Source: Bacteroidota bacterium (GTDB taxonomy: Bacteria; Bacteroidota; Bacteroidia; B-17B0; Aurantibacillaceae). Taken from it: a DNA stretch of 64,000 nt. The translations under genes and the position numbers were made by a program. Positions within the stretch are counted from its first letter, which is position 1. Each line of letters opens with the position of its first letter. This document shows, piece after piece, positions 1 through 64,000 of the stretch. Location: NCBI GenBank assembly GCA_018267475.1, contig JAFDYI010000022.1, forward strand, positions 62,001 through 126,000. The letters are read 5' to 3'. The notes below the pieces were generated by a model. The model ran no database searches. It was given only the letters and a program-made list of their open reading frames with translations, and was not told where the DNA came from.

Positions 1-816
1 GTTTCTGTAAACCCAACGCCTACGGTTAATTTAAGCGGGGTAGCTGTTGATACCGCCAAGTGTGGGCAATCTAACGGCGGAGTTAATGCCAGCAGCGCTA
101 CGGTAACGGGCGGCACGCCTTCTTATACATACCAATGGTATAACGGCAGCACTCCTATACCCGGTGCTACTTCTTTAACTTTAACAGGCCAAACCGGAGG
201 TACTTACAGCTTGCAGGTAACTGATGCTAATGGTTGTGTGGCCAGCACCACAGGAGGCCCTTCAAGTTATACCGTCCCTTCTTCTGCAGCGGTGATCGCG
301 CAACTTACGGCTAATCCGGCAACGGGTAATGTTCCTTTATCGGTAACTTTTGCTAATGGATCTACCGGAGGCACGGTGTATGTATGGAACTACGGCGACG
401 GCTCGGCCCTTTCAGCACAAACATCAACCGTAAGCACTTCGCATACCTACACAGCGGTAGGAACATACACTACTCTGTTGGTGGCGGCTAACCAAGGCTG
501 TATAGATACGGCGCGCATTACCATCATAGCCAATGTAGCTACTACCATTGTTATACCGAATATCTTTACACCTAATGGAGATGGAGTAAACGACAATTTC
601 TTCATTATAAATACGGGTATGAGCACCTTGTCTTGCTTGATATATAACCGTTGGGGCGAACTTATGGCTACCCTTACAGCTCCTCAACAAGTATGGGACG
701 GCTCGGCCCCTAATGGAGATAAAGCTCCTGATGGTACTTACATGTACATCTTGCAGGCGCAAGGCACTAATGGAAAATCGTATAGCCAGCAGGGCACGGT
801 TACTTTGATACGGTAA
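1..816 (+). CDS. T9SS type B (gliding motility-associated C-terminal domain) secreted protein, 5' end missing
   Basis: The reading frame is open from base 1, so only the last 271 residues are present. The visible part starts with a Ser/Thr/Gly-rich Ig- or SprB-like repeat (about residues 1-85, ending near QVTDANGC). A PKD domain follows (about 95-175, with the core VWNYGDGSA). The last 85 residues are a CHU_C/gliding-motility C-terminal domain (NIFTPNGDGVNDNF, then YNRWGE, then DGTYMYIL). In Bacteroidota this domain sends the protein through the type IX secretion system to the cell surface. It resembles the much larger proteins at 12100-15951 and 39869-44608. The function of the missing N-terminus cannot be judged. 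An intrinsic terminator lies 26 bases after the stop. Confidence 0.9.
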   Translation, partial: VSVNPTPTVNLSGVAVDTAKCGQSNGGVNASSATVTGGTPSYTYQWYNGSTPIPGATSLTLTGQTGGTYSLQVTDANGCVASTTGGPSSYTVPSSAAVIAQLTANPATGNVPLSVTFANGSTGGTVYVWNYGDGSALSAQTSTVSTSHTYTAVGTYTTLLVAANQGCIDTARITIIANVATTIVIPNIFTPNGDGVNDNFFIINTGMSTLSCLIYNRWGELMATLTAPQQVWDGSAPNGDKAPDGTYMYILQAQGTNGKSYSQQGTVTLIR

Positions 817-841
817 TAAATAGCGGACATCATAAAAAGAG

Positions 842-873
842 AAAATCCCTGATTAATTTCGGGGATTTTTTTT
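842..873 (+). terminator. Intrinsic terminator after the partial T9SS gene
   Basis: An AATCCC/GGGATT stem is followed by a run of eight T residues, 26 bases after the stop codon at 814-816. The T-run overlaps the -33 element of the next gene's promoter. Confidence 0.75.
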
Positions 874-899
874 GCTCCCAAAATAACTTACTACTTTTG
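871..899 (+). promoter_or_regulatory. Bacteroidota-type promoter for the histidine kinase gene
   Basis: TTTG at 871-874, a 17-base spacer, then TACTTTTG at 892-899. This fits the Bacteroidota consensus TTTG-N17-20-TAnnTTTG. The -7 box ends only 8 bases before the ATG at 908, so the transcript would be almost leaderless. Confidence 0.6.
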
Positions 900-907
900 A
901 GAAGATT

Positions 908-1870
908 ATGAAAGAAAAATCATATAACGGCTTGTTTTATGCTTTGGTAGCATACATCGTGCTTCAGTTTGTATGGTGGGAGGTGCAGCTAACGCATCAA
1001 ACCCGCCAATTAGCCGAAGAGCAAAAAAAAATAAGCGCTTTGCATTTTTCAGATAAGCAATTGCTGAATGATAATATCAAAGAAATAGAGCTAAAAAAAA
1101 ACATACGCTTGTGGATGCATTTGGGAGAAGGAACTGTTTTTTTAATCTTACTTTCTTTGGGTGTTCTAAAAATTTATCATACAAGAAAAAAAGAGCAAGA
1201 GTTGTCGCACTTGCAAAATAATTTTTTACTCTCTGTTACACATGAACTAAAATCGCCTTTAGCCTCGGTAAAACTGCAATTACAAACCTTACAAAAACAC
1301 ACGTTAAACGAGGAAACTAAAAACAAATTACTACAAAAAGCCTTGATAGACAATGAGCGTTTGCTGCGTATGATTGACAACGTTCTTTTGGCTTCTAAAA
1401 CAGAGCAGGTGCAAACGGTATTGCATAAAAAAAAGATACATTTGTTTTCTTTTATTAAAGGCCTGATAGAACAAAATTTTCAGGAACAAAAAAGCAGACT
1501 GCAAGTACAGGCTAAAGAGGGTGTAGGAGAGGTAGAGGCCGATGAGGCTTTGCTGTTTATTATTTTTTCTAATCTAATTGAAAACGCACTTAAATATGCG
1601 CCGGAACCCTCGCTTATTTATATAGAAATCGCAACACAAAACAATCAACCTTTTGTTTTGGTGAAAGATGAGGGAGTTGGTATTAGCGAGGAGGAAAAAC
1701 ACAAAGTATTTCAAAAATTTTATCGGGTGGGCCGTGAAGAAACGCGCAGCGCTAAAGGAACCGGGTTGGGGCTTTTTATTGTAAAAAATTTGTGTGATTT
1801 GCACGGTATAACCATTAGCATACGAGATAACAAGCCAATAGGCACTGTTTTTTCTTTATTGTTTCCTTAA
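908..1870 (+). CDS. Membrane sensor histidine kinase (HisKA-HATPase_c)
   Basis: A 320-residue transmembrane kinase that should autophosphorylate a His and pass the phosphate to a response regulator. There are two membrane segments, at about residues 8-24 and 72-89, enclosing a short periplasmic stretch of about 45 residues, too short for a known sensor domain. The HisKA H-box THELKSPL puts the phospho-accepting His at residue 112. The ATPase domain shows the N-box (NLIENALKY, about 222-230), G1 (DEGVGI, 254-259) and G2 (GTGLGL, 284-289). No response regulator gene is adjacent, so it is an orphan kinase here. Its TAA overlaps the stop of the convergent vWA gene on the shared bases TTAA at 1867-1870. 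The ligand is unknown. Confidence 0.93.
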   Translation: MKEKSYNGLFYALVAYIVLQFVWWEVQLTHQTRQLAEEQKKISALHFSDKQLLNDNIKEIELKKNIRLWMHLGEGTVFLILLSLGVLKIYHTRKKEQELSHLQNNFLLSVTHELKSPLASVKLQLQTLQKHTLNEETKNKLLQKALIDNERLLRMIDNVLLASKTEQVQTVLHKKKIHLFSFIKGLIEQNFQEQKSRLQVQAKEGVGEVEADEALLFIIFSNLIENALKYAPEPSLIYIEIATQNNQPFVLVKDEGVGISEEEKHKVFQKFYRVGREETRSAKGTGLGLFIVKNLCDLHGITISIRDNKPIGTVFSLLFP

Positions 1871-3342
1871 AAAAGGCTCACCGTACTTGTTTTGTTCGAC
1901 TCGATGATAACCGATTTCTCTACTGTTTTTTCAGCTTCTAATTGCGTTTTTAATCGAAATTCTATTCGGTATTTTCCGGGTTGCAAATAAAAGGCTTCGG
2001 CTGTTTGTTCGTTTAAGTTACACACCCATTCCAATTTTTTTTCATTTTCTAGATAAAGACTGCCATATCCGCTTCCGCCTTTATTTAAAGATAAAATACC
2101 GGCTGCTTTTATTTTGATGAGGTTGGTGCTGCTTTGTTTTATTTCTACGTTTTGCAGTTGTATTCGCGGCAGACTTAAAATTTCTATATCGTATTTTCCG
2201 GTAATGTATTTTTCTGAGGTGCCTATTTCTTGTACGTTTAGCGTGTTCATTTCGCCGCTTTTACGCACAATATACGACAACGATTTATACAGATTGGGTG
2301 TTTCGGTTTGTATGTTTAAAAAGCCTTGAGGGGCATCTACGGGAATGATGTTGTGCTTTCCTTTTTGCAGCACAATATTTTCTTTTGTTTGAGGAGGGAG
2401 GCTGTGTACTACCATTTTGTAGGTAACATCGGGGTCTAACACCAAGGTGTCGGGGTTGCCTCGGTGATTGAGGGTGTGTAAGTAATTGTACATAAGACGC
2501 CCTGTTTTTTGATTGTAAAACGTCATGGTTACATCGGTTTCACTGGGTTTTTTATAACTATCCAGCAGGTTTACCTGCACGGTGGTTTGCGATAAGGCTT
2601 CAATAAAAACCAGTTTCATTACCTGTTTAAAATTAGCTTCATTGCTTACGTCATAAAATTTGCCCATGCAACCAAACACATCGGCGAAGCTAATGTCCAA
2701 GCCTATACCGATGATAAAGGGGCGCAAGAACACGCCTTTTTGTTGCAGTGCTAAAGATACGGCGCAGGGGTCGCCATTACATTCTTCTATACCATCTGTA
2801 ATTAAAATCACCATGTTTCGGCAATTTTCGCAAGGCGGAAAATCGGCAGCACTTTCGCCCAGTGAGTAGGCAATAGGGGTGGTGCCGGTGGGTTGCAGGC
2901 GGTTGATGCGGTCTTTTATTTTTAGACAGTTTACAGAGGCTTTATCAAAAGGAATTTCCAGCTTGCTGTCTTGGCAATTACGATTGGGGCGGTAAGGAGT
3001 TTGGTGCCCATAGCAACGCAAGGCGAGTTGTAGGCGGGGCGTGTTTTTCATGGAGTCTAAAAATTCCCCCATTAGTTTTTTTGAAATATCAATTTTAGAG
3101 CCACTGCCCCAAGCCCCGTACATGCTAAATGAATCGTCAAAAATGAAGAGAATACGAGTAGTGATGCCGGTATCTGCTTTTTGAGAAGCGTTAGAAAAGT
3201 TCATGTTCTTCCCCTCTTTTACCTGGGCAAAAAAACAGGAACTTGCCATAAGTAGCAGGCTCAAAAAAATATGCTTTACAGAAATCAAATCAAGCAAAAA
3301 TACGTTTCTTGTATAAGAAAAAAAAAGGTTGTAAAAAAACAT
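1867..3342 (-). CDS. Secreted von Willebrand factor type A (vWA) domain protein
   Basis: A 491-residue protein with a long hydrophobic N-terminal export signal (about residues 14-40, ending SCFFAQ). The vWA domain (about 62-250) has an intact metal-binding MIDAS set: DxSxS as DDSFS at 69-73, Thr154 in PTGTTP, and Asp183 in ITDGIEE. Such domains usually bind proteins through Mg2+. Cysteines clustered in the vWA domain (RNCQDSK, CENCRN, ECNGDPC) suggest disulfides in the periplasm. The rest (about 260-491) has no motif I recognise; it reads as beta-rich carboxypeptidase-regulatory or PEGA-like modules. There is no T9SS tail. The methionine at residue 32 is too late to keep the signal peptide, so the upstream ATG is preferred. 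Confidence 0.85.
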   Translation of the reverse strand: MFFYNLFFSYTRNVFLLDLISVKHIFLSLLLMASSCFFAQVKEGKNMNFSNASQKADTGITTRILFIFDDSFSMYGAWGSGSKIDISKKLMGEFLDSMKNTPRLQLALRCYGHQTPYRPNRNCQDSKLEIPFDKASVNCLKIKDRINRLQPTGTTPIAYSLGESAADFPPCENCRNMVILITDGIEECNGDPCAVSLALQQKGVFLRPFIIGIGLDISFADVFGCMGKFYDVSNEANFKQVMKLVFIEALSQTTVQVNLLDSYKKPSETDVTMTFYNQKTGRLMYNYLHTLNHRGNPDTLVLDPDVTYKMVVHSLPPQTKENIVLQKGKHNIIPVDAPQGFLNIQTETPNLYKSLSYIVRKSGEMNTLNVQEIGTSEKYITGKYDIEILSLPRIQLQNVEIKQSSTNLIKIKAAGILSLNKGGSGYGSLYLENEKKLEWVCNLNEQTAEAFYLQPGKYRIEFRLKTQLEAEKTVEKSVIIESNKTSTVSLF

Positions 3343-3419
3343 TTCAAAAGCAGGGTGCTAAAAACTATTTTTGAATCTGGATAAAAAAACGGGTGCTACT
3401 CGAGTGGGTAAAGCGTTTC

Positions 3420-5432
3420 TTATTTTAATAATTTTTCTAGTGCAAACAGTTCGTCTCTAAGTCTTGCTGCTTCCACAAAATCCAATTCTTTGGCTGCGCG
3501 CGTCATGGTCGTTTTTACACGACTAATTTGTTTTTTTAGTTCGTCCTGGCTCATATATTGCGTTACCGGATCTGCGGCTAATCCGGCGCCGCCATGTTCT
3601 GCGTACGCTTTTATTTTTTTGTTGCCTGCGTTTTCTACTTTTGTAGTAAAAGCATCTTGTTTTTTTCTTCCTGCTTGTCGGGGTGTAATGTGGTGCAGGT
3701 GGTTGTATTCCATTTGTTTTTGCCTTCTGCGTTGTGTTTCGTCAATGGTGTGCTGCATGCTTTTGGTAACTTTATCGGCGTACATAATTACGCGGCCTTC
3801 TACATTTCGGGCCGCCCTGCCTACCGTTTGTATGAGTGAAGTAACATTGCGCAGAAACCCTTCTTTATCGGCATCTAAAATGGCTACTAAAGATACTTCG
3901 GGCAAATCCAAGCCCTCGCGTAGCAAGTTAATTCCAATAAGCACATCAATAATACCTTCTCGTAGCTGGCGCAAAATTTCTACACGCTCCAACGTATCAA
4001 TATCCGAATGTATGTAGCGGCAGCGTATGCGCAGCTTAGCCATGTATTTGGCAAGCTCTTCGGCCATGCGTTTGGTAAGCGTAGTAACGAGCACACGCCC
4101 CCCTTGCGCTATGCTTTTTCTTATTTCATCTAATAAATCATCTACCTGGTTTAAGCAGGGGCGCACCTCTATTTTTGGGTCTAAAATACCGGTAGGACGA
4201 ATTAGTTGCTCTACAATAACACCGCCTGCTTTTTTTAATTCATACTCGGCCGGAGTTGCACTTATAAAAATAGTTTGAGGTAACAAAGTTTCAAACTCTT
4301 CAAATTTTAGAGGGCGGTTATCCATAGCGGCCGGCAAACGAAACCCATATTCCACTAAATTTACTTTGCGTGAATAGTCGCCCCCGTACATAGCATGCAC
4401 TTGTGGGATGCTGACGTGACTTTCATCTACAACAAACAAAAAATCTTTAGGAAAATAGTCTAACAGACAAAAGGGGCGCATACCGGGCAAGCGCCCATCA
4501 ATATAGCGCGAATAATTTTCAATACCACTGCAATAGCCCAGCTCGCGCATCATTTCCAAATCATATTCCACGCGCTCTTGCAGGCGCTTGGCTTCTATGG
4601 TTTTCCCTGAATCAGAAAAGTAAGCCACCTGCCTCATCATATCATCTTGTATTTCGTGCATGGCTTTTTGCAATGTTTCGGGCGCGGTAACGTACATGTT
4701 AGCCGGGTAAACAATATATTCATTAAAGGCTTCTATCTTTTTTCCGGAGGAGGTATCAAAGGTGTGAATACTCTCTATCTCGTCGCCAAAAAAAGAGATG
4801 CGTAATGAAAAATCAGCATACGAAAGGTTGATATCTACGGTATCGCCTATTACACGAAAGCTGCCTCGGGCAAACTCTTCGGTAGTGCGCGAGTACAAAG
4901 CTTGTACCAGTTGATGCAAAAATTTATTCCGGCTGATACGTAAACCGTTTTTTATGTGTACTAAGCTTTTTTTAAACTCAGTAGGGTTGCCAATACCATA
5001 AATACAGGATATGGAAGATACCACTACTACATCTCTCCTTCCCGATAATAAAGCGGAGGAGGCACTAAGGCGCAGGCGTTCAATATCATCGTTTATGGCT
5101 AAGTCTTTTTCTATATAGGTGCCGGTAGTGGGCAGGTAGGCTTCGGGCTGGTAATAATCGTAGTATGAAACAAAATACTCTATTGCATTTTCCGGAAAAA
5201 ATTGTTTGAGTTCGGCATATAACTGCGCCGCCAGTGTTTTATTATGGCTCAGCACTAAGGTAGGGCGGTTTACCTCGTTAATAACATTAGCTACCGTAAA
5301 AGTTTTACCCGAACCGGTAACCCCCAACAATACTTGATTTTTTATGTTTTGCCGAAGCCCTTGTACCAGCTGCTTGATAGCGTGTGGCTGATCGCCGGTG
5401 GGTTGGTATTCTGATGTTAGCTTAAAATTCAC
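3420..5432 (-). CDS. uvrB: Excinuclease ABC subunit B (UvrB)
   Basis: The 670-residue damage-verification helicase of nucleotide excision repair. It loads with UvrA at lesions and recruits UvrC for incision. Visible are the Walker A motif GVTGSGKT, the beta-hairpin region rich in Tyr (YYDYYQPEAYLP), helicase motifs DESHV and ISATP, the late helicase motif VGRAARN, and a C-terminal UVR motif (about 630-668) that contacts UvrC. Length matches the family. The start codon is GTG (GTG AAT TTT), and a TATCTTTG -7 box lies about 22 bases upstream. uvrA and uvrC are not in the window. Confidence 0.98.
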   Translation of the reverse strand: MNFKLTSEYQPTGDQPHAIKQLVQGLRQNIKNQVLLGVTGSGKTFTVANVINEVNRPTLVLSHNKTLAAQLYAELKQFFPENAIEYFVSYYDYYQPEAYLPTTGTYIEKDLAINDDIERLRLSASSALLSGRRDVVVVSSISCIYGIGNPTEFKKSLVHIKNGLRISRNKFLHQLVQALYSRTTEEFARGSFRVIGDTVDINLSYADFSLRISFFGDEIESIHTFDTSSGKKIEAFNEYIVYPANMYVTAPETLQKAMHEIQDDMMRQVAYFSDSGKTIEAKRLQERVEYDLEMMRELGYCSGIENYSRYIDGRLPGMRPFCLLDYFPKDFLFVVDESHVSIPQVHAMYGGDYSRKVNLVEYGFRLPAAMDNRPLKFEEFETLLPQTIFISATPAEYELKKAGGVIVEQLIRPTGILDPKIEVRPCLNQVDDLLDEIRKSIAQGGRVLVTTLTKRMAEELAKYMAKLRIRCRYIHSDIDTLERVEILRQLREGIIDVLIGINLLREGLDLPEVSLVAILDADKEGFLRNVTSLIQTVGRAARNVEGRVIMYADKVTKSMQHTIDETQRRRQKQMEYNHLHHITPRQAGRKKQDAFTTKVENAGNKKIKAYAEHGGAGLAADPVTQYMSQDELKKQISRVKTTMTRAAKELDFVEAARLRDELFALEKLLK

Positions 5433-5453
5433 GAATGGAGGTGTTAGCTACCA

Positions 5454-5461
5454 CAAAGATA
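5454..5461 (-). promoter_or_regulatory. -7 element of the uvrB promoter
   Basis: TATCTTTG on the minus strand matches TAnnTTTG and would place transcription start about 15 bases before the GTG at 5432. I see no clear TTG at -33. Confidence 0.4.
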
Positions 5462-5518
5462 TTTTATTTACAGTAGAAGCAGCATTTGTTTTATGAACAA
5501 GAAGTAAGATTTATTTTT

Positions 5519-6184
5519 TTAGTGCTGCACAGAAACTTTTGTGCTTACAAAATTAGCATCTATTTGATAACGTATATAGTATATACCGTTGGGTAAAGTA
5601 GAAATATCAATTTGTTTTTGCTTGCTTTGCAAAACTTCGTTACCCAATATATCAAAAATTTTCACGCCTTCATTTTGGTTAAAAAATTCCCCTTCTATAT
5701 TTAAAATTCTATTAGCGGGATTAGGGTAAAACAATAAAAAGTTAATCGGAGTATTTTTTTTAATGCCCGTAGTGCTGGGATTGGATCTAATACGCTTGCC
5801 GTAAAAACGTTTTGAATAATAACTCTGATAAAATGGAGGTAAGGGCATGCTGTCGCAAATCCATTTAACGCTATCTAAGGCATAAAATTTCAGAAAATGA
5901 TTGGTGGGGGGTAGGGTGTTGCAAGAAAAATAGTTGGTATAATATTTATCTGTATTTTGGAAGGAAATACTCTCGCCCTGAATATACCCTGAAGGAGTAC
6001 AATGAATACTATCTATATTTGACAGGCGTAAAGTATCGTTATAACGTGTCCATTGGGTTGCGTTTAAAGGATTGCTGTTCCAAAGTTTTCCTGCATAAAC
6101 TCCGGGCAAACTGTCGGCAGGTATTTGAGCTTGTAAAAGGAAAAACCTACTTGTAAACAATAAGAGTAAAATACTTTTTTTCAT
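5519..6184 (-). CDS. Small T9SS type A sorting-domain protein, paralog of the next gene
   Basis: A 221-residue exported protein. It has a signal peptide (residues 1-19, ending LLQAQ), a middle domain of about 125 residues with no family I recognise (PADSLPGVYAGKLW, then YFSCNTLPPTN, then FYGKRI), and a classic type A T9SS tail (FYPNPANRILNIEG, IFDILGNEVL, STLPNGIYYIR). It is a tandem paralog of 6259-6915: both share VYAGK, TDYFSCN/TNYFSCN, PPTN and FYGKRI in the same order. The two genes and the WYL regulator upstream are on one strand with short gaps, so they may form one unit. Function unknown. Confidence 0.88.
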   Translation of the reverse strand: MKKSILLLLFTSRFFLLQAQIPADSLPGVYAGKLWNSNPLNATQWTRYNDTLRLSNIDSIHCTPSGYIQGESISFQNTDKYYTNYFSCNTLPPTNHFLKFYALDSVKWICDSMPLPPFYQSYYSKRFYGKRIRSNPSTTGIKKNTPINFLLFYPNPANRILNIEGEFFNQNEGVKIFDILGNEVLQSKQKQIDISTLPNGIYYIRYQIDANFVSTKVSVQH

Positions 6185-6258
6185 GCTTTTGTTTTTATTT
6201 ATTTCATGTTGATTTTGTTTTTATGCCTATGTATTGGTAGGGGAATGATGTTATCTAA

Positions 6259-6915
6259 CTAATGCTGCACTATAATTTTTTTATTTACAAAATTACAAAT
6301 TGTTTGAGAGTGTATGTAGTACATACCATTTGGTAGAGTAGAAATATCAATTTGCTTTTCCTTACTTTTCAAGACTTCGTTACCCAAAATATCGAAAATG
6401 GTTATCTCTTCATTTTTGTTAAAATCGCTTTTTTCTACATTTAAAATTTTATTAACAGGATTAGGGTAAAACGATAAAAGCTCATCCGAAAAAAAATGTT
6501 TGATGCTTGTAGTGCTGTGATAGGGGCCTATGCGCTTGCCGTAAAAACGCTGTGAAATGGTGTTGAAATTAGGCGCCGGTTGGGGTTGGTTGTTAGCAAT
6601 CCATTTAACACTATCCAAGGAGTAGAATTTCATAAAAAAGTTGGTGGGAGGTGGGGTATTACAAGAAAAATAATCTGTAAAGTATTTGGCAGTACTAACA
6701 AAATAAATGGTTGAATCTTTAAAATATCCTAAATGAGAGCAATTACTACTGTCTATATTTGTCATGTATAAAGTATCGTTAGTAATAACCCAAGGAGAGT
6801 TATTCATATACCAGAATTTTCCCGCATAAACTCCATTTAAGCTATCGGAAGGCACCTGTGCTTGCAAAAGGCTCAAGCTGTTTGTAAATAACAAGAATAA
6901 GATTCTTTTTTTCAT
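6259..6915 (-). CDS. Small T9SS type A sorting-domain protein, paralog of the previous gene
   Basis: A 218-residue exported protein with the same plan as 5519-6184: signal peptide (ending LLQAQ), a shared middle domain with VYAGKFW, a conserved Cys in YFSCNTPPPTN and FYGKRIG, then a type A sorting tail (FYPNPVNKILNVEK, IFDILGNEVLKSK, STLPNGMYYI). It begins 12 bases after the end of the WYL regulator gene, so it is probably transcribed with it. Function unknown; two copies in tandem point to a recent duplication followed by divergence of the middle domain. Confidence 0.88.
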   Translation of the reverse strand: MKKRILFLLFTNSLSLLQAQVPSDSLNGVYAGKFWYMNNSPWVITNDTLYMTNIDSSNCSHLGYFKDSTIYFVSTAKYFTDYFSCNTPPPTNFFMKFYSLDSVKWIANNQPQPAPNFNTISQRFYGKRIGPYHSTTSIKHFFSDELLSFYPNPVNKILNVEKSDFNKNEEITIFDILGNEVLKSKEKQIDISTLPNGMYYIHSQTICNFVNKKIIVQH

Positions 6916-6927
6916 GTTTTTTAGTTT

Positions 6928-7845
6928 TTATTGTACGTGGATTTTTTTTAGTTTTTTTAGGGCTTCTTGGTGTAGCTGTATAAGGTTTTGTCTTAGCTCT
7001 TCCGGACTATGAATGTTAAGCTCATCGCCATAGCTTAGCAATTCCATCATCAAGTCATAGGTTTGATATACGGTAATTTCAAACACTACGTTTCCTCCCT
7101 TTTTTTCTTGGACTATTTTTTGCGAGGTGTGTAGCGGGTATCCTTTTATATATTTTGCTTGTTGTTCGTTAAATTCAAAAATAATTTTTTTTGGTTTTTC
7201 GTTTTCCGGGGTGATGATGCCAAAGCAATGCTGAAAAATATAAGCCGGGTTAAAATTTTTATCGGCAATAAATTTTTTCTTTTTTATATCCATTTGCACC
7301 ACGCGATCTAAAGCATAGGTGCGCAACTGTTGCGTACTTTCTTTAATACCCAGCACATACCAACGCCCCTTAAACTGCTTGATTAAATAAGGGTACAACA
7401 CTACTTCTTCGGCATATTCCTCGTAATGTTTGTGATAGGTAAGGTGTACCGTCCATTTATTTTTTATGGCAAGCAACAGGTGGTGTATGTGTTCGGTGCC
7501 TTTCGGAATTCGGTTTTCAAAATGAATGTATTGCGTGTAGTTGTGGTGCAGGCTTAGCGCATTGAACAAATGAAACGAGTCTAATAACTGTGTGTGGTTG
7601 TTTATATCCTCTTCGTCTGAAATAAAATAGCAGTTTTGGGTTTTGTTGTATTGTATATCAATACTAAAGATGCTTCGTATTTCATTTATATCGCGCTGAA
7701 ACGTACGCTGAGAAATTTGGTAGGTGTCGCTTTCTATTTCAGATTGCCTATCCAAAAAAGATTCTATTTCCGGCCATGAGGCTAAGCCGCGTTTCAAATA
7801 ATGTATAATCAGCAGGTAGCGCTTTATATATTGACTTTTAGACAT
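6928..7845 (-). CDS. WYL-domain transcriptional regulator
   Basis: A 305-residue DNA-binding regulator. An N-terminal winged HTH (about residues 1-75: YIKRYLLIIHYLKRG, TFQRDINEI) is followed by a WYL domain (about 125-220) containing YPYLIKQFKGRWYVLG and a YALDRV segment, and a C-terminal WCX-like region. WYL domains sense nucleotides or other small ligands and occur in regulators of defence and DNA-damage genes. An earlier ATG at 7873-7875 would add 10 residues, but a TACCTTTG promoter box lies between the two ATGs, so the start at 7845 is preferred. An inverted repeat at 7875-7889 could be its autoregulatory operator. The two small T9SS genes follow directly. Confidence 0.9.
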   Translation of the reverse strand: MSKSQYIKRYLLIIHYLKRGLASWPEIESFLDRQSEIESDTYQISQRTFQRDINEIRSIFSIDIQYNKTQNCYFISDEEDINNHTQLLDSFHLFNALSLHHNYTQYIHFENRIPKGTEHIHHLLLAIKNKWTVHLTYHKHYEEYAEEVVLYPYLIKQFKGRWYVLGIKESTQQLRTYALDRVVQMDIKKKKFIADKNFNPAYIFQHCFGIITPENEKPKKIIFEFNEQQAKYIKGYPLHTSQKIVQEKKGGNVVFEITVYQTYDLMMELLSYGDELNIHSPEELRQNLIQLHQEALKKLKKIHVQ

Positions 7846-7855
7846 TCTTTTTACA

Positions 7856-7863
7856 CAAAGGTA
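7856..7863 (-). promoter_or_regulatory. -7 element of the WYL regulator promoter
   Basis: TACCTTTG on the minus strand ends 10 bases before the ATG at 7845. Its position decides the start codon of the WYL gene, since it lies downstream of the earlier in-frame ATG. Confidence 0.5.
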
Positions 7864-7874
7864 ATAAAACAACA

Positions 7875-7889
7875 CGACAAATTATGTCG
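7875..7889. promoter_or_regulatory. Inverted repeat, possible WYL operator
   Basis: CGACA-AATTA-TGTCG is a perfect 5-bp inverted repeat with a 5-base spacer. It lies 11 bases upstream of the -7 box of the WYL gene, about where the -33 element would be, so a protein bound here would block transcription. No binding data; inference from position and symmetry. Confidence 0.35.
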
Positions 7890-7919
7890 CTCTTTAAAAA
7901 AAGAATGTTGGTAGAAAAG

Positions 7920-9188
7920 TTAGTTTAGTTGTGTAAGCGCTTTGCGCAGTTTGTTTATTACGGCTTCAATATCTTCGGTTTGGCAGGTGCCTATGCTTAG
8001 GCGGTACCAGCTCGAGTTGCTATCGGCACCAAAAGCATAAAAAGGCACAATGGCCATGCTGGCTTCATCTAAAATATATTTGGTAATATCTTTAGTGCTC
8101 GCTAAAACAACGCCTTCGGCTGTTTTTTTGTTGTGCAATTGAAACTGAATGGTGAGATACAAAGCGGCTTGGGGAGCAATGGCATCTACGGCAAGTCCTT
8201 CTTTTTTTAGCTGCATAAATCCTTTGTAAAAAAGGTCTAAGCGCTGGTGTAATTCTTTTTTTTGATGATTTAAAAAAGCATCGTATTGTTTTAGGTTTGA
8301 TAGGTATTCGGCGGTGGCAAGCTGCTCGGCTTTGGGTGCCCATGCTCCTACGTGGTTTAGTAAAGATTTCATTTTATCTACTACTAATTTGGGCCCCATA
8401 GTCCAACCTACACGTACGCCGGTAGCGGCCAGTGATTTTGAAATGCCATCTACAAAAACAGTATATTTTTTCATTTCGGGGCGCAGCGAAACGGGGTTGT
8501 AGTGTTGTGTATCTCCGTAGGTTAGAGCCCAATAAATTTGGTCGTACATGACATACAGCGGTTTGGCATGTTCGCCACGGCGTTTGTTTTCTTCTATCAC
8601 TAAATCACAAATTTCTAACAAGCCTTCTTTAGTAAAAGTAGTGCCGGTGGGGTTTTGTGGCGAGCATAAAGCCAAAAGGCTGGCTTTTTGTATATGGGGT
8701 TTTATATCGGCTGCGGTAGGCATAAAATTGTTTTGAGGTGTAGCCGTAATCATTACTTGCTTGGCCTGATTTAGGTAGCTGTAGTGGTTGTTGTTCCACG
8801 AAGGGACAGAGAAAATAACCGTATCGCCCTCATCTACCAGGGTACGGAAGATAGCGTAGATAACAGGGCGTGCACCGCCTGCAATTAAAATTTCATCGGG
8901 TGCGTAATCTAACTGACCGCGCTCTTTTAGCAAGGTAGAGACGGCTTGCCTTAAAGGCAGTACCCCATCGGCTGCTGGGTAATTGGTTTCATCATTTAGA
9001 TATTGGTTGATGATGGCTTGTTTTAATTCGGCCGGTATAGGAAATATCTTGGGGTTAAAATCACCAATGGTGTAATTATATACAGGCTGTCCGTTTTTTA
9101 TTTTTTCGTTTACTTCGGCAGCTAATTTTATAATCTCGGAGCCAATAATGTTTTCGGCTAGTTTGGAAACTTTTCTATCGTGTATCAT
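7920..9188 (-). CDS. PLP-dependent aminotransferase, class I/II (aspartate aminotransferase-like)
   Basis: A cytosolic fold-type I aminotransferase of about 422 residues that moves an amino group between an amino acid and a 2-oxoacid through pyridoxal phosphate. Seen are the substrate region YTIGDFNPKIFPIP, the cofactor-binding GGARPVIYAI, the CSPQNPTG loop, the Tyr of MYDQIYW, and the Schiff-base Lys in DGISKSLAATGVRVGW. The specific substrate cannot be told from sequence; aspartate or an aromatic amino acid is possible. Three in-frame ATGs lie at 9233, 9200 and 9188. The last gives the usual N-terminus (MIHDRKVSKLAENI) and is preferred; the extra residues of the longer forms look untranslated. 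Confidence 0.92.
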   Translation of the reverse strand: MIHDRKVSKLAENIIGSEIIKLAAEVNEKIKNGQPVYNYTIGDFNPKIFPIPAELKQAIINQYLNDETNYPAADGVLPLRQAVSTLLKERGQLDYAPDEILIAGGARPVIYAIFRTLVDEGDTVIFSVPSWNNNHYSYLNQAKQVMITATPQNNFMPTAADIKPHIQKASLLALCSPQNPTGTTFTKEGLLEICDLVIEENKRRGEHAKPLYVMYDQIYWALTYGDTQHYNPVSLRPEMKKYTVFVDGISKSLAATGVRVGWTMGPKLVVDKMKSLLNHVGAWAPKAEQLATAEYLSNLKQYDAFLNHQKKELHQRLDLFYKGFMQLKKEGLAVDAIAPQAALYLTIQFQLHNKKTAEGVVLASTKDITKYILDEASMAIVPFYAFGADSNSSWYRLSIGTCQTEDIEAVINKLRKALTQLN

Positions 9189-9303
9189 GCCGGCAAACAT
9201 ATTAAAAGTTTTTTTAAAACAAGGTAAAAGCACTTGTAATTTTTGTTTTAATTTTTTCTTTAAATAAGAGGTCTAAAAAAATACCCATTTCTGTAAAAAG
9301 AAA

Positions 9304-9333
9304 AAGCGGGTTGCCTATAAAAACAACCCGCTT
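9304..9333 (-). terminator. Terminator-like hairpin upstream of the aminotransferase gene
   Basis: AAGCGGGTTG and CAACCCGCTT form a perfect 10-bp stem around a 10-base loop. On the minus strand the stem is followed by TTTTTCTTTTT, so it looks like an intrinsic terminator there. It lies between divergent genes, about 115 bases upstream of the aminotransferase start, where no minus-strand transcript should end. It may be a leader attenuator or the end of a small RNA. Confidence 0.5.
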
Positions 9334-9368
9334 GGGGAACTATAAATCAAAAAAGCAACAAAAAACGC

Positions 9369-9399
9369 TTGCAAGTTACTAATATATTTAGTATGTTTG
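9369..9399 (+). promoter_or_regulatory. Promoter of the XRE-S24 regulator
   Basis: TTG at 9369-9371, a 20-base spacer, and TATGTTTG at 9392-9399 fit the Bacteroidota consensus. Transcription would start near 9406, about 11 bases before the ATG at 9417. This rules out the upstream TTG and ATG as start codons, because they are part of the promoter itself. Confidence 0.65.
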
Positions 9400-9416
9400 C
9401 GCTAAAATTATTAGCA

Positions 9417-10175
9417 ATGAGTTATTTATTTACCAACTTACGCATTTTGAGGAAGATAAAACAAGCCTCACAAGAAGTAGTAGCCGATGAATTAAACATT
9501 CCGCGTTCGCGCTTTGCATCTTATGAAGAAGGAAGAGCCGAGCCGCCCTATTCCATGCTCATTAAATTAGCGGATTATTACCAAGTTTCGGTAGATGCGT
9601 TGCTGCGTGGCGATTTCTCTAAAACCAACCCCGACGATTTGTTAAAAATAGGAAAAAACCGTTTTCTCTTTCCTATTTTAATAGATAAAAAAGGAAATGA
9701 ATACATAGAGGTAGTGCCCCTAAAAGCATCGGCAGGATATTTAAACGGCTATGCCGACCCCGAATTTATTGAAAGCTTACCTGTTATGAATTTACCTTTT
9801 TCGGTTACAGGCAAGCACCGCACCTTTCCTATAAAAGGAGACTCGATGCCCCCCGCCAACACCGGCGATTTTGTAGTAGGAAAGTACATAGAAAACCTAA
9901 GCGATATAAAAGACGGAAAAACATACGTGCTGCTTACCAAAGAGGAAGGTATTGTATATAAACGAGTTTTTGCTAAAATTTTTAAAGGCAGCGGCCATTT
10001 AGAACTGCATTCAGACAACCCCCAGTACGAGCCTTATATCGTAAAATTGAAAGAAGTGCTTGAAATATGGGAATACGTATGCCTGCTGCGTACCAAAGAT
10101 GTAAAACCCGAAGAGATAAACGTGGATAGCATGATTAACTTTTTGCGCCAAATGAAAGTGGAAGTGAAGCAGTAG
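9417..10175 (+). CDS. XRE-family repressor with S24 (LexA/CI-like) peptidase domain
   Basis: A 252-residue regulator. The N-terminal HTH (about residues 6-62: LRILRKIKQASQEVVADELN, then SRFASYEEGRAEPP) binds DNA. The C-terminal S24 domain (about 95-230) has the catalytic pair Ser143 in KGDSM and Lys182 in VYKRV. An Ala-Gly pair at 106-107 (KASAGYLNGY) sits where LexA and phage CI repressors cut themselves. This predicts a repressor inactivated by RecA-stimulated autocleavage in response to DNA damage. The start is set by the promoter at 9369-9399. The unknown membrane-like gene at 10254 follows on the same strand, 78 bases later, and could be co-transcribed. Confidence 0.92.
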   Translation: MSYLFTNLRILRKIKQASQEVVADELNIPRSRFASYEEGRAEPPYSMLIKLADYYQVSVDALLRGDFSKTNPDDLLKIGKNRFLFPILIDKKGNEYIEVVPLKASAGYLNGYADPEFIESLPVMNLPFSVTGKHRTFPIKGDSMPPANTGDFVVGKYIENLSDIKDGKTYVLLTKEEGIVYKRVFAKIFKGSGHLELHSDNPQYEPYIVKLKEVLEIWEYVCLLRTKDVKPEEINVDSMINFLRQMKVEVKQ

Positions 10176-10253
10176 TACCTAAGAAAACAGAGGGCGTTTT
10201 TTTAAGTTAGGCTAAGCGGATTGCCAATAAATACGATCAATGAAAATAAAAAA

Positions 10254-10781
10254 ATGGAAAACAAAATACAACAAATCACAACGCTATCCACAAGCGCTAT
10301 ACTAAGCCATAGCCTACTAAAAGCGTCCCATCTAAAAACCGACCCTTATACAAGAGCCGCAATAGGCATAACGGTTGGCGCCGGATTGTTTTTAAGTTCA
10401 AACCCTATTGTGCGTTATGCAGGAATAGGAATTGCCATTGCGGGTGCATTACAAATTACCGACGTGTTTAAAGGGGGGCGTTTGGCAATAAATGAAGCAA
10501 AAAGTCAAGTATATGTTCTGCACGAAACAAAAGGGATTATTGAGCTTAAAAATAGGGAAGTGCCCGAATATAATATCGATGGTTTTACATGTAAAGGCCT
10601 TAATGGTGTTTTTAAGTTGTCTGACGGTGTGTATGCGGAAATTAATTTTAAAAACGAAATAAACGTATTGGGCATTGGGGCCTTTGTAAATACAATGCGA
10701 CGGGCAGGGTTTAAGTTAAAAAAATGGACTGACTTGCAAGCCGATAAACGATGGGTTCAACTTTATAATTTATCGGTATAA
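10254..10781 (+). CDS. Hypothetical protein with a central hydrophobic segment
   Basis: A 175-residue protein of no family I recognise. A hydrophobic stretch (about residues 33-68, AAIGITVGAGLFLSS and YAGIGIAIAGALQI) could form two short membrane helices. The C-terminal 100 residues are mixed polar, with aromatic and Lys-rich segments (MRRAGFKLKKWTD). The ATG at 10254 is preceded by an A-rich stretch typical of Bacteroidota initiation sites; an in-frame TTG at 10221 is less likely. It follows the S24 repressor on the same strand, so it could be a gene that the repressor controls, but no operator is evident. Confidence 0.7.
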   Translation: MENKIQQITTLSTSAILSHSLLKASHLKTDPYTRAAIGITVGAGLFLSSNPIVRYAGIGIAIAGALQITDVFKGGRLAINEAKSQVYVLHETKGIIELKNREVPEYNIDGFTCKGLNGVFKLSDGVYAEINFKNEINVLGIGAFVNTMRRAGFKLKKWTDLQADKRWVQLYNLSV

Positions 10782-11010
10782 CCCGAAAATGAATATGGTC
10801 AATAGGCGCTATAGGAATAAATATGTATTTTTAAAAGAACTCCAATAAAAACAGGGTTTTGCTGATAAAGATTTCCCACATCTTATAGCGTTATTCGGTC
10901 TTGTACTTTCAAAAAAAACGAAATGTTGTTTGGTGTGGGATAAATAGTAAAACATACTTTTGATAAAACATCTGGATAAGAAAGTTGTATTCATATTTGA
11001 TTGCATAAAA

Positions 11011-11640
11011 TCAGGGCATTGTTTGCAGCTCTACTTCGGCTAAAGAGTGGAATAAATAAACAGCGCCGGTGCTAAGGTCTTTGCATTTGTAGCGAGTGCG
11101 TACTTTTTCCCCTTTTTCAAACAAGCGATGGCCTTCGTATTTAAAAACACTTTTGTACGGTATTGATTCTATATATGTTTTTTTTTCGTTAGAGTTGTCG
11201 TACCTATCTAAAACTCGTTGCAAATGCGTATCCACACAGCTAGAGGCCGCCGGATTTAACAAGTGTTTTTGCAAAGCAAGCAACACATCGGTAGGAAAAA
11301 AATCAGGATTTAAAAAAAAACGCATCAGTTGTTTGTAGTGCGTTTTCCACTCTGCCCCATGCGGGCTTACCGATGTTTTGTATTGGTTGTAGGTTTGTAG
11401 GTGCGCTACTTCATGAACGAGCGTAATTAAAAAAGCGTGTTTGTTTAGATTATGGTTAATGGTAATAATATGGTGCGTTCTCCCTCTTTGAGGCCAACTA
11501 TAGTCGCCGAGTTTAGAAGTGCGCTTTCGGGTTATTTTTAATTTAAAATCATACTCTACTACCCAGCGGGCTATTATAGGAGCGGCCGCTTGGGTAATAT
11601 ACTTTTCTAAGGTGGCACAATTTTGTTCAAATTGATTCAT
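11011..11640 (-). CDS. SprT-like zinc metallopeptidase domain protein
   Basis: A 209-residue protein with the zinc motif HEVAH (FLITLVHEVAHLQT, about residues 77-90) inside an SprT-like domain (about 20-130). Related proteins include the Spartan protease domain, which cuts DNA-protein crosslinks; in Bacteroidota the family is widespread and usually called SprT-like, with no tested role. The His/Trp of SPHGAEWKTHYK is the usual third-ligand region. The C-terminal 50 residues (RTRYKCKDLSTGAVYLFHSLAEV) form a small separate beta-rich piece. A short inverted repeat (GCTTA-TGC-TAAGC, 11641-11653) touches the start codon. The RRM gene upstream is separated by a terminator. Confidence 0.85.
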   Translation of the reverse strand: MNQFEQNCATLEKYITQAAAPIIARWVVEYDFKLKITRKRTSKLGDYSWPQRGRTHHIITINHNLNKHAFLITLVHEVAHLQTYNQYKTSVSPHGAEWKTHYKQLMRFFLNPDFFPTDVLLALQKHLLNPAASSCVDTHLQRVLDRYDNSNEKKTYIESIPYKSVFKYEGHRLFEKGEKVRTRYKCKDLSTGAVYLFHSLAEVELQTMP

Positions 11641-11654
11641 GCTTATGCTAAGCT

Positions 11655-11689
11655 ATTAAAAACAAAGAGCAGATTAAAAACCTGCTCTT
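11655..11689 (-). terminator. Intrinsic terminator after the RRM gene
   Basis: AAGAGCAG (11665-11672) pairs with CTGCTCTT (11682-11689). On the minus strand the stem is followed by TTTGTTTTTAATAG. It ends the short RRM transcript before the SprT-like gene. Confidence 0.65.
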
Positions 11690-11716
11690 CACTTTTTAGA
11701 AATATAGACGATGCTA

Positions 11717-11971
11717 CTAATCTCTCGATTTTGGAGGCAATGCTTTTTCAACTTGAATGGCTCTGCCTTTTACATCAGATCCATTAATTTTGCTGATAGC
11801 TTCAGAAGCCGCATCATCATCAGGCATTTCTACGAAGCCAAAACCTTTGGCTCGTCCTGTTACTTTGTCTTTAATGATTTTTACCGAAGATACTTCGCCA
11901 AAAGCACCAAATAACTGACTTAACTCTTCTTCTCTCAAGTTGTAGTTAAGATTTCTCACATAAATGTTCAT
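11717..11971 (-). CDS. RRM-domain RNA-binding protein
   Basis: An 84-residue protein made of one RNA recognition motif. RNP2 is IYVRNL (residues 3-8) and RNP1 is KGFGFVEM (about 42-49); the aromatic residues that stack on RNA bases are present. Single-RRM proteins are common in Bacteroidota and Cyanobacteria. In Bacteroidota they are abundant global RNA binders in a phylum without Hfq in many species; that role is known from relatives, not shown here. The gene is monocistronic, with its own promoter (12001-12029) and terminator (11655-11689). The last 15 residues are a basic tail. Confidence 0.93.
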   Translation of the reverse strand: MNIYVRNLNYNLREEELSQLFGAFGEVSSVKIIKDKVTGRAKGFGFVEMPDDDAASEAISKINGSDVKGRAIQVEKALPPKSRD

Positions 11972-12000
11972 GTTTTCTATTTTTTTAAATTAAAAGTTTC

Positions 12001-12029
12001 CAAACCTACTACTTTTTTTTGAAAAACAA
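12001..12029 (-). promoter_or_regulatory. Promoter of the RRM gene
   Basis: On the minus strand TTG (12029-12027), an 18-base spacer and TAGGTTTG (12008-12001) match the Bacteroidota consensus. The predicted leader is about 22 bases. Confidence 0.65.
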
Positions 12030-12040
12030 ATCTTTTTTTT

Positions 12041-12082
12041 AAAAAAAAGAAAAAGCCCCACTATTTTTTAGTGAGGCTTTAA
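12041..12082 (-). terminator. Intrinsic terminator after the large Ig/PKD T9SS gene
   Basis: AAAGCCTCACTA and TAGTGGGGCTTT (minus strand, one mismatch) form a 12-bp stem with a T-rich run after it, 20 bases past the stop codon at 12100. Confidence 0.8.
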
Positions 12083-12099
12083 AAAAAGAGGCCTAAAAC

Positions 12100-15000
12100 T
12101 TATTTAATAAGAGTTAAATAACCTTGATAGTTATGGGTTTGACCCTTCGTATCTGTTGCTTTTATGACATAAAAATAGGTTCCGTCGTTTTGTTTTCCTC
12201 CGTCCCACATATCCGAAGCGGCATTGGTTTGCCACAGCAATAAGCCCCAACGATCGTAAATAAGAATGCTCATACTGCTTACTCCCGTGCTTTTTACGAA
12301 GAAATTATCGTTTATACCATCACCATTGGGCGTAAACACGTTAGGAATAGAGATCGAGAAGCCATCGCTTACCACAATGGTGGCTGAGGTGCTGGCAGTA
12401 CACATGTTAGCGTTAGAAGCCATTAGCGTAACGGTATAAGTGCCTGACACAGAGTAGTTTGATTGAGAGCTGGTTGTATTTACAACCTGAGTGCTTCCAT
12501 TGCCGTAGTTCCATGTATAGCTGGTAGCACCCATGCTGGTATTGGTAAAGTTTACAGTAAGCGGGGCAATACCGGTTTGGGGATCGGCGCTAAAGGAAGC
12601 GCTGATAGAAGCCGTAGATACCGGCACTACAGCTGCCTTGCTGCACCCTAAAGCATTGGTTCCTATTACGGTATAATTAGTGCTGCTGGTAGGCATGCCG
12701 TATGGGGTGGCTGTGTTAGCGCCTGTCAGCCCTGCTGCGGGCAACCACGTATAATTAGTGGCTCCGGTAGCAGATAAATGTACGGTATCTCCTGCGCATA
12801 CTGTTTGGCTGCCGGAAGTACTGATATTAGGACTTGGATTTACCACCAAAGTTACGGTATTGCTATTCACACAGCCATTGGCATCGGTTCCGCTTACGGT
12901 ATAGGTAACCGATATCGTAGAGCTTGGGCTTACGGTTACAGGCGTTCCATTGCCGGAACTTAGCCCAGTATTGGGTGTCCAGGTGTAAGTAGCAGCGCCG
13001 TTGGCAGTAAGGGTGGCCGTGCTGCCCACGCAAACCGAGTTGGTATTGGCTGAAACAGTAGGCAGATTATTAACGGTTATACTGGTAGTGACAGTGCCGT
13101 AGCAACCATTAGCATCTACTCCTAAAACGCTGTAAGTACTTACTCCCACAACAGTTGGTGTAACAACAACGCTTGCGCCCGAAGAACCGGTGCCACCGGA
13201 AGAAGCCCAAGTGTAACTGGTAGCTCCTGTGGCTGTTAAAGTACCTGAATTTCCTATACAAATGCTGATAGGATTAGAAGTAATAACGGGTATAGCATTT
13301 ACTTTTACGGTGGTAGTATCAATACCCATGCAGCCATTGGCTGCCGTAGCCAAAAGCGTGTAGGTAGTAGTGGTAGTAGCGTTAGAAACGACTGTAGCTC
13401 CAGTACTACTACTTAAACTTGATGAAGGAGTCCAAGTATAAGTATTTGCACCATTGGCAGTAAGAGTTGCGGTTTGTTGTCCACTACAAATAGGACTTGT
13501 ATTGCTTACGGTTAAAGTAGGCAAGCTGTTTACCGTTATTTTTACAGAATCAATAGCACTGCAAGAGCTGTTAGATCCTCCCACATAATAAGTTTGAGTA
13601 ACAGTAGGGGTAACCATGGTAGTAGCGGTAGTAGCTACAAGAGTTGGTCCACTGGTTATCCAAGTATAAGTAGTAGCTCCGCTAGCAAACAATGTAACCA
13701 TGCTTCCGGAGCAAACGGTGGTGTCGTTTTTTACTGTAAGTGTAGGGGTTGATGCCACTGTTACGGTTGATGTGGCTGCTGCCGTACACGATCCAACGGT
13801 TCCTGTTACAGTATATTGGGTGCTTGCACTTGGGTTTACCGTTAAAGTAGAAGCGGTAGATCCTCCCGGTGCCCACACATAAGTACTAGCCCCGTTTGCG
13901 GTAAGAGTGGCGGTGCCGTTTGAACAAATAGTAGCGTTATTTACCGTTACCGTCGGACTTGCGTTTACAGTAACCGTTACCGTAGCAGGGCTTGCGCTGC
14001 AAGAGCCGGCCATACCTGTAACGGTATAAATAGTAGTGGCAGAGGGGCTGGCTTTTACTATGCTTCCGCTGGTAGAACTTAACCCGGTAGCAGATGCCCA
14101 AGTATAAGTGCTGGCTCCGCTTGCCGTTAAAGTAGCACTATCTCCGGCACAAATGGTGGCACTGCTTATAGATATAGCCGGACTGGAAGTGATGCTTACT
14201 GTTGCTACGGCTGTGTTGGTGCAGCCAGTAGCGCTGCTTCCGCTTACGGTGTATGACGTTGTACCTCCCGGGCTAACCGTTAACGGATTGGCTGTAGAGC
14301 CTCCCGGTGCCCAAGTGTAGGTACTGGCCCCTCCTGCGGTGAGGGTAGCGGTGCCGCCCGAACACATAGTAACGTTATTTACCGTTACAGTAGGAACAGG
14401 GTTTACTGTTAAAGTAAGAGTTAAAGGACTACTAGGCGCACAGCCACTTGCTGAACCCGATACGGTATAGGTAGTAGAGCTGCTTGCATTAGAGGTAGGA
14501 GTGGCGGTGTTGGCTCCCGTTAAAGAACCGGCCGGTGTCCAGGTATAGGTGCTGGCCCCGCTGGCTGAAAAGGTTTGAGTAGCTCCATTACATATAGTGT
14601 AAGAAGTTGCGGCTAAACTTAAACTGGGGGCAGGACTTACACTTACCGTTGCTACAGCCGAACTGGTGCAGCCTGCGGAACTTCCGGTTACCGTGTATGA
14701 TGTTGTGCCACCCGGGCTAACCGTTAACGGATTGGCGGTAGAGCCTCCCGGCGCCCAAGTGTAGGTGCTAGCACCATTAGCGCTAAGGGTAGCGGTGCCA
14801 CCTGAGCATATTGTGGCGTTATTTACCGTTACCGTTGGGTTGGGGTTTACGGTTATAGAGGTAGTAGCTGTATTTATACAACCGCCTTTTGTTCCGGTAA
14901 TGGTGTAAGTAGCCGTGTTGGTACCACTAAATACTACGTTGGTACCGGTAGTAGTGCTAAGCCCTGTAGCCGGCGACCAACTATAAGAACTGGCGGTGCC

Positions 15001-15951
15001 TCCGGCAGTTGCAGCTACCGTACCTCCCACACAAACGGAAGGAGAGGTGGCTGTAACCGTAATATTAGGGCCAATGGTAAATACAAAAGTGTTAGAAACA
15101 GGCGCACAACCCGATGAGGGGGGCGGCGTGAATACATAAGTAACCGTATAAGTACCTGCCGGTAAGGCACGCGTTTGTACAGCAGCATAGCCATTGTTAA
15201 AGTTAAAAAGAGCTGGGCTTGCCCAAGAAGGACTAATGCTATAACTGGCAGTACCTATATTGGTTCCTGCTGCTAAAGTCATAGTAAAACAAGAAGCTGT
15301 AGTAGCATTGCTTAGAGTATTTGGACCTGCTAAAGTGGCGCCGGTCCAACAATCTTGTAAAGAAACAGAGGTGGTAGTAATACTACCTGCGCCTGTTTTA
15401 CAAAACGTAAAACTATGCGAAAGTGTCGGATTAAATCCTGAAAGCCCAAATGTCCACCCCATAAGTCCCGAAAAAGGAGGTATAGGTCCTCCTATAGGAT
15501 AGGCACAGCCAGTAGAGGGAGGGGGGCTTAAACAAAAAACATTAGTGCCTCCTTCAAAAAAAGTCTGAGTAATATTGTTTCTAATGTTGGTATAATAAGT
15601 AGCATAACTTGTGTTTATACAAGGTACGTTTTCGTTAGCAGTAGTTGTACCTATAGGGTACAAATAGACAGGTTGATTATTACAAGTTAGCGTAGCTCCA
15701 TTTGCAATAGTCGTAGTAGTGTTATTTACAAAATTTGTAGAGTCTTGCATATTCAAAACAGCGGAAGTAGGGCAAGTAGTAGCCATTGTTCTGCTTGCTT
15801 GATTTATTGCTTCGGTTTTTTTTTCGAGCGCTTGAAATTTTAAGGGGGCATACAATTGCTTTTGCGCCACTATTGAAAAAACTGACGAGAGAAATGCGAT
15901 AAAAAAAACGCTTTTGCACGCATTTTTACTTAAAAATAATTTTGATTTCAT
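12100..15951 (-). CDS. Large Ig/PKD-repeat T9SS type B secreted protein
   Basis: A 1283-residue surface or secreted protein. A signal peptide (about 1-30, ending FSIVAQ) is followed by an N-terminal region of about 260 residues with paired Cys and no known family. Eleven Ig-like repeats of about 70-75 residues come next; each carries a Cys near its start, a core like STYTWAPGGS and an end like YTVTGS. After a PKD domain (SYTWNYGNGS) there is a CHU_C type B T9SS domain (VFTPNGDGINDNFF, YDRWGLL, DGTYFYVIKA). Proteins of this plan act as adhesins or structural surface proteins. Some repeats are nearly identical in DNA, suggesting recent duplication. It has its own -7 box (15977-15984) and terminator. 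Confidence 0.93.
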   Translation of the reverse strand: MKSKLFLSKNACKSVFFIAFLSSVFSIVAQKQLYAPLKFQALEKKTEAINQASRTMATTCPTSAVLNMQDSTNFVNNTTTTIANGATLTCNNQPVYLYPIGTTTANENVPCINTSYATYYTNIRNNITQTFFEGGTNVFCLSPPPSTGCAYPIGGPIPPFSGLMGWTFGLSGFNPTLSHSFTFCKTGAGSITTTSVSLQDCWTGATLAGPNTLSNATTASCFTMTLAAGTNIGTASYSISPSWASPALFNFNNGYAAVQTRALPAGTYTVTYVFTPPPSSGCAPVSNTFVFTIGPNITVTATSPSVCVGGTVAATAGGTASSYSWSPATGLSTTTGTNVVFSGTNTATYTITGTKGGCINTATTSITVNPNPTVTVNNATICSGGTATLSANGASTYTWAPGGSTANPLTVSPGGTTSYTVTGSSAGCTSSAVATVSVSPAPSLSLAATSYTICNGATQTFSASGASTYTWTPAGSLTGANTATPTSNASSSTTYTVSGSASGCAPSSPLTLTLTVNPVPTVTVNNVTMCSGGTATLTAGGASTYTWAPGGSTANPLTVSPGGTTSYTVSGSSATGCTNTAVATVSITSSPAISISSATICAGDSATLTASGASTYTWASATGLSSTSGSIVKASPSATTIYTVTGMAGSCSASPATVTVTVNASPTVTVNNATICSNGTATLTANGASTYVWAPGGSTASTLTVNPSASTQYTVTGTVGSCTAAATSTVTVASTPTLTVKNDTTVCSGSMVTLFASGATTYTWITSGPTLVATTATTMVTPTVTQTYYVGGSNSSCSAIDSVKITVNSLPTLTVSNTSPICSGQQTATLTANGANTYTWTPSSSLSSSTGATVVSNATTTTTYTLLATAANGCMGIDTTTVKVNAIPVITSNPISICIGNSGTLTATGATSYTWASSGGTGSSGASVVVTPTVVGVSTYSVLGVDANGCYGTVTTSITVNNLPTVSANTNSVCVGSTATLTANGAATYTWTPNTGLSSGNGTPVTVSPSSTISVTYTVSGTDANGCVNSNTVTLVVNPSPNISTSGSQTVCAGDTVHLSATGATNYTWLPAAGLTGANTATPYGMPTSSTNYTVIGTNALGCSKAAVVPVSTASISASFSADPQTGIAPLTVNFTNTSMGATSYTWNYGNGSTQVVNTTSSQSNYSVSGTYTVTLMASNANMCTASTSATIVVSDGFSISIPNVFTPNGDGINDNFFVKSTGVSSMSILIYDRWGLLLWQTNAASDMWDGGKQNDGTYFYVIKATDTKGQTHNYQGYLTLIK
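12630..15070 (-). repeat. Array of eleven Ig-like coding repeats
   Basis: Repeats of about 220 bp within the T9SS gene. The best preserved DNA pair is 14250-14326 and 14694-14770, offset by exactly 444 bp (two repeat units), with only scattered differences over about 77 bases. The others have diverged, so copying seems to involve pairs of units. Confidence 0.75.
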
Positions 15952-15976
15952 GGCTTGTTGTTTTAAATGTATTGTA

Positions 15977-15984
15977 CAAATATA
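15977..15984 (-). promoter_or_regulatory. -7 element for the large Ig/PKD T9SS gene
   Basis: TATATTTG on the minus strand, 25 bases before the ATG at 15951. No TTG is seen at -33. Confidence 0.4.
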
Positions 15985-16024
15985 CGTAATGGATTTGATA
16001 TGTTAATGATTTTTAACGTTTTTT

Positions 16025-16738
16025 TCATAAACTCATCATGTCTTTTAGTCGTATGGCTTGCCGGCGCGATATTTCTACTTTTTCGCCGCCTTTTAGTTTT
16101 ACCATAAGTCCGCCGTTAAACCAAGTTTCTATATTTTCTATCCATTTCAGGTTAATAATATGCTTGCGACTGGCTCTAAAAAAACTATCAGGATGCAGGC
16201 GTTGTTCTAAATTATTAAGGCTTCGTAAAATAAGAGGTTTGTTGTTTTCAAAATACACGCGCACATAATTTCCTTCGCTTTCAAACAGGCGTATTTCAGA
16301 TAGTTTAACAAACCAACACCTATCGCCGTCTTTTAAAAAAACCTGATCGTCTTCGTGCAAAGTGCTTCGGTACTCTTTTGGTGTTTGTTCTTCTTTTTCA
16401 TTTAATTTTTTTACAGCTTCGGCTAAGCGCTCGGTTTGTATGGGTTTTAATAAGTAATCCAAGGCATTAACCTCAAAAGCACGCAGAGCGTACTCATCGT
16501 GGGCTGTAATAAAAACCAACTCCGGCAGCGGCTCTAACTCCTGAGCCAGTTCCAAGCCATTTTTTCCGGGCATTTGTATATCCAAAAAAACCACGTCGGG
16601 TTTTAGGGTATTTATTTTATCTTTAGCTTCAAGGGCGTTAGCGCACTCGGCTATTATCTCTATATCTTTGTAGGCACTTAGCATGCTTTTTAGTTCTTGT
16701 CGCGCTAAGCGCTCATCATCTACAATAATAGCTTTCAT
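16025..16738 (-). CDS. LytTR-family response regulator
   Basis: A 237-residue DNA-binding response regulator. The receiver domain (about 1-118) has the acidic pair DDE near residue 7, the phospho-accepting Asp in VVFLDIQMPG (about residue 54), a conserved Thr (FITAHD) and Lys (LLKPI). The LytTR domain (about 138-235) shows RLFESEGNYVRVY and the FFRASRKHIINL core. Such regulators usually pair with membrane kinases of the LytS/YehU type, but no kinase gene is adjacent on this strand; the kinase at 908-1870 belongs to another class. The target genes are unknown. Confidence 0.95.
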   Translation of the reverse strand: MKAIIVDDERLARQELKSMLSAYKDIEIIAECANALEAKDKINTLKPDVVFLDIQMPGKNGLELAQELEPLPELVFITAHDEYALRAFEVNALDYLLKPIQTERLAEAVKKLNEKEEQTPKEYRSTLHEDDQVFLKDGDRCWFVKLSEIRLFESEGNYVRVYFENNKPLILRSLNNLEQRLHPDSFFRASRKHIINLKWIENIETWFNGGLMVKLKGGEKVEISRRQAIRLKDMMSL

Positions 16739-16924
16739 ATTGTTAAGTGAAATAAATTAAGTGGTAAATGTAGTTGTTTTAAAGCAAAAAACCAAGAAAA
16801 AAGCGACCTGCTTTTAAAACAAAAAACGCCTAGATGCAAAGTCGGTATTTCTTGCCTTGTAAAAAATATATAATTGGTAATCAATTTATTACAAAATAAA
16901 TAATTTTATTTTACAAAAAGATAT

Positions 16925-16953
16925 TTGTACTTACAATTAAATAAATACATTTG
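16925..16953 (+). promoter_or_regulatory. Promoter of the Ala-rich T9SS gene
   Basis: TTG at 16925-16927, an 18-base spacer and TACATTTG at 16946-16953. The match to the Bacteroidota consensus is complete, and the leader would be about 23 bases to the ATG at 16983. Confidence 0.7.
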
Positions 16954-16982
16954 CGCATTAACTTTTAAAAACAAAAAAAACA

Positions 16983-18119
16983 ATGATCAAAAAATTATTT
17001 ACAATCGGATTGGCTCTTGCTGCTGTTGGCGCAAGCGCTCAGCAAGTAAGTCTGAAAACCAGAACACTTACAAAAACAACTACGGTACAAATGGACGCTT
17101 CAAACAGATGGGGGCAACCAGCTTCTACGTACTCAGTAACCATTGATACTTTAAGCCCGGCTTCTGTTCTTACAGGAGGTTGCTCGGCAAGTTATAGTAA
17201 TATAGCTAATTACCAAGCTTATTCAACAGCTGATTCAGGGCGTGCCTTTGGTGCTGCTATTCCTCAAACTTTTACTGCTACTTTGTCGGGTGCTACTCAT
17301 ACTGTAGTAGCTAGTACCGTAATGTTAGCTCAAAAATACAGCGTAGGTTCTGCGGCCGCTACGGTTACCGATGTATTAGCTTTAGCTGGTACAGGACATG
17401 GAACCGCTACTACTACTACAGCTAAAATTTTTGCTCTTAACGCCGGTACAGGCAGCCCTGCTGCTTCTCCTCTTGGTACAAGTGCTGCGGTGCCTATGAG
17501 CGTTTATCAAACTGCTGCTATGGGAGCTTCTGTACACTCAAGATTGGTAGGTTACCACTTTGCTACTCCGGTTTCATTAGCTGCTAACGCAATGTTTTTT
17601 GCTGCGGTATCGGTTCCAGCTTTTGGTACTACCGATATGGACAGCATGAGCGTGCTAACAACTGCAGGTGGTTGCTCAGCTAATGCGGCTGATTCATTAG
17701 CATGGATGCAAACCAGCTACGCTATATCAGGTGTTCCGGCTCCTCAAATTCAATGGGCTTCTGTAAAACGTCTTTTTGGCGCTGCCAATGCTCTTGACAT
17801 TATGTTATTCCCTGTGATAGACATTACTACTTTAGGTATTAACGATTATGTAAAATTAGGTGCTTTAAGCCTTTACGCTGCTTACCCAAACCCTGCTAAC
17901 AGCGCTATCAACATCAATTTCTCGGTAGAAAATGCTTCGGCTGTTGAAATACAAGTGTATGATATTACCGGTAAAATTGTAAAAACGATTAACGATAACG
18001 CCGTATCAGGTAAAAACTTGATCGCCGTTGATGTTACTTCACTTAACGCCGGTTCTTACATGTACTCTATCAATGCTGGCGGTGCTAAAATGTTCAGCAA
18101 ATTTGTAGTGATAAAATAA
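16983..18119 (+). CDS. Ala/Thr-rich T9SS type A sorting-domain protein
   Basis: A 378-residue exported protein. The signal peptide covers residues 1-20 (LALAAVGASAQ). A middle domain of about 270 residues is rich in Ala, Thr and Ser and has no recognisable family. The C-terminal type A sorting domain (about 298-378) has YAAYPNPANSAININF, VYDITGKIVKTI, LNAGSYMYSI and a final KMFSKFVVIK. The strong consensus promoter, its own terminator at 18141-18168 and regular codon use suggest a well-expressed, monocistronic surface protein. Function unknown. Confidence 0.88.
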   Translation: MIKKLFTIGLALAAVGASAQQVSLKTRTLTKTTTVQMDASNRWGQPASTYSVTIDTLSPASVLTGGCSASYSNIANYQAYSTADSGRAFGAAIPQTFTATLSGATHTVVASTVMLAQKYSVGSAAATVTDVLALAGTGHGTATTTTAKIFALNAGTGSPAASPLGTSAAVPMSVYQTAAMGASVHSRLVGYHFATPVSLAANAMFFAAVSVPAFGTTDMDSMSVLTTAGGCSANAADSLAWMQTSYAISGVPAPQIQWASVKRLFGAANALDIMLFPVIDITTLGINDYVKLGALSLYAAYPNPANSAININFSVENASAVEIQVYDITGKIVKTINDNAVSGKNLIAVDVTSLNAGSYMYSINAGGAKMFSKFVVIK

Positions 18120-18140
18120 AAACAAATTATTTTGTTTAAA

Positions 18141-18168
18141 AAAGGCGACCTAAAGGTCGCCTTTTTTT
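18141..18168 (+). terminator. Intrinsic terminator after the Ala-rich T9SS gene
   Basis: GGCGACC-TAAA-GGTCGCC, a perfect 7-bp GC-rich stem extended by A/T pairs, followed by seven T residues. Confidence 0.9.
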
Positions 18169-18173
18169 GTGCG

Positions 18174-18201
18174 TTGTATTTCCGTAAAAAAGGTACTTTT
18201 G
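18174..18201 (+). promoter_or_regulatory. Promoter of cysS
   Basis: TTG at 18174-18176, a 17-base spacer and TACTTTTG at 18194-18201, starting just after the preceding terminator. The leader to the ATG at 18219 would be about 11 bases. Confidence 0.6.
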
Positions 18202-18218
18202 TCCTACTTTTTTAAATT

Positions 18219-19745
18219 ATGCAAGCACTTTATATTCACAACACTCTTACTCGAAAAAAAGAACTTTTTAAACCCATAAACCCCGAAGTAGTGGGCATGT
18301 ACGTATGCGGCCCTACTCTGTACAGCGATGTGCATATTGGCAACTGCCGCACCTTTACCTCTTTTGATATTATGTATCGCTACTTGCAGCATATCGGCTA
18401 CAAGGTGCGCTATGTGCGTAATATAACCGATGTAGGTCATTTAGAAGACGAGGTGGCCGGTACCGGCGAAGACCGTATTGGCAAGCAAGCGCGCTTAAAA
18501 AAATTAGAACCGATGGAAATTGTGCAGCGCTACGCTTTTGGCTTTCGTGAGGTTATGGGCTTGCTCAATATCTTGCCCCCCTCCATAGAGCCTTTGGCAT
18601 CGGGGCATATTATAGAGCAAATAGAAATGACACAGCAAATTATAGCACAAGGCTATGCCTATGTGCACGAAGGCAATGTGTATTTTGATGTAGAAAAATT
18701 TGCCCAAAAACATAATTACGGAATTCTATCAGGTAGAAACTTAGAAGACCAATTGAATAATACCCGTGATTTGGACGGACAAGAAGAAAAGCGCGGCCGC
18801 CTTGATTTTGCCTTATGGAAAAAAGCCAAACCCGAGCACCTGATGCGTTGGAACTCGCCATGGGGCGAGGGTTTCCCGGGTTGGCACATAGAATGCTCTG
18901 CCATGAGCCAAAAATATTTAGGACAAACTTTTGATATACATGGCGGTGGTATGGATTTAATACCCACGCATCACACCAACGAAATAGCGCAGAGTGTAGG
19001 CTGCTGCACTCATGCGCCGGTTAATTATTGGATACATACCAACATGCTTACCCTTAACGGACAAAAAATGTCGCGCTCGCTGGGCAATGTGTTTTTACCC
19101 GTAGAGCTTTTTACCGGAATGAAATTAGCTGCTAACAGCCCCAGCGCCACTCCCTCGCAAGCCCTCTTAGCAGAAAAACATCCTCTTTTTGATAAAGCTT
19201 ACAATCCTATGGTGGTGCGTTTTTTTATGATGCAAACCCATTACGCCAGCACCCTTGATTTTTCAAACGATGCCCTGCAAGCCTCCGAAAAAGGGTTTAA
19301 TCGCTTGATGGAAAGTTACAATACGCTCTATAAAATAACACCCGAAAAAACATCTTCCTTTGATATAAAAAAAATACAAGAAGATTGTTATGCCGCTATG
19401 AACGATGATTTTAATACCCCTGTTTTAATCTCGCATTTGTTTGAGTGCGCCCGCATCATCAATTTAGTAAACGATAAAAAAGAAACACTTACCGAACCGG
19501 ATATTGACTTACTAAAAAAAATATATCAAAATTTTATTGAGGGTATTATGGGTATAACCCGAGAAGAGCAAAGCGGAAAAAGCGCCGAAGCCTTAAACGG
19601 AGTTATGAATTTGGTTCTTAATCTTCGTAAAAAAGCTAAGGATAATAAAGATTATGCCACTTCAGATGAGATACGCAATAAATTACAAGACGCAGGCATT
19701 CAAATAAAAGATGGAAAAGAAGGCGCAGCTTGGGCCATGTTGTGA
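18219..19745 (+). CDS. cysS: Cysteine--tRNA ligase
   Basis: The 508-residue class I aminoacyl-tRNA synthetase that charges tRNA-Cys in the cytosol. The HIGH-like motif is HIGN (residues 39-42), and KMSRS at 283-287 is the KMSKS signature. Zinc-binding residues include Cys30 (YVCGPT) and the Cys of WHIECSAM. Between the KMSKS loop and the helical domain there is an extra segment (about 295-325, KLAANSPSATPSQALLAEK), which lengthens it over the usual 460-480 residues. The gene converges on recO, with 15 bases between them. Confidence 0.98.
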   Translation: MQALYIHNTLTRKKELFKPINPEVVGMYVCGPTLYSDVHIGNCRTFTSFDIMYRYLQHIGYKVRYVRNITDVGHLEDEVAGTGEDRIGKQARLKKLEPMEIVQRYAFGFREVMGLLNILPPSIEPLASGHIIEQIEMTQQIIAQGYAYVHEGNVYFDVEKFAQKHNYGILSGRNLEDQLNNTRDLDGQEEKRGRLDFALWKKAKPEHLMRWNSPWGEGFPGWHIECSAMSQKYLGQTFDIHGGGMDLIPTHHTNEIAQSVGCCTHAPVNYWIHTNMLTLNGQKMSRSLGNVFLPVELFTGMKLAANSPSATPSQALLAEKHPLFDKAYNPMVVRFFMMQTHYASTLDFSNDALQASEKGFNRLMESYNTLYKITPEKTSSFDIKKIQEDCYAAMNDDFNTPVLISHLFECARIINLVNDKKETLTEPDIDLLKKIYQNFIEGIMGITREEQSGKSAEALNGVMNLVLNLRKKAKDNKDYATSDEIRNKLQDAGIQIKDGKEGAAWAML

Positions 19746-19760
19746 TGGGCTGATTTGTAT

Positions 19761-20477
19761 TTAGGCTAAAAGCTCTTTTAAAATTTGTATCGATTTTACT
19801 TCGCCAAAATTAGGAAGGTGTAATTTATACAAGAGTAATAATAAATTTAGCAAGTTACTTCTTACTTCGCTCGTACAGTGAAAATCTGTTTTTTTGCTTA
19901 ACAATTGGTTCAAATAAAAAGCGTCATTGCTATCGGCATAATGCAGATGTTGCGCAGGCAATGTAGCTGTAAAAATACCCTCTTGCACATCAAATAAAGT
20001 ATTTTTTTCGTTGTAATTATTATGGGGATAAAAACCCAAATGCCAAGCCATTTCTATTAAAAAATGTAAATGAAAGTGGGCGGTATCTGCGTGAGAACTA
20101 TCGAGGAGGAGGAGTTGCTGGGTGATAAAAAAAAATAATTCTTTATGCTCGGGTTGTTCGCGCAAGGATTTTATTAGTATTTCGTTTAAAAAAACAGCTA
20201 ATGTGTTTTTTACCGGATTGTTGTGCAACGACTGATACACATGCAACACCTGAATATTGCTAATACTTTGCAGGCTGCGCGTGTTTTTTACGTTTTCTGT
20301 AAATTCAATTTGATTGAGCGGTAATACGTGCGCTGCTTTTATTTTTGATGCAGCCGAATGTCCTACATGCACGATATAACTTTGCATACCACGTTGTAGG
20401 GTATATATTTTCAAGATGTTTTTTTTTTCTTGAAACCGAGTGCTTTGCAAAATAATACCTTGATTTTTTTGCTGCAT
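19761..20477 (-). CDS. recO: DNA repair protein RecO
   Basis: A 238-residue recombination mediator of the RecFOR pathway, which loads RecA on gapped single-stranded DNA. The N-terminal OB-fold (about 1-78: GIILQSTRFQEKKNILKIYT) and the all-helical C-terminal domain are recognisable; no zinc-finger cysteine cluster is seen, as is usual in Bacteroidota. Its ATG begins one base after the stop codon of the T9SS propeller gene, so it is the last gene of the minus-strand operon that starts with the Pls-like synthetase. Confidence 0.93.
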   Translation of the reverse strand: MQQKNQGIILQSTRFQEKKNILKIYTLQRGMQSYIVHVGHSAASKIKAAHVLPLNQIEFTENVKNTRSLQSISNIQVLHVYQSLHNNPVKNTLAVFLNEILIKSLREQPEHKELFFFITQQLLLLDSSHADTAHFHLHFLIEMAWHLGFYPHNNYNEKNTLFDVQEGIFTATLPAQHLHYADSNDAFYLNQLLSKKTDFHCTSEVRSNLLNLLLLLYKLHLPNFGEVKSIQILKELLA

Positions 20478-20478
20478 C

Positions 20479-22866
20479 TTAGTTCATTACCATTATTTTG
20501 GTAATTTGTTTTTGAGAGCCGTCGGGCAGGGCGCAAATAGCCATATAAATACCGGATTTTACTCGTTGTCCTTTTTCGTTTTGAGCGTACCAAACTGCTT
20601 GCCCGCCTTGTGAGGTAGTTTCATATACAAAGTTCCCGCCCTCATCTACTATCTTTACGGTAGCGCCGGCCATCATGCCGTGTATCAATATAGGGCCCGC
20701 GTAGTTGGGCTTTACCGGGTTGGGGTACGCATATACATTTTCAAAGCTGGTGTTGCCCTCTTGTATTATATTTTGAAACGATTGTATGCCCTTATCCGTA
20801 CTAATAAATACTTCGCCCGTTTTTCCGTTTACGTGCACATCAACAATGTTATTAGAAAAGAGCGGACTGTTTTGTGTGGTAAAATGATAGATTTGGGTTT
20901 GCCCATCGGGCGAAAAATAAAACAAACCATTGCCGGTGGTGCCTACCCACTTGTAATTGCCTCCATCAACAAAAATAGAAGTAACGGCGCTGGTTTGCAG
21001 CAACAATTGGGTTTGCCCATTTTGAGTAACGTATATGGGTTGAGCGTCCCAGCCGCTGGCTTGAGTTAAAATGCTGGTAGGGTTATAAAAAACATAAATA
21101 CCTTGGTCGGTGCCTGCCCACATATTGTTGTTTTTATCCATCGCTAAACTGATAATGTTGTTGGTAGGCAAGCCCCCTTTGCCGGCTATATTTACTAGGT
21201 TTATCGAATTACTGGTGTTGGGTTGCGAGTAGTTGTTGTCTTTTTGGTATAAAACAATTCCATTTCCAAAAGTGGCTAACCATACCATGTTGTTGGAGTC
21301 CACAACCAATTGATTTACATTTAACGAGTTGGTAGAGCCCAAGAGATTGGAAAAGTTTAAGTTCGTCCATGTTCCGTCGTTTTTTTTCACGGTAATACAT
21401 TGGGGGGTAGCGTCGCAGCCAATCCATAAGTTGTTGTTGTAGTCAGAGCAGAGCGCGGTTACTTGTGTCCACGTATCTCCCGGAAAGTTGCGGTAAGGTA
21501 TGGCGCTGTTTCCTCCATTGTATTGGCTTATTAAACTATCGTTTTTCATTTCAAGCAAGCCACCATTAAAAGAACCTGCGTAGTAATGCGTATCGTCGTT
21601 ATTATCAAAGGCAGTGCAAATAACATCGTACATCAGGTTGCTAGAAGTAGCGTGGTTGTTTACGGTTTTCCAGGTTCCGTTATTAAAAGAATAAGCTCCG
21701 GTTTGCGACCAGGTATTGTATTTGTTTTGATAACCCAAATAGTTGGATCCGGCTATTACATGGTTGTTTTGTATTTGCATTTTTGCAGAAAGCACTCCGG
21801 TGGGGCCATTTATTTGGTATTGCAGCGGTTTATCGGTGGTGGTGTTTTTAAAAGATAAAAGGCCATACACTTTATCGGCTTGCCAGTACCAACCGGCACT
21901 GGTAGGGTCGGGCATCATATCCATTGGGAAAGTCCACCAGCTATTAGCCGGAAAGCCATATTGCGCCGCTATGAGGTTGGCACCTGAGGTATTGTATGCT
22001 TTAAAACCCATATTATCTATAAACATAAATTGAGTATTATCGTCGGATACTTTTATTTTTTTTATAAAATCGGGAGCAATGCCAAAAGGAAATTTAGTCC
22101 ATGCGCCGGTGCTGTTATTTTTCATATAGAGGGTATCTATATTGGTATTGCTTGGGGGTGGGTTGGGGCTGTAATTTCCCGAATAACAGGCTATAATGCT
22201 GTTATTAAAATTGACTACACCGGTGTAGCTAACATTAGTAGTAGGCAGGTTGCTTACTGCTGCCCAGTTGGTAAAACTGGCAAGATTAGAGGCGTTTATA
22301 GAGGCTTTTAGCAATCCTGTTGCCGTAGCGGCATAAATACTATCGGCTGAAAAAGCTACTTGATATACATTGGTATAAGAGCCGGCGGCTCCAATAATAT
22401 AGGTGTCTTGAAATTGTAAGGCATCGGTATTAAATACGGCTATGCCAAAAGCGCAAGCCAGGTAGGCGTTAGCCCCTTTAAAGGTAATTTCATTTACGTT
22501 TTTGTTGTTTATTCCTTGTTTGTTAAGTAGGTCTGGTATGTTGGTGATGGTTCCGTTTTTTAGCACATCTATATTCCCATTTTTATATACAATCAGGAGT
22601 GCGTTGTTGTAGGGATTGTTGCGCACCAATATAGGCTCTATATCGCTTAGTCCGTTTGTTTTATTTAACCTAGAGAGTGCATTATCTGCCTTGTTGTATG
22701 AAAAAACACATTCGTTGGCGGCTGCATAAATAGTATTGCCTTGGTAACTTATAGAAAAGGTTTGGTCATAAGGCAAATGATCGCGCCATTGAAAAGATTT
22801 TAGCGCATTTTGTCCGTATAAATGAACTCCCAAGTACAGCGTAAAAAAGCAGATAAGTTTCCTCAT
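20479..22866 (-). CDS. T9SS type A protein with two-component-regulator-type propeller repeats
   Basis: A 795-residue exported protein. The ATG at 22866 gives a proper signal peptide (MRKLICFFTLYLGVHLYGQ); an ATG at 22908 would add 14 unlikely residues. The body is built of beta-propeller repeats of the kind found in hybrid sensor periplasmic domains (DNNDDTHYYAG, NNLWIGCD, NMVWLATFGNGI, NNMWAGTDQGIYVF, NYKWVGTTGNGLFYF). The tail is a T9SS type A signal (VYAYPNPVKPNYAGPILIHG, VKSGIYMAICALPDG). In relatives annotated as PorZ-like, this propeller-plus-sorting-domain plan belongs to a T9SS attachment-complex component. PorZ is therefore a reasonable guess, supported by similar length, but not proven. 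Confidence 0.85.
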   Translation of the reverse strand: MRKLICFFTLYLGVHLYGQNALKSFQWRDHLPYDQTFSISYQGNTIYAAANECVFSYNKADNALSRLNKTNGLSDIEPILVRNNPYNNALLIVYKNGNIDVLKNGTITNIPDLLNKQGINNKNVNEITFKGANAYLACAFGIAVFNTDALQFQDTYIIGAAGSYTNVYQVAFSADSIYAATATGLLKASINASNLASFTNWAAVSNLPTTNVSYTGVVNFNNSIIACYSGNYSPNPPPSNTNIDTLYMKNNSTGAWTKFPFGIAPDFIKKIKVSDDNTQFMFIDNMGFKAYNTSGANLIAAQYGFPANSWWTFPMDMMPDPTSAGWYWQADKVYGLLSFKNTTTDKPLQYQINGPTGVLSAKMQIQNNHVIAGSNYLGYQNKYNTWSQTGAYSFNNGTWKTVNNHATSSNLMYDVICTAFDNNDDTHYYAGSFNGGLLEMKNDSLISQYNGGNSAIPYRNFPGDTWTQVTALCSDYNNNLWIGCDATPQCITVKKNDGTWTNLNFSNLLGSTNSLNVNQLVVDSNNMVWLATFGNGIVLYQKDNNYSQPNTSNSINLVNIAGKGGLPTNNIISLAMDKNNNMWAGTDQGIYVFYNPTSILTQASGWDAQPIYVTQNGQTQLLLQTSAVTSIFVDGGNYKWVGTTGNGLFYFSPDGQTQIYHFTTQNSPLFSNNIVDVHVNGKTGEVFISTDKGIQSFQNIIQEGNTSFENVYAYPNPVKPNYAGPILIHGMMAGATVKIVDEGGNFVYETTSQGGQAVWYAQNEKGQRVKSGIYMAICALPDGSQKQITKIMVMN

Positions 22867-22912
22867 AATATGTGCAAACGAAAGTACGCCTTTTTTAGTA
22901 TAAAACAAAAAA

Positions 22913-23818
22913 CTAATAGGTGCTTAATGCCTTTTTAGCTTTTTTTAGCAAGTCTTTTTTATCGCGATAAAAAGTGTAAGAAACACTAAAGCCGTAGTAA
23001 AAAAAAGGTTTTAAGGATTCGCCCGTTTGGTTGAAAGGAATGTTGTAATACACCCCGGCGCTTACATCGCAGTTGGCAAACGATGCTTTTATAGGCAGGT
23101 ACAATTCGTAATCAATAAGGCGGAACTTATTATTGTTTTGAGGCACTATGGGGGCTGTGTTGTAGATAGGCAAAAAATTACTGTTGGCGCCTATTAAGGT
23201 CATTTCGGGAATAATATACGTGCGTATTTTTTTAAACAAGGTGCCTATGTAAAATTCTTGACTTAATTCTAAATCGGTTTCAAATATATTGACCGTACCA
23301 AACATATAAAACTCGGATAGTTCTACATTAAACCATTCCAGTTCGGCAGCGGCGCGCGCCTCTAATGAGTTTTGAATGGCTTTTTTTACAAAGCTGCTTC
23401 CGTTGTAATAAATCCAGCGTTCGTAGCTTACGCCGGTGCTAAAAATATCGTTCCATTGTTTGTCATACCCTACCCCTATATCCGATTTGGCAATGGCATT
23501 AGGCGTAGCGTCTTTGCTCCAGTAGTAATTGGTATTGTATAAATAAAATCCTTTACCGCTAGATAACACGATAGAAGGAATAAGAGTGTATTGGTTAAGG
23601 CCAAACGTTCTGCCCCAAAAAATGGCTTTATTGGCTCCGTCCATACTAAGCTCTAAGGAGGGTAGTATATCTTTTATAGAATCTATACGGCTTAAAAGAG
23701 AGTCGTTTTCTCTGAAGAAAAAACTTTTTTTTCGGTTCATGTCGGGGGTTCCTCTTTGAGCACAGAGAGGTAAGCAGGTATATAGTAAGCACAACCAAAA
23801 AAAAGCACGTTTGCTCAT
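22913..23818 (-). CDS. Exported protein, probably an outer-membrane beta-barrel
   Basis: A 301-residue protein with a signal peptide (residues 1-20, CLLYTCLPLCAQ). After a polar linker it consists of alternating hydrophobic/aromatic strands (IPSIVLSSGKGFYLYNTNYYW, GVSYERWIYYN, PFFYYGFSVSYTFYR), typical of outer-membrane barrels. No named family is recognised. It sits 4 bases after the Pls-like synthetase gene and 46 bases before the propeller gene, so the three are probably co-transcribed. Export or surface display of the synthetase product is a possible role, but this rests on position alone. Confidence 0.75.
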   Translation of the reverse strand: MSKRAFFWLCLLYTCLPLCAQRGTPDMNRKKSFFFRENDSLLSRIDSIKDILPSLELSMDGANKAIFWGRTFGLNQYTLIPSIVLSSGKGFYLYNTNYYWSKDATPNAIAKSDIGVGYDKQWNDIFSTGVSYERWIYYNGSSFVKKAIQNSLEARAAAELEWFNVELSEFYMFGTVNIFETDLELSQEFYIGTLFKKIRTYIIPEMTLIGANSNFLPIYNTAPIVPQNNNKFRLIDYELYLPIKASFANCDVSAGVYYNIPFNQTGESLKPFFYYGFSVSYTFYRDKKDLLKKAKKALSTY

Positions 23819-23822
23819 GTTT

Positions 23823-26800
23823 TTATTTTGTGTGAATTTTTACCGGGCTGCCCCACCATTTTTTATTTCCGGATAAAGTTTCTCCTTTCATTACCAACGA
23901 AAGTGGATATAGCTCGGTATCGTTTTCTATTTTGCTGCTGTACAACACAATGCTTCTGGCGCCAATGCTGCATCGGTCGCCTATATGCACGGGACCTATT
24001 TTCATAACCCTATCTTCAAACAAATGGGTTTGTGGGCCGCAATCGGTATTAAAAACCACATCATCGCCTATGCGCACCATATCGTACTCGGTAATATCGG
24101 TGGTAAGCATACAAGCACGTTTTCCAATTTTAGCTCCTAAAAATCGTAAAAACACCGGCAGCCAAAGGGTGCCCTCCATAAATTCTAAAAAATAAGGCAC
24201 TGCCAGCGACTCGTACGTGGTGGTAATGGCTTCGCTTTTCCAAACAGCCAAGGTCCACATGGGCAATTGTTTTTCTTTGTAAATACCTACTAAAAGCCAT
24301 TTGGCTAATGCCGTACACAAAAAGGAAGGAAAGCCTACTAAAGCAATATAATAAAGAGGCAACATAACAAGTACATAAAAAAACGAATGTTCTACAATAA
24401 GTTGGTGGCCAAAGGTAATAAATAACATACTGAATAAAGTGATAACCGACAGGGGAATAATAACCCTTGCAAACTCTACCATGCCACGTGCCCATTTGCG
24501 CACTAGGGGAGGGTTTATGGTAAGCTGCTCCGGAAAAGAATTAGACTCTTGTCGGCGAGGCAAACCGATAGGAGGGGAGCCTACCCATGTTCTAAAACCA
24601 CTGGCCTCTACTTCCTCCGGTGAAGGAGGAGTAGATAGCACTCCAATCAATAAGTTGCTGTCTATTTTCAAGCCTTGCGGAATTACAGCGGCATTGCCCA
24701 AAAAGGTCATATTGCCTATTTCGGTTGGTTTTAGAGTCAGCATCAGGTCGCGCACATCGGCTTCTCCTAAACTTACGGCATCAGCTACAAAGCCTCCTTC
24801 GCCTATAGAAAGAAGCTCGTGTGTGGCCTCTCCTGCTGTTGAAATTTCTGTTTTTTTACCCACCTTAGCGCCAAATGCCCTAAAAATAGGAGCAATAAAT
24901 ATAGTAGCATAAATAGGGTGCAGCACGTTTAAGGATATGTTCATCATTTGGTCGTTGAGCCATTTAGCTAAATAGGTAGTACTGTATATGCTGTAAGAAC
25001 CTGTTTTTATTTTACTACGAAAAATTTTAGAACTGATGATTGTTTGCAAAAGAAATACCAACACATAGCTTAAAGCAAAAATAGGAGTAAACCACAGGTA
25101 TGAGAAATTAATCCCATCTAAATCGTAGTGCATCTCGTTCATGGTAATGATGGTAGGAAGTAAGGGGGTAATAAATACTAAGGGAAGAGTAAACAATAAG
25201 AGAGAAAAAATAAAAGCGTATTTTATTTTTGTTTTTTTTGCTACCCTTGGAATATGAGCCTCTGTGCGTGCTTCTTTTTTCTTTACAAAAGCAGCAGGGC
25301 TTCCTTTCCAGAATTCATCTTTTGGGATAGCCACAGCAGCAGGGATAAAACTTAAATCATTTAATTCGGCATTTTCTTCTATACGAGTGTTGCCACTAAT
25401 AACCGAGCTGTTGCCAATATAACAATGAGAACCTATATGTATGCTGCGAATTTTTAGATAATGATTTTCAATACAGGCATTGTCCAACAGCACGCCGGAA
25501 CCAATACTTACATTATCTCCTAAGGTTACTAAATCGGTAGCACCCACTATAAGCGAGCTTAACTGCGTGTTTTTCCCTATCTTCATGCCCATCATGCGTA
25601 GATATACCGGGTACAGAGGCGTATCAGCCAAAAATTGTACACTGTTTAGTTTTTGAAAATTTTGAACCAACCACCACCTAAAATAGTATAAGCCCCACAG
25701 CGGATAATCGCCTTCTTTTATTTTACCCAGCACTACCCACTTTACCAAAACGCTTATTAAATTAAACAAAGGCATTAAAAAACAAAAAGAAATAAAGGCT
25801 ACAATAATTCCGTATAAATGGTTGCGTGTATTTACAAACGCGTAACTGTAAGCCATAAAAGGCAGAAAAAATTGTATGGCAAATAAAAAATAGATAAACG
25901 GAAGTGTAATGGTTTGTGCTATAGAGCAAAGAGCGTGAGAAAAACGCGTGTAAGGAAGTGTTTTTTTAATTTCATTTTTTATTTCTATGGGTTCTTTTTT
26001 CTCGTTTTCCCAGTGAACAAGTAATTTTTCTAAAGGACGAATAGTATATACATCTTTAAAAGAAGCACTTTCTATCCCTACTTTATCCCTTACTGCCGAA
26101 ACAAATAAAGCGCAGGTAAAAGAGTCGCCTCCTATTTCATTAAAAAAATCGTCTGTGTTTTTTATGTTTTTATTAGGAAAAATGTTTTTTAGAATGGCGT
26201 ATATTTTATTTTTTGTTTCTTGTATGTGCTCGTAGCTTTCTTGATGCGTTTCTTCTTTTTGCGTATAGTTTTCGGGAATTAGCAATTGTTTTCGGTTTAT
26301 CTTTCCGCTGGGCAAACGAGGTATTTCTTGCACTTCTATAAAATCCTGCGGAAGCATATAAGGAGGCAAGGCTTGCGCCAACTCTTGTCGTAATAAATTT
26401 TTATTTAAAGGTATGTGGTTATACATACATACAAAGGCAGCCAACCAATCTTTTTTTGTTTCTTCTTTTATCAACTTTACGGCGGCTTCTTTTACTCCAC
26501 TAATGCTTAGCAAGCGCGACTCTATATCACCCAACTCAATACGATACCCGTGTAGTTTTATTTGGTCGTCTATGCGCCCTAAAAACTCAATGTTTTTTTC
26601 GCTGCTTATTTTTACCAAATCTCCTGTACGGTAAATACAGGTTCCGTATAATGTTTGTAAGGATGCTGGTTTTTTTAAAAATTTTTGAGCATTTAATTCC
26701 GGTCTTTTAATATACCCTTTTGATACGCCTATGCCGCTAATAATTAGTTCGCCTTCTTGCCCTATGGGCAGGGCTTGCAGGTTTTCATCTACCACCGCTA

Positions 26801-27815
26801 TACTGTAATTGGGCAGTAGAGTACCTATGGTTATAGCGCTTCCTTTTGTTAGAGAAGCCATGCTGGCAGAAACCGTAGTTTCAGTAGGGCCGTAGCTGTT
26901 GATGAATTTACGTTTGCGCTGAGTCCATTTTTGTAGTGCCAAGGGAGTGCAGGTTTCGCCCCCTGCATTTACAATACGTACCGTAGTGGCATCGCGTGGC
27001 ATGGCCGATAGCAGGCTGGGTACGGCGTGTAGCACGGTGATGTTGTTTTTTTCTAACACCGAAGGTAAATCGTTGATGGATTTGGCTGTTACTACATCAG
27101 CCACCCAAAGGGTAGCGCCTACTAAATAGCTAATCCAGGTTTCTTCGCACCACATATCAAACGAAACGGAAAAACCTTGATATACGTTATCGTTTGCTTC
27201 TATCCCAAGTACGCTTTGCTCCGCCCGTATTAAATGACAAATTTGCTGGTGCGTAATTGGTATTCCTTTAGGCTTTCCGGTACTGCCCGATGTGTATATA
27301 ACATAGGCTGTATCGCCGGGGTTTACTTTAGGCAAAGCGACGCTATTTGTGTTTTCTTTTACATGGATGTGTACCTGTATTTTATGCAGATGAATAGCTA
27401 AATCTTTATCTGTAAAACAAGCCTTTGCTTCAACTTCGTTTAGCACTTCGTGCACACGCTCAAAGGGAGTATCATAATCTAAAGGAACGTAGGCGGCACC
27501 TGCTTTTACTACGGCTAAAACAGCGACATGTAATTCGATGCCACGAGACAAGTAAACGCCTACAAAATCGCCGGCTTTAATACCCAAACGAACTAAATGC
27601 GCTGCGTAGTAATCGCTTAAAAAATCCAACTCGGAGTAGGTACTTATTTTATCATTAAAAATAAGAGCCGCTTTTTGAGGGTATGCTTGAACGGTGTTTT
27701 TAAAAACGGCGACTAGGCTTTCTTGTTTTATTAGCTCGTCTCGCTTTTCTCCGTATAAAATACTTAATGCACTTGTTTCAGTTACTGATACCTCATTTTC
27801 TTTTTTTTGCAGCAT
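23823..27815 (-). CDS. Pls/PosA-like nonribosomal peptide synthetase (adenylation, carrier, membrane LbH modules)
   Basis: A 1330-residue membrane enzyme. The adenylation domain (about 35-510) has core motifs YTSGSTGKPKG (174-184), SYGPTETT (307-314), YRTGDL (395-400), GRIDDQIKLHGYRIELGD (413-430) and LPSGKINRK (501-509). A carrier domain follows, with the pantetheine Ser565 in GGDS. The C-terminal half has membrane helices alternating with three left-handed beta-helix (hexapeptide) modules, e.g. MKIGKNTQ, AKVGKKTE and AKIGKRAC. No condensation or thioesterase domain is seen. This is the plan of Pls/PosA enzymes such as epsilon-poly-L-lysine synthetase, which join one amino acid into a homopolymer. 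Hand alignment to GrsA gives pocket residues D-M-E-H-V-A-S-V-S-K; the acidic third position fits a cationic amino acid. Confidence 0.87.
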   Translation of the reverse strand: MLQKKENEVSVTETSALSILYGEKRDELIKQESLVAVFKNTVQAYPQKAALIFNDKISTYSELDFLSDYYAAHLVRLGIKAGDFVGVYLSRGIELHVAVLAVVKAGAAYVPLDYDTPFERVHEVLNEVEAKACFTDKDLAIHLHKIQVHIHVKENTNSVALPKVNPGDTAYVIYTSGSTGKPKGIPITHQQICHLIRAEQSVLGIEANDNVYQGFSVSFDMWCEETWISYLVGATLWVADVVTAKSINDLPSVLEKNNITVLHAVPSLLSAMPRDATTVRIVNAGGETCTPLALQKWTQRKRKFINSYGPTETTVSASMASLTKGSAITIGTLLPNYSIAVVDENLQALPIGQEGELIISGIGVSKGYIKRPELNAQKFLKKPASLQTLYGTCIYRTGDLVKISSEKNIEFLGRIDDQIKLHGYRIELGDIESRLLSISGVKEAAVKLIKEETKKDWLAAFVCMYNHIPLNKNLLRQELAQALPPYMLPQDFIEVQEIPRLPSGKINRKQLLIPENYTQKEETHQESYEHIQETKNKIYAILKNIFPNKNIKNTDDFFNEIGGDSFTCALFVSAVRDKVGIESASFKDVYTIRPLEKLLVHWENEKKEPIEIKNEIKKTLPYTRFSHALCSIAQTITLPFIYFLFAIQFFLPFMAYSYAFVNTRNHLYGIIVAFISFCFLMPLFNLISVLVKWVVLGKIKEGDYPLWGLYYFRWWLVQNFQKLNSVQFLADTPLYPVYLRMMGMKIGKNTQLSSLIVGATDLVTLGDNVSIGSGVLLDNACIENHYLKIRSIHIGSHCYIGNSSVISGNTRIEENAELNDLSFIPAAVAIPKDEFWKGSPAAFVKKKEARTEAHIPRVAKKTKIKYAFIFSLLLFTLPLVFITPLLPTIITMNEMHYDLDGINFSYLWFTPIFALSYVLVFLLQTIISSKIFRSKIKTGSYSIYSTTYLAKWLNDQMMNISLNVLHPIYATIFIAPIFRAFGAKVGKKTEISTAGEATHELLSIGEGGFVADAVSLGEADVRDLMLTLKPTEIGNMTFLGNAAVIPQGLKIDSNLLIGVLSTPPSPEEVEASGFRTWVGSPPIGLPRRQESNSFPEQLTINPPLVRKWARGMVEFARVIIPLSVITLFSMLFITFGHQLIVEHSFFYVLVMLPLYYIALVGFPSFLCTALAKWLLVGIYKEKQLPMWTLAVWKSEAITTTYESLAVPYFLEFMEGTLWLPVFLRFLGAKIGKRACMLTTDITEYDMVRIGDDVVFNTDCGPQTHLFEDRVMKIGPVHIGDRCSIGARSIVLYSSKIENDTELYPLSLVMKGETLSGNKKWWGSPVKIHTK

Positions 27816-27883
27816 ACCTACCTTTTACTCTTTGATGCTGTAAGCGGGTGTAGGTTTAAAAAAATAATGAGAAAGGCCTATAC

Positions 27884-27891
27884 TATTTTTG
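27884..27891 (+). promoter_or_regulatory. -7 element for the lipoprotein gene
   Basis: TATTTTTG. The ATG at 27905 lies 13 bases on, the next in-frame ATG (27929) 37 bases on; the box fits the second better. Confidence 0.4.
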
Positions 27892-27904
27892 TTTTTTTAG
27901 CGTT

Positions 27905-28669
27905 ATGCCAAAAAAGAATTGTAAACGCATGGATCATAACAAACTAAAAATACTGAAAATCAGAGCTTACAGTGCTTTGGTGCTTATGGGTTTTATTGTT
28001 TTATCTTGTAAAAAAGATGTAAACATAACACCTGTAAACAATATCGCTCCTAACAGAGCGGCATCAGCCAACTACTTGAAGCTAACCGTAGGTAACTACT
28101 GGGTTTACGCCCATTACACGCAAGATTCTTTAGGGAACGATACGCCTACCAATCAGTACGATAGTTTGTATATCTCTAAAGATTCCGTTATTAACGGTAG
28201 AACTTGCTATTATTTTGTACACTCTATTTCTCCGAGCATATCTATATTTGGGGCTCCTGTAAGTTGGGTAACCGATTCCTCTTCTATCCCAGTAAGCGTT
28301 CTTACAAGTGCCTCTTCCTATTCTGTCCATTCGTTGTTTACGCCCCCTATGCTGGTAGATCCTGCTCACATAAACGACACTACCTATGTTTTTGTAAGCG
28401 CACCATCTTCTACAACATCGTACACCAATTATGTTATTCCTCAAACATTTACAAACTGTGTAGTTCCTGCAGGTACGTACTCCGGTTGTTCGTACCACGT
28501 AAGTATTGTTTTTAAAAGCGGGGCTCAAATACTTTACGACAATAAAAAAGTTTTGGTAAACTACACTCCTAATATCGGAGTTTGCTACATACGAAATGCA
28601 GAGTATGTAAACCAAATATACAGCCATTCTGCTGATGTTTGGAAACTGGAGCGCTATTACGCGCAATAG
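27905..28669 (+). CDS. Lipoprotein of unknown function
   Basis: A protein of 254 residues from the first ATG, or 246 from the ATG at 27929, which gives a more usual lipoprotein signal (basic start, hydrophobic ALVLMGFIVL, lipobox LSC followed by KKD). It should be lipid-anchored. The mature part, about 215 residues, is rich in Ser, Thr and Tyr and beta-like (LKLTVGNYWVYAHYTQDS, VPAGTYSGCSYHVS); such lipoproteins are common in Bacteroidota but I recognise no named family. It is transcribed divergently from the Pls-like operon. Its minus-strand neighbour starts far downstream, so it is probably monocistronic. Confidence 0.8.
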   Translation: MPKKNCKRMDHNKLKILKIRAYSALVLMGFIVLSCKKDVNITPVNNIAPNRAASANYLKLTVGNYWVYAHYTQDSLGNDTPTNQYDSLYISKDSVINGRTCYYFVHSISPSISIFGAPVSWVTDSSSIPVSVLTSASSYSVHSLFTPPMLVDPAHINDTTYVFVSAPSSTTSYTNYVIPQTFTNCVVPAGTYSGCSYHVSIVFKSGAQILYDNKKVLVNYTPNIGVCYIRNAEYVNQIYSHSADVWKLERYYAQ

Positions 28670-28688
28670 TTTTTGTTACGAAAAAAAA

Positions 28689-29948
28689 TTATCCTACCGT
28701 AGTATTTTGCAATACCGATTTAGAATCTATAGCGTCGCGCAGGGCATTGCCTACCAGCATAAAGGCAAGCACTAACAACATAATAGCAATACCGGGCGTA
28801 AAGGCTAAATAAAAGGCATCGGACGAAAAAATAAAGGGACGGTGGTCGTTAATCATTTTGCCCCAACTGGCCATAGGAGGTTGCGCCCCAATACCCAAAA
28901 AGCTAAGGCCGGCTTCGGTAAGAATGGCGGTAGCAAAGTTAGAAGCCGAAATAACAATAACCGGCCCCATAACATTAGGTAAAATATGCTTAGCAATAAT
29001 TCTATTGTTTTTATAACCTAAGGCGCGCCCGGCTTCTACAAATTCTTTTTCGCGCAGGCTCATCACTTGCCCGCGCACAATACGAGCTACATCTACCCAC
29101 ATCGTAAGCCCTACCGCCACAAAAACCTGCCAAAAGCCTTTGCCCAGCACTAAAGTTATGGCTATAACCAAGAGCAAAGTAGGTATAGACCATACCACGT
29201 TAATAACCCACATAATAGCATCGTCTATCCACCCCCTGTAATATCCGGCCAAAGCGCCCAATGCTACTCCTATAAAAAGCGAAATAATAACGGCAATGAA
29301 GCCTACCGAAAGCGAAATACGGGTGCCAATAAGCATGCGGCTTAGCATATCGCGCCCCAACCTATCGGTGCCTAAAAAAAACTTTTTAGTAATGATGTTG
29401 TTTTTTTCTACCTCTTTTTGCAAATCTCTTACTTGGCACGTTTTTTTTTCGCTGGAGCCCATTTGATAAAACTCTATCAAGCCGTTTTGTTCTTCATTTT
29501 TTACCGGTAAGTTTAGGTTGATATCATACAATACATCAGCTAAATTATAGCGCATTTTAACGCCGTGATTGGGTATGTTTCCTGTATATTCTTCTACTAC
29601 AATATCGTTGCCCGAAAAGGTATAATCATACAAAGAAATATAGGTATAATCGCTTTGCTGACCAAACAGCATTTTTTGAAACCAATTAACGTGATGCGTT
29701 TCTTCGTTTTTGCGAATTTTAAGCATGCACACACTAAAACCCGGTGGCTTTATTTGTAGTTCGGGCTTTTGGTCGTTGCAGTTGGGTGTAGAATCCGGAG
29801 TTATTAAATAACCCAATACAAAAACGAGTATAGAAAGGCTAATAACAAACAAGCCCGCCATACCCAGCTTATTCCGCTTAAAGCGCTTCCATGCCATTTG
29901 GCGCAGCGAGTGGTTTTCGTCTATTGGTTTATTTTCTGTACTCAACAC
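28689..29948 (-). CDS. ABC transporter permease, OppC/DppC family
   Basis: A 419-residue inner-membrane permease of a peptide/nickel-type importer. The OppC_N helix lies at about residues 30-50. The family signature FLGTDRLGRDMLSRMLIGTRISLSVG (about residue 195 onward) precedes six predicted helices, and the cytoplasmic EAA loop reads EAGRALGYKNNRIIAKHILPN. Between the first helix and the permease domain is a long periplasmic insert (about 52-190) with a charged surface, longer than in Escherichia coli OppC and typical of Bacteroidota homologues. No oppB, oppA or ATPase gene is in the window, so the partners must be elsewhere. Its first 20 bases overlap the GT2 gene. Confidence 0.93.
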   Translation of the reverse strand: MLSTENKPIDENHSLRQMAWKRFKRNKLGMAGLFVISLSILVFVLGYLITPDSTPNCNDQKPELQIKPPGFSVCMLKIRKNEETHHVNWFQKMLFGQQSDYTYISLYDYTFSGNDIVVEEYTGNIPNHGVKMRYNLADVLYDINLNLPVKNEEQNGLIEFYQMGSSEKKTCQVRDLQKEVEKNNIITKKFFLGTDRLGRDMLSRMLIGTRISLSVGFIAVIISLFIGVALGALAGYYRGWIDDAIMWVINVVWSIPTLLLVIAITLVLGKGFWQVFVAVGLTMWVDVARIVRGQVMSLREKEFVEAGRALGYKNNRIIAKHILPNVMGPVIVISASNFATAILTEAGLSFLGIGAQPPMASWGKMINDHRPFIFSSDAFYLAFTPGIAIMLLVLAFMLVGNALRDAIDSKSVLQNTTVG

Positions 29949-31053
29949 CTGTGTTTTTTCCTTTCCAAATAGGGGTTATTACTAAAGAAGCCGCAAAAAT
30001 AAACGGAGTATAAAAGATATTCATTACAAAAGCAGGAATAAAATATATAAAATTAGGTTTTTGCTTATACATAATTGCGCCTAAAAGTACAAACAAAAAA
30101 TCAATTACAAATTTGCCGGCCAAAGTTAATAGACAAAACCTATTGTTAAAGCCGCTAAAAAGCAATACCAGAGCGCTGAGTTGGATTAAAAGCATGAAAC
30201 TACCCACAAACCAAGCTGTTTTTAAGGTTATGTGTTTTCCTTTGGATAGCCAACGCAAGCGTTGATGTAAAAACAAGACAAAAGAAGGCGCGGCTAATGA
30301 ACATACCAATGTATCTGTTTGTTGAGTGGTTGTTATCCTGTATTTTTTCTGTATAAAACGTTGCAGCAAAAACAGGTCGTCGCCAGAGGCTATGTGAATG
30401 TTGTTTTTGTAGGGATTAGCCTCTATAAAGCAGCTTTTTCTATACATTAAATTGGCACCGCTGCACACAAAAGGAAGGTTTTTTTTTGTAAAAGAAAAAC
30501 TCAAAACCTGTATGGCAATCGCTTCAAAGCACTGAAAAGAAGGTAAAAAGCCATATCCCGTAAGCAATACCGGCGCTATAAGCAAATCGGCTTTTTGTTG
30601 GACAAACCGATGCGCCATTTGTTGCAACCATTGCTTGCTGGGCGTGTAAGTATCGGCATCGCGCGTGATGATGATGGCGCCCGTGGCTTGAGCAATGCCG
30701 GCTTCTATAGCTTGCTTTTTACCCGATGCTGCCAGGGGCAGCGAAATAATACAAAAAGGAACCGCTGCCTGCTCTAAAAAAGAACGCGCTGTTGTTTCGG
30801 AGGCATCGCTTGAGTGGTCGTTAATTAAAATAAGTTCCATTTGCCCTTGCGTAAAATCTTGTTCCACTAAGCTTTTTAAGCAGCGCACTATGTTTTCTTC
30901 TTCGTTTTTAAACGGAATAAGAATGCTTATTTTTTCGGTAGGGATAAGAAAAGAAGGTTCTTTTTTTTCTCTATACATAAAAAATACCGCAAGCGAACCC
31001 AGCAAAAGAAGGGCATAAAGAAAAAAAATAAATACAGCTATTTCCGACATCAT
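29929..31053 (-). CDS. Membrane-bound family 2 glycosyltransferase
   Basis: A 374-residue enzyme that would transfer a sugar from a nucleotide-sugar donor at the inner membrane. The GT2 catalytic domain (about 40-255) shows ISILIPFKNEEENI, the nucleotide-binding DHSSD, the metal-binding ITRDADT (DxD type), a catalytic-base region SGDDLFL and the QxxRW-like QRLRW. One N-terminal helix (about 5-25) and three C-terminal helices (about 275-360) anchor it. It overlaps the flippase-like gene by 4 bases (ATGA) and the permease gene by 20 bases, so the three are translationally coupled. The acceptor is unknown; a lipid or surface glycan is likely. Confidence 0.9.
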   Translation of the reverse strand: MMSEIAVFIFFLYALLLLGSLAVFFMYREKKEPSFLIPTEKISILIPFKNEEENIVRCLKSLVEQDFTQGQMELILINDHSSDASETTARSFLEQAAVPFCIISLPLAASGKKQAIEAGIAQATGAIIITRDADTYTPSKQWLQQMAHRFVQQKADLLIAPVLLTGYGFLPSFQCFEAIAIQVLSFSFTKKNLPFVCSGANLMYRKSCFIEANPYKNNIHIASGDDLFLLQRFIQKKYRITTTQQTDTLVCSLAAPSFVLFLHQRLRWLSKGKHITLKTAWFVGSFMLLIQLSALVLLFSGFNNRFCLLTLAGKFVIDFLFVLLGAIMYKQKPNFIYFIPAFVMNIFYTPFIFAASLVITPIWKGKNTGVEYRK

Positions 31054-31994
31054 ATCCTTTGAAAAGAAAATTTATTTCGCATAAAAAAAACATAACCCAA
31101 CAAAGAAGGGAACACGATGTTGATAAACCACAACAAGGTAGAAGCGGTGCTCAGCTTCCAATCGTTGCTGCCTAAATGGCCAAACAACAAAGTTACCACA
31201 AAGGCGCGTATGGCCACCTCTACAAAACTTATCATGGGTATGGTGCTCAGCAATAAATAGGCTACTGTTATGGCGCCGCACACCTGCCACCAGCTGCCCT
31301 GTACGCCACAAGCAAGTAACAGCAGGTAAAACTGAAGGCTAAACACAAGGTATCTACACAAAGACAAACACAACAGTTTCATTATTTCTTTCTTTTTTAC
31401 ACGTAAATTTGAAAAATGATATTTTTTTAAAAAAGATTGGCGGCGTACCCAAGCTATAACCGTATTTATTTTTAATAAAATGAGACTTACCAACAACAGT
31501 AAAGTCAGTTCGCTGGTTAAAATAATAAAAAAAAGAGTTCCTTCAATGCCCGATGAATAGCTTACCAAGCCTGCACAGCCCATTACAACGGTAATGATAA
31601 GTTGTGCAAAGCTGCCTACAAAATGCAAGGTTCCGGCTTCGGCTCTGTGCTCCGGCTTAAAAAACAGCACCCTGCCGGCAAATTCGCCCAGGCGGGCAGG
31701 CGTAAGGTTGCCCATGCACACGCCTACCCATACGCTTTGCCATAGTTCCAGAAAAGTTTTTTTCTCTAAAGAGAGGGTGAGCCGCCTCCATTTTAATACC
31801 TCGATAGCCCAATTAAGAAACAATAAAATAAAGGCGGCGGCTACATACACTGCATTTTCGTGTTCAAAAATTTCTTGTACCGAATGTAGCTGTTGCACCG
31901 AATACGAAGCGTATAAGCGCTGCCCAATAAGAATTAGGCAAGCTACACCTATAAGAATTTTGAGCCCTCTTACTTTGTTGCTTTTTAGTTGCAT
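31050..31994 (-). CDS. Lysylphosphatidylglycerol synthase TM region / flippase-like (UPF0104) membrane protein
   Basis: A 314-residue integral membrane protein with about seven helices and the family marks GNLTPARLGEFAGRV (about 105-119) and a late Ser/Pro-rich helix (LLLSTIPMISFVEVAIRAF). Proteins of this group flip or handle lipids; only those with an extra cytosolic domain aminoacylate phosphatidylglycerol, and that domain is absent here. It starts at TAATG overlapping the stop of the GIY-YIG-helicase gene, so it may be translated from the same transcript as the restriction-modification-like island, although its own function is in the envelope. Confidence 0.87.
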   Translation of the reverse strand: MQLKSNKVRGLKILIGVACLILIGQRLYASYSVQQLHSVQEIFEHENAVYVAAAFILLFLNWAIEVLKWRRLTLSLEKKTFLELWQSVWVGVCMGNLTPARLGEFAGRVLFFKPEHRAEAGTLHFVGSFAQLIITVVMGCAGLVSYSSGIEGTLFFIILTSELTLLLLVSLILLKINTVIAWVRRQSFLKKYHFSNLRVKKKEIMKLLCLSLCRYLVFSLQFYLLLLACGVQGSWWQVCGAITVAYLLLSTIPMISFVEVAIRAFVVTLLFGHLGSNDWKLSTASTLLWFINIVFPSLLGYVFFMRNKFSFQRI

Positions 31995-34579
31995 TAAGGT
32001 GTTTTTGTTTTTTTAGGTTGTTTGCTTTTTGTAACAGTTCTTTTTTTTACATACATAGCTTTGTATTCTTTTTGCGTTAGGGTGGTATCCCACCCGCCCA
32101 CTTTTTTATTTGTACTGTGTTTGTTTAAACCCATGTACGTTAAGCTGGCATCTTCATAGCGTTTAAACTTATAAACGGCATCATTCATTAACGCAGCATT
32201 AAATACATTTAAGCTTACCAACAAGTTAAAGTCGGTTATTGCTAAGCCGGTTACTTTTTTAAAAAGGGCGGGTTCTATTTGTGTAATAATGTCTTTTAAA
32301 CTATTTTCTCTAAAGTCGGTGAGGTACATAAATACCGGAATACGAGTAGCAAATTTTATTAGCTTGCTCTGTATTTGCTTTCGTTTGCTTTGATATTCTT
32401 TTTCAATGTCCGACAATTTTTTCTTTTGAGGTAAGCCCCCTCCGTTGGATTGTCGCTTCGCTTTTTTTACGGCTTCAGATTTGCTGATGATGCTTTCAAT
32501 ATCTTGATTTAGGTTTCTAAACCCTTCTATCTTCATCAATGCTTCCATTGCTTTTTTATTTGCCATCAATCGGGCTAGTGTATCGTTATCTACATGTACC
32601 AGCAAGGCGCTTTCCCATCGTCGGGCTAATAGGGTTGCGGTTGTGCCGCTCATGGCTATATCTAAGATGCCTGCTGCATCTACTTGTTTCATAGAGCTGC
32701 CGTCGTAAGCAAGCACCGGAAGAAAGTGGATAAACTCGGCAACCTTTGCTTCGGGGTTGGTTTCATGAACATTGAGCCGGCAGCTGTAATCAGCAATTTG
32801 CCGCAAGGCTCTGTCGGGTGCAAAATCAAATACATAACATTCTTCTTTTAGTATTTCTTCCTTGTTAGGCGATTTGCCGTCTGGATTTTTAATAACCCAA
32901 GGTGTTTGCACTCGGAAGGCTGCCTGAAAATAGGTTTCCGGACTTGAAGAATTTCGGAGCATAAAAATACCCGTCCATGGTTTTACCGAAACGCCTGTGG
33001 TGAGTTTGCCGCAAGACAGGGTAATGGTTTTTGATTGCAGGGGTTCGTTCATTCCGTTTAGTACAGGTTCCAGTGCTTTTACTCCCATTCCTGCTTCTGT
33101 GCCGGCAGCAATAATTACTTTGTAATCGTGATAAAAGGAGTTGTTTTGTTTTTTCAACAGGTTTGCCATGGCATGGCATGAGGCCACCGAAGGCAAAAAC
33201 CAAAAAGTGTGATTCAACACACGAAGTAATGGGGTGTGAGAAAAGGGTAAGGGTGGTTTTTTTGCCCCCATTTTTAAAAGGTCAATGGTTGTTTCTTTAA
33301 AATCGCCACGTATTAGGTTTAGCCATTTTTGCACTTCGTCTTCGTATTTAAAATGAGCTTTCTTTCCCACCCCTTCAGCATAAAAAAACACATTCAAGTC
33401 AAACTCGTTAAACTCACCTTGCATGGCTATTTGCCTTATAGCATCAGGCAGTTGGTAGGTAAGCATAACCATTCTTGGCAAGCTTGCGTAAGGATTTGCC
33501 CCATCTTTTTTATCCCAGTTTTCTTTAGCCCCTTGTTCGTCGGAATAGGTCCAATTAAAAATCTGTTCTTCAATAAATTCTCCAGAGTTGATGGCTCTGA
33601 ATGGTGTTCCCGATAAATACAAAAAGTGATGCGCTTTAATGGACAAAAGATCTTCCAGCGTATTTATTTTTTTTTCGTCTGGAAATCCATCTTGTTCTAT
33701 TTTCTTAAAATCTTCAATCTCTTTTTCTGCTTCGCTGTCTTGCCCAAATAAATCTTTGGCGTTTTCGCGCCAAGCCCCAAAATGGTATTCGTCAAACACA
33801 ATACAATCCCATTCGGTTTGGTGCACCCATTTATTTTTTACTTTTATGCTTCCATCTTTTTGTGTGCCTAAATAATCTTGAAACGAACCAAAACACACTA
33901 AATTGGTTTTTGATAAATCGGTTTTCTTGGAAATATTTTCAGCTTCATTTTTTGAGAAGAATGTCCACCCTTTAAAATCGGTATGGGTGTTTAAATCTTC
34001 ACGCCAGGCATCTTCTACAGCAGGTTTAAACGTTAAAACCAACAGCTTTTTCCATTTCAATTGTTTGGCAAGCTGATAGGTGGTAAAGGTTTTGCCAAAA
34101 CGCATTTTGGCGTTCCACAAAAAGTGCGGTGTTTTATTTGGGTTTTCTTTTTTAAAACTCTTGAAGTAAGCAATGGTTTTGGTTACGGCTTCTTGTTGCT
34201 CAGGTCGCATACCAAAATTCAGCACACGGTTGTCTTCGCTGCGTTCACCTGTTTTAATTTCGTGAATAGCTTGGTGCAATTGCTTGAGGGTGCAAACAAA
34301 CCATTCGCCTTCCGGGTTTTTTATTTTGTTTTTACGCAACAAGGCGTGAACGGCTTTGTCGGTAAAGCTGCTGCCGTCTGCCCGCATGGCGCTTTCTTCC
34401 AACACAATGTTGAAAGTGGCACGGGTAGCACCAATTTGTTCTTTGATGCGCGTTTGCGCATCACGGTCGGTAAACCCAATTTTTATTTGCCCTTTGCGTT
34501 GGCTGTCGTTGGGTAGCTCATAAGCGTAAATGGTAGGATTAACGCTAGGACGTGGCGGAAAGAATTCTTTTTTACTCAT
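31994..34579 (-). CDS. GIY-YIG nuclease-DEAD/DEAH helicase fusion, restriction-type
   Basis: An 861-residue protein combining two enzyme modules. The N-terminal part (about 12-105) is a GIY-YIG/T5orf172-like nuclease domain: TIYAYELP and IKIGFTDR form the two strands, with an Arg in DAQTRIKEQ. The helicase (about 130-620) has the Walker A motif KMRFGKTFT, the DEAD-type box FDEYHFG, motif III LSGTPFRA, and a late motif FRVQTPW. The last 220 residues are helical, Lys-rich and unrecognised. Such fusions act as the motor-nuclease part of restriction-modification-like loci next to Eco57I-type methylases. Its first 8 bases overlap yhcG (AATGAGTAA). A 29-bp repeat across its start recurs at the start of yhcG. 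Confidence 0.88.
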   Translation of the reverse strand: MSKKEFFPPRPSVNPTIYAYELPNDSQRKGQIKIGFTDRDAQTRIKEQIGATRATFNIVLEESAMRADGSSFTDKAVHALLRKNKIKNPEGEWFVCTLKQLHQAIHEIKTGERSEDNRVLNFGMRPEQQEAVTKTIAYFKSFKKENPNKTPHFLWNAKMRFGKTFTTYQLAKQLKWKKLLVLTFKPAVEDAWREDLNTHTDFKGWTFFSKNEAENISKKTDLSKTNLVCFGSFQDYLGTQKDGSIKVKNKWVHQTEWDCIVFDEYHFGAWRENAKDLFGQDSEAEKEIEDFKKIEQDGFPDEKKINTLEDLLSIKAHHFLYLSGTPFRAINSGEFIEEQIFNWTYSDEQGAKENWDKKDGANPYASLPRMVMLTYQLPDAIRQIAMQGEFNEFDLNVFFYAEGVGKKAHFKYEDEVQKWLNLIRGDFKETTIDLLKMGAKKPPLPFSHTPLLRVLNHTFWFLPSVASCHAMANLLKKQNNSFYHDYKVIIAAGTEAGMGVKALEPVLNGMNEPLQSKTITLSCGKLTTGVSVKPWTGIFMLRNSSSPETYFQAAFRVQTPWVIKNPDGKSPNKEEILKEECYVFDFAPDRALRQIADYSCRLNVHETNPEAKVAEFIHFLPVLAYDGSSMKQVDAAGILDIAMSGTTATLLARRWESALLVHVDNDTLARLMANKKAMEALMKIEGFRNLNQDIESIISKSEAVKKAKRQSNGGGLPQKKKLSDIEKEYQSKRKQIQSKLIKFATRIPVFMYLTDFRENSLKDIITQIEPALFKKVTGLAITDFNLLVSLNVFNAALMNDAVYKFKRYEDASLTYMGLNKHSTNKKVGGWDTTLTQKEYKAMYVKKRTVTKSKQPKKTKTP

Positions 34580-34581
34580 TG
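34553..34581. repeat. 29-bp direct repeat, copy 1, over the helicase start codon
   Basis: Same sequence as 35586-35614 with one mismatch. It encodes MSKKEFFPP on the minus strand and contains AATGAGTAA, which serves as both start and stop for the overlapping genes. Confidence 0.85.
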
Positions 34582-35612
34582 GCAGTAGTTTTATTTCGGG
34601 CTATTTCTATTGCTTGATGTAGCTTTTGTTCTAATAATTTTAAGCTGGGGAGCTTGGTTAAGTATTCCGCCACCTTAATATTGCTGTTTTCTAATTGCAA
34701 CAACTCCACGTGTTCTTGATTTTTAGTGGCACATAAAATCAAACCAATTGGAGGATTTTCTCCATCTACAACTTCGTGTTTTTCTAACCACCTTAAATAC
34801 AATTCCATTTGCCCTTTATAGGCTGCTTCAAACTTGCCCAATTTTAGTTCAATAGCCACTAAGCATTTCAAGCGTCTATGATAGAAAAGCAAATCCAAAT
34901 AATAATCGTCATAATCAATGCTTATTCGTTTTTGCCTTGCCATAAACGCAAAATCAGAGCCCAATTCGATAATAAATTTTTGGAGTTCCACCAAAATACT
35001 TTCTTCTAAATCCTTTTCGGAATAAGTATCTTTTAGACCTAAAAAATCAAGAAAATAAGGATCTTTAAAAACTAAATCAGGCGAAATTCGTTGCTCATTT
35101 TTAAGCAATTCCAAATCGTTTTGAATGGTGAGTTCCGGCTTTTTACTTATGGCAGTACGTTCGTAAAGCATGGAGTTGATACGTTCTTGTAAAACTCGTG
35201 TACTCCACCGCTCTAGTTTGCACATTTCAATGTAGAATGTTCTTTTCAATGGCTCATCTATGTAGATAATAGATCGAAGATGAGTCCAGCTCAATTCTCT
35301 ACTCACTGCGTAGAGAATTTCCTTATCCTGAATTGTCTCCGCAATGCGGAGACAATGTCTTAGATGCTTTTCGCCCCATCCTTTGCCATATTCTGAAACC
35401 AACTGTGTACTTAAAGTTTGCACAATTTGTTTTCCATAATCTGCTCGCCCACGCAATAAAATCTCCTCATTTATACGCTTGCCTATTTGCCAATATAACA
35501 TGGTGATAGTCGAGTTTACCGCCACAGCCACTTGCTCACGACTTTGGGCTATTAACTGTTTAATATCAATAGCTAAATGCTTTTCTGGCGGAAAAAATTC
35601 TTTTTTACTCAT
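34572..35612 (-). CDS. YhcG/DUF1016 family PD-(D/E)XK nuclease
   Basis: A 346-residue protein of the YhcG family. The N-terminal DUF1016 domain (about 15-160) has IGKRINEEIL, HLRHCLRIAETI, LSWTHLRSIIYID and the Trp/Arg-rich ERWSTRVLQERINSMLYERTA. The C-terminal nuclease domain (about 180-335) shows the PD-(D/E)XK pattern, with Asp in YYLDLLFYH and ELK in VAIELKLG. The family occurs in restriction loci and defence islands and is thought to bind or cut DNA. It overlaps both neighbours by 8 bases. Residues 86-94 and 98-107 are encoded by two near-perfect palindromes. Direct repeats bound the gene. Confidence 0.92.
   Translation of the reverse strand: MSKKEFFPPEKHLAIDIKQLIAQSREQVAVAVNSTITMLYWQIGKRINEEILLRGRADYGKQIVQTLSTQLVSEYGKGWGEKHLRHCLRIAETIQDKEILYAVSRELSWTHLRSIIYIDEPLKRTFYIEMCKLERWSTRVLQERINSMLYERTAISKKPELTIQNDLELLKNEQRISPDLVFKDPYFLDFLGLKDTYSEKDLEESILVELQKFIIELGSDFAFMARQKRISIDYDDYYLDLLFYHRRLKCLVAIELKLGKFEAAYKGQMELYLRWLEKHEVVDGENPPIGLILCATKNQEHVELLQLENSNIKVAEYLTKLPSLKLLEQKLHQAIEIARNKTTANE
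35293..35319. repeat. 27-bp intragenic palindrome in yhcG, first (12 of 13 pairs)
   Basis: Arms AATTCTCTAC and GTAGAGAATT pair perfectly around a 7-base centre. Counting the inner pairs, 12 of 13 match about the central C at 35306. It encodes residues 98-107 (EILYAVSREL). Confidence 0.85.
35332..35356. repeat. 25-bp perfect intragenic palindrome in yhcG, second
   Basis: ATTGTCTCCGCA and TGCGGAGACAAT, 12 perfect pairs around the single A at 35344. It encodes residues 86-94 (HCLRIAETI). It lies 12 bases from the first palindrome. Confidence 0.9.
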
Positions 35613-35614
35613 TG
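35586..35614. repeat. 29-bp direct repeat, copy 2, over the yhcG start codon
   Basis: One mismatch to 34553-34581. The unit between the copies is 1033 bp and holds the yhcG gene from its own start to the shared junction. Confidence 0.85.
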
Positions 35615-36573
35615 ATAAGATTGATAATAAGTTTAATCATTAATTCTTTTTCTGATGGGTTACTTTGCGCTACCAGCAATGCCAAAGCGGTTAATCCATT
35701 ATCATTAATTTTTAGTTCGCCCGATTTTTTAAAACGGTGTTTGTTCTTTTCTAAAAACCAAATAAACAAAAATGCCCCTATGCGTTTGTTGCCATCGCTA
35801 AACGAATGATTTTTAATAATAAAATACAACAAGTTGGCCGCTTGTTCTTCAATGCTTGGATAAAGGTAGTTGCCATCAAAAGTTTGTACAATACTTAGCA
35901 AAGAGCTTTTAAAACTTTTATCTTTTTCGTTACCGAACAAATTGGTGGCTTCTTTTTGGGCAATGAGTTGTTTTTTTAATTCAGTAATGGCCGTTTTAGC
36001 TTCATCGTATTGAATTTCGTACGTTATATGTGCTGATAAATTCTTGGTTGTTACTGCGTGGCTGTCGTATTGATTGAGCAGTACAAAGCTTTTGGTATAG
36101 TTGCCCAATATTTCGAGCAAGCCTTTTGCTTCTTGTAGTTGCAAATTATCTGCTTTGCCCGATTGCTCAATGAGTTGTACCATTTTACCTAATTCATCCA
36201 ATCGTTTTTGATTGATAGCATAACCTTTAGCCAAATAATCTTTCAGGCGTTGCGTAGCCCATTGGCGAAATTGTGTGCCATGCTTGGATTTTACGCGATA
36301 GCCAACGGATATGATTACATCAAGATTGTAGTACTCTATATTTCTTTCAATTTCCCTTTTACCCTCTTTTTGAACTGTCGCAAATTTTGCGACAGTTCGG
36401 AATTTATCTAATTCACCTTCTTCAAATACATTATTAATGTGTTTACCTATAGTTTTAATGTCTCTGCAAAAAAGGGATGAAAGTTGTTGACGATTGAGCC
36501 ATACGGTTTCATTATCAAAATTAACATTCAATTCAACGGTATTGTCTGTTGTTTTATAAATTTCAATTTGCAT
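35605..36573 (-). CDS. RhuM family protein with C-terminal Fic/DOC domain
   Basis: A 322-residue protein. The N-terminal RhuM domain (about 1-125) has VWLNRQQLSSLF, YYNLDVIISVGYRV and TQFRQWATQRLKDYLAKGYAIN. The C-terminal Fic-like domain (about 215-300) has the motif HSFSDGNKRIGAF, the HxFx(D/E)GNKR core of enzymes that add AMP or another nucleotide monophosphate to target proteins. The start at 36573 is the first ATG that gives the family N-terminus; an ORF start 27 bases upstream lies inside the preceding gene. Residues 59-68 (RTVAKFATVQ) are encoded by a perfect 27-bp palindrome. RhuM proteins lie in restriction loci and islands, and their role is unknown. Confidence 0.9.
   Translation of the reverse strand: MQIEIYKTTDNTVELNVNFDNETVWLNRQQLSSLFCRDIKTIGKHINNVFEEGELDKFRTVAKFATVQKEGKREIERNIEYYNLDVIISVGYRVKSKHGTQFRQWATQRLKDYLAKGYAINQKRLDELGKMVQLIEQSGKADNLQLQEAKGLLEILGNYTKSFVLLNQYDSHAVTTKNLSAHITYEIQYDEAKTAITELKKQLIAQKEATNLFGNEKDKSFKSSLLSIVQTFDGNYLYPSIEEQAANLLYFIIKNHSFSDGNKRIGAFLFIWFLEKNKHRFKKSGELKINDNGLTALALLVAQSNPSEKELMIKLIINLINE
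36204..36277. repeat. 74-bp direct repeat shared by the two RhuM genes, copy 1
   Basis: One mismatch from 36583-36656 over 74 bases. It encodes the end of the RhuM domain (FRQWATQRLKDYLAKGYAIN). The flanking DNA of the two genes is far less similar, which points to recent gene conversion or recombination. Confidence 0.8.
36372..36398. repeat. 27-bp perfect intragenic palindrome in the RhuM-Fic gene
   Basis: GAACTGTCGCAAA and TTTGCGACAGTTC, 13 perfect pairs around the single T at 36385. It encodes RTVAKFATVQ (residues 59-68), centred on the Lys63 codon. Confidence 0.9.
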
Positions 36574-36940
36574 AGTGTACCTGTTTTTGATTGATAGCAT
36601 AACCTTTAACCAAATAATCTTTCAGGCGTTGCGTAGCCCATTGGCGAAATTGTGTGTCACGTTGTGATTTTACCCGATAACCAACAGAGATGATTATATC
36701 AAGGCTGTAGTACGACACTGGCTTATCGGAGCTTGCAATATACATTTTTTGCATATTGCTTTTTTCTTCAAGTTTCCCTTCTTTGAATACGTTACGTATA
36801 TGGCGAGAAATAACAGATTGATCTCTATCAAAGAGTACAACTAATTGTTCTTGGGTTAGCCATACGGTATTGCTATCCAAATTAACTTGTAGTTCAATTT
36901 TATTGTCAGCAGAACGATATATTTCAATCTGGTTTTCCAT
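36563..36940 (-). CDS. C-terminally truncated RhuM family protein
   Basis: A 125-residue protein (134 from an ATG at 36967). It aligns to the RhuM domain of the next gene with an offset of two residues: VWLTQEQLVVLF, YYSLDIIISVGYRV and TQFRQWATQRLKDYLVKGYAIN. It ends at NQKQVHYAN, because the open frame runs into the start of the next gene and stops 11 bases inside it. The rest of the family domain and any C-terminal domain are missing. The similarity at the break, a 74-bp block with one mismatch to the next gene, suggests recombination made it. It may be non-functional or a compact RhuM. It carries the fourth intragenic palindrome. Confidence 0.75.
   Translation of the reverse strand: MENQIEIYRSADNKIELQVNLDSNTVWLTQEQLVVLFDRDQSVISRHIRNVFKEGKLEEKSNMQKMYIASSDKPVSYYSLDIIISVGYRVKSQRDTQFRQWATQRLKDYLVKGYAINQKQVHYAN
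36583..36656. repeat. 74-bp direct repeat shared by the two RhuM genes, copy 2
   Basis: See the copy at 36204-36277. This copy ends the truncated RhuM reading frame, just before the next gene's ATG. Confidence 0.8.
36735..36759. repeat. 25-bp imperfect intragenic palindrome in the truncated RhuM gene
   Basis: GCAATATACA and TGCATATTGC pair in 9 of 10 positions around five T residues. It encodes SNMQKMYIA, at the same alignment column as the palindrome in the RhuM-Fic gene and also centred on a Lys codon. Confidence 0.75.
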
Positions 36941-36974
36941 TATAGGTATTTCATTTTTTGTGTTCATTTAAACG

Positions 36975-36989
36975 GTTCCAAAATGGAAC
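36975..36989. promoter_or_regulatory. Perfect 15-bp palindrome upstream of the truncated RhuM gene
   Basis: GTTCCA-AAA-TGGAAC. It lies 8 bases before the upstream candidate start at 36967, a place where an operator or autoregulatory site is often found. GAACTGGTTC overlaps its right arm. No promoter box fits next to it. Confidence 0.4.
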
Positions 36990-37020
36990 TGGTTCATTTT
37001 CTGGTTTTTCTTCTTTCACT

Positions 37021-37120
37021 GTCTGTATCACGGATTATACGGATTTAGGGATTGCGCTGATTTTTTTGCCTATATTAATAATCCGTGTCATCTTTTAATC
37101 CAACTAATCCGTGATGCTGA
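37021..37120. mobile_element. Gene-less inverted-repeat element (MITE-like) at the end of the second methyltransferase gene
   Basis: A 44-47 bp repeat starting GTCTGTATCACGGATT (37021-37067) and an inverted partner ending at 37120 (37079-37120) face each other with an 11-base gap, about 70% identical between arms. Both arms match the terminal repeats of the GxxExxY element at 38628-39092 (about 80% for arm 1 against the left end). It may be a deleted copy of that element. Its right arm supplies the last 15 codons of the methyltransferase gene. Confidence 0.6.
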
Positions 37121-38625
37121 CTATTTTCCATCGGCCGTATCATGCTTTCTATAAACGCTATTTCTTCTTTGCTTAAACCGTATTTTTTGTAGAGCTTTTC
37201 GTCTGTCCATTCTTCGGTGAAATCTTGGAGGGGAACGAAACCGTAAGTTTTTGATGTAACGTGCTGCGTTGGTTTCAGGAGCAAAATCAAAAACCTTGCA
37301 AACTGGGAACGCAAATAAATGGATACATTCTTACAGGTTTTTTCATTTGCAAAAGGTCCTATAACCAAATACGTTTCTGTGCAAGCTGAGTTCGGTTCTG
37401 CTACAATTGGTTTACTCAAGATTAGATGTGGGAACGAGTCGTCTCCAGGGCTTGAATAAGGAATTACCACCTTCCAATCTTTTATCCATCGTTGATTTAA
37501 TAAAACCTTTTCTTTACTAACATAACCTATGCCTCCATTTTGATACAGTTTGATTAAACCATTTGAGTTTTCTTTTTCCCCCCTAATATTTGTGGGTAAA
37601 CCAAATGGTTTTCTCGAGCTAACAAGATTCGAAAACGAATTTTCTTTAAGTTTTTGTACTTTTTTCAAAATGCTCATTGCTTGATTGTATCTAACAAAGA
37701 TGTTTGCCGACTTTTCAAGCAAGGGTCTAGTTGCTGATATTGTTTCGCCTTTGTTGTGATTTATTACTTCACAATCTCCTTTATGGTCTTTACCCCAAAG
37801 AAAATAACAAATACCACCTCTAATATTTAACCCCGGAAATACATCAGAAGTTTCGTGAAAGTCGTGCAAAACTTTCATTCGCTTATCTTTCAACATTTCA
37901 TCACGAAACTCATCTAAACCTTTCCCGCCAGAGTACCAACGTGCCGGAACAATCATTGAAAGATACTTCGGGTTTAACCTTTTAGCTTGTTGAATAAATT
38001 TATGGTAAATGGGACTTGCACTCATTTGTGCTCCACCATCGCTCAGTTGATATGGTGGGTTTCCAATGATAACGTCAAATTTCATATTTTTTTCTTTAAA
38101 GAGTTTAAAAGGGTTTTGGGTGTGTATAAAATGGTAAGCGTAGTTTTCTAAGGCACCGGGGCGCTTATATACCTCTTGGCTGGCGCCGCATTGTGTGCAT
38201 TTGCCGCCTGCCCACGTGTGTTGCATACGTTCATAGCCTATGTTGCCTTGCTTGTTGTTAAATGTTTCGCAAAAGGAGTACTTGCTGTTGGCGGTTTTGC
38301 TTCCATACACGCTGCGCCGGCTCATGAGGGAGGTAAGCTCGGTAATGGCTATGCCATACAGTTGTTTGGTAAAAATATGCTGAACGCGTTTTTGTTGGTT
38401 GGGTATTTTTTTAGCCAGCCCTTTGTCTAAACGCTTGGCTATTTCTCTAAGAAAAATACCGCTTTTGCACACGGGGTCTAAAAATTTGGCATCGGGGTTT
38501 TGCCAAATACTTGCTGGCAACAAGTTGAGCATTTCATTTGCCAACCCGGGCGGCGTAAATACCTCGTCGTTGCTTAAATTGGCTAAGCAAGAGAGCACAT
38601 CGGGGTTATAATTTGTCTGCATCAT
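37075..38625 (-). CDS. Eco57I-type N6-adenine DNA methyltransferase
   Basis: A 516-residue S-adenosylmethionine-dependent methylase. The SAM-binding motif I is degenerate (FLDPVCKSGIFLREI; the usual xGxG is DPVCKSG), whereas the catalytic motif IV NPPY (DVIIGNPPY, about residue 190) is intact, indicating N6-adenine methylation. A possible zinc knuckle (CTQCG, about 147-151) lies between. The C-terminal third contains a target-recognition-like region. The last residues, from about HHGL to DDTDY, are encoded by an inverted-repeat element and look like an added tail after ESMIRPM. It overlaps the GxxExxY gene by 4 bases (ATGA). With 39074-39733 and the helicase it forms the core of the locus. 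Confidence 0.9.
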   Translation of the reverse strand: MMQTNYNPDVLSCLANLSNDEVFTPPGLANEMLNLLPASIWQNPDAKFLDPVCKSGIFLREIAKRLDKGLAKKIPNQQKRVQHIFTKQLYGIAITELTSLMSRRSVYGSKTANSKYSFCETFNNKQGNIGYERMQHTWAGGKCTQCGASQEVYKRPGALENYAYHFIHTQNPFKLFKEKNMKFDVIIGNPPYQLSDGGAQMSASPIYHKFIQQAKRLNPKYLSMIVPARWYSGGKGLDEFRDEMLKDKRMKVLHDFHETSDVFPGLNIRGGICYFLWGKDHKGDCEVINHNKGETISATRPLLEKSANIFVRYNQAMSILKKVQKLKENSFSNLVSSRKPFGLPTNIRGEKENSNGLIKLYQNGGIGYVSKEKVLLNQRWIKDWKVVIPYSSPGDDSFPHLILSKPIVAEPNSACTETYLVIGPFANEKTCKNVSIYLRSQFARFLILLLKPTQHVTSKTYGFVPLQDFTEEWTDEKLYKKYGLSKEEIAFIESMIRPMENSQHHGLVGLKDDTDY

Positions 38626-39050
38626 TTGTCTGAATCGCTGATTTTTTGGATTAATGGATTTCGCTGATTTTGAGAAAGTACCAATCGTTTAAATTCAAGA
38701 CTTTTAGCACCAAAGTTGATAAGTAAACCAACCTCCAAGCGATACGCTTTTAAATAATTCAAAGCCTGAGCTAAATGAACATCTTCAAGCTTAATCAAAG
38801 CTTTTAACTCAACCAACACTTTACCCTCCACCACAAAATCTGCTCTGCGTTTACCTATGGGTTCAGGCAAATTTTTATAGAAAATATCTTGTTCAATCTC
38901 TCTTGCAAACTCTAAGTCTGCTTGTCTCATTTCCCAAGCCAAAGCCCTTTGGTATATCACTTCTTGAAAGCCATTTCCTAAAAACTTATGTACTTCAAAA
39001 GATGCTCCAATGATTTTTTCTGTTATTTTCTTGTGTTTTAACTCTTCCAT
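38622..39050 (-). CDS. GxxExxY protein (PD-(D/E)XK-like)
   Basis: A 142-residue protein from the ATG at 39050; an ATG at 39074 adds 8 residues that are encoded by a terminal repeat. The name motif is visible (GNGFQEVIYQRAL). The nuclease-like pattern ADFVVEGKVLVELKAL (Asp, then Glu-x-Lys) places it in the PD-(D/E)XK superfamily (PDDEXK_3). Function is unknown. The last 15 residues (NPLIQKISDSDK) are encoded by the left terminal repeat, so the gene lies wholly inside the inverted-repeat unit at 38628-39092 except for its last codon and stop. Confidence 0.88.
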   Translation of the reverse strand: MEELKHKKITEKIIGASFEVHKFLGNGFQEVIYQRALAWEMRQADLEFAREIEQDIFYKNLPEPIGKRRADFVVEGKVLVELKALIKLEDVHLAQALNYLKAYRLEVGLLINFGAKSLEFKRLVLSQNQRNPLIQKISDSDK

Positions 39051-39092
39051 AATCAGTGTTATCTTTAAATCCATTAAATCTGCGATTCTGAC
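38628..39092. mobile_element. Putative 465-bp mobile unit with inverted terminal repeats carrying GxxExxY
   Basis: The left end (38628-38671) begins GTCTGAATCGCTGATT; the right end (39051-39092) read on the other strand begins GTCAGAATCGCAGATT. Over 42 bases they match at about 32 positions. The right end also matches the right arm of 37021-37120 at about 33 of 42 positions. The unit has no recognisable transposase gene. Its outer ends lie within coding sequence of the flanking methyltransferases: the last residues of the first one (SESQI) are encoded by the right repeat, and the second one starts just outside the left repeat. Confidence 0.6.
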
Positions 39093-39733
39093 AGTTTCAT
39101 AAAATGCACCAGTGGGAAATCTTTTACAGGCTCGTCAATGGCGGCTGCCTCGCCCTCATCATTAAACATAGAGAATTGATGTGTTTTTTCAACTAAAAAC
39201 CTAAAAGCAAAATCTCTGCGTTTTATCATATAATTGTTTATGGCGCCCCACTCTGAAAATATAATGGGTTTTTTTGTTTGAGGGTTGGTAAAATCCAGGG
39301 CATCGCCCCAAAGTATATTTCTATTCAGTAGAAATTTTGCACTGCTAAAAAACGCCGCTTTGCACTTGTTTTTAAACAGCGCGGTGTATCGGTTGTTAAT
39401 AATTTGGTAAAGGCGTTCTCTACATTCTTGGGCATTATCTTCCAAAATATCCACCCCGTAAATACTTGAAACGGCCATTATAGCGTAGCGCTCCCACTCG
39501 GTTTGACTTTTAGCATATCGGCTATCCACCACATTCAACTTTCTACTAAGCACCTCGGCTAAAAAATTGCCGGTACCACAAGCCGGCTCTAAGAAACGAG
39601 AGTCGATTCGTTCTGTTTCCTGCCTTACTAAATCAAGCATGGCGTTTACTTCACGTTGGTTGGTAAACACTTCGCCGTGGTCGGCCACGCGCTTTTTTGA
39701 TTTTACTTGTTTAGATGATTCGGCGCTATTCAC
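39074..39733 (-). CDS. Class I SAM-dependent DNA methyltransferase, restriction-type
   Basis: A 219-residue protein with an intact SAM-binding motif I, LEPACGTGNFLAEVL (about residues 44-58), preceded by GEVFTNQREVNAML, the usual start of type II methylase subunits. A motif II-like YGVDILEDN (about 92-100) follows. There is no NPPY motif, so it would need the second methylase or another protein for catalysis; the two may form one split enzyme. The start codon is GTG. Its stop overlaps the start of the GxxExxY frame (TAATG), and its last five residues come from the terminal repeat. Upstream there is only a weak TACCTTAG -7 box at 39763-39770. It heads the whole minus-strand run. Confidence 0.83.
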   Translation of the reverse strand: MNSAESSKQVKSKKRVADHGEVFTNQREVNAMLDLVRQETERIDSRFLEPACGTGNFLAEVLSRKLNVVDSRYAKSQTEWERYAIMAVSSIYGVDILEDNAQECRERLYQIINNRYTALFKNKCKAAFFSSAKFLLNRNILWGDALDFTNPQTKKPIIFSEWGAINNYMIKRRDFAFRFLVEKTHQFSMFNDEGEAAAIDEPVKDFPLVHFMKLSESQI

Positions 39734-39868
39734 GTTTCTTATTTAGATATTTTTTTCGCTGCCTAAGGTACTTTTTTTATTTAAGCTTCTAATGGGGTAA
39801 AGATAACTTTTATTTTATGCTATTTGTTTCAAAAAAGTTATATCTTAGCAGAATATATCTTTACACAG

Positions 39869-42800
39869 ATGAAGAAATTTTTACTTTTTTTTCTTTTCCT
39901 ATTGCATTCAAAACTATTTATCGCTCAGAGTCCATTTTGGCTGCAAAGCGAGGGGAGCCCGAGTATTGATGAAAATTTAGATATTGCAAAAGACAACAAT
40001 AACTGTTTAATAAGTACAGGATACTTTACCGGAACGCTAATATTACCCAACGGCACCGGGTTGACAGCTACAGGCACGGGTACTAGTGATGTTTTAATAC
40101 AAAAAACAAACCCTTATGGACAGGTGCAATGGGCAGTAAAGGCAGGAGGAGCCGGCAGCGATAGAGGTATATCCGCAGCTTGCGATGCAGCAGGTAATAC
40201 ATACATTACAGGTTATTACTATGGTGCTGCCCAATTTGGAGCCTTTACTTTAAATTCAGTTAGCGGTTCTCAAGATGTTTTTATAGCTAAGCTAGACCAA
40301 AATGGCAATTTTTTATGGGCAAAAAGCGCAGGGGGGCCGTTAGCCGAAGATCCGTATAGCATTACTGTTGATGCTAACAATAACGCTATAGTAACCGGCG
40401 AATTCAAAGGCTCATCTGTTTTCGGCTCACAAACCCTTACTAGTACTATCAATCCATTTACCAACCAATATTCTTTTGATGTGTTTACTTGCAAGTATGA
40501 TCAAAACGGGAACTTTGTTTGGGTTCGGCAAGGGGCAGCCCATCTCGATGATCGTGGGCTTGATGTAGGGACTGATGCGGCAGGAAATATTTTTGTATGC
40601 GGTCAGTTTTCGGATACTATTACTTTTGGAAGCACACATTTGAACCAAATTCAAAATGCCATTTTTATTCTAAAATACAATGCTGCCGGGCAAGAACAAT
40701 GGTTTGTGCGTGCAGGTGCTGCAAGCAGTATATCCTACGCATTAGCTGTTGATGCTAGCGGGAGCATTTATGTAACAGGAGATTATACCGGTAATTTATC
40801 TTTTTATGGAACTACCAACAATTTTTTATATGGTACTTTTATCAATCGAATTTTTTTAGTAAAATACAGTAACAACGGCAGTTATATTTGGGGAAAAGAA
40901 GACGCTAGCAACTCCTATGTGTCATCAAGAGCCATAGCCTTAGATAATGCTCAAAACCCTTATATATTTGGGCAGTTTGGTTGCAAAATGGACGATTACA
41001 GCCTATTGGCAGGCGGCACCGGCATGTTTAACAGCATTGGTTTTTATGACTTGTTTATTACTCAATACGACGCAAGTGGAAATAGAATTTGGGCTCGTAA
41101 CTTTGGCGGCCCTCTGTATGATAAGGCCCATGGCATTGTTTTTACTAATAACAACACACCTTACGTATGCGGTAGTTTTCAAGGTTCTCTTACGGTAGAT
41201 AGCAGATACACTCCTTTTGACATTGACTCGCATTTCCCAGGAAATAATAGTTGGATATCTCTTGCTAACTGCAATAATTCCGCTAATTATTATCAAAGTG
41301 TAAATGCAGCAGGCTTTAGCGATTGTTTTATTTTACATGGATTGGATAGTTCTTGTGCCTATTATGATTACTACGCCCGAAGCGGGATTATAGGAGCTTG
41401 TACAAAAAATTTTGTAGGCGGCTGCATAGGTAATGCCTGCCCCGATACCGTTTCTTTTTGTGGCCCTAACTATATATATGCCTATACCCACACCGGGAAT
41501 ATTGGTGGTGTTGGCCCCTTTTATCATTACAGTTGGAATGTAGGCGATACTACAAACTATCTCTTAGCTACTGCCAGCGGCAATTACCATTGCACCATGA
41601 CTACAATTGATGGATGCTTCTCTTCCGGAGATACTATGTATGTACGTTTGTACAATGCCCCGCAGCCCCCCACCATCACCGATAATATAGGTGTAAATAC
41701 AAATCAGGCACCTCCTACCCATTCGGTAGAGGTGTGCGGAGGTACGGTTACGCTAACAGGGGGCAACCTACAAGGATGTTCCTACACTTGGTACGGAACG
41801 GGCATTGTATCTACCAGCAGCACTAGCTGCGTGGTAAATAAAACGGGTTTTTATACCTTTAAGTTAACCAATTCTTATGGTTGTACTGATACTAATGTGG
41901 TGTATATACAAATTGATACAGCAAATCACATAGGGCTTAAAACCAATATGCCCGATACTTTTAGAATATGCCAAGGGCAATGTATTAATTATTTTATTTA
42001 CGACTCCATATCAAACCCAGCAGGTACAAGTCCATATTCTGCTTTTACTTCTCTAAACCAGGTCAACCCTGTTAGTCCTTACGCTTCTTGGTGTTGCGGT
42101 AGTTTTGCAAGCAGCAACAACCTTTCTTTATTAGTTTGCCCAGTAGCAACGGGTACTATAAATTTACATAGTCAGTATGTTTTTTCTTCGCTTTGTGGCA
42201 AAGACACGACCTACTTCAATAAAATTATTTACGTGATTGTAAATCCAAACCCGCATGCATCTATCAACCTTGCAGGAAACGCATTGATATGCCCCGGAGA
42301 TACCTCCCTTTTAATTGCTACAGTAACCGTAACGCCCAGCGTTAATACTATCTACACCGTTTCGCCTAACGACACAATAAGAGCCGCCTATACGGGATAT
42401 TACAATGTATCTGTTACGGCTACGGATACGATTACACATTGTTTTGCATCTGCCTCAAGTGGTCTTTATGCACAAATGGTAAGCAACCCTGTAATATCTT
42501 CTGTACCTTCAAATGGAATTATTTGCCCAAACGACTCTATTGAATTATTGTGCAACTGGCCCAATGCTGTTTCTTGGCAATGGTATGGCCCCTCTGGTAT
42601 TATACCGCACAACAGTCAATCCATACATACCTCGATTCCTGGTTTTTACTATTGCGTAGCTACTAATAATACAAGTTGTGTATTAACCTCTAATACCATC
42701 GAAATAAAGCAATATAGTACTCCCTATTTAACGGCTTCCCCGCAAGCAACAGTATGTGCAGGGCATAACGTTCAGCTACATGTTATTAGCGGAGATACTA

Positions 42801-44608
42801 ATTTTATACAATGGTTGCCTCCTTTAAACGGACATGGTGCTACAAGAATAGTTACGCAAAGTGGACTCTATTCGTGTAATGTAGTCTTATGCGGCATTAC
42901 AACGGTATGCAGTGTATCTATTACCGTATCGCAGCCAATAGCTCATATTTCTATAACGGGCTCTACCGTTATTTGCCCTGGAGACTCTGTGCTATTACAA
43001 GCCAATGTAGGCATGGCTTCTTATCAGTGGTTGCCCAATAACCAAGCCTCTACCAGTATATATGCCTACACCGCGGGCAACTATACCCTCATAACAACTG
43101 ATGTAAATGGTTGTCAGGCCCGTGATAGTGTAACGATAACTTACAGCCCCGGTACGCCTGCTCCACCTACGGTAAGCAATGATAGTATTTGCGCGGGCGC
43201 TAATGCTGTTTTACAAGCTATGTCTAGCAACACGGTGCAGTGGTATGCACAATCTTATGGAGGTGCTGTTATACATGTGGGTAGCAGCTTACTTACGCCT
43301 CCTTTATATGTTGATACCATTTTTTATGTGGCTAGCGTGAATGGATTTGGGTGTCATTCTATAAGAAAACCTATATACGTATATGTAAAAAACACATCTA
43401 TTAAACCTACCGTTTCGGCAACTAAAGATACTTTATGTTATCTCGATACCCTTTATCTACAAGCTAATTTTGTTGCTGGTGCCACCTACCATTGGTATGG
43501 TCCTAACGGTTTTTCTTCTTCGCAGCCCAATCCACAAATAAATGCGGTAACGGCTTCCTCTGGCGGCACATACTCATTATATTTAAGCGGAAACGGCTGT
43601 ACAAGTGCTACCGCTACCCTTAATATTAGTGTAATAAAAGTAAACACACCTACTCTATCTCTTACAAACGATTCTATTTGTGCGGGGCGCAATCTAACCC
43701 TTTATGCCCAACCCCCTATATCAGGATATCATTATACATGGGCTCCCCCTTCCGGAAATACTATTTCATCTCAAACATTTAGTATTATAAACGCATCAAA
43801 TACCAACACAGGAACCTATACCTTGCAAGCCAGTATGGGGCTCTGTAAAAGCACATCAAGTATCTTTTCTATTTATGTAAAACCAAGCCCAACACTTACT
43901 ATCAATACCACACAAATCAACCTTTGTTCTAATGACAGTCTTATACTTTACGCGCAAACCACGCCTATTTCTGCGTTGGCACACTGGCAAAACCTGGCCG
44001 GTTTTAATGCGAACGCAAACCCTGCTGTTTTTTTCCCTATCACTACCGCTAATAGCGGCTACTATTACTGTTATGCAAGTCTTAACGGATGTACTGCAAA
44101 AGATTCTGTAAAAGTAATAGTAAACAAACGCCCCAACTCTGTGAGCACCAGTACTTCGGTATGCGTACCGCCTATTATTTTAAAAGCCTCAAGCCCTAAT
44201 GCTTTGTATTACTTATGGAGCGACGGAAGCCATGATTCAATAAAAACAATTACGGCATCGGGCACCTACTGGATAACATATTCGCTCAATTCATCTTGCA
44301 CATTTACCGACACCTTTCACATCGCAATAAATCAAAATCAATTTGCGGATTCATTACCCAATATCGTTACTCCAAACAATGATAAAATTAACGACTATGT
44401 TGATTTTGGGAAATACCATTTCTTAACGGTTCAAATAGATATTTACGACCGGTGGGGAATCAAAGTGTTTGAAAGTTCGGACGTAAATGCCGTTTGGGCA
44501 CCACAATGCGTAGATGGAACGTATTTTTATATCATTTCGTATAAAGAAGATTGCTCTTCAGAAAACAACTTTGAAACAAAAAGAGGTTTTATTACCGTAG
44601 TTAGATAA
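39869..44608 (+). CDS. Large T9SS type B secreted protein with SBBP-like and Ig-like repeats
   Basis: A 1579-residue exported protein from the ATG at 39869, which gives a signal peptide (MKKFLLFFLFLLHSKLFIAQ); a TTG start 45 bases upstream is unlikely. Residues about 25-440 form an SBBP-like propeller (repeats such as DAAGNTYITGYYYG, DQNGNFLWAKSAGG, DASGSIYVTGDYTG). After that come Cys-rich Ig-like or PKD-like repeats (VCPGDSVLLQANVG, DSICAGANAVLQAM). The C-terminus is a CHU_C domain for type IX secretion (NIVTPNNDKINDYV, YDRWGIKVFESS, DGTYFYIIS). Adhesin or surface role is likely. It is divergent from the methylase operon. Confidence 0.92.
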   Translation: MKKFLLFFLFLLHSKLFIAQSPFWLQSEGSPSIDENLDIAKDNNNCLISTGYFTGTLILPNGTGLTATGTGTSDVLIQKTNPYGQVQWAVKAGGAGSDRGISAACDAAGNTYITGYYYGAAQFGAFTLNSVSGSQDVFIAKLDQNGNFLWAKSAGGPLAEDPYSITVDANNNAIVTGEFKGSSVFGSQTLTSTINPFTNQYSFDVFTCKYDQNGNFVWVRQGAAHLDDRGLDVGTDAAGNIFVCGQFSDTITFGSTHLNQIQNAIFILKYNAAGQEQWFVRAGAASSISYALAVDASGSIYVTGDYTGNLSFYGTTNNFLYGTFINRIFLVKYSNNGSYIWGKEDASNSYVSSRAIALDNAQNPYIFGQFGCKMDDYSLLAGGTGMFNSIGFYDLFITQYDASGNRIWARNFGGPLYDKAHGIVFTNNNTPYVCGSFQGSLTVDSRYTPFDIDSHFPGNNSWISLANCNNSANYYQSVNAAGFSDCFILHGLDSSCAYYDYYARSGIIGACTKNFVGGCIGNACPDTVSFCGPNYIYAYTHTGNIGGVGPFYHYSWNVGDTTNYLLATASGNYHCTMTTIDGCFSSGDTMYVRLYNAPQPPTITDNIGVNTNQAPPTHSVEVCGGTVTLTGGNLQGCSYTWYGTGIVSTSSTSCVVNKTGFYTFKLTNSYGCTDTNVVYIQIDTANHIGLKTNMPDTFRICQGQCINYFIYDSISNPAGTSPYSAFTSLNQVNPVSPYASWCCGSFASSNNLSLLVCPVATGTINLHSQYVFSSLCGKDTTYFNKIIYVIVNPNPHASINLAGNALICPGDTSLLIATVTVTPSVNTIYTVSPNDTIRAAYTGYYNVSVTATDTITHCFASASSGLYAQMVSNPVISSVPSNGIICPNDSIELLCNWPNAVSWQWYGPSGIIPHNSQSIHTSIPGFYYCVATNNTSCVLTSNTIEIKQYSTPYLTASPQATVCAGHNVQLHVISGDTNFIQWLPPLNGHGATRIVTQSGLYSCNVVLCGITTVCSVSITVSQPIAHISITGSTVICPGDSVLLQANVGMASYQWLPNNQASTSIYAYTAGNYTLITTDVNGCQARDSVTITYSPGTPAPPTVSNDSICAGANAVLQAMSSNTVQWYAQSYGGAVIHVGSSLLTPPLYVDTIFYVASVNGFGCHSIRKPIYVYVKNTSIKPTVSATKDTLCYLDTLYLQANFVAGATYHWYGPNGFSSSQPNPQINAVTASSGGTYSLYLSGNGCTSATATLNISVIKVNTPTLSLTNDSICAGRNLTLYAQPPISGYHYTWAPPSGNTISSQTFSIINASNTNTGTYTLQASMGLCKSTSSIFSIYVKPSPTLTINTTQINLCSNDSLILYAQTTPISALAHWQNLAGFNANANPAVFFPITTANSGYYYCYASLNGCTAKDSVKVIVNKRPNSVSTSTSVCVPPIILKASSPNALYYLWSDGSHDSIKTITASGTYWITYSLNSSCTFTDTFHIAINQNQFADSLPNIVTPNNDKINDYVDFGKYHFLTVQIDIYDRWGIKVFESSDVNAVWAPQCVDGTYFYIISYKEDCSSENNFETKRGFITVVR

Positions 44609-44715
44609 AGGCCCTGTTTAGTCAGAAAAACAAGCAAAAAACTGACAATTTTTCTTTTTTTTACAAAATGGCAACAAATTTGACGTACTTTCGCAAACCT
44701 TTTTAAGATAGTATC

Positions 44716-45261
44716 ATGATGAGTACCGAAGAAATTGTAAATAACAACAGCCCCGAAGCGAATGAACCCGAAACCGGTAAACAATTTGCCGAAGAAGCCG
44801 GCAAAGCCGAAGATGTTTTGAAAAGCCTTGAAAAACAAGTAGCTGAGTTAAACGATAAATACCTGCGCCTATATGCCGAGTATGATAATTTTAGAAAACG
44901 AAGCGCCCGCGAACGCGCTGAATACCTTAGCACAGCCGGCGAAGAGGTGCTGAAAAGCTTGTTGCCCATTGCCGATGATTTTGAACGCGGCGTAAAAGCC
45001 GGCGAAACGGCCACCGATATAAAAGCCTTACACGAAGGCATGCACCTTATCTTTAATAAATTTCAAAGCCTGCTAAAAAGTAAAGGCATAGAAACCATGC
45101 CCAGCACCGGCGCCCCTTTTGACCCCGAAACTATGGAAGCCATAACCAGCATAGCCGCCCCTAACGCCGATTTGGTAGGAAAAGTAGTTGATGAGGTAGA
45201 AAAAGGATATAAAATGAACGGGAAAGTAATTCGTTTTGCTAAAGTAGTGGTAGGCAGCTAA
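44716..45261 (+). CDS. grpE: Nucleotide exchange factor GrpE
   Basis: A 181-residue cochaperone that releases ADP from DnaK. An acidic, disordered start (about 1-35) is followed by a long coiled coil (about 38-90, LEKQVAELNDKYLRLYAEYDNFRKRSARER) and a C-terminal beta domain (EAITSIAAPNADLVGKVVDEVEKGYKMNGKVIRFAKVVVG) that contacts DnaK. Length is normal. A -7-like box TACTTTCG lies about 25 bases upstream. dnaJ follows 28 bases later; dnaK is not in the window. Confidence 0.97.
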   Translation: MMSTEEIVNNNSPEANEPETGKQFAEEAGKAEDVLKSLEKQVAELNDKYLRLYAEYDNFRKRSARERAEYLSTAGEEVLKSLLPIADDFERGVKAGETATDIKALHEGMHLIFNKFQSLLKSKGIETMPSTGAPFDPETMEAITSIAAPNADLVGKVVDEVEKGYKMNGKVIRFAKVVVGS

Positions 45262-45289
45262 CACAAAATACATTATATAAAAAACCAAT

Positions 45290-46438
45290 ATGTCAAAAAG
45301 AGATTATTACGAAATACTAGGGATAAGCCGCAACGCTTCAGACGATGAGATAAAAAAGGCATATCGTAAATTAGCTATCAAATACCACCCTGATAAAAAC
45401 CCTAACGATAAAACAGCCGAAGACAAATTTAAAGAAGCAGCCGAAGCCTACGAAGTATTAAGCAATAACGAAAAACGCCAGCGCTACAATCAGTTTGGGC
45501 ATGCTGCCAACGCCTCATCAGCCTCGGGCGGTGGAGGTGGCCACTACGGTGGTGGCATGAATATGGATGATATATTTTCTCAATTTGGCGATATTTTTGG
45601 AGGCGCCTTTGGCGGAGGTAGCAGCTCTGCGCGCGGAGGCCGCCGTGTAAACCGAGGCACCAACCTTAGAGTAAAAGTAAAATTAAACCTGCAAGAAGTA
45701 GCCAACGGCGTAGAAAAAAAAATAAAAGTATCTAAATACGTAGCTTGCGGCACCTGCAAAGGTTCCGGAGCTAAAGGAGGAGCCGTAGATACTTGTAAAA
45801 CCTGCCACGGCAGCGGCGTACAAACACAAATGCGCCAAACTATACTGGGTGCCATGCAAACCCAAACTACTTGTGCCACCTGCGGCGGACAAGGCAGCAC
45901 CATAAAAGACAAATGCAACACCTGTCATGGCGATGGTGTGGTGCGCGGCGAAGAAATTATTTCACTAAACATACCCGCCGGCGTAGCCGACGAGATGCAG
46001 CTATCTGTAAGCGGCAAAGGAAACGCAGCGCCCCGAGGCGGCATAAACGGCGACCTTATTGTAGTGATTGAAGAAGAACCACATGAGGAATTAAAACGCG
46101 ATGGGCATAACCTGTTCTACGAGTGTTACATATCTTTTATTGACGCCTCTTTAGGCACCAACATAGAAGTGCCTACCGTAGATGGAAAAGCCAAAATAAA
46201 AATAGACGCCGGCACCCAAGCCGGAAAAGTGCTGCGCCTAAAAGGAAAGGGCCTGCCCGACCTTAACTCCTACCACAAAGGAGATTTGTTGGTAAACATA
46301 AACGTATGGACCCCGCAAAGCCTTAGCAGCGAAGAAAAAAAGATATTGGAATCCTTGCGCGAAGCCAAAAATTTTAAACCCAGCCCCAACAAAAACAACA
46401 AAACATTTTTTGAAAAAATGAAAGAATACTTTGAGTAG
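45290..46438 (+). CDS. dnaJ: Chaperone protein DnaJ
   Basis: A 382-residue type I J-protein that delivers substrates to DnaK and stimulates its ATPase. It has the J domain with HPD (residues 33-35), a Gly/Phe-rich linker (about 75-115), and four CxxCxGxG zinc repeats ([32 protein letters not shown], about 145-210), then the two beta substrate-binding domains and the C-terminal dimerisation segment. It is 28 bases after grpE and 17 bases before the next gene, so the cluster is probably co-transcribed. Confidence 0.97.
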
Positions 46439-46455
46439 CAACTACTCCAATCGTC

Positions 46456-46917
46456 ATGAATAACCTGCATACTCATAGCCCCCAAATGAGCCTAATAGGG
46501 CGGCGCGAGTACGTTCACTTTCCGGAGCTGGATTTACAAAATATAGAAGCTAAAATTGATACCGGCGCCTACACCACCGCGCTGCACTGCAAAAACATTT
46601 CAATAAAAAACATACAAGGCAAAAACACCCTTTGCTTTACCCTATTAGACGAAACACACCCCGAGTACAACCAAAAAGAGCTTCACTACGAGCACTTTAC
46701 CCAAAAAAACATTAAAAGCTCATCGGGCGAAACCGAGTTGCGCTATATCATTAAAACGCTGTTACTCATCGGTAAAAAAAGAATAAAAACGACCGTATCG
46801 CTTACCAATAGGGGCAACATGCGCTACCCCATACTGATAGGACGTAAATTACTAAAAAATAAGTTTTTGGTGGACGTAGCCAAAATTCATACCGGAGGTA
46901 TTTTAATTAAAAAATAG
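46456..46917 (+). CDS. Retropepsin-like ATP-dependent zinc protease family protein (RimK-associated)
   Basis: A 153-residue protein of the Pfam group named ATP-dependent zinc protease. Its retropepsin-like active-site triad is AKIDTGAYTTAL (DTG at about residues 34-36). The rest is beta-rich (HYEHFTQKNIKSS, GNMRYPILIGRKLL). Members occur next to RimK ATP-grasp ligases in many genomes, as here, where rimK begins 39 bases later. The ligase adds amino acids to a protein tail; the protease is thought to trim or regulate such tails, but this is not shown. It follows dnaJ by 17 bases. Confidence 0.9.
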   Translation: MNNLHTHSPQMSLIGRREYVHFPELDLQNIEAKIDTGAYTTALHCKNISIKNIQGKNTLCFTLLDETHPEYNQKELHYEHFTQKNIKSSSGETELRYIIKTLLLIGKKRIKTTVSLTNRGNMRYPILIGRKLLKNKFLVDVAKIHTGGILIKK

Positions 46918-46956
46918 TTGTACCTTTAAAGTCAGGAAAAACACCCTATATTCAAT

Positions 46957-47853
46957 ATGAAGTTAGTTATTCTTTCTCGCGGTAAAACCATTTACTCTAC
47001 TAAAAGATTAATTGAAGCCGCCGAACAGCGTGGGCACGAAGTGCTGCAGCTGGATCACATGAAATGCGTATTAGGTCTTGAAAAAGGAAGACCACATATT
47101 TACTACAACGGGAAAGAAATTTCGGGAGTAGATGCCGTAATACCACGCATTGGAGCCTCCGTTACTTTTTATGGAGCTGCGGTGGTACGTCAGTTTGAAA
47201 TGATGAAAATTTTTACCGCTGTTGAGTCGCAGGCCTTGGTGCGCTCGCGCGATAAACTGCGCAGCCTGCAAATATTATCTCGCGCAGGCATAGGCATGCC
47301 AAAAACTACTTTTGCCAACAAATCGAAGGATAAAGATATTGACCACGTGATAGAGTCGGTAGGAGGCGCACCCTGTGTCATTAAACTGTTAGAAGGCACC
47401 CAGGGCATAGGCGTTATTTTAGCCGAAAATCATAAGGCCGCCAAATCCATCATAGAAGCTTTTTTAAAATTAGATGCTGCCTTATTGGTACAAGAATTTA
47501 TAAAAGAAGCTAAAGGCGCTGACATACGTGCTTTTGTGGTAGATGGCCAAGTGGTGGGCGCTATGAAAAGGCAAGCCAAAGAAGGAGAATTTAGATCCAA
47601 CTTACATCAAGGGGGCAGCGCCACCATTGTAAAATTAAGTCCTGAAGAACGCTCTACCGCTATAAAAGCCACCAAAAAATTAGGTTTGGGTATTGCCGGA
47701 GTAGATATGTTGCAAAGCGCAAGAGGCCCTTTGGTGATGGAAGTAAACTCCTCGCCCGGATTAGAAGGTATTGAAAAAGCAACCGGTATCGATATAGCCG
47801 GAAAGATTATTGAATACGTAGAACGAAATGAATTTAATGGAACAGAAGGCTAA
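46957..47853 (+). CDS. rimK: RimK family ATP-grasp ligase (ribosomal protein S6 modification type)
   Basis: A 298-residue ATP-grasp enzyme that ligates glutamate residues to the C-terminus of a protein (ribosomal protein S6 in Escherichia coli). N-terminal pre-ATP domain about 1-95; ATP-grasp core with the Gly-rich loop [11 protein letters not shown] (about 143-153), [20 protein letters not shown], and the metal-binding end [18 protein letters not shown] (about 262-279). The length agrees with RimK. Paired with the retropepsin-like gene upstream. Substrate in Bacteroidota is not certain. Confidence 0.95.
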
Positions 47854-47881
47854 TAAAAAAAGAACCCTTAAAATAAAAAAA

Positions 47882-50773
47882 ATGCATATAAAAAAAACGT
47901 TAGCGTCGCTGGCGCTCTTCATTCTTGTAAACACAAGCTACGCGCAAACCGCTACAACCTATTCCAACGATCCGTTTAAATTAAAAGAATACAAGCTAAA
48001 GAACGGACTTACCGTTTATTTTAGCGTATATAAAGATGCTCCCAGAGCCTATACCATGATAGCCACCAAAGCCGGCAGTAAAAACGATCCACACGATGCT
48101 ACCGGATTAGCCCACTACTTAGAACACATGCTTTTTAAAGGCACCGATAAATTAGGAAGCAAAGACTACAGTAAAGAAGAACCCCTTATCAGCAAAATAT
48201 CGGATACCTACGAAAGGTACCGTCAAACCAAAGATGCCGAAAAACGAAAAAAAATATATCATACTATCGATAGCCTAAGCGGAGTAGCGGCTACCTTTGC
48301 CATTGCCAACGAATATGATAAACTGTGCAGCAGCATGGGTTTTAAAGGCACCAATGCCTTTACCTCGTTTGAACAAACGGTATATGTAAACGATGTGCCC
48401 GGAAATGAAATTTCTAACTGGCTATCTTTAGAGGCCGAGCGCTACAAAAAACCGGTACTGCGCTTGTTTCATACGGAATTGGAAGCGGTATATGAAGAGA
48501 AAAACAGAGGACTTGACAACGATGATGAAAAAGTTTTTGAAGCTATGTTCGAAGCTTTGTTTAAACACCATACCTACGGCACGCAAACCACCATCGGTAC
48601 CATAGACCACTTAAAAAACCCGTCCATGAAAAAGATTATGGATTACTACCACACTTATTATGTGCCTAACAATATGGCGATTATCATTGCCGGTGATGTA
48701 GATCCGGATAAAACCATAAAAGAAATTGAGCAAAAATTTTCGTACATGCAAAGCAAACCTGTGCCTACCTTCACCTACGGAGTAGAAGCCCCTATAACAG
48801 CTCCTATAAAAAAAGAAATATACGGCCCCGATGCTGAAAGCGTTATGTTTGCATATCGTTTTAAAGGCATCAACTCTACCGATGCAGATATGATTAGCCT
48901 GCTGGGTATGCTTTTGTTTAATGGGAAAGCAGGTCTTATGGATATCAATCTAAATCAGCAACAACAAGTGTTGGAATCGCAAGCCTATTCCTATTCCTTA
49001 GCCGATTATTCCATTCTTGCCTTTTCCGGGAAAAACAAACAAAACCAAAGCCTTGATGAAGTAGTAAAACTGATAAAACAACAAATACAAAATATAAAAG
49101 AAGGTAAGTTTGATGAAACGCTGATGCAAGCAAGCATCACAAACCAAAAGTACAACCTTACTAAATCGTTAGAGCAAAACGCGGCACGCGCCAGCGAAAT
49201 TATGAATGCCTTTACATCAAACGAAACCTGGGAACATCACATCGGTTTGATAGACCGCTTATCTAAAATAACCAAACAACAACTCATCGATTTTGTAAAG
49301 AAAAACCTAAACGATAACTATGCTATTATATACAAACGCACCGGTGAAGATAAACACACGCAAAAAGTGGATAAACCCGCTATCACACCGGTATCAGTAA
49401 ATAGAGAAGACCAATCTCCTTTTTTAAAAGACCTAATGAACAACAAGCCCACCCCAATAGAACCTGTGTTTATTGACTTTAACAAAGACATTACAAAAGG
49501 TGCGCTGCCTAACAACACGCCTATTGTGTACAATCAAAATAAAGAAAACGCTACCTTTAACTTATACTACTTATTTAATATGGGCAGCAACAACAGCAAA
49601 CTGCTCCCAATTGCTATGGATTATTTGAAGTATTTGGGCACCAACAAATACACGCCCGCCCAGTTGCAAGAAGAGTTTTACAAACTGGCTTGCTCCTTTG
49701 ATGTGATGTGCACCGAAGACCAAATGTTTTTATCACTTACCGGACTCAGCGATAATTTTACACAAGCATTAGACCTGTTTGAGCACACCCTTGCTAACGT
49801 ACAAGCCAACCAAGAGGTTTTAGATAACTTAATAAGCGATATGATAAAACAGCGCGAAGATGCTAAGTTGGATAAAAATACCATTCTTAGAAAAGGACTA
49901 TCTAATTATGCTAAGTACGGCGCACAAAACCCCTTTACCAATGTGCTGAGCAACGATGATTTAAAGAAAATAAAAGCAACTGATTTAATAGCCCTGCTAA
50001 AAGGCCTTACCCAAACCGAACATCAAATTTTATACTACGGCCCGCTAACACTTACCGAAGCTACTGCAGCTATTCAAAAAAATCATTATACGGGCACTCT
50101 GTCAAAACCCACAGCCTCTATACCCTTGGTAGAGCAGAAAACCGGCGAACAAGTATTTGTAGTAGATTATGATATGAAACAAGCCGAAATTTTAATGATG
50201 GGAAAAAGCGACTTATTCAGCGATGCTCGTTTACCCGCTATACGCATGTATAATGAATACTTTGGCGGCAACATGTCTTCTGTTTTATTTCAAGAGTTGC
50301 GCGAATCAAAAGCGCTTGCCTATTCCGTAAACGGTGGTTACCGCCAGCCCAATGAAAAAAACAAATCGTTTTATTTAGCTACCTACATTGGTTCGCAAGC
50401 CGATAAACTTGCAGAAGCCCTACAAGGCATGACCGATTTAATTAAAGTGTTGCCCAAGGCCGACATCATGTTTCAATCCTCAAAAGATGCTATTATTTCC
50501 GGCATTCGTAATGAGCGCTTAACTAAAATGAACTTACTCATCAGCTACATACAAGCTCAAAAAATGGGCTTAAACTACGACGTAAGAAAACCTATTTTTG
50601 AAAAAATACCCGCTATGACTTTTGAGGATATGCAAAACTTTCAACAACAATACGTAAAAAGCCTGCCTCTATCTTTAATGATTGTAGGAAAAAAAGAATT
50701 GCTTGATGCTAAAACTCTTGCTAAATACGGACAGGTAAAATACCTAAGCTTGCAAGAAGTATTTGGGTATTAA
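47882..50773 (+). CDS. M16 family (pitrilysin-type) zinc metallopeptidase
   Basis: A 963-residue exported peptidase. The start at 47882 (MHIKKTLASLALFILVNTSYAQ) gives a signal peptide; an upstream in-frame start lies inside rimK. The inverted zinc motif HxxEH is HYLEH (residues 78-82), with the further Glu in the later EAVYEEKNRGL segment. A tandem M16 C-terminal domain pair follows (IIIAGDVDPDKTIKEI, then a second inactive half with FNLYYLFNMGSNNSKL and NMSSVLFQELRESKALAYSV). Length fits the two-repeat pitrilysin-like clan. It should cut peptides in the periplasm. It begins 28 bases after the stop of rimK. Confidence 0.95.
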   Translation: MHIKKTLASLALFILVNTSYAQTATTYSNDPFKLKEYKLKNGLTVYFSVYKDAPRAYTMIATKAGSKNDPHDATGLAHYLEHMLFKGTDKLGSKDYSKEEPLISKISDTYERYRQTKDAEKRKKIYHTIDSLSGVAATFAIANEYDKLCSSMGFKGTNAFTSFEQTVYVNDVPGNEISNWLSLEAERYKKPVLRLFHTELEAVYEEKNRGLDNDDEKVFEAMFEALFKHHTYGTQTTIGTIDHLKNPSMKKIMDYYHTYYVPNNMAIIIAGDVDPDKTIKEIEQKFSYMQSKPVPTFTYGVEAPITAPIKKEIYGPDAESVMFAYRFKGINSTDADMISLLGMLLFNGKAGLMDINLNQQQQVLESQAYSYSLADYSILAFSGKNKQNQSLDEVVKLIKQQIQNIKEGKFDETLMQASITNQKYNLTKSLEQNAARASEIMNAFTSNETWEHHIGLIDRLSKITKQQLIDFVKKNLNDNYAIIYKRTGEDKHTQKVDKPAITPVSVNREDQSPFLKDLMNNKPTPIEPVFIDFNKDITKGALPNNTPIVYNQNKENATFNLYYLFNMGSNNSKLLPIAMDYLKYLGTNKYTPAQLQEEFYKLACSFDVMCTEDQMFLSLTGLSDNFTQALDLFEHTLANVQANQEVLDNLISDMIKQREDAKLDKNTILRKGLSNYAKYGAQNPFTNVLSNDDLKKIKATDLIALLKGLTQTEHQILYYGPLTLTEATAAIQKNHYTGTLSKPTASIPLVEQKTGEQVFVVDYDMKQAEILMMGKSDLFSDARLPAIRMYNEYFGGNMSSVLFQELRESKALAYSVNGGYRQPNEKNKSFYLATYIGSQADKLAEALQGMTDLIKVLPKADIMFQSSKDAIISGIRNERLTKMNLLISYIQAQKMGLNYDVRKPIFEKIPAMTFEDMQNFQQQYVKSLPLSLMIVGKKELLDAKTLAKYGQVKYLSLQEVFGY

Positions 50774-50781
50774 ATATAAGT

Positions 50782-51651
50782 ATGAATTATCTTGTAAAAT
50801 ATTTTTTTTTAAACAGGCGCGAGCGTAACGCCTTTATTGCAGTAGTTTCTTTACTTTTTGTTCTTGTCGGGATAAAAATTTTTATTTTATATTTATACAC
50901 TCCAAAGGCCGATGCCGTTTGGGTAGCTGATATAGAAAAAACAGCACAAATACTCATAGAAAACCAGCCAAATAAAGAAGGCAAAAACCGCCTGCCCCTC
51001 TCGGCAAAAAAAGATTCTGTATTTTTTTTCAACCCTAATAATATAACTAAAGAACAAGCGCAACAACTTGGTTTTACTGAAAAGCAAGCGCAAACTTTTA
51101 TTAATTATAGAAACAAGGGAGCTGTTTTTTACGACGCACAAAGTTTAAAAAAATTGTATTTTATGAACGAGGTACTCTACGCCAAGTTAGCCCCGTATGT
51201 GTTAATTGATGCAAAAAAAATATCGTATAAAAAAGAAACAAAAAAAGAAATTCAGCAAGTAAAAATAGAAATTAATACAGCTGATAGTACCGAGTGGATG
51301 CAACTACGAGGCATTAAACAAGGACGCGCACGCCTCATCATAAAATACCGAAACGCCTTAGGAGGTTTTTATACTATAGAGCAATTAAAAGAAGTATATT
51401 CTTTTAATGATAGCCTATACAATTCCATAAAAGAATACCTAACCTGCGACACCTCTAAAATAACAAAATTACCTGTAAATAGCATAGAATTTAAGGCGAT
51501 GCTAAAACACCCATACATAAAATACGAAGGCACTAAATGTATTTTTGCTTTAAAAAGAAATAAAAAAATAATTGCCAAAGACGTAATAAACTCTTCCTGC
51601 TTTAGCAGAGAACACCTTGAAAAAGTGTTGAGATATTTAAACTTTGAATGA
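50782..51651 (+). CDS. Membrane-anchored helix-hairpin-helix (ComEA-like) domain protein
   Basis: A 289-residue protein. One N-terminal membrane segment (about 17-37) is followed by a linker and repeated helix-hairpin-helix units (PNNITKEQAQQLGFTEKQAQTF, then NTADSTEWMQLRGIKQGRARLIIKYR, then a third partial one), with the Gly of the hairpins present (LRGIKQGRA). HhH units bind DNA without sequence preference; ComEA-like proteins bind incoming DNA in natural transformation. This role is possible here but not shown, since no other competence gene is in the window. It follows the M16 gene by 8 bases and overlaps tadA's upstream frame, so they are co-transcribed. Confidence 0.85.
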   Translation: MNYLVKYFFLNRRERNAFIAVVSLLFVLVGIKIFILYLYTPKADAVWVADIEKTAQILIENQPNKEGKNRLPLSAKKDSVFFFNPNNITKEQAQQLGFTEKQAQTFINYRNKGAVFYDAQSLKKLYFMNEVLYAKLAPYVLIDAKKISYKKETKKEIQQVKIEINTADSTEWMQLRGIKQGRARLIIKYRNALGGFYTIEQLKEVYSFNDSLYNSIKEYLTCDTSKITKLPVNSIEFKAMLKHPYIKYEGTKCIFALKRNKKIIAKDVINSSCFSREHLEKVLRYLNFE

Positions 51652-51665
51652 TTTTTTATATAGGT

Positions 51666-52109
51666 ATGGAACTTTTTTCAGACGAGCACTTTATGAACGA
51701 AGCTTTGAAAGAAGCGCACAAAGCCTATGATGTAGATGAAGTGCCGGTGGGTGCCATAATAGTGCATAACAATAAAATAATAGCAAAAGCGCACAACCTT
51801 ACCGAATGTCTTAATGATGTTACCGCCCATGCCGAAATGCAAGCCATTACAGCCGCAGCCAACCATATAGGTGGGAAATACCTGAACGAATGTGTGCTGT
51901 ATGTTACCTTAGAACCCTGCCCTATGTGCGCAGGGGCTTTAGGATGGAGCCAGATAAGCAAAGTAGTGTATGGAGCACCTGACCTTAAAAAAGGATTTAG
52001 TCGTATTAAACCAAGTTTGCTGCACCCCAAAACACGCGTGTTTAACCAAGTATTAGAACAAGAATGCAGCACCTTGCTCAAAACATTTTTTAAAAAGAAA
52101 AGGGAATAA
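51666..52109 (+). CDS. tadA: tRNA adenosine(34) deaminase TadA-like nucleoside deaminase
   Basis: A 147-residue cytidine deaminase-fold enzyme that turns adenosine 34 of tRNA-Arg into inosine. The zinc site is His55-Ala-Glu57 (AHAEMQ) and Pro-Cys85-x-x-Cys88 (EPCPMC). Substrate-contacting features include the N-terminal helix and the PVGAIIV strand. The ATG at 51666 gives the family start; a start at 51648 adds 6 residues and would overlap the preceding gene. The last residues are basic (LKTFFKKKRE). The methyltransferase gene begins 4 bases later. Confidence 0.93.
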   Translation: MELFSDEHFMNEALKEAHKAYDVDEVPVGAIIVHNNKIIAKAHNLTECLNDVTAHAEMQAITAAANHIGGKYLNECVLYVTLEPCPMCAGALGWSQISKVVYGAPDLKKGFSRIKPSLLHPKTRVFNQVLEQECSTLLKTFFKKKRE

Positions 52110-52113
52110 ACAA

Positions 52114-52866
52114 ATGGATAAAAAATCGGAAGAGGCTTACCACCAAATAGAAGAGTGGAACTGGTGGTTTGTATCGCGCAGAAAAGCTATTATAAACATG
52201 CTCAAAGAGGTGCCAAAAGAGGCGCGTATTTTGGACATTGGCTGTGCAGGAGGCCCTCTCTTACAAACATTGAAAGAAGTAGGATACCGTAATGTGTGCG
52301 GAGCTGATTTTAGTCCGGAGGCTGTTGCTAAATGCGTCAAAAGAGGTTTAGAAGCTTATGAAATGGACGCGCAAAACCTCACTTTTGAAGCCAATTCTTT
52401 TGATGTGCTTATTGCTTCCGACAACTTAGAGCATTTGCAACACGACACGCAAGCGCTTGATAGCTGGTTTCGTGTTTTAAAACCCGGAGGAAAACTCATT
52501 GTATTTGTGCCTGCGTACCTGTTTTTATGGAGCGAGCAAGATGTGGTAAACCATCATTATCGCCGCTACACTAAAAATGAATTGAAAACGAAAGTACAGC
52601 AAGCCGGTTTTTATGTACAGCGTAGCGGGTACTGGAACTTCCTGTTGTTTTTTCCTACCTCCGCATTTAGAATGCTACAACAAATAAAAAATAAAATAGC
52701 CCCTTCAAATAAGCCCTCTCAAAAAAATCAGTTAGAAGGGTTTAATCCGGTGAGCAATCGTTTGCTTATTTTTTGGCTTTCATTAGAAAACAGTTGGTTC
52801 AAAAAAAATGCTTTTCCCTTTGGGGTAAGTGCTTTTGCAGAAGCTAAAAAACCCTCAAACAAGTAA
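52114..52866 (+). CDS. Class I SAM-dependent methyltransferase
   Basis: A 250-residue soluble methylase. Motif I is LDIGCAGGPLL (about residues 40-50), followed by the acidic loop GADFSPEAV and VLKPGGKLIV (motif III-like, about 122-131). The N-terminal WNWWFVSRRKAI and the last Trp-rich region suggest a lipid- or quinone-like substrate, but there is no firm specificity. It is the last gene of the cluster that begins at grpE or earlier. A possible long-loop terminator overlaps its end. Confidence 0.9.
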   Translation: MDKKSEEAYHQIEEWNWWFVSRRKAIINMLKEVPKEARILDIGCAGGPLLQTLKEVGYRNVCGADFSPEAVAKCVKRGLEAYEMDAQNLTFEANSFDVLIASDNLEHLQHDTQALDSWFRVLKPGGKLIVFVPAYLFLWSEQDVVNHHYRRYTKNELKTKVQQAGFYVQRSGYWNFLLFFPTSAFRMLQQIKNKIAPSNKPSQKNQLEGFNPVSNRLLIFWLSLENSWFKKNAFPFGVSAFAEAKKPSNK

Positions 52867-52897
52867 AGAATAAATCCATACCGATTGGAGGGTTTTT
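52849..52897 (+). terminator. Possible long-loop terminator at the end of the methyltransferase gene
   Basis: AAACCCTC and GAGGGTTTT can pair with about 27 bases between; a T-run follows. The stem starts inside the stop-codon region. Weak because of the long loop. Confidence 0.3.
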
Positions 52898-52914
52898 TGA
52901 AAAAAAAAAGGAGT

Positions 52915-54945
52915 TTACTGTTTCATAAACTTAGTGTAAGAACCTTGCAGCATCACCGTATATATACCCGATGCGTAATTGCTAACATCTATTTGAGTAC
53001 TTGTGTTTTTTACCTGCAATACATCTACCACTTGCCCTAATGAGTTGTATAGAGTAACAAGTCCTAACTCAGAGGCTGCTTGTATGGTTATTTGGTTAGT
53101 AGCAGGGCTTGGGTACACTATGAGTTGCACGCTGTTTGCTGCCACTGAGGCAATGCCGGTACAAGCATCTACCGCAATGCTTACGGTAGCGGTGCTGCTA
53201 CAACCTGTAGTGGTATTGGTGTAGCTATATGCAGGGGTAAAAGTACCTGTAGTAGCGCCGGGCGTAAAGGTGTTGCTACTTACTTGGGCGCCGCTATACG
53301 TACCTCCCGCTGGGCTCCCTGTTAATGTGATAGGAGTTCCGTTTACACACACACTAGAAGAAGATGCCGTTATACTAACCGTAGGAGAAGCTGTAACGTT
53401 AACGGATACAGTAGCGGTATTCGTGCAGCCCACTGTACTGCTACCTATTACGGTATAAGTAGCGCTTACAGTAGGTGTTATGCTGATGCTAGCCGTAGTA
53501 GCCGATGTACTCCACGTATAGGTGCTGGCACCTCCTGCCATAAGCATATCGCTGCTGCCTGCACACACACTGCCCGACATAGCAGAGGCTGTTACGGTAG
53601 GCGTAGCGCCAACGGTAATGCTTATTTTAGTAGTATCTGAATAACAGCCCAGCGTGTTGGTGCCTATCACCTCATACGTAGTATTAACGGTAGGTGTTAT
53701 GCTGATGCTGGCTGTAGTAGCCGTAGTACCCCATGTATAAGTGTTGGCGCCACTTGCTGTAAGAGTGGCGGTGTTACCTATACACACATTATTGCTTGTA
53801 GCAGAAATGGTTACTGTAACCGGGGCACTGTTTAATAAAATGAGTGCGGTATTGACTCCGTTATTAACAGTGGCTAAATCCGGCCTTCCATCTCCATTAA
53901 AATCGGCGGTATAAATCATTTTTTGGGTACTTCCTGCTGTGTATGTAGGAGCATCGGTAAGGAATGTGCCTATTCCCGTGTTTAATAATACGGAAATAGT
54001 ATTATCTGTAGAGTTTGCTACCCCTAAATCTACTTTCCCGTCGCCATTAAAATCATTTGCGCAAACAGATATTGGGCCATTTCCTGTTGTATAAGGTGTC
54101 GCTGAATAAAATGTGCCTACGCCTGCATTAAGTAGCACCACAATATCATTATCCCCTTGATTGGACACAGCCAAATCCAGTTTGCCATCGTTATTAAAGT
54201 CTGCTGAACAAACAAAGGAAGGACTAGCCCCTACATTAGTGCTGATTGTATAACTATTAGCTGGATAAAAAGTGCCTGCTGCTGCATTTAATAAAACAGA
54301 TATACTAAGTTCGCCACCATTAGTTACTACTAAATCAGGTTTAGCATCTCCGTTCACATCTGTGGCGCATATACAAGTAGGACTATATCCTACTGTATAA
54401 GTGGGAGCTGTAGGAAAAGTGCCTGTACCCGAATTTAATAGCACCGAAACGGTATTATCCACAAAATTAGTTACCGCTAAATCAGGAATTCCATCTTCAT
54501 TGAAATCAGCAGAGCAAATAGTAGTAGGATTGCTTCCTACAGTATAATTGTGAGGTGTAGAAAAAAGACCAGTCCCTGATCCAAACAATACTGCTATATC
54601 ATTAGTAATATAATTAGCCGTTGCTAAGTCAGGTTTCCCGTCTCCATTAAAATCAGCCGCACAAACCGCCGTAGGACCATTGCTTACCGTATAACTGGCA
54701 GTAGTAGAAAAAGTACCTATTCCTGAACCAAACAAAACGGATACATCATTTGTAGTAATATTAGCCGTTGCTAAGTCGAGCTTCCCGTCCCCATTAAAAT
54801 CAGCTGAGCAAATATAGGATGGAGTTTGACCTACCGAATAGAAAACAGCTGGCGTAACGAAGCAAGGCGGCGGCCCAAACTGAGCTAAAACGCTTGTGCC
54901 GCATAAAGCCAGCGCAGCTAAAAAGGTTGTACGGTTTTTTTTCAT
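52915..54945 (-). CDS. T9SS type A protein with seven FG-GAP/VCBS repeats
   Basis: A 676-residue exported protein. A signal peptide (about 1-21, ending GTSVLAQ) is followed by seven repeats of about 50 residues with the calcium-loop type DFNGDGKLDLA (seen as SADFNGDGKLDL, AADFNGDGKPDL, SADFNEDGIPDL, ATDVNGDAKPDL, SADFNNDGKLDL, ANDFNGDGKVDL, TADFNGDGRPDL), enough for a seven-bladed propeller. Two or three Ig-like repeats (CIGNTATLTASGANTYTW) and a type A T9SS tail (IVYPSPATNQITIQAA, NYASGIYTVMLQG) follow. The protein is probably surface-bound and calcium-stabilised. It converges on the methyltransferase gene. Confidence 0.92.
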   Translation of the reverse strand: MKKNRTTFLAALALCGTSVLAQFGPPPCFVTPAVFYSVGQTPSYICSADFNGDGKLDLATANITTNDVSVLFGSGIGTFSTTASYTVSNGPTAVCAADFNGDGKPDLATANYITNDIAVLFGSGTGLFSTPHNYTVGSNPTTICSADFNEDGIPDLAVTNFVDNTVSVLLNSGTGTFPTAPTYTVGYSPTCICATDVNGDAKPDLVVTNGGELSISVLLNAAAGTFYPANSYTISTNVGASPSFVCSADFNNDGKLDLAVSNQGDNDIVVLLNAGVGTFYSATPYTTGNGPISVCANDFNGDGKVDLGVANSTDNTISVLLNTGIGTFLTDAPTYTAGSTQKMIYTADFNGDGRPDLATVNNGVNTALILLNSAPVTVTISATSNNVCIGNTATLTASGANTYTWGTTATTASISITPTVNTTYEVIGTNTLGCYSDTTKISITVGATPTVTASAMSGSVCAGSSDMLMAGGASTYTWSTSATTASISITPTVSATYTVIGSSTVGCTNTATVSVNVTASPTVSITASSSSVCVNGTPITLTGSPAGGTYSGAQVSSNTFTPGATTGTFTPAYSYTNTTTGCSSTATVSIAVDACTGIASVAANSVQLIVYPSPATNQITIQAASELGLVTLYNSLGQVVDVLQVKNTSTQIDVSNYASGIYTVMLQGSYTKFMKQ

Positions 54946-55063
54946 ATCAAATGTATTTTATTGAAGCGAAGCTATTTTAAAAAAGCAAGAAAAACAAACG
55001 CAGGCAGTTAATATTTGTTAAACGATCGTTGCTTATGGGTAAAGATTTGTTTTTTGCGGATGT

Positions 55064-56551
55064 TTATTCGTAGGTGCTGATAGAACTGATGGGGGTGCAT
55101 ACTCCGTTTTCGCAGGTGTAGCACTGTAGTTTATCTTTAAAAATAGCCGGCTTGTATATAGATTTTCCTAAAAGCATGCGCAAACATTCTTGTATGCCTT
55201 CTATAATACTGGGGTGGGGGTGCATCATATCGGCTAATTCTCTAATACCTTGGCTGGTGTGTATTAAATAAGCTACTGCCTGTATGGCGCTGCTGGCATG
55301 CTCGCCAACGGCTCGCATACCTAAAATACGCATGCCGTTATCGTTTGTTACCAATATCTTAAAAAAGCCTTTTGTTTTTCGCATAGCTATGGCGCGGGCA
55401 TTCACGCTGTAATCTAGCTTCACTACTTTTACCGGTATGTTTTTTTGACGCACCTCTTGCTCGCTCATGCCCACGGCTCCTACCTCGGGGTTTAAAAACA
55501 TGATAGTAGAGATATTTTGATACGATATGGGTTTTATGGCAGGTCCAAACATGCGCACTACGGCGTGTCGCGCTTCGCGCTCGCCCACGCTTACAAGGGC
55601 TATGCCTCCGGTAACATCACCAGCTACATATATATTGCTGATGTTGGTCTGCGTATCATCATGGTAAATAAATCCACGTTCGGTAAGGTTAATGCCTATG
55701 TTTTCAATGCCTATGTTTTCAATGTTAGGAACGCGCCCTACAGCTATTAAGGCCTTCTCTACTGATATAATTTCCTTTTCTCCGTTTTTATAATTAAGCT
55801 CGTATTCTACCTTTCCATTTTTAAGTTCCATGCGCTCTAAAGAGGAGTTGTGATGCACTACTACTCCGTTGCGCTCTAAATTATGCGTAACGGTTTCAGA
55901 AATGTCTTCATCTTCAAAAGGCAGTATCCGGTTTGCTTTATCTATAATATAGACTTTAGTTTTTCCGAAGTTAGAAAAAATAGTAGCAAACTCGCAACCA
56001 ATAACTCCGGCACCCAATATCACCATGCTTTTGGGAAAGTCTTGAATGTTTCTAATCCCATCACTGGTAAGAATGGTTTTTTCATCCACCGAAATAGAAG
56101 GCAGGTAGCGCGGGCGACTACCGGTGGCAATCAATATATTTTCTGCATAAACAAGATGTGTAGTGCCGTCTCCTTTTTTTATTTCAACCGTATTTTTATC
56201 TATTATTCGAGCATCTCCTTTTTCATAATGAAAAAACTTGGAACCCAAAGCCGACTGCAACATGCCTGCGTGCAAAGTCATTTGCGTTTTACGTTCAAAA
56301 ACGGCTTCGCGTACATTACGAACAATATCTTCAAAAGGAATTTCGTAAGTAGGAATGGTTTCTCTTATAGCAGCCACGCGCATAGAGTGTTCCCAAAGGG
56401 TTTTGGAACTCAACACCCCGTCAAATAAGCCGGCGCCTCCCAATCGTTTTTTTTCAATGAGCAGTACTTTTTTTCTAAAATCAACGGCACGCATGGCTCC
56501 GGCATAGCCGGCAGGCCCTCCTCCTATAACTACTAAATCAAAATGCTCCAT
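55064..56551 (-). CDS. Dihydrolipoamide dehydrogenase-like flavoprotein lacking the redox cysteines
   Basis: A 495-residue FAD- and NAD(P)-binding oxidoreductase of the Lpd/mercuric reductase class. The FAD motif is GGGPAGYAG (10-18), the NAD motif is GAGVIGCEFA, and the FAD ribose-binding region is YVAGDVTGG. The C-terminal dimerisation domain has HPHPSIIEG, the His-Glu pair of Lpd. But the redox site CLNVGC is replaced by GLFDGV at residues 41-46: both cysteines are missing. A Cys-rich tail (CYTCENGVC) is found at the end. So it cannot use the normal disulfide; a transhydrogenase-like or other electron role is possible. TTG at 56566 is rejected as start, since a -7 box lies over it. Confidence 0.87.
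   Translation of the reverse strand: MEHFDLVVIGGGPAGYAGAMRAVDFRKKVLLIEKKRLGGAGLFDGVLSSKTLWEHSMRVAAIRETIPTYEIPFEDIVRNVREAVFERKTQMTLHAGMLQSALGSKFFHYEKGDARIIDKNTVEIKKGDGTTHLVYAENILIATGSRPRYLPSISVDEKTILTSDGIRNIQDFPKSMVILGAGVIGCEFATIFSNFGKTKVYIIDKANRILPFEDEDISETVTHNLERNGVVVHHNSSLERMELKNGKVEYELNYKNGEKEIISVEKALIAVGRVPNIENIGIENIGINLTERGFIYHDDTQTNISNIYVAGDVTGGIALVSVGEREARHAVVRMFGPAIKPISYQNISTIMFLNPEVGAVGMSEQEVRQKNIPVKVVKLDYSVNARAIAMRKTKGFFKILVTNDNGMRILGMRAVGEHASSAIQAVAYLIHTSQGIRELADMMHPHPSIIEGIQECLRMLLGKSIYKPAIFKDKLQCYTCENGVCTPISSISTYE
55691..55720. repeat. 15-bp exact tandem duplication within the flavoprotein gene
   Basis: AATGCCTATGTTTTC occurs twice in a row. In protein this is the repeat ENIGI-ENIGI. 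It keeps the frame and lies in a loop between the NAD domain and the FAD ribose region. Confidence 0.9.
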
Positions 56552-56563
56552 ACAATATGGGCG

Positions 56564-56571
56564 CAAAAATA
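56564..56571 (-). promoter_or_regulatory. -7 element for the flavoprotein gene
   Basis: TATTTTTG on the minus strand, 12 bases before the ATG at 56551. This supports that ATG as the start. Confidence 0.45.
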
Positions 56572-56663
56572 TAAAAAAAGCGTTTTAAACAGCGCCTATT
56601 TGTGCTTATATTTTAGAATAAAATATTTTGAAAAACGTTTAAGGAAGGTAGAATGCCTGTTTT

Positions 56664-58208
56664 TTACAAAGGGATGTTTCCGTGCTTTTTCTTAGGGAGT
56701 TTATCGGCTTTGTTTTCTAGCATTTTAAAGGCTTTTATCAATTTTTCGCGAGTTTGTTCGGGTTTTATAACTTCATCAATAAAGCCCCTTTCGGCAGCAC
56801 GGTACGGGTTGGCAAACATAGCTTGATACTCGGCTTCTTTTTCTTTCCATTTAGCTTCTTTATCTTTTGCTTGGGCTATTTCTCCTTTAAAAATAATTTC
56901 AGCTGCACCTTTAGCCCCCATCACTGCAATTTCGGCTGAAGGCCATGCGTAATTCATATCGGCTCCAATGTGTTTGCTGTTCATTACATCATAGGCACCT
57001 CCATAGGCCTTACGCGTAATAACGGTAATGCGCGGCACGGTAGCTTCGCTAAAGGCATACAACAGTTTAGCACCGTTGGTAATAATGGCATTCCACTCTT
57101 GGTCGGTGCCGGGTAAAAAGCCCGGAACATCTTCAAACACTAAAAGAGGGATATTAAAGCTATCGCAAAAACGAACAAAGCGAGCTGCCTTGGTGCTAGC
57201 ATGAATATCCAACACGCCGGCTAACACAGCGGGCTGATTAGCTACAAGGCCTATGCTGCGGCCTGCCAAGCGAGCGAAACCTACTACTATGTTGTCAGCA
57301 AAGTGCTTATGTACTTCTAAAAAACTATCGGCATCAACTGTTCCGTTAATTACTTCTCTGATATCGTAGGGTTGGTTGGCGTTTTGTGGAATAATTTGAT
57401 TTAATTCTTTTCTTATTTCGTTCCCCGAATGTTCATAGGGTAGGGTAGGAGCATCTTCTTCACAGTTTTGTGGTATGTAGCTAAGCAGTTGTTTTATATG
57501 ATTAATACATTCTATCTCATTAGCGCAGGCAAAATGAGTAACTCCGCTTTTGCTGGCGTGCGTCATAGCCCCACCCAATTCTTCGCTGCTTACTTCTTCG
57601 TGGGTTACTGTTTTTACAACATTCGGACCGGTAACAAACATATAGCTGGTATTTTCTACCATTAAAATAAAATCGGTGATGGCAGGGCTGTACACGGCGC
57701 CGCCTGCACAAGGCCCCATAATAGCTGAAAGCTGAGGTACTACCCCGCTGGCACGCACGTTGCGATAAAAAATATCGGCATAGCCGCCCAAAGAAACGAC
57801 ACCTTCTTGTATGCGGGCACCACCGCTATCGTTTAAGCCAATAACGGGAGCTCCGTTTTTCATGGCTAAGTCCATTATTTTACAAATTTTTTCGGCATGG
57901 GTTTCGGATAAAGAGCCTCCAAACACCGTAAAATCTTGCGAAAAAACATATACTAATCGCCCGCCTATGGTGCCATAACCGGTAACTACGCCATCGCCTA
58001 AGTATTTCTCTTTATCTAAGCCAAAATCGTGACTGCGGTGGCTCACCATCATGCCTATTTCTTCAAAGCTGGCATCATCTAGTAAAAAATGAATGCGCTC
58101 GCGGGCAGTAAGCTTGCCCTTTTTATGTTGAGATTCTATGCGTTTTTCACCGCCGCCCAGTTTAGCCTCGGCTATTTTCTCTTCCAACCGTTGTATTTTG
58201 TTTTCCAT
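56664..58208 (-). CDS. Biotin-dependent acyl-CoA carboxylase carboxyltransferase (beta) subunit, propionyl/methylcrotonyl type
   Basis: A 514-residue carboxyltransferase that moves CO2 from carboxybiotin onto an acyl-CoA (likely propionyl-CoA, giving methylmalonyl-CoA). Visible are the N-terminal and C-terminal crotonase-like halves: [60 protein letters not shown], then [16 protein letters not shown] and [10 protein letters not shown]. The oxyanion-hole Gly-rich loops GGGSL-type ([12 protein letters not shown]) and GPCAGG are intact. A decarboxylase subunit of the same family is an alternative. No biotin carboxylase or biotin carrier gene is nearby. Confidence 0.93.
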
Positions 58209-58227
58209 GCGCTCTATTTAGTAGCGG

Positions 58228-58235
58228 CAAATATA
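58228..58235 (-). promoter_or_regulatory. -7 element for the carboxylase gene
   Basis: TATATTTG on the minus strand, 19 bases before the ATG at 58208. No clear -33. The rest of the gap to the tRNA terminator (58236-58435) holds nothing I can recognise. Confidence 0.4.
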
Positions 58236-58435
58236 TTGATTATTGTGTATTTGGAAGTATGTAGATTAAAATAGATAGCGCCATCAGTTTGTTCCCGTGT
58301 TATCCGGCTGCGGAAACTAAACCGTAATGAAGCATTACTTGTTTTAATTTTTGCAAGCCCGGAGGAACTCTTGTGTTTATTATTTCGGCAATGTTTTTAA
58401 AGTATTCAGAAAGCATTAAGTCCGGAGTGTAGTAG

Positions 58436-58467
58436 CAAAGAAAAAACCCCTGCTTTACAGGGGTTTT
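58436..58467 (-). terminator. Intrinsic terminator after tRNA-Gln
   Basis: AAAACCCCTG and CAGGGGTTTT form a perfect 10-bp stem with a 5-base loop; on the minus strand TTTTTTC follows. Confidence 0.9.
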
Positions 58468-58489
58468 ACAACCATTTTTTGATTTTCGT

Positions 58490-58561
58490 TGTCCGACCAG
58501 GGGTCGAACCTGGACTCTTCTGAACCAAAATCAGACGTGTTGCCAGTTACACCATCGGACA
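58490..58561 (-). tRNA. tRNA-Gln (anticodon TTG)
   Basis: A 72-base cloverleaf. The acceptor stem TGTCCGA pairs with TCGGACA; a D-arm stem GTGT/ACAC, an anticodon stem TCTGA/TCAGA with loop TTTTGGT (anticodon TTG at positions 34-36), and a T-arm CCAGG-TTCGACC-CCTGG are all present. No CCA is encoded. The tRNA reads glutamine CAA. Confidence 0.95.
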
Positions 58562-58654
58562 ATCGGGCTGCAAATGTACACTTTTTTTTTTAGTACAAAA
58601 TTTTTATCTAAAAATTACTTTACCAAGCTTTATCGCTACCTTAGCCCGCCCGAA

Positions 58655-59380
58655 ATGATTCTTCGCTCCGAAAAAATAACAAAACGCTACAAAAGCCGCA
58701 CGGTTGCCAAAGAGGTAAGTGTGCAGGTACAACAAGGCGAAATTGTAGGTTTGCTAGGGCCTAATGGAGCAGGAAAAACAACCTCTTTTTATATGATTGT
58801 GGGTATGATAAAGCCCAACAGTGGAAAAATTTTTTTGGATAATACGGATATCACGACCTTTCCAATGTACAAAAGAGCGCAAATGGGTATAGGTTATTTA
58901 CCGCAAGAAGCTTCGGTATTTCGTAAGTTAAGCATAGAAGATAATTTACGTGCTGTACTTGAAATGACCAAATTATCCAAGCAAGAACAAGAAGAAAAAT
59001 TAGAACAGCTTATCGCGGAGTTTAACCTTAATCATGTGCGAAAAAATTTAGGCGACCAACTTAGTGGAGGCGAGCGTCGCCGAACAGAAATAGCACGCTG
59101 CTTGGCTACGAATCCAAAATTTATTTTACTTGATGAGCCCTTTGCCGGGGTAGATCCTATTGCTGTTGAAGATATACAGCAAGTGGTGCGCAAGCTAAAA
59201 GATAAAAATATCGGCATTTTAATTACCGATCACAATGTGCACGAAACATTAAGCATTACCGATAGGGCGTATCTGCTTTTTGAAGGAAGCGTTATCAAGC
59301 AAGGTTCTGCCGATGACTTGGCCGGAGATGAGCAAGTGCGCCGTGTGTACTTAGGGCAAAATTTTGAGCTGAGAAAATAA
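58655..59380 (+). CDS. lptB: LPS export ABC transporter ATP-binding protein LptB
   Basis: A 241-residue ATPase that powers extraction of lipopolysaccharide from the inner membrane with LptFG. Walker A is GPNGAGKT (35-42), the signature LSGGERRR and Walker [14 protein letters not shown] are present, with the H-loop in ITDHNVHET. Length equals that of LptB. An ATG at 58574 adds 27 residues of poor fit and overlaps the tRNA gene's upstream region; the start at 58655 matches the family. A near match to the -7 box (TACCTTAG, 58637-58644) lies just before it. Confidence 0.93.
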
Positions 59381-59444
59381 CACGAAAAAAGGTTTTTTTT
59401 CTTATGTTGTTTTTCTTGATTAAACTTGCAAACAACTACAAGGT

Positions 59445-61808
59445 ATGAAAAAAGTTACACTCTTTCTGTTTTCTATTTCTATTTTATCGGTTACGGCACA
59501 ACAACGCTACAACTACGATACTTTGGTAAAAATTATTACCTATCAGATTAATGTTTTTAGAAATGAAAATCGTTTAGATAGCTTTCAAAATAGCGACATT
59601 TTAACCCAAGCGGCTATTTATAGCTCCTCTAATATGGCTGATAACGAAAAGGTGAACGCACAAGCTTTAAGCAAAACCACCCCTAAATTTTTGAAAAAAG
59701 CAGGCGCTACACAAAAAGGACAAGAGTTGGTGCTGGTTACTCCCATCGGCAAAGGGCAAAACCAAATAAAACCGATTGATGTAGCCAAAACTATTTTACA
59801 AAAATGGTTTCTCGGAAAAAAAGAAAAAGAAATTCTTTTAAACCCTGAAAACACATACATAGGTATCAATTGCGTAGGCGATGATGAAGAAAAACGCGTG
59901 TATATATCGCTCATGTTAGGCAGTTTCCAAACCTTTAATGTGGGCGCAAAACATAAAAAAGAATTACCGGTTCCTTTTAATAATAAATCAAAAAAATTAA
60001 AAGACAGCGATCCGAAGCATTGCAAAAATTGCGATAAGTGGAAAGATTACGAAGCGCTGCAAAAAGGCCTTTCAGTTGAAAATGGAAAAATTTATTTATC
60101 GTATAACAATATAAAAAATTTGAAACGACTGCTTAAACGACCTACTGATGGACTGGCCGTTGATATCGTGCAAAAAAAACAATATACCCAAGCAGAATAC
60201 AATATCATGGATAATACCCTGCGTAATAAAGGCGTGATGCAAAAGGTGATAAAGAAGGATAAATTGTTTTCTAAAAATTTAATAAAACCCAGCGATCCAA
60301 AGAAAAAAAATAAAAAAACCAATCAATTAAAAGTGCTCATGGGCACGTTTCCAAAAAAAATAAACGATGCTTATGAACTTAATTTACTTGTTATTCAAGA
60401 TGGGTACGTTTGCAAAACGCTCATGCGCTCCTATATGGAATATACCGACAACGAGTCGGGGGCGCCTATAGAAATGTTGCCTATGCCTGAAAGTATTGCC
60501 GCTAAAACTCCGCCTTTTGAACCCAAGTCGGAAAGCGCGCTGCTTACCTTTTCTATCCCTTTCGAAAAAAACAAATCGGAATTTAAAAAAGAAGATATTA
60601 AACCCTTTATTGATGCGCTAAACGAACCCGACTTTACCATTGACGGTTTGTATATTTACGCCTACTCATCTATAGAAGGCGACTCAACTGCCAATAGCAA
60701 ACTGCAACGCAAACGTGCCGAAAGCGTTACAAAAGTACTGCAACAAATGCAACAAAGTAAAATTACCCCTACTATCATCACCAATGATTCTTGGCAACTT
60801 TTTCAATTAGAAATGGAAGATGGCAAGTACGATTACCTTACTAAAATGACGAAGAAAGAAGCCATACAAAAAATAAACAATACTAAAGGTTTAGCGGAAG
60901 AGTTAGAACCCACCCTGGCTAAAGAACGCTTTGCGCAAATGGTAATGGACGTTACCTACGATATTAGCGGAGCTAAAGAAGAAAAATTTTGCGTTATCCA
61001 ATTTAATAGAGCCGCTAAGGCAGGCAATATAAAGCAAGCTTATAAAATTATGGATTACATCGCGCAAAAAATTAAAGACAAAAAATTTTCCAACGAAAGT
61101 TTAGAAAAATTAGAAATACCCCATGATGCTAAGCTAGTGGGTTTGCAAATGAATAAAATATATTACGATTATATATTGAATGGAAAGGTAGTAAGCGATA
61201 AAAACTACCAAGATATACAAGCACTTCAAAAAGAGATAAGCGACAACAGCATTATTAATTACAACACTCTTTTTTGCAGCATACAAATAGATTCTGTTCT
61301 AGGCGATAAAATGGCACAAGCCGCCACACAAAGTAAAATAGATGCCCTATATAAAAGCGACATACCAAAAAATACAGTGAACGGATTAAACATAGAATGG
61401 CAATTTAAAATTATGGACGCGCTGGATACCTTAGAGGGCTCGGAAGCGCAGCGGCAAGCTTGTGTAGATAAAATAAAATCGTTTTATAATTTTAAAGAGG
61501 GAAATAAACAAAATGCCCTTAAACTGGCTTACGCTTTTGCACGTGTAAAAGATTATAAATTTGCTTCGGATATTTTAGAACCGTACCTAAATGCGAAAGA
61601 CGAAAAAACGCTGTATGCTTATGTAGCCATTACCTCACACCTTCCGGAAAAATTTTTCTCTCGTAAATTTTCTAAGGCATTAAGCGATATTAAAAAAATA
61701 AACCCCGAAAAATATTGTACCCTTTTTGGCGATCCCTTTTTAAGTTTTCAGATATTGGATAACCCGGATATAAAAAAGGAGTACAACCAATCTAATTGTG
61801 CAAAATAG
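59445..61808 (+). CDS. Exported CAP-domain and OmpA-like domain protein
   Basis: A 787-residue protein. After a signal peptide (about 1-18, ILSVTAQ) comes a CAP/SCP-like domain (about 22-170: FRNENRLDSFQ, then LTQAAIYSSSNMADNEK, GQELVLV, NPENTYIGINCV). A linker rich in Lys/Asn follows, then an OmpA-like domain (about 360-470: FSIPFEKNKSEFKKEDIKPFID, IYAYSSIEGDSTANSKLQRKRAESV), which usually binds peptidoglycan. The C-terminal 280 residues are helical, possibly TPR-like (GNIKQAYKIMDYIAQK, ALKLAYAFARVKDYKFAS). The joining of CAP and OmpA modules in one protein is uncommon. It may link the outer membrane to the cell wall. Confidence 0.8.
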   Translation: MKKVTLFLFSISILSVTAQQRYNYDTLVKIITYQINVFRNENRLDSFQNSDILTQAAIYSSSNMADNEKVNAQALSKTTPKFLKKAGATQKGQELVLVTPIGKGQNQIKPIDVAKTILQKWFLGKKEKEILLNPENTYIGINCVGDDEEKRVYISLMLGSFQTFNVGAKHKKELPVPFNNKSKKLKDSDPKHCKNCDKWKDYEALQKGLSVENGKIYLSYNNIKNLKRLLKRPTDGLAVDIVQKKQYTQAEYNIMDNTLRNKGVMQKVIKKDKLFSKNLIKPSDPKKKNKKTNQLKVLMGTFPKKINDAYELNLLVIQDGYVCKTLMRSYMEYTDNESGAPIEMLPMPESIAAKTPPFEPKSESALLTFSIPFEKNKSEFKKEDIKPFIDALNEPDFTIDGLYIYAYSSIEGDSTANSKLQRKRAESVTKVLQQMQQSKITPTIITNDSWQLFQLEMEDGKYDYLTKMTKKEAIQKINNTKGLAEELEPTLAKERFAQMVMDVTYDISGAKEEKFCVIQFNRAAKAGNIKQAYKIMDYIAQKIKDKKFSNESLEKLEIPHDAKLVGLQMNKIYYDYILNGKVVSDKNYQDIQALQKEISDNSIINYNTLFCSIQIDSVLGDKMAQAATQSKIDALYKSDIPKNTVNGLNIEWQFKIMDALDTLEGSEAQRQACVDKIKSFYNFKEGNKQNALKLAYAFARVKDYKFASDILEPYLNAKDEKTLYAYVAITSHLPEKFFSRKFSKALSDIKKINPEKYCTLFGDPFLSFQILDNPDIKKEYNQSNCAK

Positions 61809-61834
61809 GCACCTTTTCCTAAATAGCTAGGCAA

Positions 61835-61864
61835 TAAAAAAGGGCGTTTAAAACGCCCTTTTTT
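61835..61864. terminator. Bidirectional terminator
   Basis: AAAGGGCGTTT and AAACGCCCTTT, GC-rich stem with A-run before and T-run after. It serves the CAP-OmpA gene and the convergent Ala-rich lipoprotein gene. Confidence 0.85.
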
Positions 61865-61886
61865 GAACCAATAACTTTAAAAAAAA

Positions 61887-62270
61887 TTATTTTGATTTAG
61901 TGCCACCAGTACGAACAGCGTTAGCAGCAGGAGCTCCAGAGCCACTTGCGGCACCTTCTTTAGTAGCGCCGGTACGAACAGGACCTGTTTCTTTTTTATG
62001 AGGAGCGGCATGATGCCCTTTTCCTTTCGCTTCTTCTTCTGCTTTTTTCAATGAATCGGCTTTAGCTACGGTAGCTAACGAATCGGCTTTGGCTTGTGCA
62101 GCAGCAGCTTCAACAGCTGCTTTTTCGGCTGCAGCGGCAGAGTCGGCTTTCATTACAGCTGTTAGTGAATCTTGTTTGGCTTTTTCAGCAGCTTCTAATT
62201 CTGCTTTGCTAGGCCCGCATGCCACTAATACAGCACCTGCGGCAAGAGCTAAGATAGATAGTTTTTTCAT
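61887..62270 (-). CDS. Ala/Lys-rich lipoprotein
   Basis: A 127-residue lipoprotein with lipobox LVAC (about residues 15-18). The mature part is low-complexity: about 65 residues of Ala, Lys, Glu and Ser with heptad-like pattern (coiled coil), then a His-containing segment (GKGHHAAPHKK) and a repeat of RTGATK and RTGGTK near the end. No known family; a structural or linker role is likely. Divergent promoters with the next gene overlap. Confidence 0.75.
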   Translation of the reverse strand: MKKLSILALAAGAVLVACGPSKAELEAAEKAKQDSLTAVMKADSAAAAEKAAVEAAAAQAKADSLATVAKADSLKKAEEEAKGKGHHAAPHKKETGPVRTGATKEGAASGSGAPAANAVRTGGTKSK

Positions 62271-62299
62271 GTTTTTTTTTAAATAAGGTTTTAAGGCTG

Positions 62300-62328
62300 C
62301 AAAAATAAAAAAATATTTTGTTTCACAA
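62300..62328 (-). promoter_or_regulatory. Promoter of the Ala-rich lipoprotein gene
   Basis: On the minus strand TTG (62328-62326), an 18-base spacer and TATTTTTG (62307-62300). The promoter overlaps the divergent promoter at 62318-62345. Confidence 0.6.
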
Positions 62329-62345
62329 AAAAAAGAGTACCTTTG
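62318..62345 (+). promoter_or_regulatory. Promoter of the DUF5011-like lipoprotein gene
   Basis: TTG at 62318-62320, a 17-base spacer and TACCTTTG at 62338-62345. Leader about 24 bases to the ATG at 62375. The in-frame TTG at 62318 is the -33 element, not a start codon. Confidence 0.7.
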
Positions 62346-62374
62346 CGCCTCAAAAAATAAAAAAATTACAATTT

Positions 62375-63082
62375 ATGAAAAAACAATTTTTAAACGCAGC
62401 TGCTATTGTTTTAGCAGTAGGAACATTAAGCTTAGTGGGTTGTAAAAAAGACAACACCACGCCCCCCGCCATCTCATTAACCGGAAGCAGTTTGGTAACT
62501 GTTAACTTGGGCGCTACCTATACCGATGCCGGCGCTACGGCTACAGATAGCAAAAACGACAACATTACCTCAAGCATTGTTACTACCGGTTTGCCTATCA
62601 ATACCAACCAATGCGGCTCGTATGTAGTTACTTACAACGTTACTGATAAATCGGGTAATGCAGCCCCTGCCGTTACCAGAACGGTACAAGTAAGCGCTAC
62701 TCCTATAGCAGGTACTTACTCAGTATCTCCTGATTCTGTTTCGGGTGGATCTTCTGCAAACAACGGTGTATGGAATTACAATGTAGTCGTTACAGCATCT
62801 TCTACCATTTATAACGGTATCATTCTTACTAATTTTGCGGGTTTAGGAAGTACTACCTCTGTGTCAGCAACTATTAATGGTACTGCTGTAACTATACCTA
62901 CTCAAACTGTTTCTGCCGGTGGCGGTGTTATTGCGATTGCAGGCACAGGCACTTATTCAGTAAACCCGAGCGCTTCTTTACCAGGTGCTGTGGCCGGTAT
63001 TACTAATATCGTTTATACCACTACTACCGGTACCGCTACTTCGGTTTACGGAAACGGAAAAGCTACTTACATCAAACAATAG
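62375..63082 (+). CDS. DUF5011-like Ig-fold lipoprotein
   Basis: A 235-residue lipoprotein (lipobox LVGC, followed by KKDN). The first Ig-like domain (about 25-110) has the DUF5011 signs LGATYTDAGATATD and GSYVVTYNVTDKSGNAAPAVTRTV. The second half (about 115-235) is a beta-rich BT_2262-like region (ISPDSV, NNGVWNYNVVVTASS). Related proteins are found at the surface and in polysaccharide utilisation loci, but no SusC/SusD genes are here. The start codon is decided by the promoter at 62318-62345. Confidence 0.88.
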   Translation: MKKQFLNAAAIVLAVGTLSLVGCKKDNTTPPAISLTGSSLVTVNLGATYTDAGATATDSKNDNITSSIVTTGLPINTNQCGSYVVTYNVTDKSGNAAPAVTRTVQVSATPIAGTYSVSPDSVSGGSSANNGVWNYNVVVTASSTIYNGIILTNFAGLGSTTSVSATINGTAVTIPTQTVSAGGGVIAIAGTGTYSVNPSASLPGAVAGITNIVYTTTTGTATSVYGNGKATYIKQ

Positions 63083-63103
63083 CCAATATAAAACGTATAG
63101 ATA

Positions 63104-63133
63104 AAAAGCCGCCTTATTTAAGGCGGCTTTTTT
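63104..63133 (+). terminator. Intrinsic terminator after the lipoprotein gene
   Basis: AAAAGCCGCCTTA and TAAGGCGGCTTTT with a short loop and a T-run. Confidence 0.9.
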
Positions 63134-63238
63134 GCTTTTATGAAGAATGAAGAGGACTCATCATCAGATTGAAGCTAATTGATAATCAATGAAATAAAAA
63201 ATAAATTATTTTTATTCTGAGCATTCGCTTTTTTTCTA

Positions 63239-63246
63239 TACTTTTG
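63239..63246 (+). promoter_or_regulatory. -7 element for the LuxR-type regulator
   Basis: TACTTTTG, 24 bases before the ATG at 63270. No TTG at -33 is visible. Confidence 0.4.
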
Positions 63247-63269
63247 CTTAATTAAAATCATTTTAAATA

Positions 63270-63941
63270 ATGTTGAAGATTTTACTTGCCGATAACAGTG
63301 TACTTACCCGAGAGGGGTTTAAGCACTTGGCAAAAGAATTTTGTAAAGAAGTTAGTATTAGCGAGGTTACTCAAAAAAAAGAACTCATACCGGCTTTAAA
63401 AAAACACAGGCCTTCTATTTTGGTTATTGATCCTGCGGGCATACCTTTTTTGCCTGCCGACGTAGTGCATATAAAAACTCATTTTAGCAATCTGCATATT
63501 TTAGCTATCAGCCCTATGTTGCAAAAAGAAGAGATCTCGTTGCTGCTGCACGCGGGCGTTACCAGTTTTTTGCTGAAAGAGTGCGACCAGCAAGAGATTT
63601 GCGATGCTATAGAAAACACTAAAGAGGGCAAACGTTTTTTATGCGGACAAATAGTAGAGGTTCTTACCCAACAAGAAGAAGTTTCTCATAAAATGTCCGT
63701 TAAAAAAGTATCCTGCGGCGGTATTGTTATTTCTGATAGAGAGATAGAGATTATTAAGCATATTGCCTTAGGCTTATCCAACAAGCAAATTGCTGAAAAA
63801 CTATTTTTAAGTTTTCATACGGTTCATACGCATCGCAAAAACGTAATGCAAAAATTGGGCGTAAACAATACGGCCGGGGTGGTTATGTTTGCCGTAAAAA
63901 ACAATTTGCTGAGCGATGAAAAATTGCCTCACATCAATTAG
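63270..63941 (+). CDS. NarL/LuxR-type response regulator
   Basis: A 223-residue regulator with a receiver domain (about 1-120) and a C-terminal LuxR HTH (about 155-215). The phospho-accepting Asp is in ILVIDPAG (about residue 54). The switch Lys is in LLKECD and the switch Ser in LAISP. The acidic pocket is LADNS, with only one Asp where DD is normal. HTH: SDREIEIIKHIALGLSNKQIAEKLFLSFHTVHTHRKNVMQKLGV. A kinase partner is not in the window. The loss of one acidic residue suggests weaker metal binding and possibly phosphorylation-independent action. Confidence 0.9.
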   Translation: MLKILLADNSVLTREGFKHLAKEFCKEVSISEVTQKKELIPALKKHRPSILVIDPAGIPFLPADVVHIKTHFSNLHILAISPMLQKEEISLLLHAGVTSFLLKECDQQEICDAIENTKEGKRFLCGQIVEVLTQQEEVSHKMSVKKVSCGGIVISDREIEIIKHIALGLSNKQIAEKLFLSFHTVHTHRKNVMQKLGVNNTAGVVMFAVKNNLLSDEKLPHIN

Positions 63942-63946
63942 ATGTT

Positions 63947-64000
63947 TTATTCTACTACGTAGCTGCGCCCCTCTTCGGCTATCCATGTGTTTTCAAAAAT
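63947..64000 (-). CDS. C-terminal end of a minus-strand gene running off the window
   Basis: Seventeen residues and a stop: IFENTWIAEEGRSYVVE. Convergent with the LuxR-type gene, 5 bases apart. Too short to name; a real gene is suggested by the normal codon use and the short convergent gap. Confidence 0.5.
   Translation of the reverse strand: MFENTWIAEEGRSYVVE

Follow-up and report, generated by a model that had tools for sequence, protein, structure and literature searches.

A Pls/PosA-family synthetase gene with an adjoining outer-membrane barrel gene in Bacteroidota: a putative synthesis-and-export pair for a cationic polymer

The window (the whole 64,000-nucleotide stretch of DNA analysed here) carries a gene for a Pls/PosA-family synthetase (pls) directly followed by a gene for a predicted outer-membrane barrel (omp), and we consider it likely that the two form a synthetase and exporter pair for a cationic polymer of the ornithine kind, for which we infer the substrate, the polymer, the membrane face and the export. 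Taken as a whole, the locus is probably best explained as this two-gene unit sitting ahead of a vertically inherited porZ–recO pair. The minus-strand open reading frames bear out the four-gene layout of the first-pass annotation, including the 4 bases between the synthetase gene and the 301-aa gene:

27815–23823, minus strand: Pls/PosA-family cationic homopoly-amino-acid synthetase, 1330 aa; adenylation, carrier and C-terminal membrane polymerisation domain, predicted ornithine-type pocket
23818–22913, minus strand: barrel gene (omp), 301 aa; predicted 12-strand outer-membrane β-barrel with predicted acidic lumen, proposed polymer exporter
22867–22912, minus strand: gap between the barrel gene and the probable porZ start; promoter-like block common to genus-mates
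22908–20479 as the listed ORF, 22866–20479 as the probable extent, minus strand: porZ (type IX secretion system, T9SS, component; NF052228), apparently an incidental neighbour
20477–19761, minus strand: recO (TIGR00613), conserved partner of porZ

Synthetase architecture and substrate pocket

The synthetase adds a member to the known Pls/PosA family. Residues 633–1325 match TIGR02353 (Pls/PosA family non-ribosomal peptide synthetase) at 613.6 bits against a cut-off of 423.1, which upholds the initial identification of a Pls/PosA-like homopolymer synthetase, and the closest other synthetase found is at most 52% identical to it. Profile searches place an amino-acid adenylation domain at residues 59–446, and NRPS models run across the carrier to residue 617; the Pfam carrier model gave no match at E 0.001, and the carrier residues G562, G563 and S565, together with K505, are invariant in an alignment of seven synthetases. 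The C-terminal 719 residues are predicted to form a three-fold repeat, each unit comprising a transmembrane helix pair and a left-handed β-helix (pLDDT 87, pTM 0.89), so that the model contains the three helix pairs and three left-handed β-helices expected of a Pls/PosA member; a fold search with this domain returned no whole-domain match in the structure collection searched, and partial left-handed β-helix matches (best E 3.5e-4). Pfam matches in the synthetase are restricted to AMP-binding, AMP-binding_C and hexapeptide-type families, and the same scan found no condensation or thioesterase domain, as expected for this family. The domain plan read from the DNA at the outset (adenylation, carrier and three membrane-linked LbH modules, with no condensation or thioesterase domain) thus agrees with the profile matches, the invariant carrier residues, the C-terminal model and the Pfam scan.

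The epsilon-poly-L-lysine synthetase Pls of Streptomyces (7wew A domain) shares the three-part plan and the TIGR02353 C-terminal domain. It differs in its lysine-type pocket, with Ala at position 2 according to the covered sections of the PosA paper (PMC10522769) where the window's enzyme has Met, and in its Gram-positive hosts, for which exit through an outer membrane is not needed. PosA of Acinetobacter baumannii, as described in those sections, resembles the window's enzyme in family, in domain order and in a C-terminal domain of six helices and three LbH modules; in the window the synthetase gene is followed by an outer-membrane barrel gene, whereas the sections covered name none (PMC10522769). 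For the window's enzyme a polymer product is predicted.

The pocket residues D220, M221, E224, H263, V282, A284, S307, V315, S316 and K505 give the code DMEHVASVSK, reproducing the earlier reading by hand. In the sections of the PosA paper covered (PMC10522769), the code of this δ-poly-L-ornithine synthetase is DMEHNGTVSK, with D, M, E, T and S contacting the substrate; 7/10 positions are identical in the window, where D, M, E and S are retained and Thr is replaced by Ser. The Asp and Glu required at code positions 1 and 3 (PMC10522769, same sections) are present as D220 and E224. Those sections further describe position 2 as a chain-length gate, occupied by Met in PosA, by Ala in lysine enzymes and by Phe in diaminopropionate enzymes. 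The near-match to PosA supports the cationic-substrate pocket proposed in the first-pass annotation, and from the code we infer that the substrate would be L-ornithine or a close diamino acid. It seems rather unlikely that the product is instead built from a different amino acid (lysine, diaminobutyrate), or that it is a short oligomer serving as a conjugate. That alternative could draw on code positions 5 and 6, which are V and A in the window and N and G in PosA, and on the report that PosA itself binds lysine, less well; against it, the same paper describes a preference for ornithine rather than lysine as set by the Met gate, and reports no substrate contact in PosA for positions 4, 5 and 8 (PMC10522769).

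Among the 87 Bacteroidota Pls relatives collected (with flanks of at most 7 kb, shorter at contig ends), 85 have DME-type codes, and the Ala-type code DAESL[LF]TVIK, as in lysine enzymes, is found in the other two (loci L042 and L047). The family gains a branch within the Bacteroidota whose members are likely to produce poly-ornithine.

By analogy with the family biochemistry in the covered sections of the PosA paper (PMC10522769), from which the adenylation, carrier-loading and polymerisation steps are taken, the synthetase would convert L-ornithine, or a closely related diamino acid, into an AMP ester and pass the residue to its own phosphopantetheine carrier, and the membrane-embedded three-fold C-terminal domain would link residues via side-chain amines to yield a polycation of the δ-poly-L-ornithine kind. 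The acidic-lumen 301-aa barrel would then release this polymer from the periplasm across the outer membrane. The window's genome has a single phosphopantetheinyl transferase (PPTase) gene, the sole match, on another contig (C35), and four arginase-superfamily genes, which could supply ornithine. Across the collection, a PPTase gene lies beside or near pls, often divergently, at 26/87 loci (e.g., L044 5498–6118; L042 5851–6537).

The barrel gene as a partner of pls

The outer-membrane protein annotated directly behind the synthetase finds support in a predicted barrel and in homologues directly 3′ of pls at seven other loci. The AlphaFold model of the 301-aa protein is an outer-membrane barrel (pLDDT 74.5; residues 15–48 of low confidence), which in comparison with the PDB resembles KdgM (Z 17.5), VhGalP (16.6), FapF (16.5, over 202 residues), a COG4313 channel (16.2) and NanC (15.6). 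KdgM, VhGalP and NanC are oligomer porins, and FapF is a polypeptide (amyloid) exporter of a type built as a 12-strand barrel with a helical plug. The modelled likeness to the KdgM and NanC porins and to FapF is that of 12-strand single-chain outer-membrane barrels (Z 15.6–17.5); the difference is that the window's barrel matches no Pfam or NCBIfam family and is 8–12% identical to these proteins. One relative of the barrel weakly resembles Gcw_chp, with a score under the cut-off. The barrel fold by itself reveals no function.

A barrel homologue lies directly 3′ of pls, on the same strand and with a gap of 0–30 bp, at eight loci (the window, L076, L101, L109, L110, L118, L124 and L125), and at L042 the barrel gene is the second after pls, with a PPTase gene between them. 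Further pls–barrel cases were found in what appears to be one Flavobacteriaceae genus (L182, L183, L184 and L186); these perhaps overlap the earlier loci, some being the same strains, and the L182 protein is the same as the L110 protein. The barrel family as a whole is present in 33/392 genomes of the phylum, mostly away from Pls, with identity across the family of about 20%. In the family tree the Pls-linked members fall into two well-separated clades, one comprising the window, L076 and L042, and the other Flavobacterium plus Spirosoma/Arcicella types. The barrel trees force at least two changes between linked and unlinked labels in one tree and three in another, the third arising because L185, which is unlinked, nests within the second clade. 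The pls–barrel link arose at least twice separately.

The window's barrel clade accompanies ornithine-type synthetases (the window and L076) as well as a lysine-type one (L042). At L042 (1397–7363) the operon consists of a lysine-type Pls gene (DAESLLTVIK), a PPTase gene and the barrel gene; its genome, G029, is a distant member of the window's family, and the operon lies on its own contig, away from the porZ of that genome.

The barrel is not obligatory and partner genes vary, because most Bacteroidota Pls loci are without an adjoining barrel and 20/87 have a GNAT acetyltransferase gene directly after pls (e.g., L046 8933–9415; L122 10885–11451). The GNAT arrangement, which never coincides with a barrel, occurs in Chitinophaga, Chryseobacterium, Taibaiella and others, and the acetyltransferase may act on the polymer or on its monomer, or shield the producing cell. 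Four unlinked barrel genes from several genomes (L158, L160, L161 and L162) immediately precede a gene pair for a response regulator and a histidine kinase, which suggests that away from pls the barrel acts as a regulated porin.

Lumen charge and proposed polymer export

For lumen charge, inward and outward strand positions were assigned by residue alternation on the window's predicted model and applied to the whole barrel set, with the choice of inward face based solely on the unlinked rows and made without the charged residues. The predicted inward-face net charge averages −9.7 in 13 Pls-linked barrels versus −3.9 in 26 unlinked ones, the corresponding outward-face values being +1.3 and +1.0; whole-protein charge separates linked from unlinked barrels weakly, the effect being on the predicted inward face. 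The window's barrel has a predicted inward net charge of −11, and the unlinked sister group of its clade 0 to +2; in the second clade, linked L184 has −11 versus −5 for its unlinked sister L185. Some unlinked barrel groups are fairly acidic as well (−7 to −9). Permutation of the inward-charge difference ignores kinship; once kinship is counted there are only three independent contrasts, mostly in the expected direction, which are too few to reach significance. The charges predicted in this way are suggestive of a more acidic lumen in Pls-linked barrels than in their unlinked relatives. KdgM and NanC have a basic-lined lumen. These porins carry anionic oligomers, whereas the lumen of the window's barrel is predicted to be acidic.

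If the synthetase, which is membrane-bound, makes a polycation, this product must pass the lipopolysaccharide-coated outer membrane, and the linked channel is a small candidate for this step: the barrel is proposed as exporter because the polymer needs a route through the outer membrane and because the barrel is both linked to pls and, as modelled, acidic. KdgM and NanC, which its model resembles, are channels for uptake, and members of the wider barrel family are also found without Pls; on these grounds the barrel might serve as a pore for protection or uptake, or be a structural protein of the outer membrane to which the polycation binds, with the gene pair itself unchanged. We regard such roles as improbable, given that the recurrent position directly 3′ of both ornithine-type and lysine-type synthetase genes fits handling of the product, as an exporter would. 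Whether Bacteroidota have repeatedly paired Pls/PosA enzymes with a dedicated acidic-lumen channel, as a route of non-ribosomal polycation synthesis and export in which one barrel clade serves both substrate types, is to our mind an evenly balanced proposition. We found no report of an outer-membrane partner or of such a pair in the literature searched on export, NAPAA clusters and Bacteroidota, and the sections covered of the PosA paper do not address pairing with an outer-membrane channel or passage of the polycation across the outer membrane (PMC10522769). Cultured Spirosoma and Flavobacterium relatives make the polymer-export idea directly testable.

The porZ–recO pair and its surroundings

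In profile searches the third gene matches PorZ (NF052228) at 551.4 bits (cut-off 260), making it a member alongside the PorZ of T9SS (PMC8545088), and the fourth matches RecO (TIGR00613) at 53.4 bits (cut-off 48.7). The description of a PorZ-like protein followed by recO was therefore correct, whereas the listed porZ start is probably too early: both the profile match and the signal peptide start only at Met15 of that ORF, which places the probable start of porZ at 22866 and leaves about 46 bp between it and the barrel gene. The window's porZ differs from a member of the synthetase unit in belonging to a conserved porZ–recO pair; recO lies directly after porZ in 28/30 PorZ loci examined in the window's family (its whole order in the genome collection used), nearly all of them without Pls.

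The idea raised at the outset, that the enzyme makes a surface anchor or modifies exported proteins or lipids, amounts to a role in the T9SS, in which the polymer or an adduct of it would anchor or modify the cargo that PorZ/PorU process. This proposal has on its side the same strand and close spacing of synthetase gene and porZ in the window, and a genome with a T9SS (SprA at 2291 bits) and T9SS cargo genes; since the T9SS is present in the window's genome, shared presence of Pls would be expected without a functional link. Pls is found in 2/87 family genomes versus PorZ in 61/65 near-complete family genomes, and no porZ was found within the flanks (≤7 kb) at the 86 other Bacteroidota Pls loci. 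When seven Pls-bearing Bacteroidota genomes were tested, six had PorZ above the cut-off, away from pls except in the window, and the seventh (G347) had none above the cut-off. Nor is the synthetase confined to T9SS genomes, an outcome named at the outset as one that would refute the T9SS idea: TIGR02353 has a match in Corynebacterium glutamicum (control) and PosA comes from Acinetobacter (PMC10522769, sections covered), both outside T9SS bacteria. Co-occurrence and linkage are thus not those of a T9SS accessory, and with porZ also retaining its own upstream block we consider a role of the synthetase in the T9SS very improbable.

This upstream block, within the roughly 45 bp before porZ, reads TTTTATACTAA...TTTCGTTT (also given as TTTTATACTAA...CGTTT) and is common to both genus-mates (loci L048 and L031); its conservation would fit a porZ that has retained a promoter of its own. 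Scans for sigma-70-type promoters and terminators gave matches no more frequent than in shuffles, and in the window the bare TANNTTTG motif occurs about as often as expected by chance, so that the promoter argument rests on genus-mate conservation. In the genus-mates G061 and G065, and also in G002, G050 and G051, tRNA-Arg(CCG) precedes porZ; in the window, pls and the barrel gene occupy this place. The tRNA-Arg(CCG) gene of the window's genome lies on another contig, beside genes without a match in the genus-mate loci, and for this reason insertion at the tRNA gene and rearrangement both fit. The GC content of the 23–28 kb segment (0.35–0.43) is similar to that of its surroundings and gives no sign either way of recent foreign origin.

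A functional T9SS link of the synthetase was rejected on the rarity of Pls, the Pls-free porZ–recO loci, the genus-mate layout and the non-T9SS hosts, which removes a misleading hypothesis; porZ looks like an accidental neighbour of the pls–omp unit. T9SS cargo genes are present elsewhere in the window, at 12100–15951, 16983–18119 and 39824–44608, and encode two large Ig-like proteins that carry CHU_C sorting domains, and a third protein that has a Por_Secre_tail. The window also contains a restriction-modification island (31994–39733) with a T5orf172-helicase protein and an Eco57I-type methylase that together look like a split type IIG system; YhcG/DUF1016 (PDC-S02) and RhuM-Fic (PDC-S23) genes lie between the two.

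Follow-up and report, generated by a model that had tools for sequence, protein, structure and literature searches.

Yeast Irc15p is a protein resembling dihydrolipoamide dehydrogenase (Lpd, E3) in which both redox cysteines are absent, replaced by Tyr and Ala, and the His-Glu dyad is kept. It is reduced by NADH at 250 s-1, and in vitro it reduces menadione, ferricyanide and DCPIP and none of the disulfides tested; a change of shape upon formation of hydrogen peroxide during flavin cycling has been proposed (PMC6296175, accessible part of the text). Mycobacterium tuberculosis LpdA (Rv3303c), an NAD(P)H quinone reductase, is a disulfide-less flavoprotein disulfide reductase that lacks one cysteine and the His-Glu dyad (same part of PMC6296175).

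The soluble transhydrogenases (STH; SthA/UdhA) belong to the same superfamily and also have no functional disulfide. Their signatures are CXXXXT and YXXXXE, and an STH reported from Streptomyces avermitilis has SXXXXT, thus a motif free of cysteine. The disulfide-less SthA passes hydride between NADH and NADP+, and the C45A change lowers coupling and increases peroxide release (PMC9460512, accessible part of the text).

An Lpd-like gene with a cysteine-free redox loop

We found an Lpd-like gene without either redox cysteine in the window, the 64,000-nucleotide stretch of Bacteroidota DNA analysed here. The 495-codon frame starts at an ATG at 56551; the mechanically called ORF opens at a TTG, 56566. 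Its features, all read from the translation and the family alignment unless stated, are:

55064..56551, minus strand: CDS, cysteine-free Lpd-like FAD/NAD oxidoreductase, 495 aa (Pfam Pyr_redox_2 and Pyr_redox_dim)
56504..56524, minus strand: N-terminal FAD dinucleotide-binding motif GGGPAGY, residues 10-16 (translation; G10, G12 and G15 at least 97% conserved)
56399..56440, minus strand: former redox loop GGAGLFDGVLSSKT, residues 38-51, with G41 and V46 in place of the redox cysteines
55991..56014, minus strand: NAD-site motif GAGVIGCE, residues 180-187, C186 and E187 conserved
55199..55219, minus strand: retained His-Glu dyad PHPSIIE, residues 445-451 (H446, E451)
55184..55186, minus strand: family-specific cysteine C456 (Cys in 126 of the 130 family rows with a letter; Ala or Gly in the seven Lpds compared)
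55097..55123, minus strand: C-terminal tail CYTCENGVC, residues 477-485, with cysteines C477, C480 and C485; C480 and C485 co-vary as a CxxxxC pair, and a beta-hairpin of low pLDDT is predicted around them

The window protein has the domains and fold of the flavoprotein disulfide reductase superfamily. Pfam reports Pyr_redox_2 and Pyr_redox_dim (189 and 86.7 bits), and a Foldseek search with a model of moderate quality (pLDDT 78, pTM 0.74; redox loop and His region low) gave query TM scores of 0.79-0.82 to Lpd chains among the 50 matches listed. By sequence and by fold the closest solved structures are Lpds; SthA stands lower in the list. The window protein thus resembles Lpd in fold and length, in its motifs for FAD and NAD, and in the His-Glu dyad. 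Unlike Lpd, the family lacks both redox cysteines, and most of its rows carry an extra C-terminal hairpin.

Ordinary Lpds read GGxCLNVGCIPSK (pattern GG.C....C.PSK) where the window protein reads GGAGLFDGVLSSK, and alignment of GGAGLFDGVLSSKT with that pattern puts the redox positions at G41 and V46. Neither column holds a cysteine in any of the 129 family rows with a loop (131-row alignment): column 41 is G in 115, A in 13 and Q in 1, and column 46 is V in 73 and A in 56. The CxxxxC of Lpds is therefore missing throughout, and the residues around it are kept. G45, L47, S49, K50, W53, E54, PHP 445-447 and E451 are near-invariant, as is E187; H446 and E451, the Lpd dyad, are conserved at 97% or more. 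The original prediction, that both redox cysteines were lost while the FAD, NAD and His-Glu motifs remained, thus holds at this gene and across the family, and the absence of cysteine from both columns bears out its corollary that the protein cannot carry out the lipoamide reaction in the known way.

Other positions also set the family apart. Position 204 (D204 in the window protein) is acidic in 129 of 131 family rows, and the next residue, 205, is basic (K or R) in 130 of them. An acidic residue at the 204-type position of a Rossmann fold is usual for NAD(H) use. C186 of GVIGCE is common to E. coli SthA and one Rhizobium row and is absent from the seven Lpds compared. The window genome also encodes two further Lpds, both intact (CLNVGC and CLNWGC).

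All four family members scanned stayed below every NCBIfam equivalog cut-off among the best 25 or fewer models listed for each. The best model for the window protein was lipoamide dehydrogenase TIGR01350 (373.3 bits, under the cut-off of 408.8); the three other members scored 316.3, 388.7 and 368.4 bits against it. The SthA, LpdA and MerA models gave the window protein 271-295 bits against cut-offs of 454-479 (SthA, 294.6 against 465; LpdA NF005883, 282.6 against 479). The residues differ as well: SthA keeps C45 (in CXXXXT) and YXXXXE, whereas the family has G/A....V/A (once with Q first) and HXXXXE, so neither STH motif is present. The family has lost both cysteines and kept the dyad, whereas LpdA lacks one cysteine and the dyad (PMC6296175, accessible part).

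Irc15p, compared here through its published description, is alike in being Lpd-like with both redox cysteines replaced and His-Glu kept (PMC6296175, accessible part); its replacements are Tyr and Ala, those of the family Gly/Ala and Val/Ala. By that account Irc15p shares 40% identity with the Lpd1p of yeast, so its cysteine loss was probably independent of the family's.

Distribution, phylogeny and selection

We found that the family is widespread in Bacteroidia. At E <= 1e-75 a relative was present in 79 of 295 sampled genomes of the class, and the window genome is one of the 79. A sample of 395 genomes from across the phylum gave 9; both counts follow from the threshold, with loops read in part of the matches. 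The weakest match of the phylum sample (G585) was an ordinary Lpd with CLNWGC and not a family member, which leaves eight. These two samples, both from Bacteroidota, are the scope of the genome scans. In a protein search of 59 relatives, the window genome not counted, 35 had a close ortholog; these scored at least 534 bits, and no other listed match exceeded 225 bits. A plasmid search, limited to 5000 records, gave as its best 40 matches listed proteins 30-33% identical to the window protein and mostly annotated as Lpd. Among the titles and abstract openings in reach, to which most subscription papers did not belong, none described this bacterial cysteine-free family.

Scoring five candidates per genome at E <= 1e-125, we found SthA in a single one of the 295 genomes and LpdA in none; the controls, E. 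coli and C. glutamicum, were positive.

In a 57-row IQ-TREE phylogeny, a branch of length 1.43 with 100/100 support separated the 44 family rows from every one of the 13 references, which are of Lpd, SthA, Gor, RclA and MerA type. The 44 rows were hand-picked for spread from 131, the root is the midpoint, and the long SthA, Gor and RclA rows are placed unsurely.

The window gene is under purifying selection. By the NG86 method, dN was 0.09-0.10 and dS 1.8-2.4 between the window gene and four relatives at 85-86% identity, values that are rough because dS is near saturation. A fifth relative (78% identity) gave a dN of 0.16 and no usable dS. Together, the family-wide cysteine-free loop, the separation in the tree and a dN far below dS indicate that the loss is old and has been maintained.

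Gene neighbourhoods

There was no conserved operon over the 131 loci examined, whose flanks vary in length; neighbours differ between lineages. In the window, an FG-GAP repeat protein whose C-terminus is a Por secretion sorting tail (52915-54945, minus strand) adjoins the gene downstream, and an MmdA-like carboxyltransferase (56664-58208, minus strand; 809.7 bits, under a cut-off of 998.8) lies just upstream in the same orientation. The latter did not cluster with ORFs of other loci within the flanks covered. Three further associations were seen, each identified by Pfam on one representative. A single frame (L100:3062-5968, minus strand; Pfam on L100) encodes a membrane H+-pyrophosphatase (PF03030) with a YceI-like domain (PF04264) behind it, possibly a fusion; ORFs of its cluster occur in 33 of 131 loci, in opposite orientation and in most cases immediately upstream. 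Di-haem cytochrome c peroxidase/MauG-type genes are convergent to the flavoenzyme gene in nine loci (L127:3079-4233, minus strand, and eight others; Pfam on L127). An MMPL-type membrane protein directly follows it in five of the six loci of lineage f43 (L164:5226-7601, plus strand, and four others; Pfam on L164).

The recurrent informative neighbour was pntA/pntB. In six of 131 loci an ORF of one or the other cluster is less than 2 kb away from the gene: L088, L091, L119 (one ORF between), L131, L141 (convergent) and L176. These fall in lineages f1 (L088, with L091 beside it in the tree), f6, f25, f32 and f38. Both long and apparently split forms of PntA occur near the gene, the split judged from ORF sizes. 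In NCBIfam scans, PntA and PntB of L088 were over their cut-offs; PntA of L091 was over one of two cut-offs, and its PntB scored 417 bits, under 689.

Among the 45 sampled genomes with both genes, pntB lies within 2.7 kb of the family gene in at least five (G041, G060, G067, G284 and G307), two of which share a genus. With random placement in 3.4 Mb, about 0.13 such cases within 5 kb would be expected over the 45 genomes; five gives p ~3e-7 and four (one per family) ~1e-5, figures that are indicative because pnt was chosen after the neighbours had been viewed. Presence of the family was linked neither to PntB (45 of 79 genomes with the family, 146 of 216 without; p = 0.10) nor to NuoF (58 of 79 and 145 of 216; p = 0.32). 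Strict dependence on PntAB can thus be rejected, although the closeness recurs. So can the idea that the enzyme stands in for a missing NADH input module of complex I: NuoF of the window genome is over its family cut-off and there is no correlation with NuoF, which matched at E <= 1e-60 in 203 of 295 genomes (167 over the cut-off).

Candidate reactions and the C-terminal cysteines

Based on these results, we suggest, with a probability of roughly 0.55, that the family consists of NADH-reduced, FAD-only oxidoreductases that work without thiols and pass electrons through the emptied disulfide pocket to a putative quinone or other small oxidant, or to NADP+. The original prediction had offered a transhydrogenase or diaphorase as one option, and on the sequences a role of that kind now appears to be the best reading. 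Several observations point to it: a cysteine-free loop beside near-invariant K50, W53, E54, PHP 445-447 and E451; the tree and the low dN relative to dS; the acidic D204 and the two intact Lpds of the genome; the near absence of SthA and LpdA from the class; pntB close by in at least five of 45 genomes; and the precedent of Irc15p (PMC6296175, accessible part). Against it stand the weak synteny, the lack of correlation with PntB or NuoF, the moderate model, and the conservation of C456 and C477, with which some thiol role would be possible.

The enzyme would be a homodimer that belongs to the flavoprotein disulfide reductase superfamily and has abandoned thiol chemistry. NADH would reduce FAD by the normal route at the usual flavin face, as the intact FAD and NAD motifs, K50-E187 and D204 suggest. 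Because the disulfide is absent, the flavin would have to give its electrons directly to the acceptor. We infer that the acceptor enters the pocket vacated by the cysteines at the dimer interface, where H446-E451 of the partner subunit would be the likely acid/base. The tail CxxxxC pair would be a lineage-specific accessory, structural or redox-regulatory.

A considerably less probable reading is that the family is the Bacteroidia counterpart of soluble transhydrogenase, moving electrons from NADPH or NADH through FAD to NAD+ or NADP+ and balancing both pools beside PntAB. The pntA/pntB genes close by in five lineages, with their long and apparently split PntA forms, and the scarcity of SthA in the class fit this idea, as does the C186 of GVIGCE, which E. 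coli SthA and one Rhizobium row also have and the seven Lpds compared do not. From the alignment, K/R205 might contact the 2'-phosphate. The SXXXXT of the S. avermitilis enzyme shows that an STH motif need not contain cysteine; the family nevertheless lacks both CXXXXT and YXXXXE as described in the accessible part of PMC9460512, and falls well short of the SthA cut-off. D204 favours NAD(H) over NADP(H), and the absence of co-occurrence with PntB also speaks against it.

It is unlikely, and less probable than a transhydrogenase, that disulfide reduction has been retained with a relocated centre, C480/C485 or C456/C477, reached from the partner subunit. Tail thiols of a partner subunit are the arrangement of mercuric reductase and high-Mr thioredoxin reductase. 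In both, however, the C-terminal tail is served by the active-site CxxxxC that is missing here. C456 (126 of 130 rows) and C477 (Cys in 120 of the 124 family rows with a letter) are well conserved and His-Glu is kept, which speaks for a relocated centre.

The history of C480 and C485 bears on both sides. Most family rows have a tail of roughly 25-30 residues beyond the last common helix. Across 128 rows (L089, L105 and L116, split or partial, were left out of the tail tree), both cysteines are present in 71, neither in 41 and one in 10, and six rows, lineage f43, have no tail. The 71 rows that score at least 700 bits to the window, its nearest, comprise 64 with both and 7 with neither; of the other 57 rows, 7 have both. 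L102 and L178, close kin below 700 bits, also lack the two.

On the near rows, parsimony requires six changes at C480, six at C485 and six in the pair state, which means that the two positions always changed together. Over all 128 rows the counts were 14, 13 and 17, which makes the coupling strong and not absolute; outside the near rows it is looser, with the ten single-cysteine rows. The model has strands at 478-481 and 484-487 that would set C480 opposite C485, at low confidence. The pair therefore looks like a disulfide or a shared ligand.

Rows without a tail, and rows without C480 and C485, carry the same cysteine-free loop. The pair is thus dispensable and uncoupled from the loss in the loop, and the tail is not a general replacement thiol. 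The original prediction had offered the tail as a possible new source of thiols and asked whether it is conserved together with the altered loop. The joint conservation does not hold; a thiol role is possible, given the co-variation in near rows, and is not favoured. The tail is still of interest because its two cysteines were gained or lost together in the near family.

It seems improbable that the protein is non-catalytic or regulatory, serving as an FAD scaffold that senses NADH and controls a partner through its redox state. The lack of a conserved operon and the shape change proposed for Irc15p as peroxide forms (PMC6296175, accessible part) would suit such a role, but the near-invariant K50, E187, H446 and E451 point to catalysis. 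Simple decay of an Lpd paralogue, which the lost catalytic cysteines might have suggested, is rejected for the family, since it occurs in 79 of 295 genomes with shared loop residues and dN far below dS, and it groups apart from ordinary Lpds in the tree.

The NADH:acceptor oxidoreductase reading is the one we prefer. On their scores, dihydrolipoyl dehydrogenase is the most likely label for the four members scanned, an activity that they cannot have by the known mechanism. The family shows that giving up the redox disulfide while keeping His-Glu, known from yeast Irc15p (PMC6296175, accessible part), is a broad and old solution in bacteria as well. The family is a natural set for asking what the dyad does without thiols, and the paired changes of the tail are a natural experiment on accessory cysteines; the hairpin pair may be a fresh, late gain or may have been lost frequently. 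As a tentative suggestion, this old cysteine-free branch, widespread in Bacteroidia, could stand in for SthA and LpdA in this class, balancing NAD(P)H or reducing quinones, with the His-Glu dyad reused for a new proton-coupled reaction and the CxxxxC hairpin pair serving as a redox switch in some lineages.
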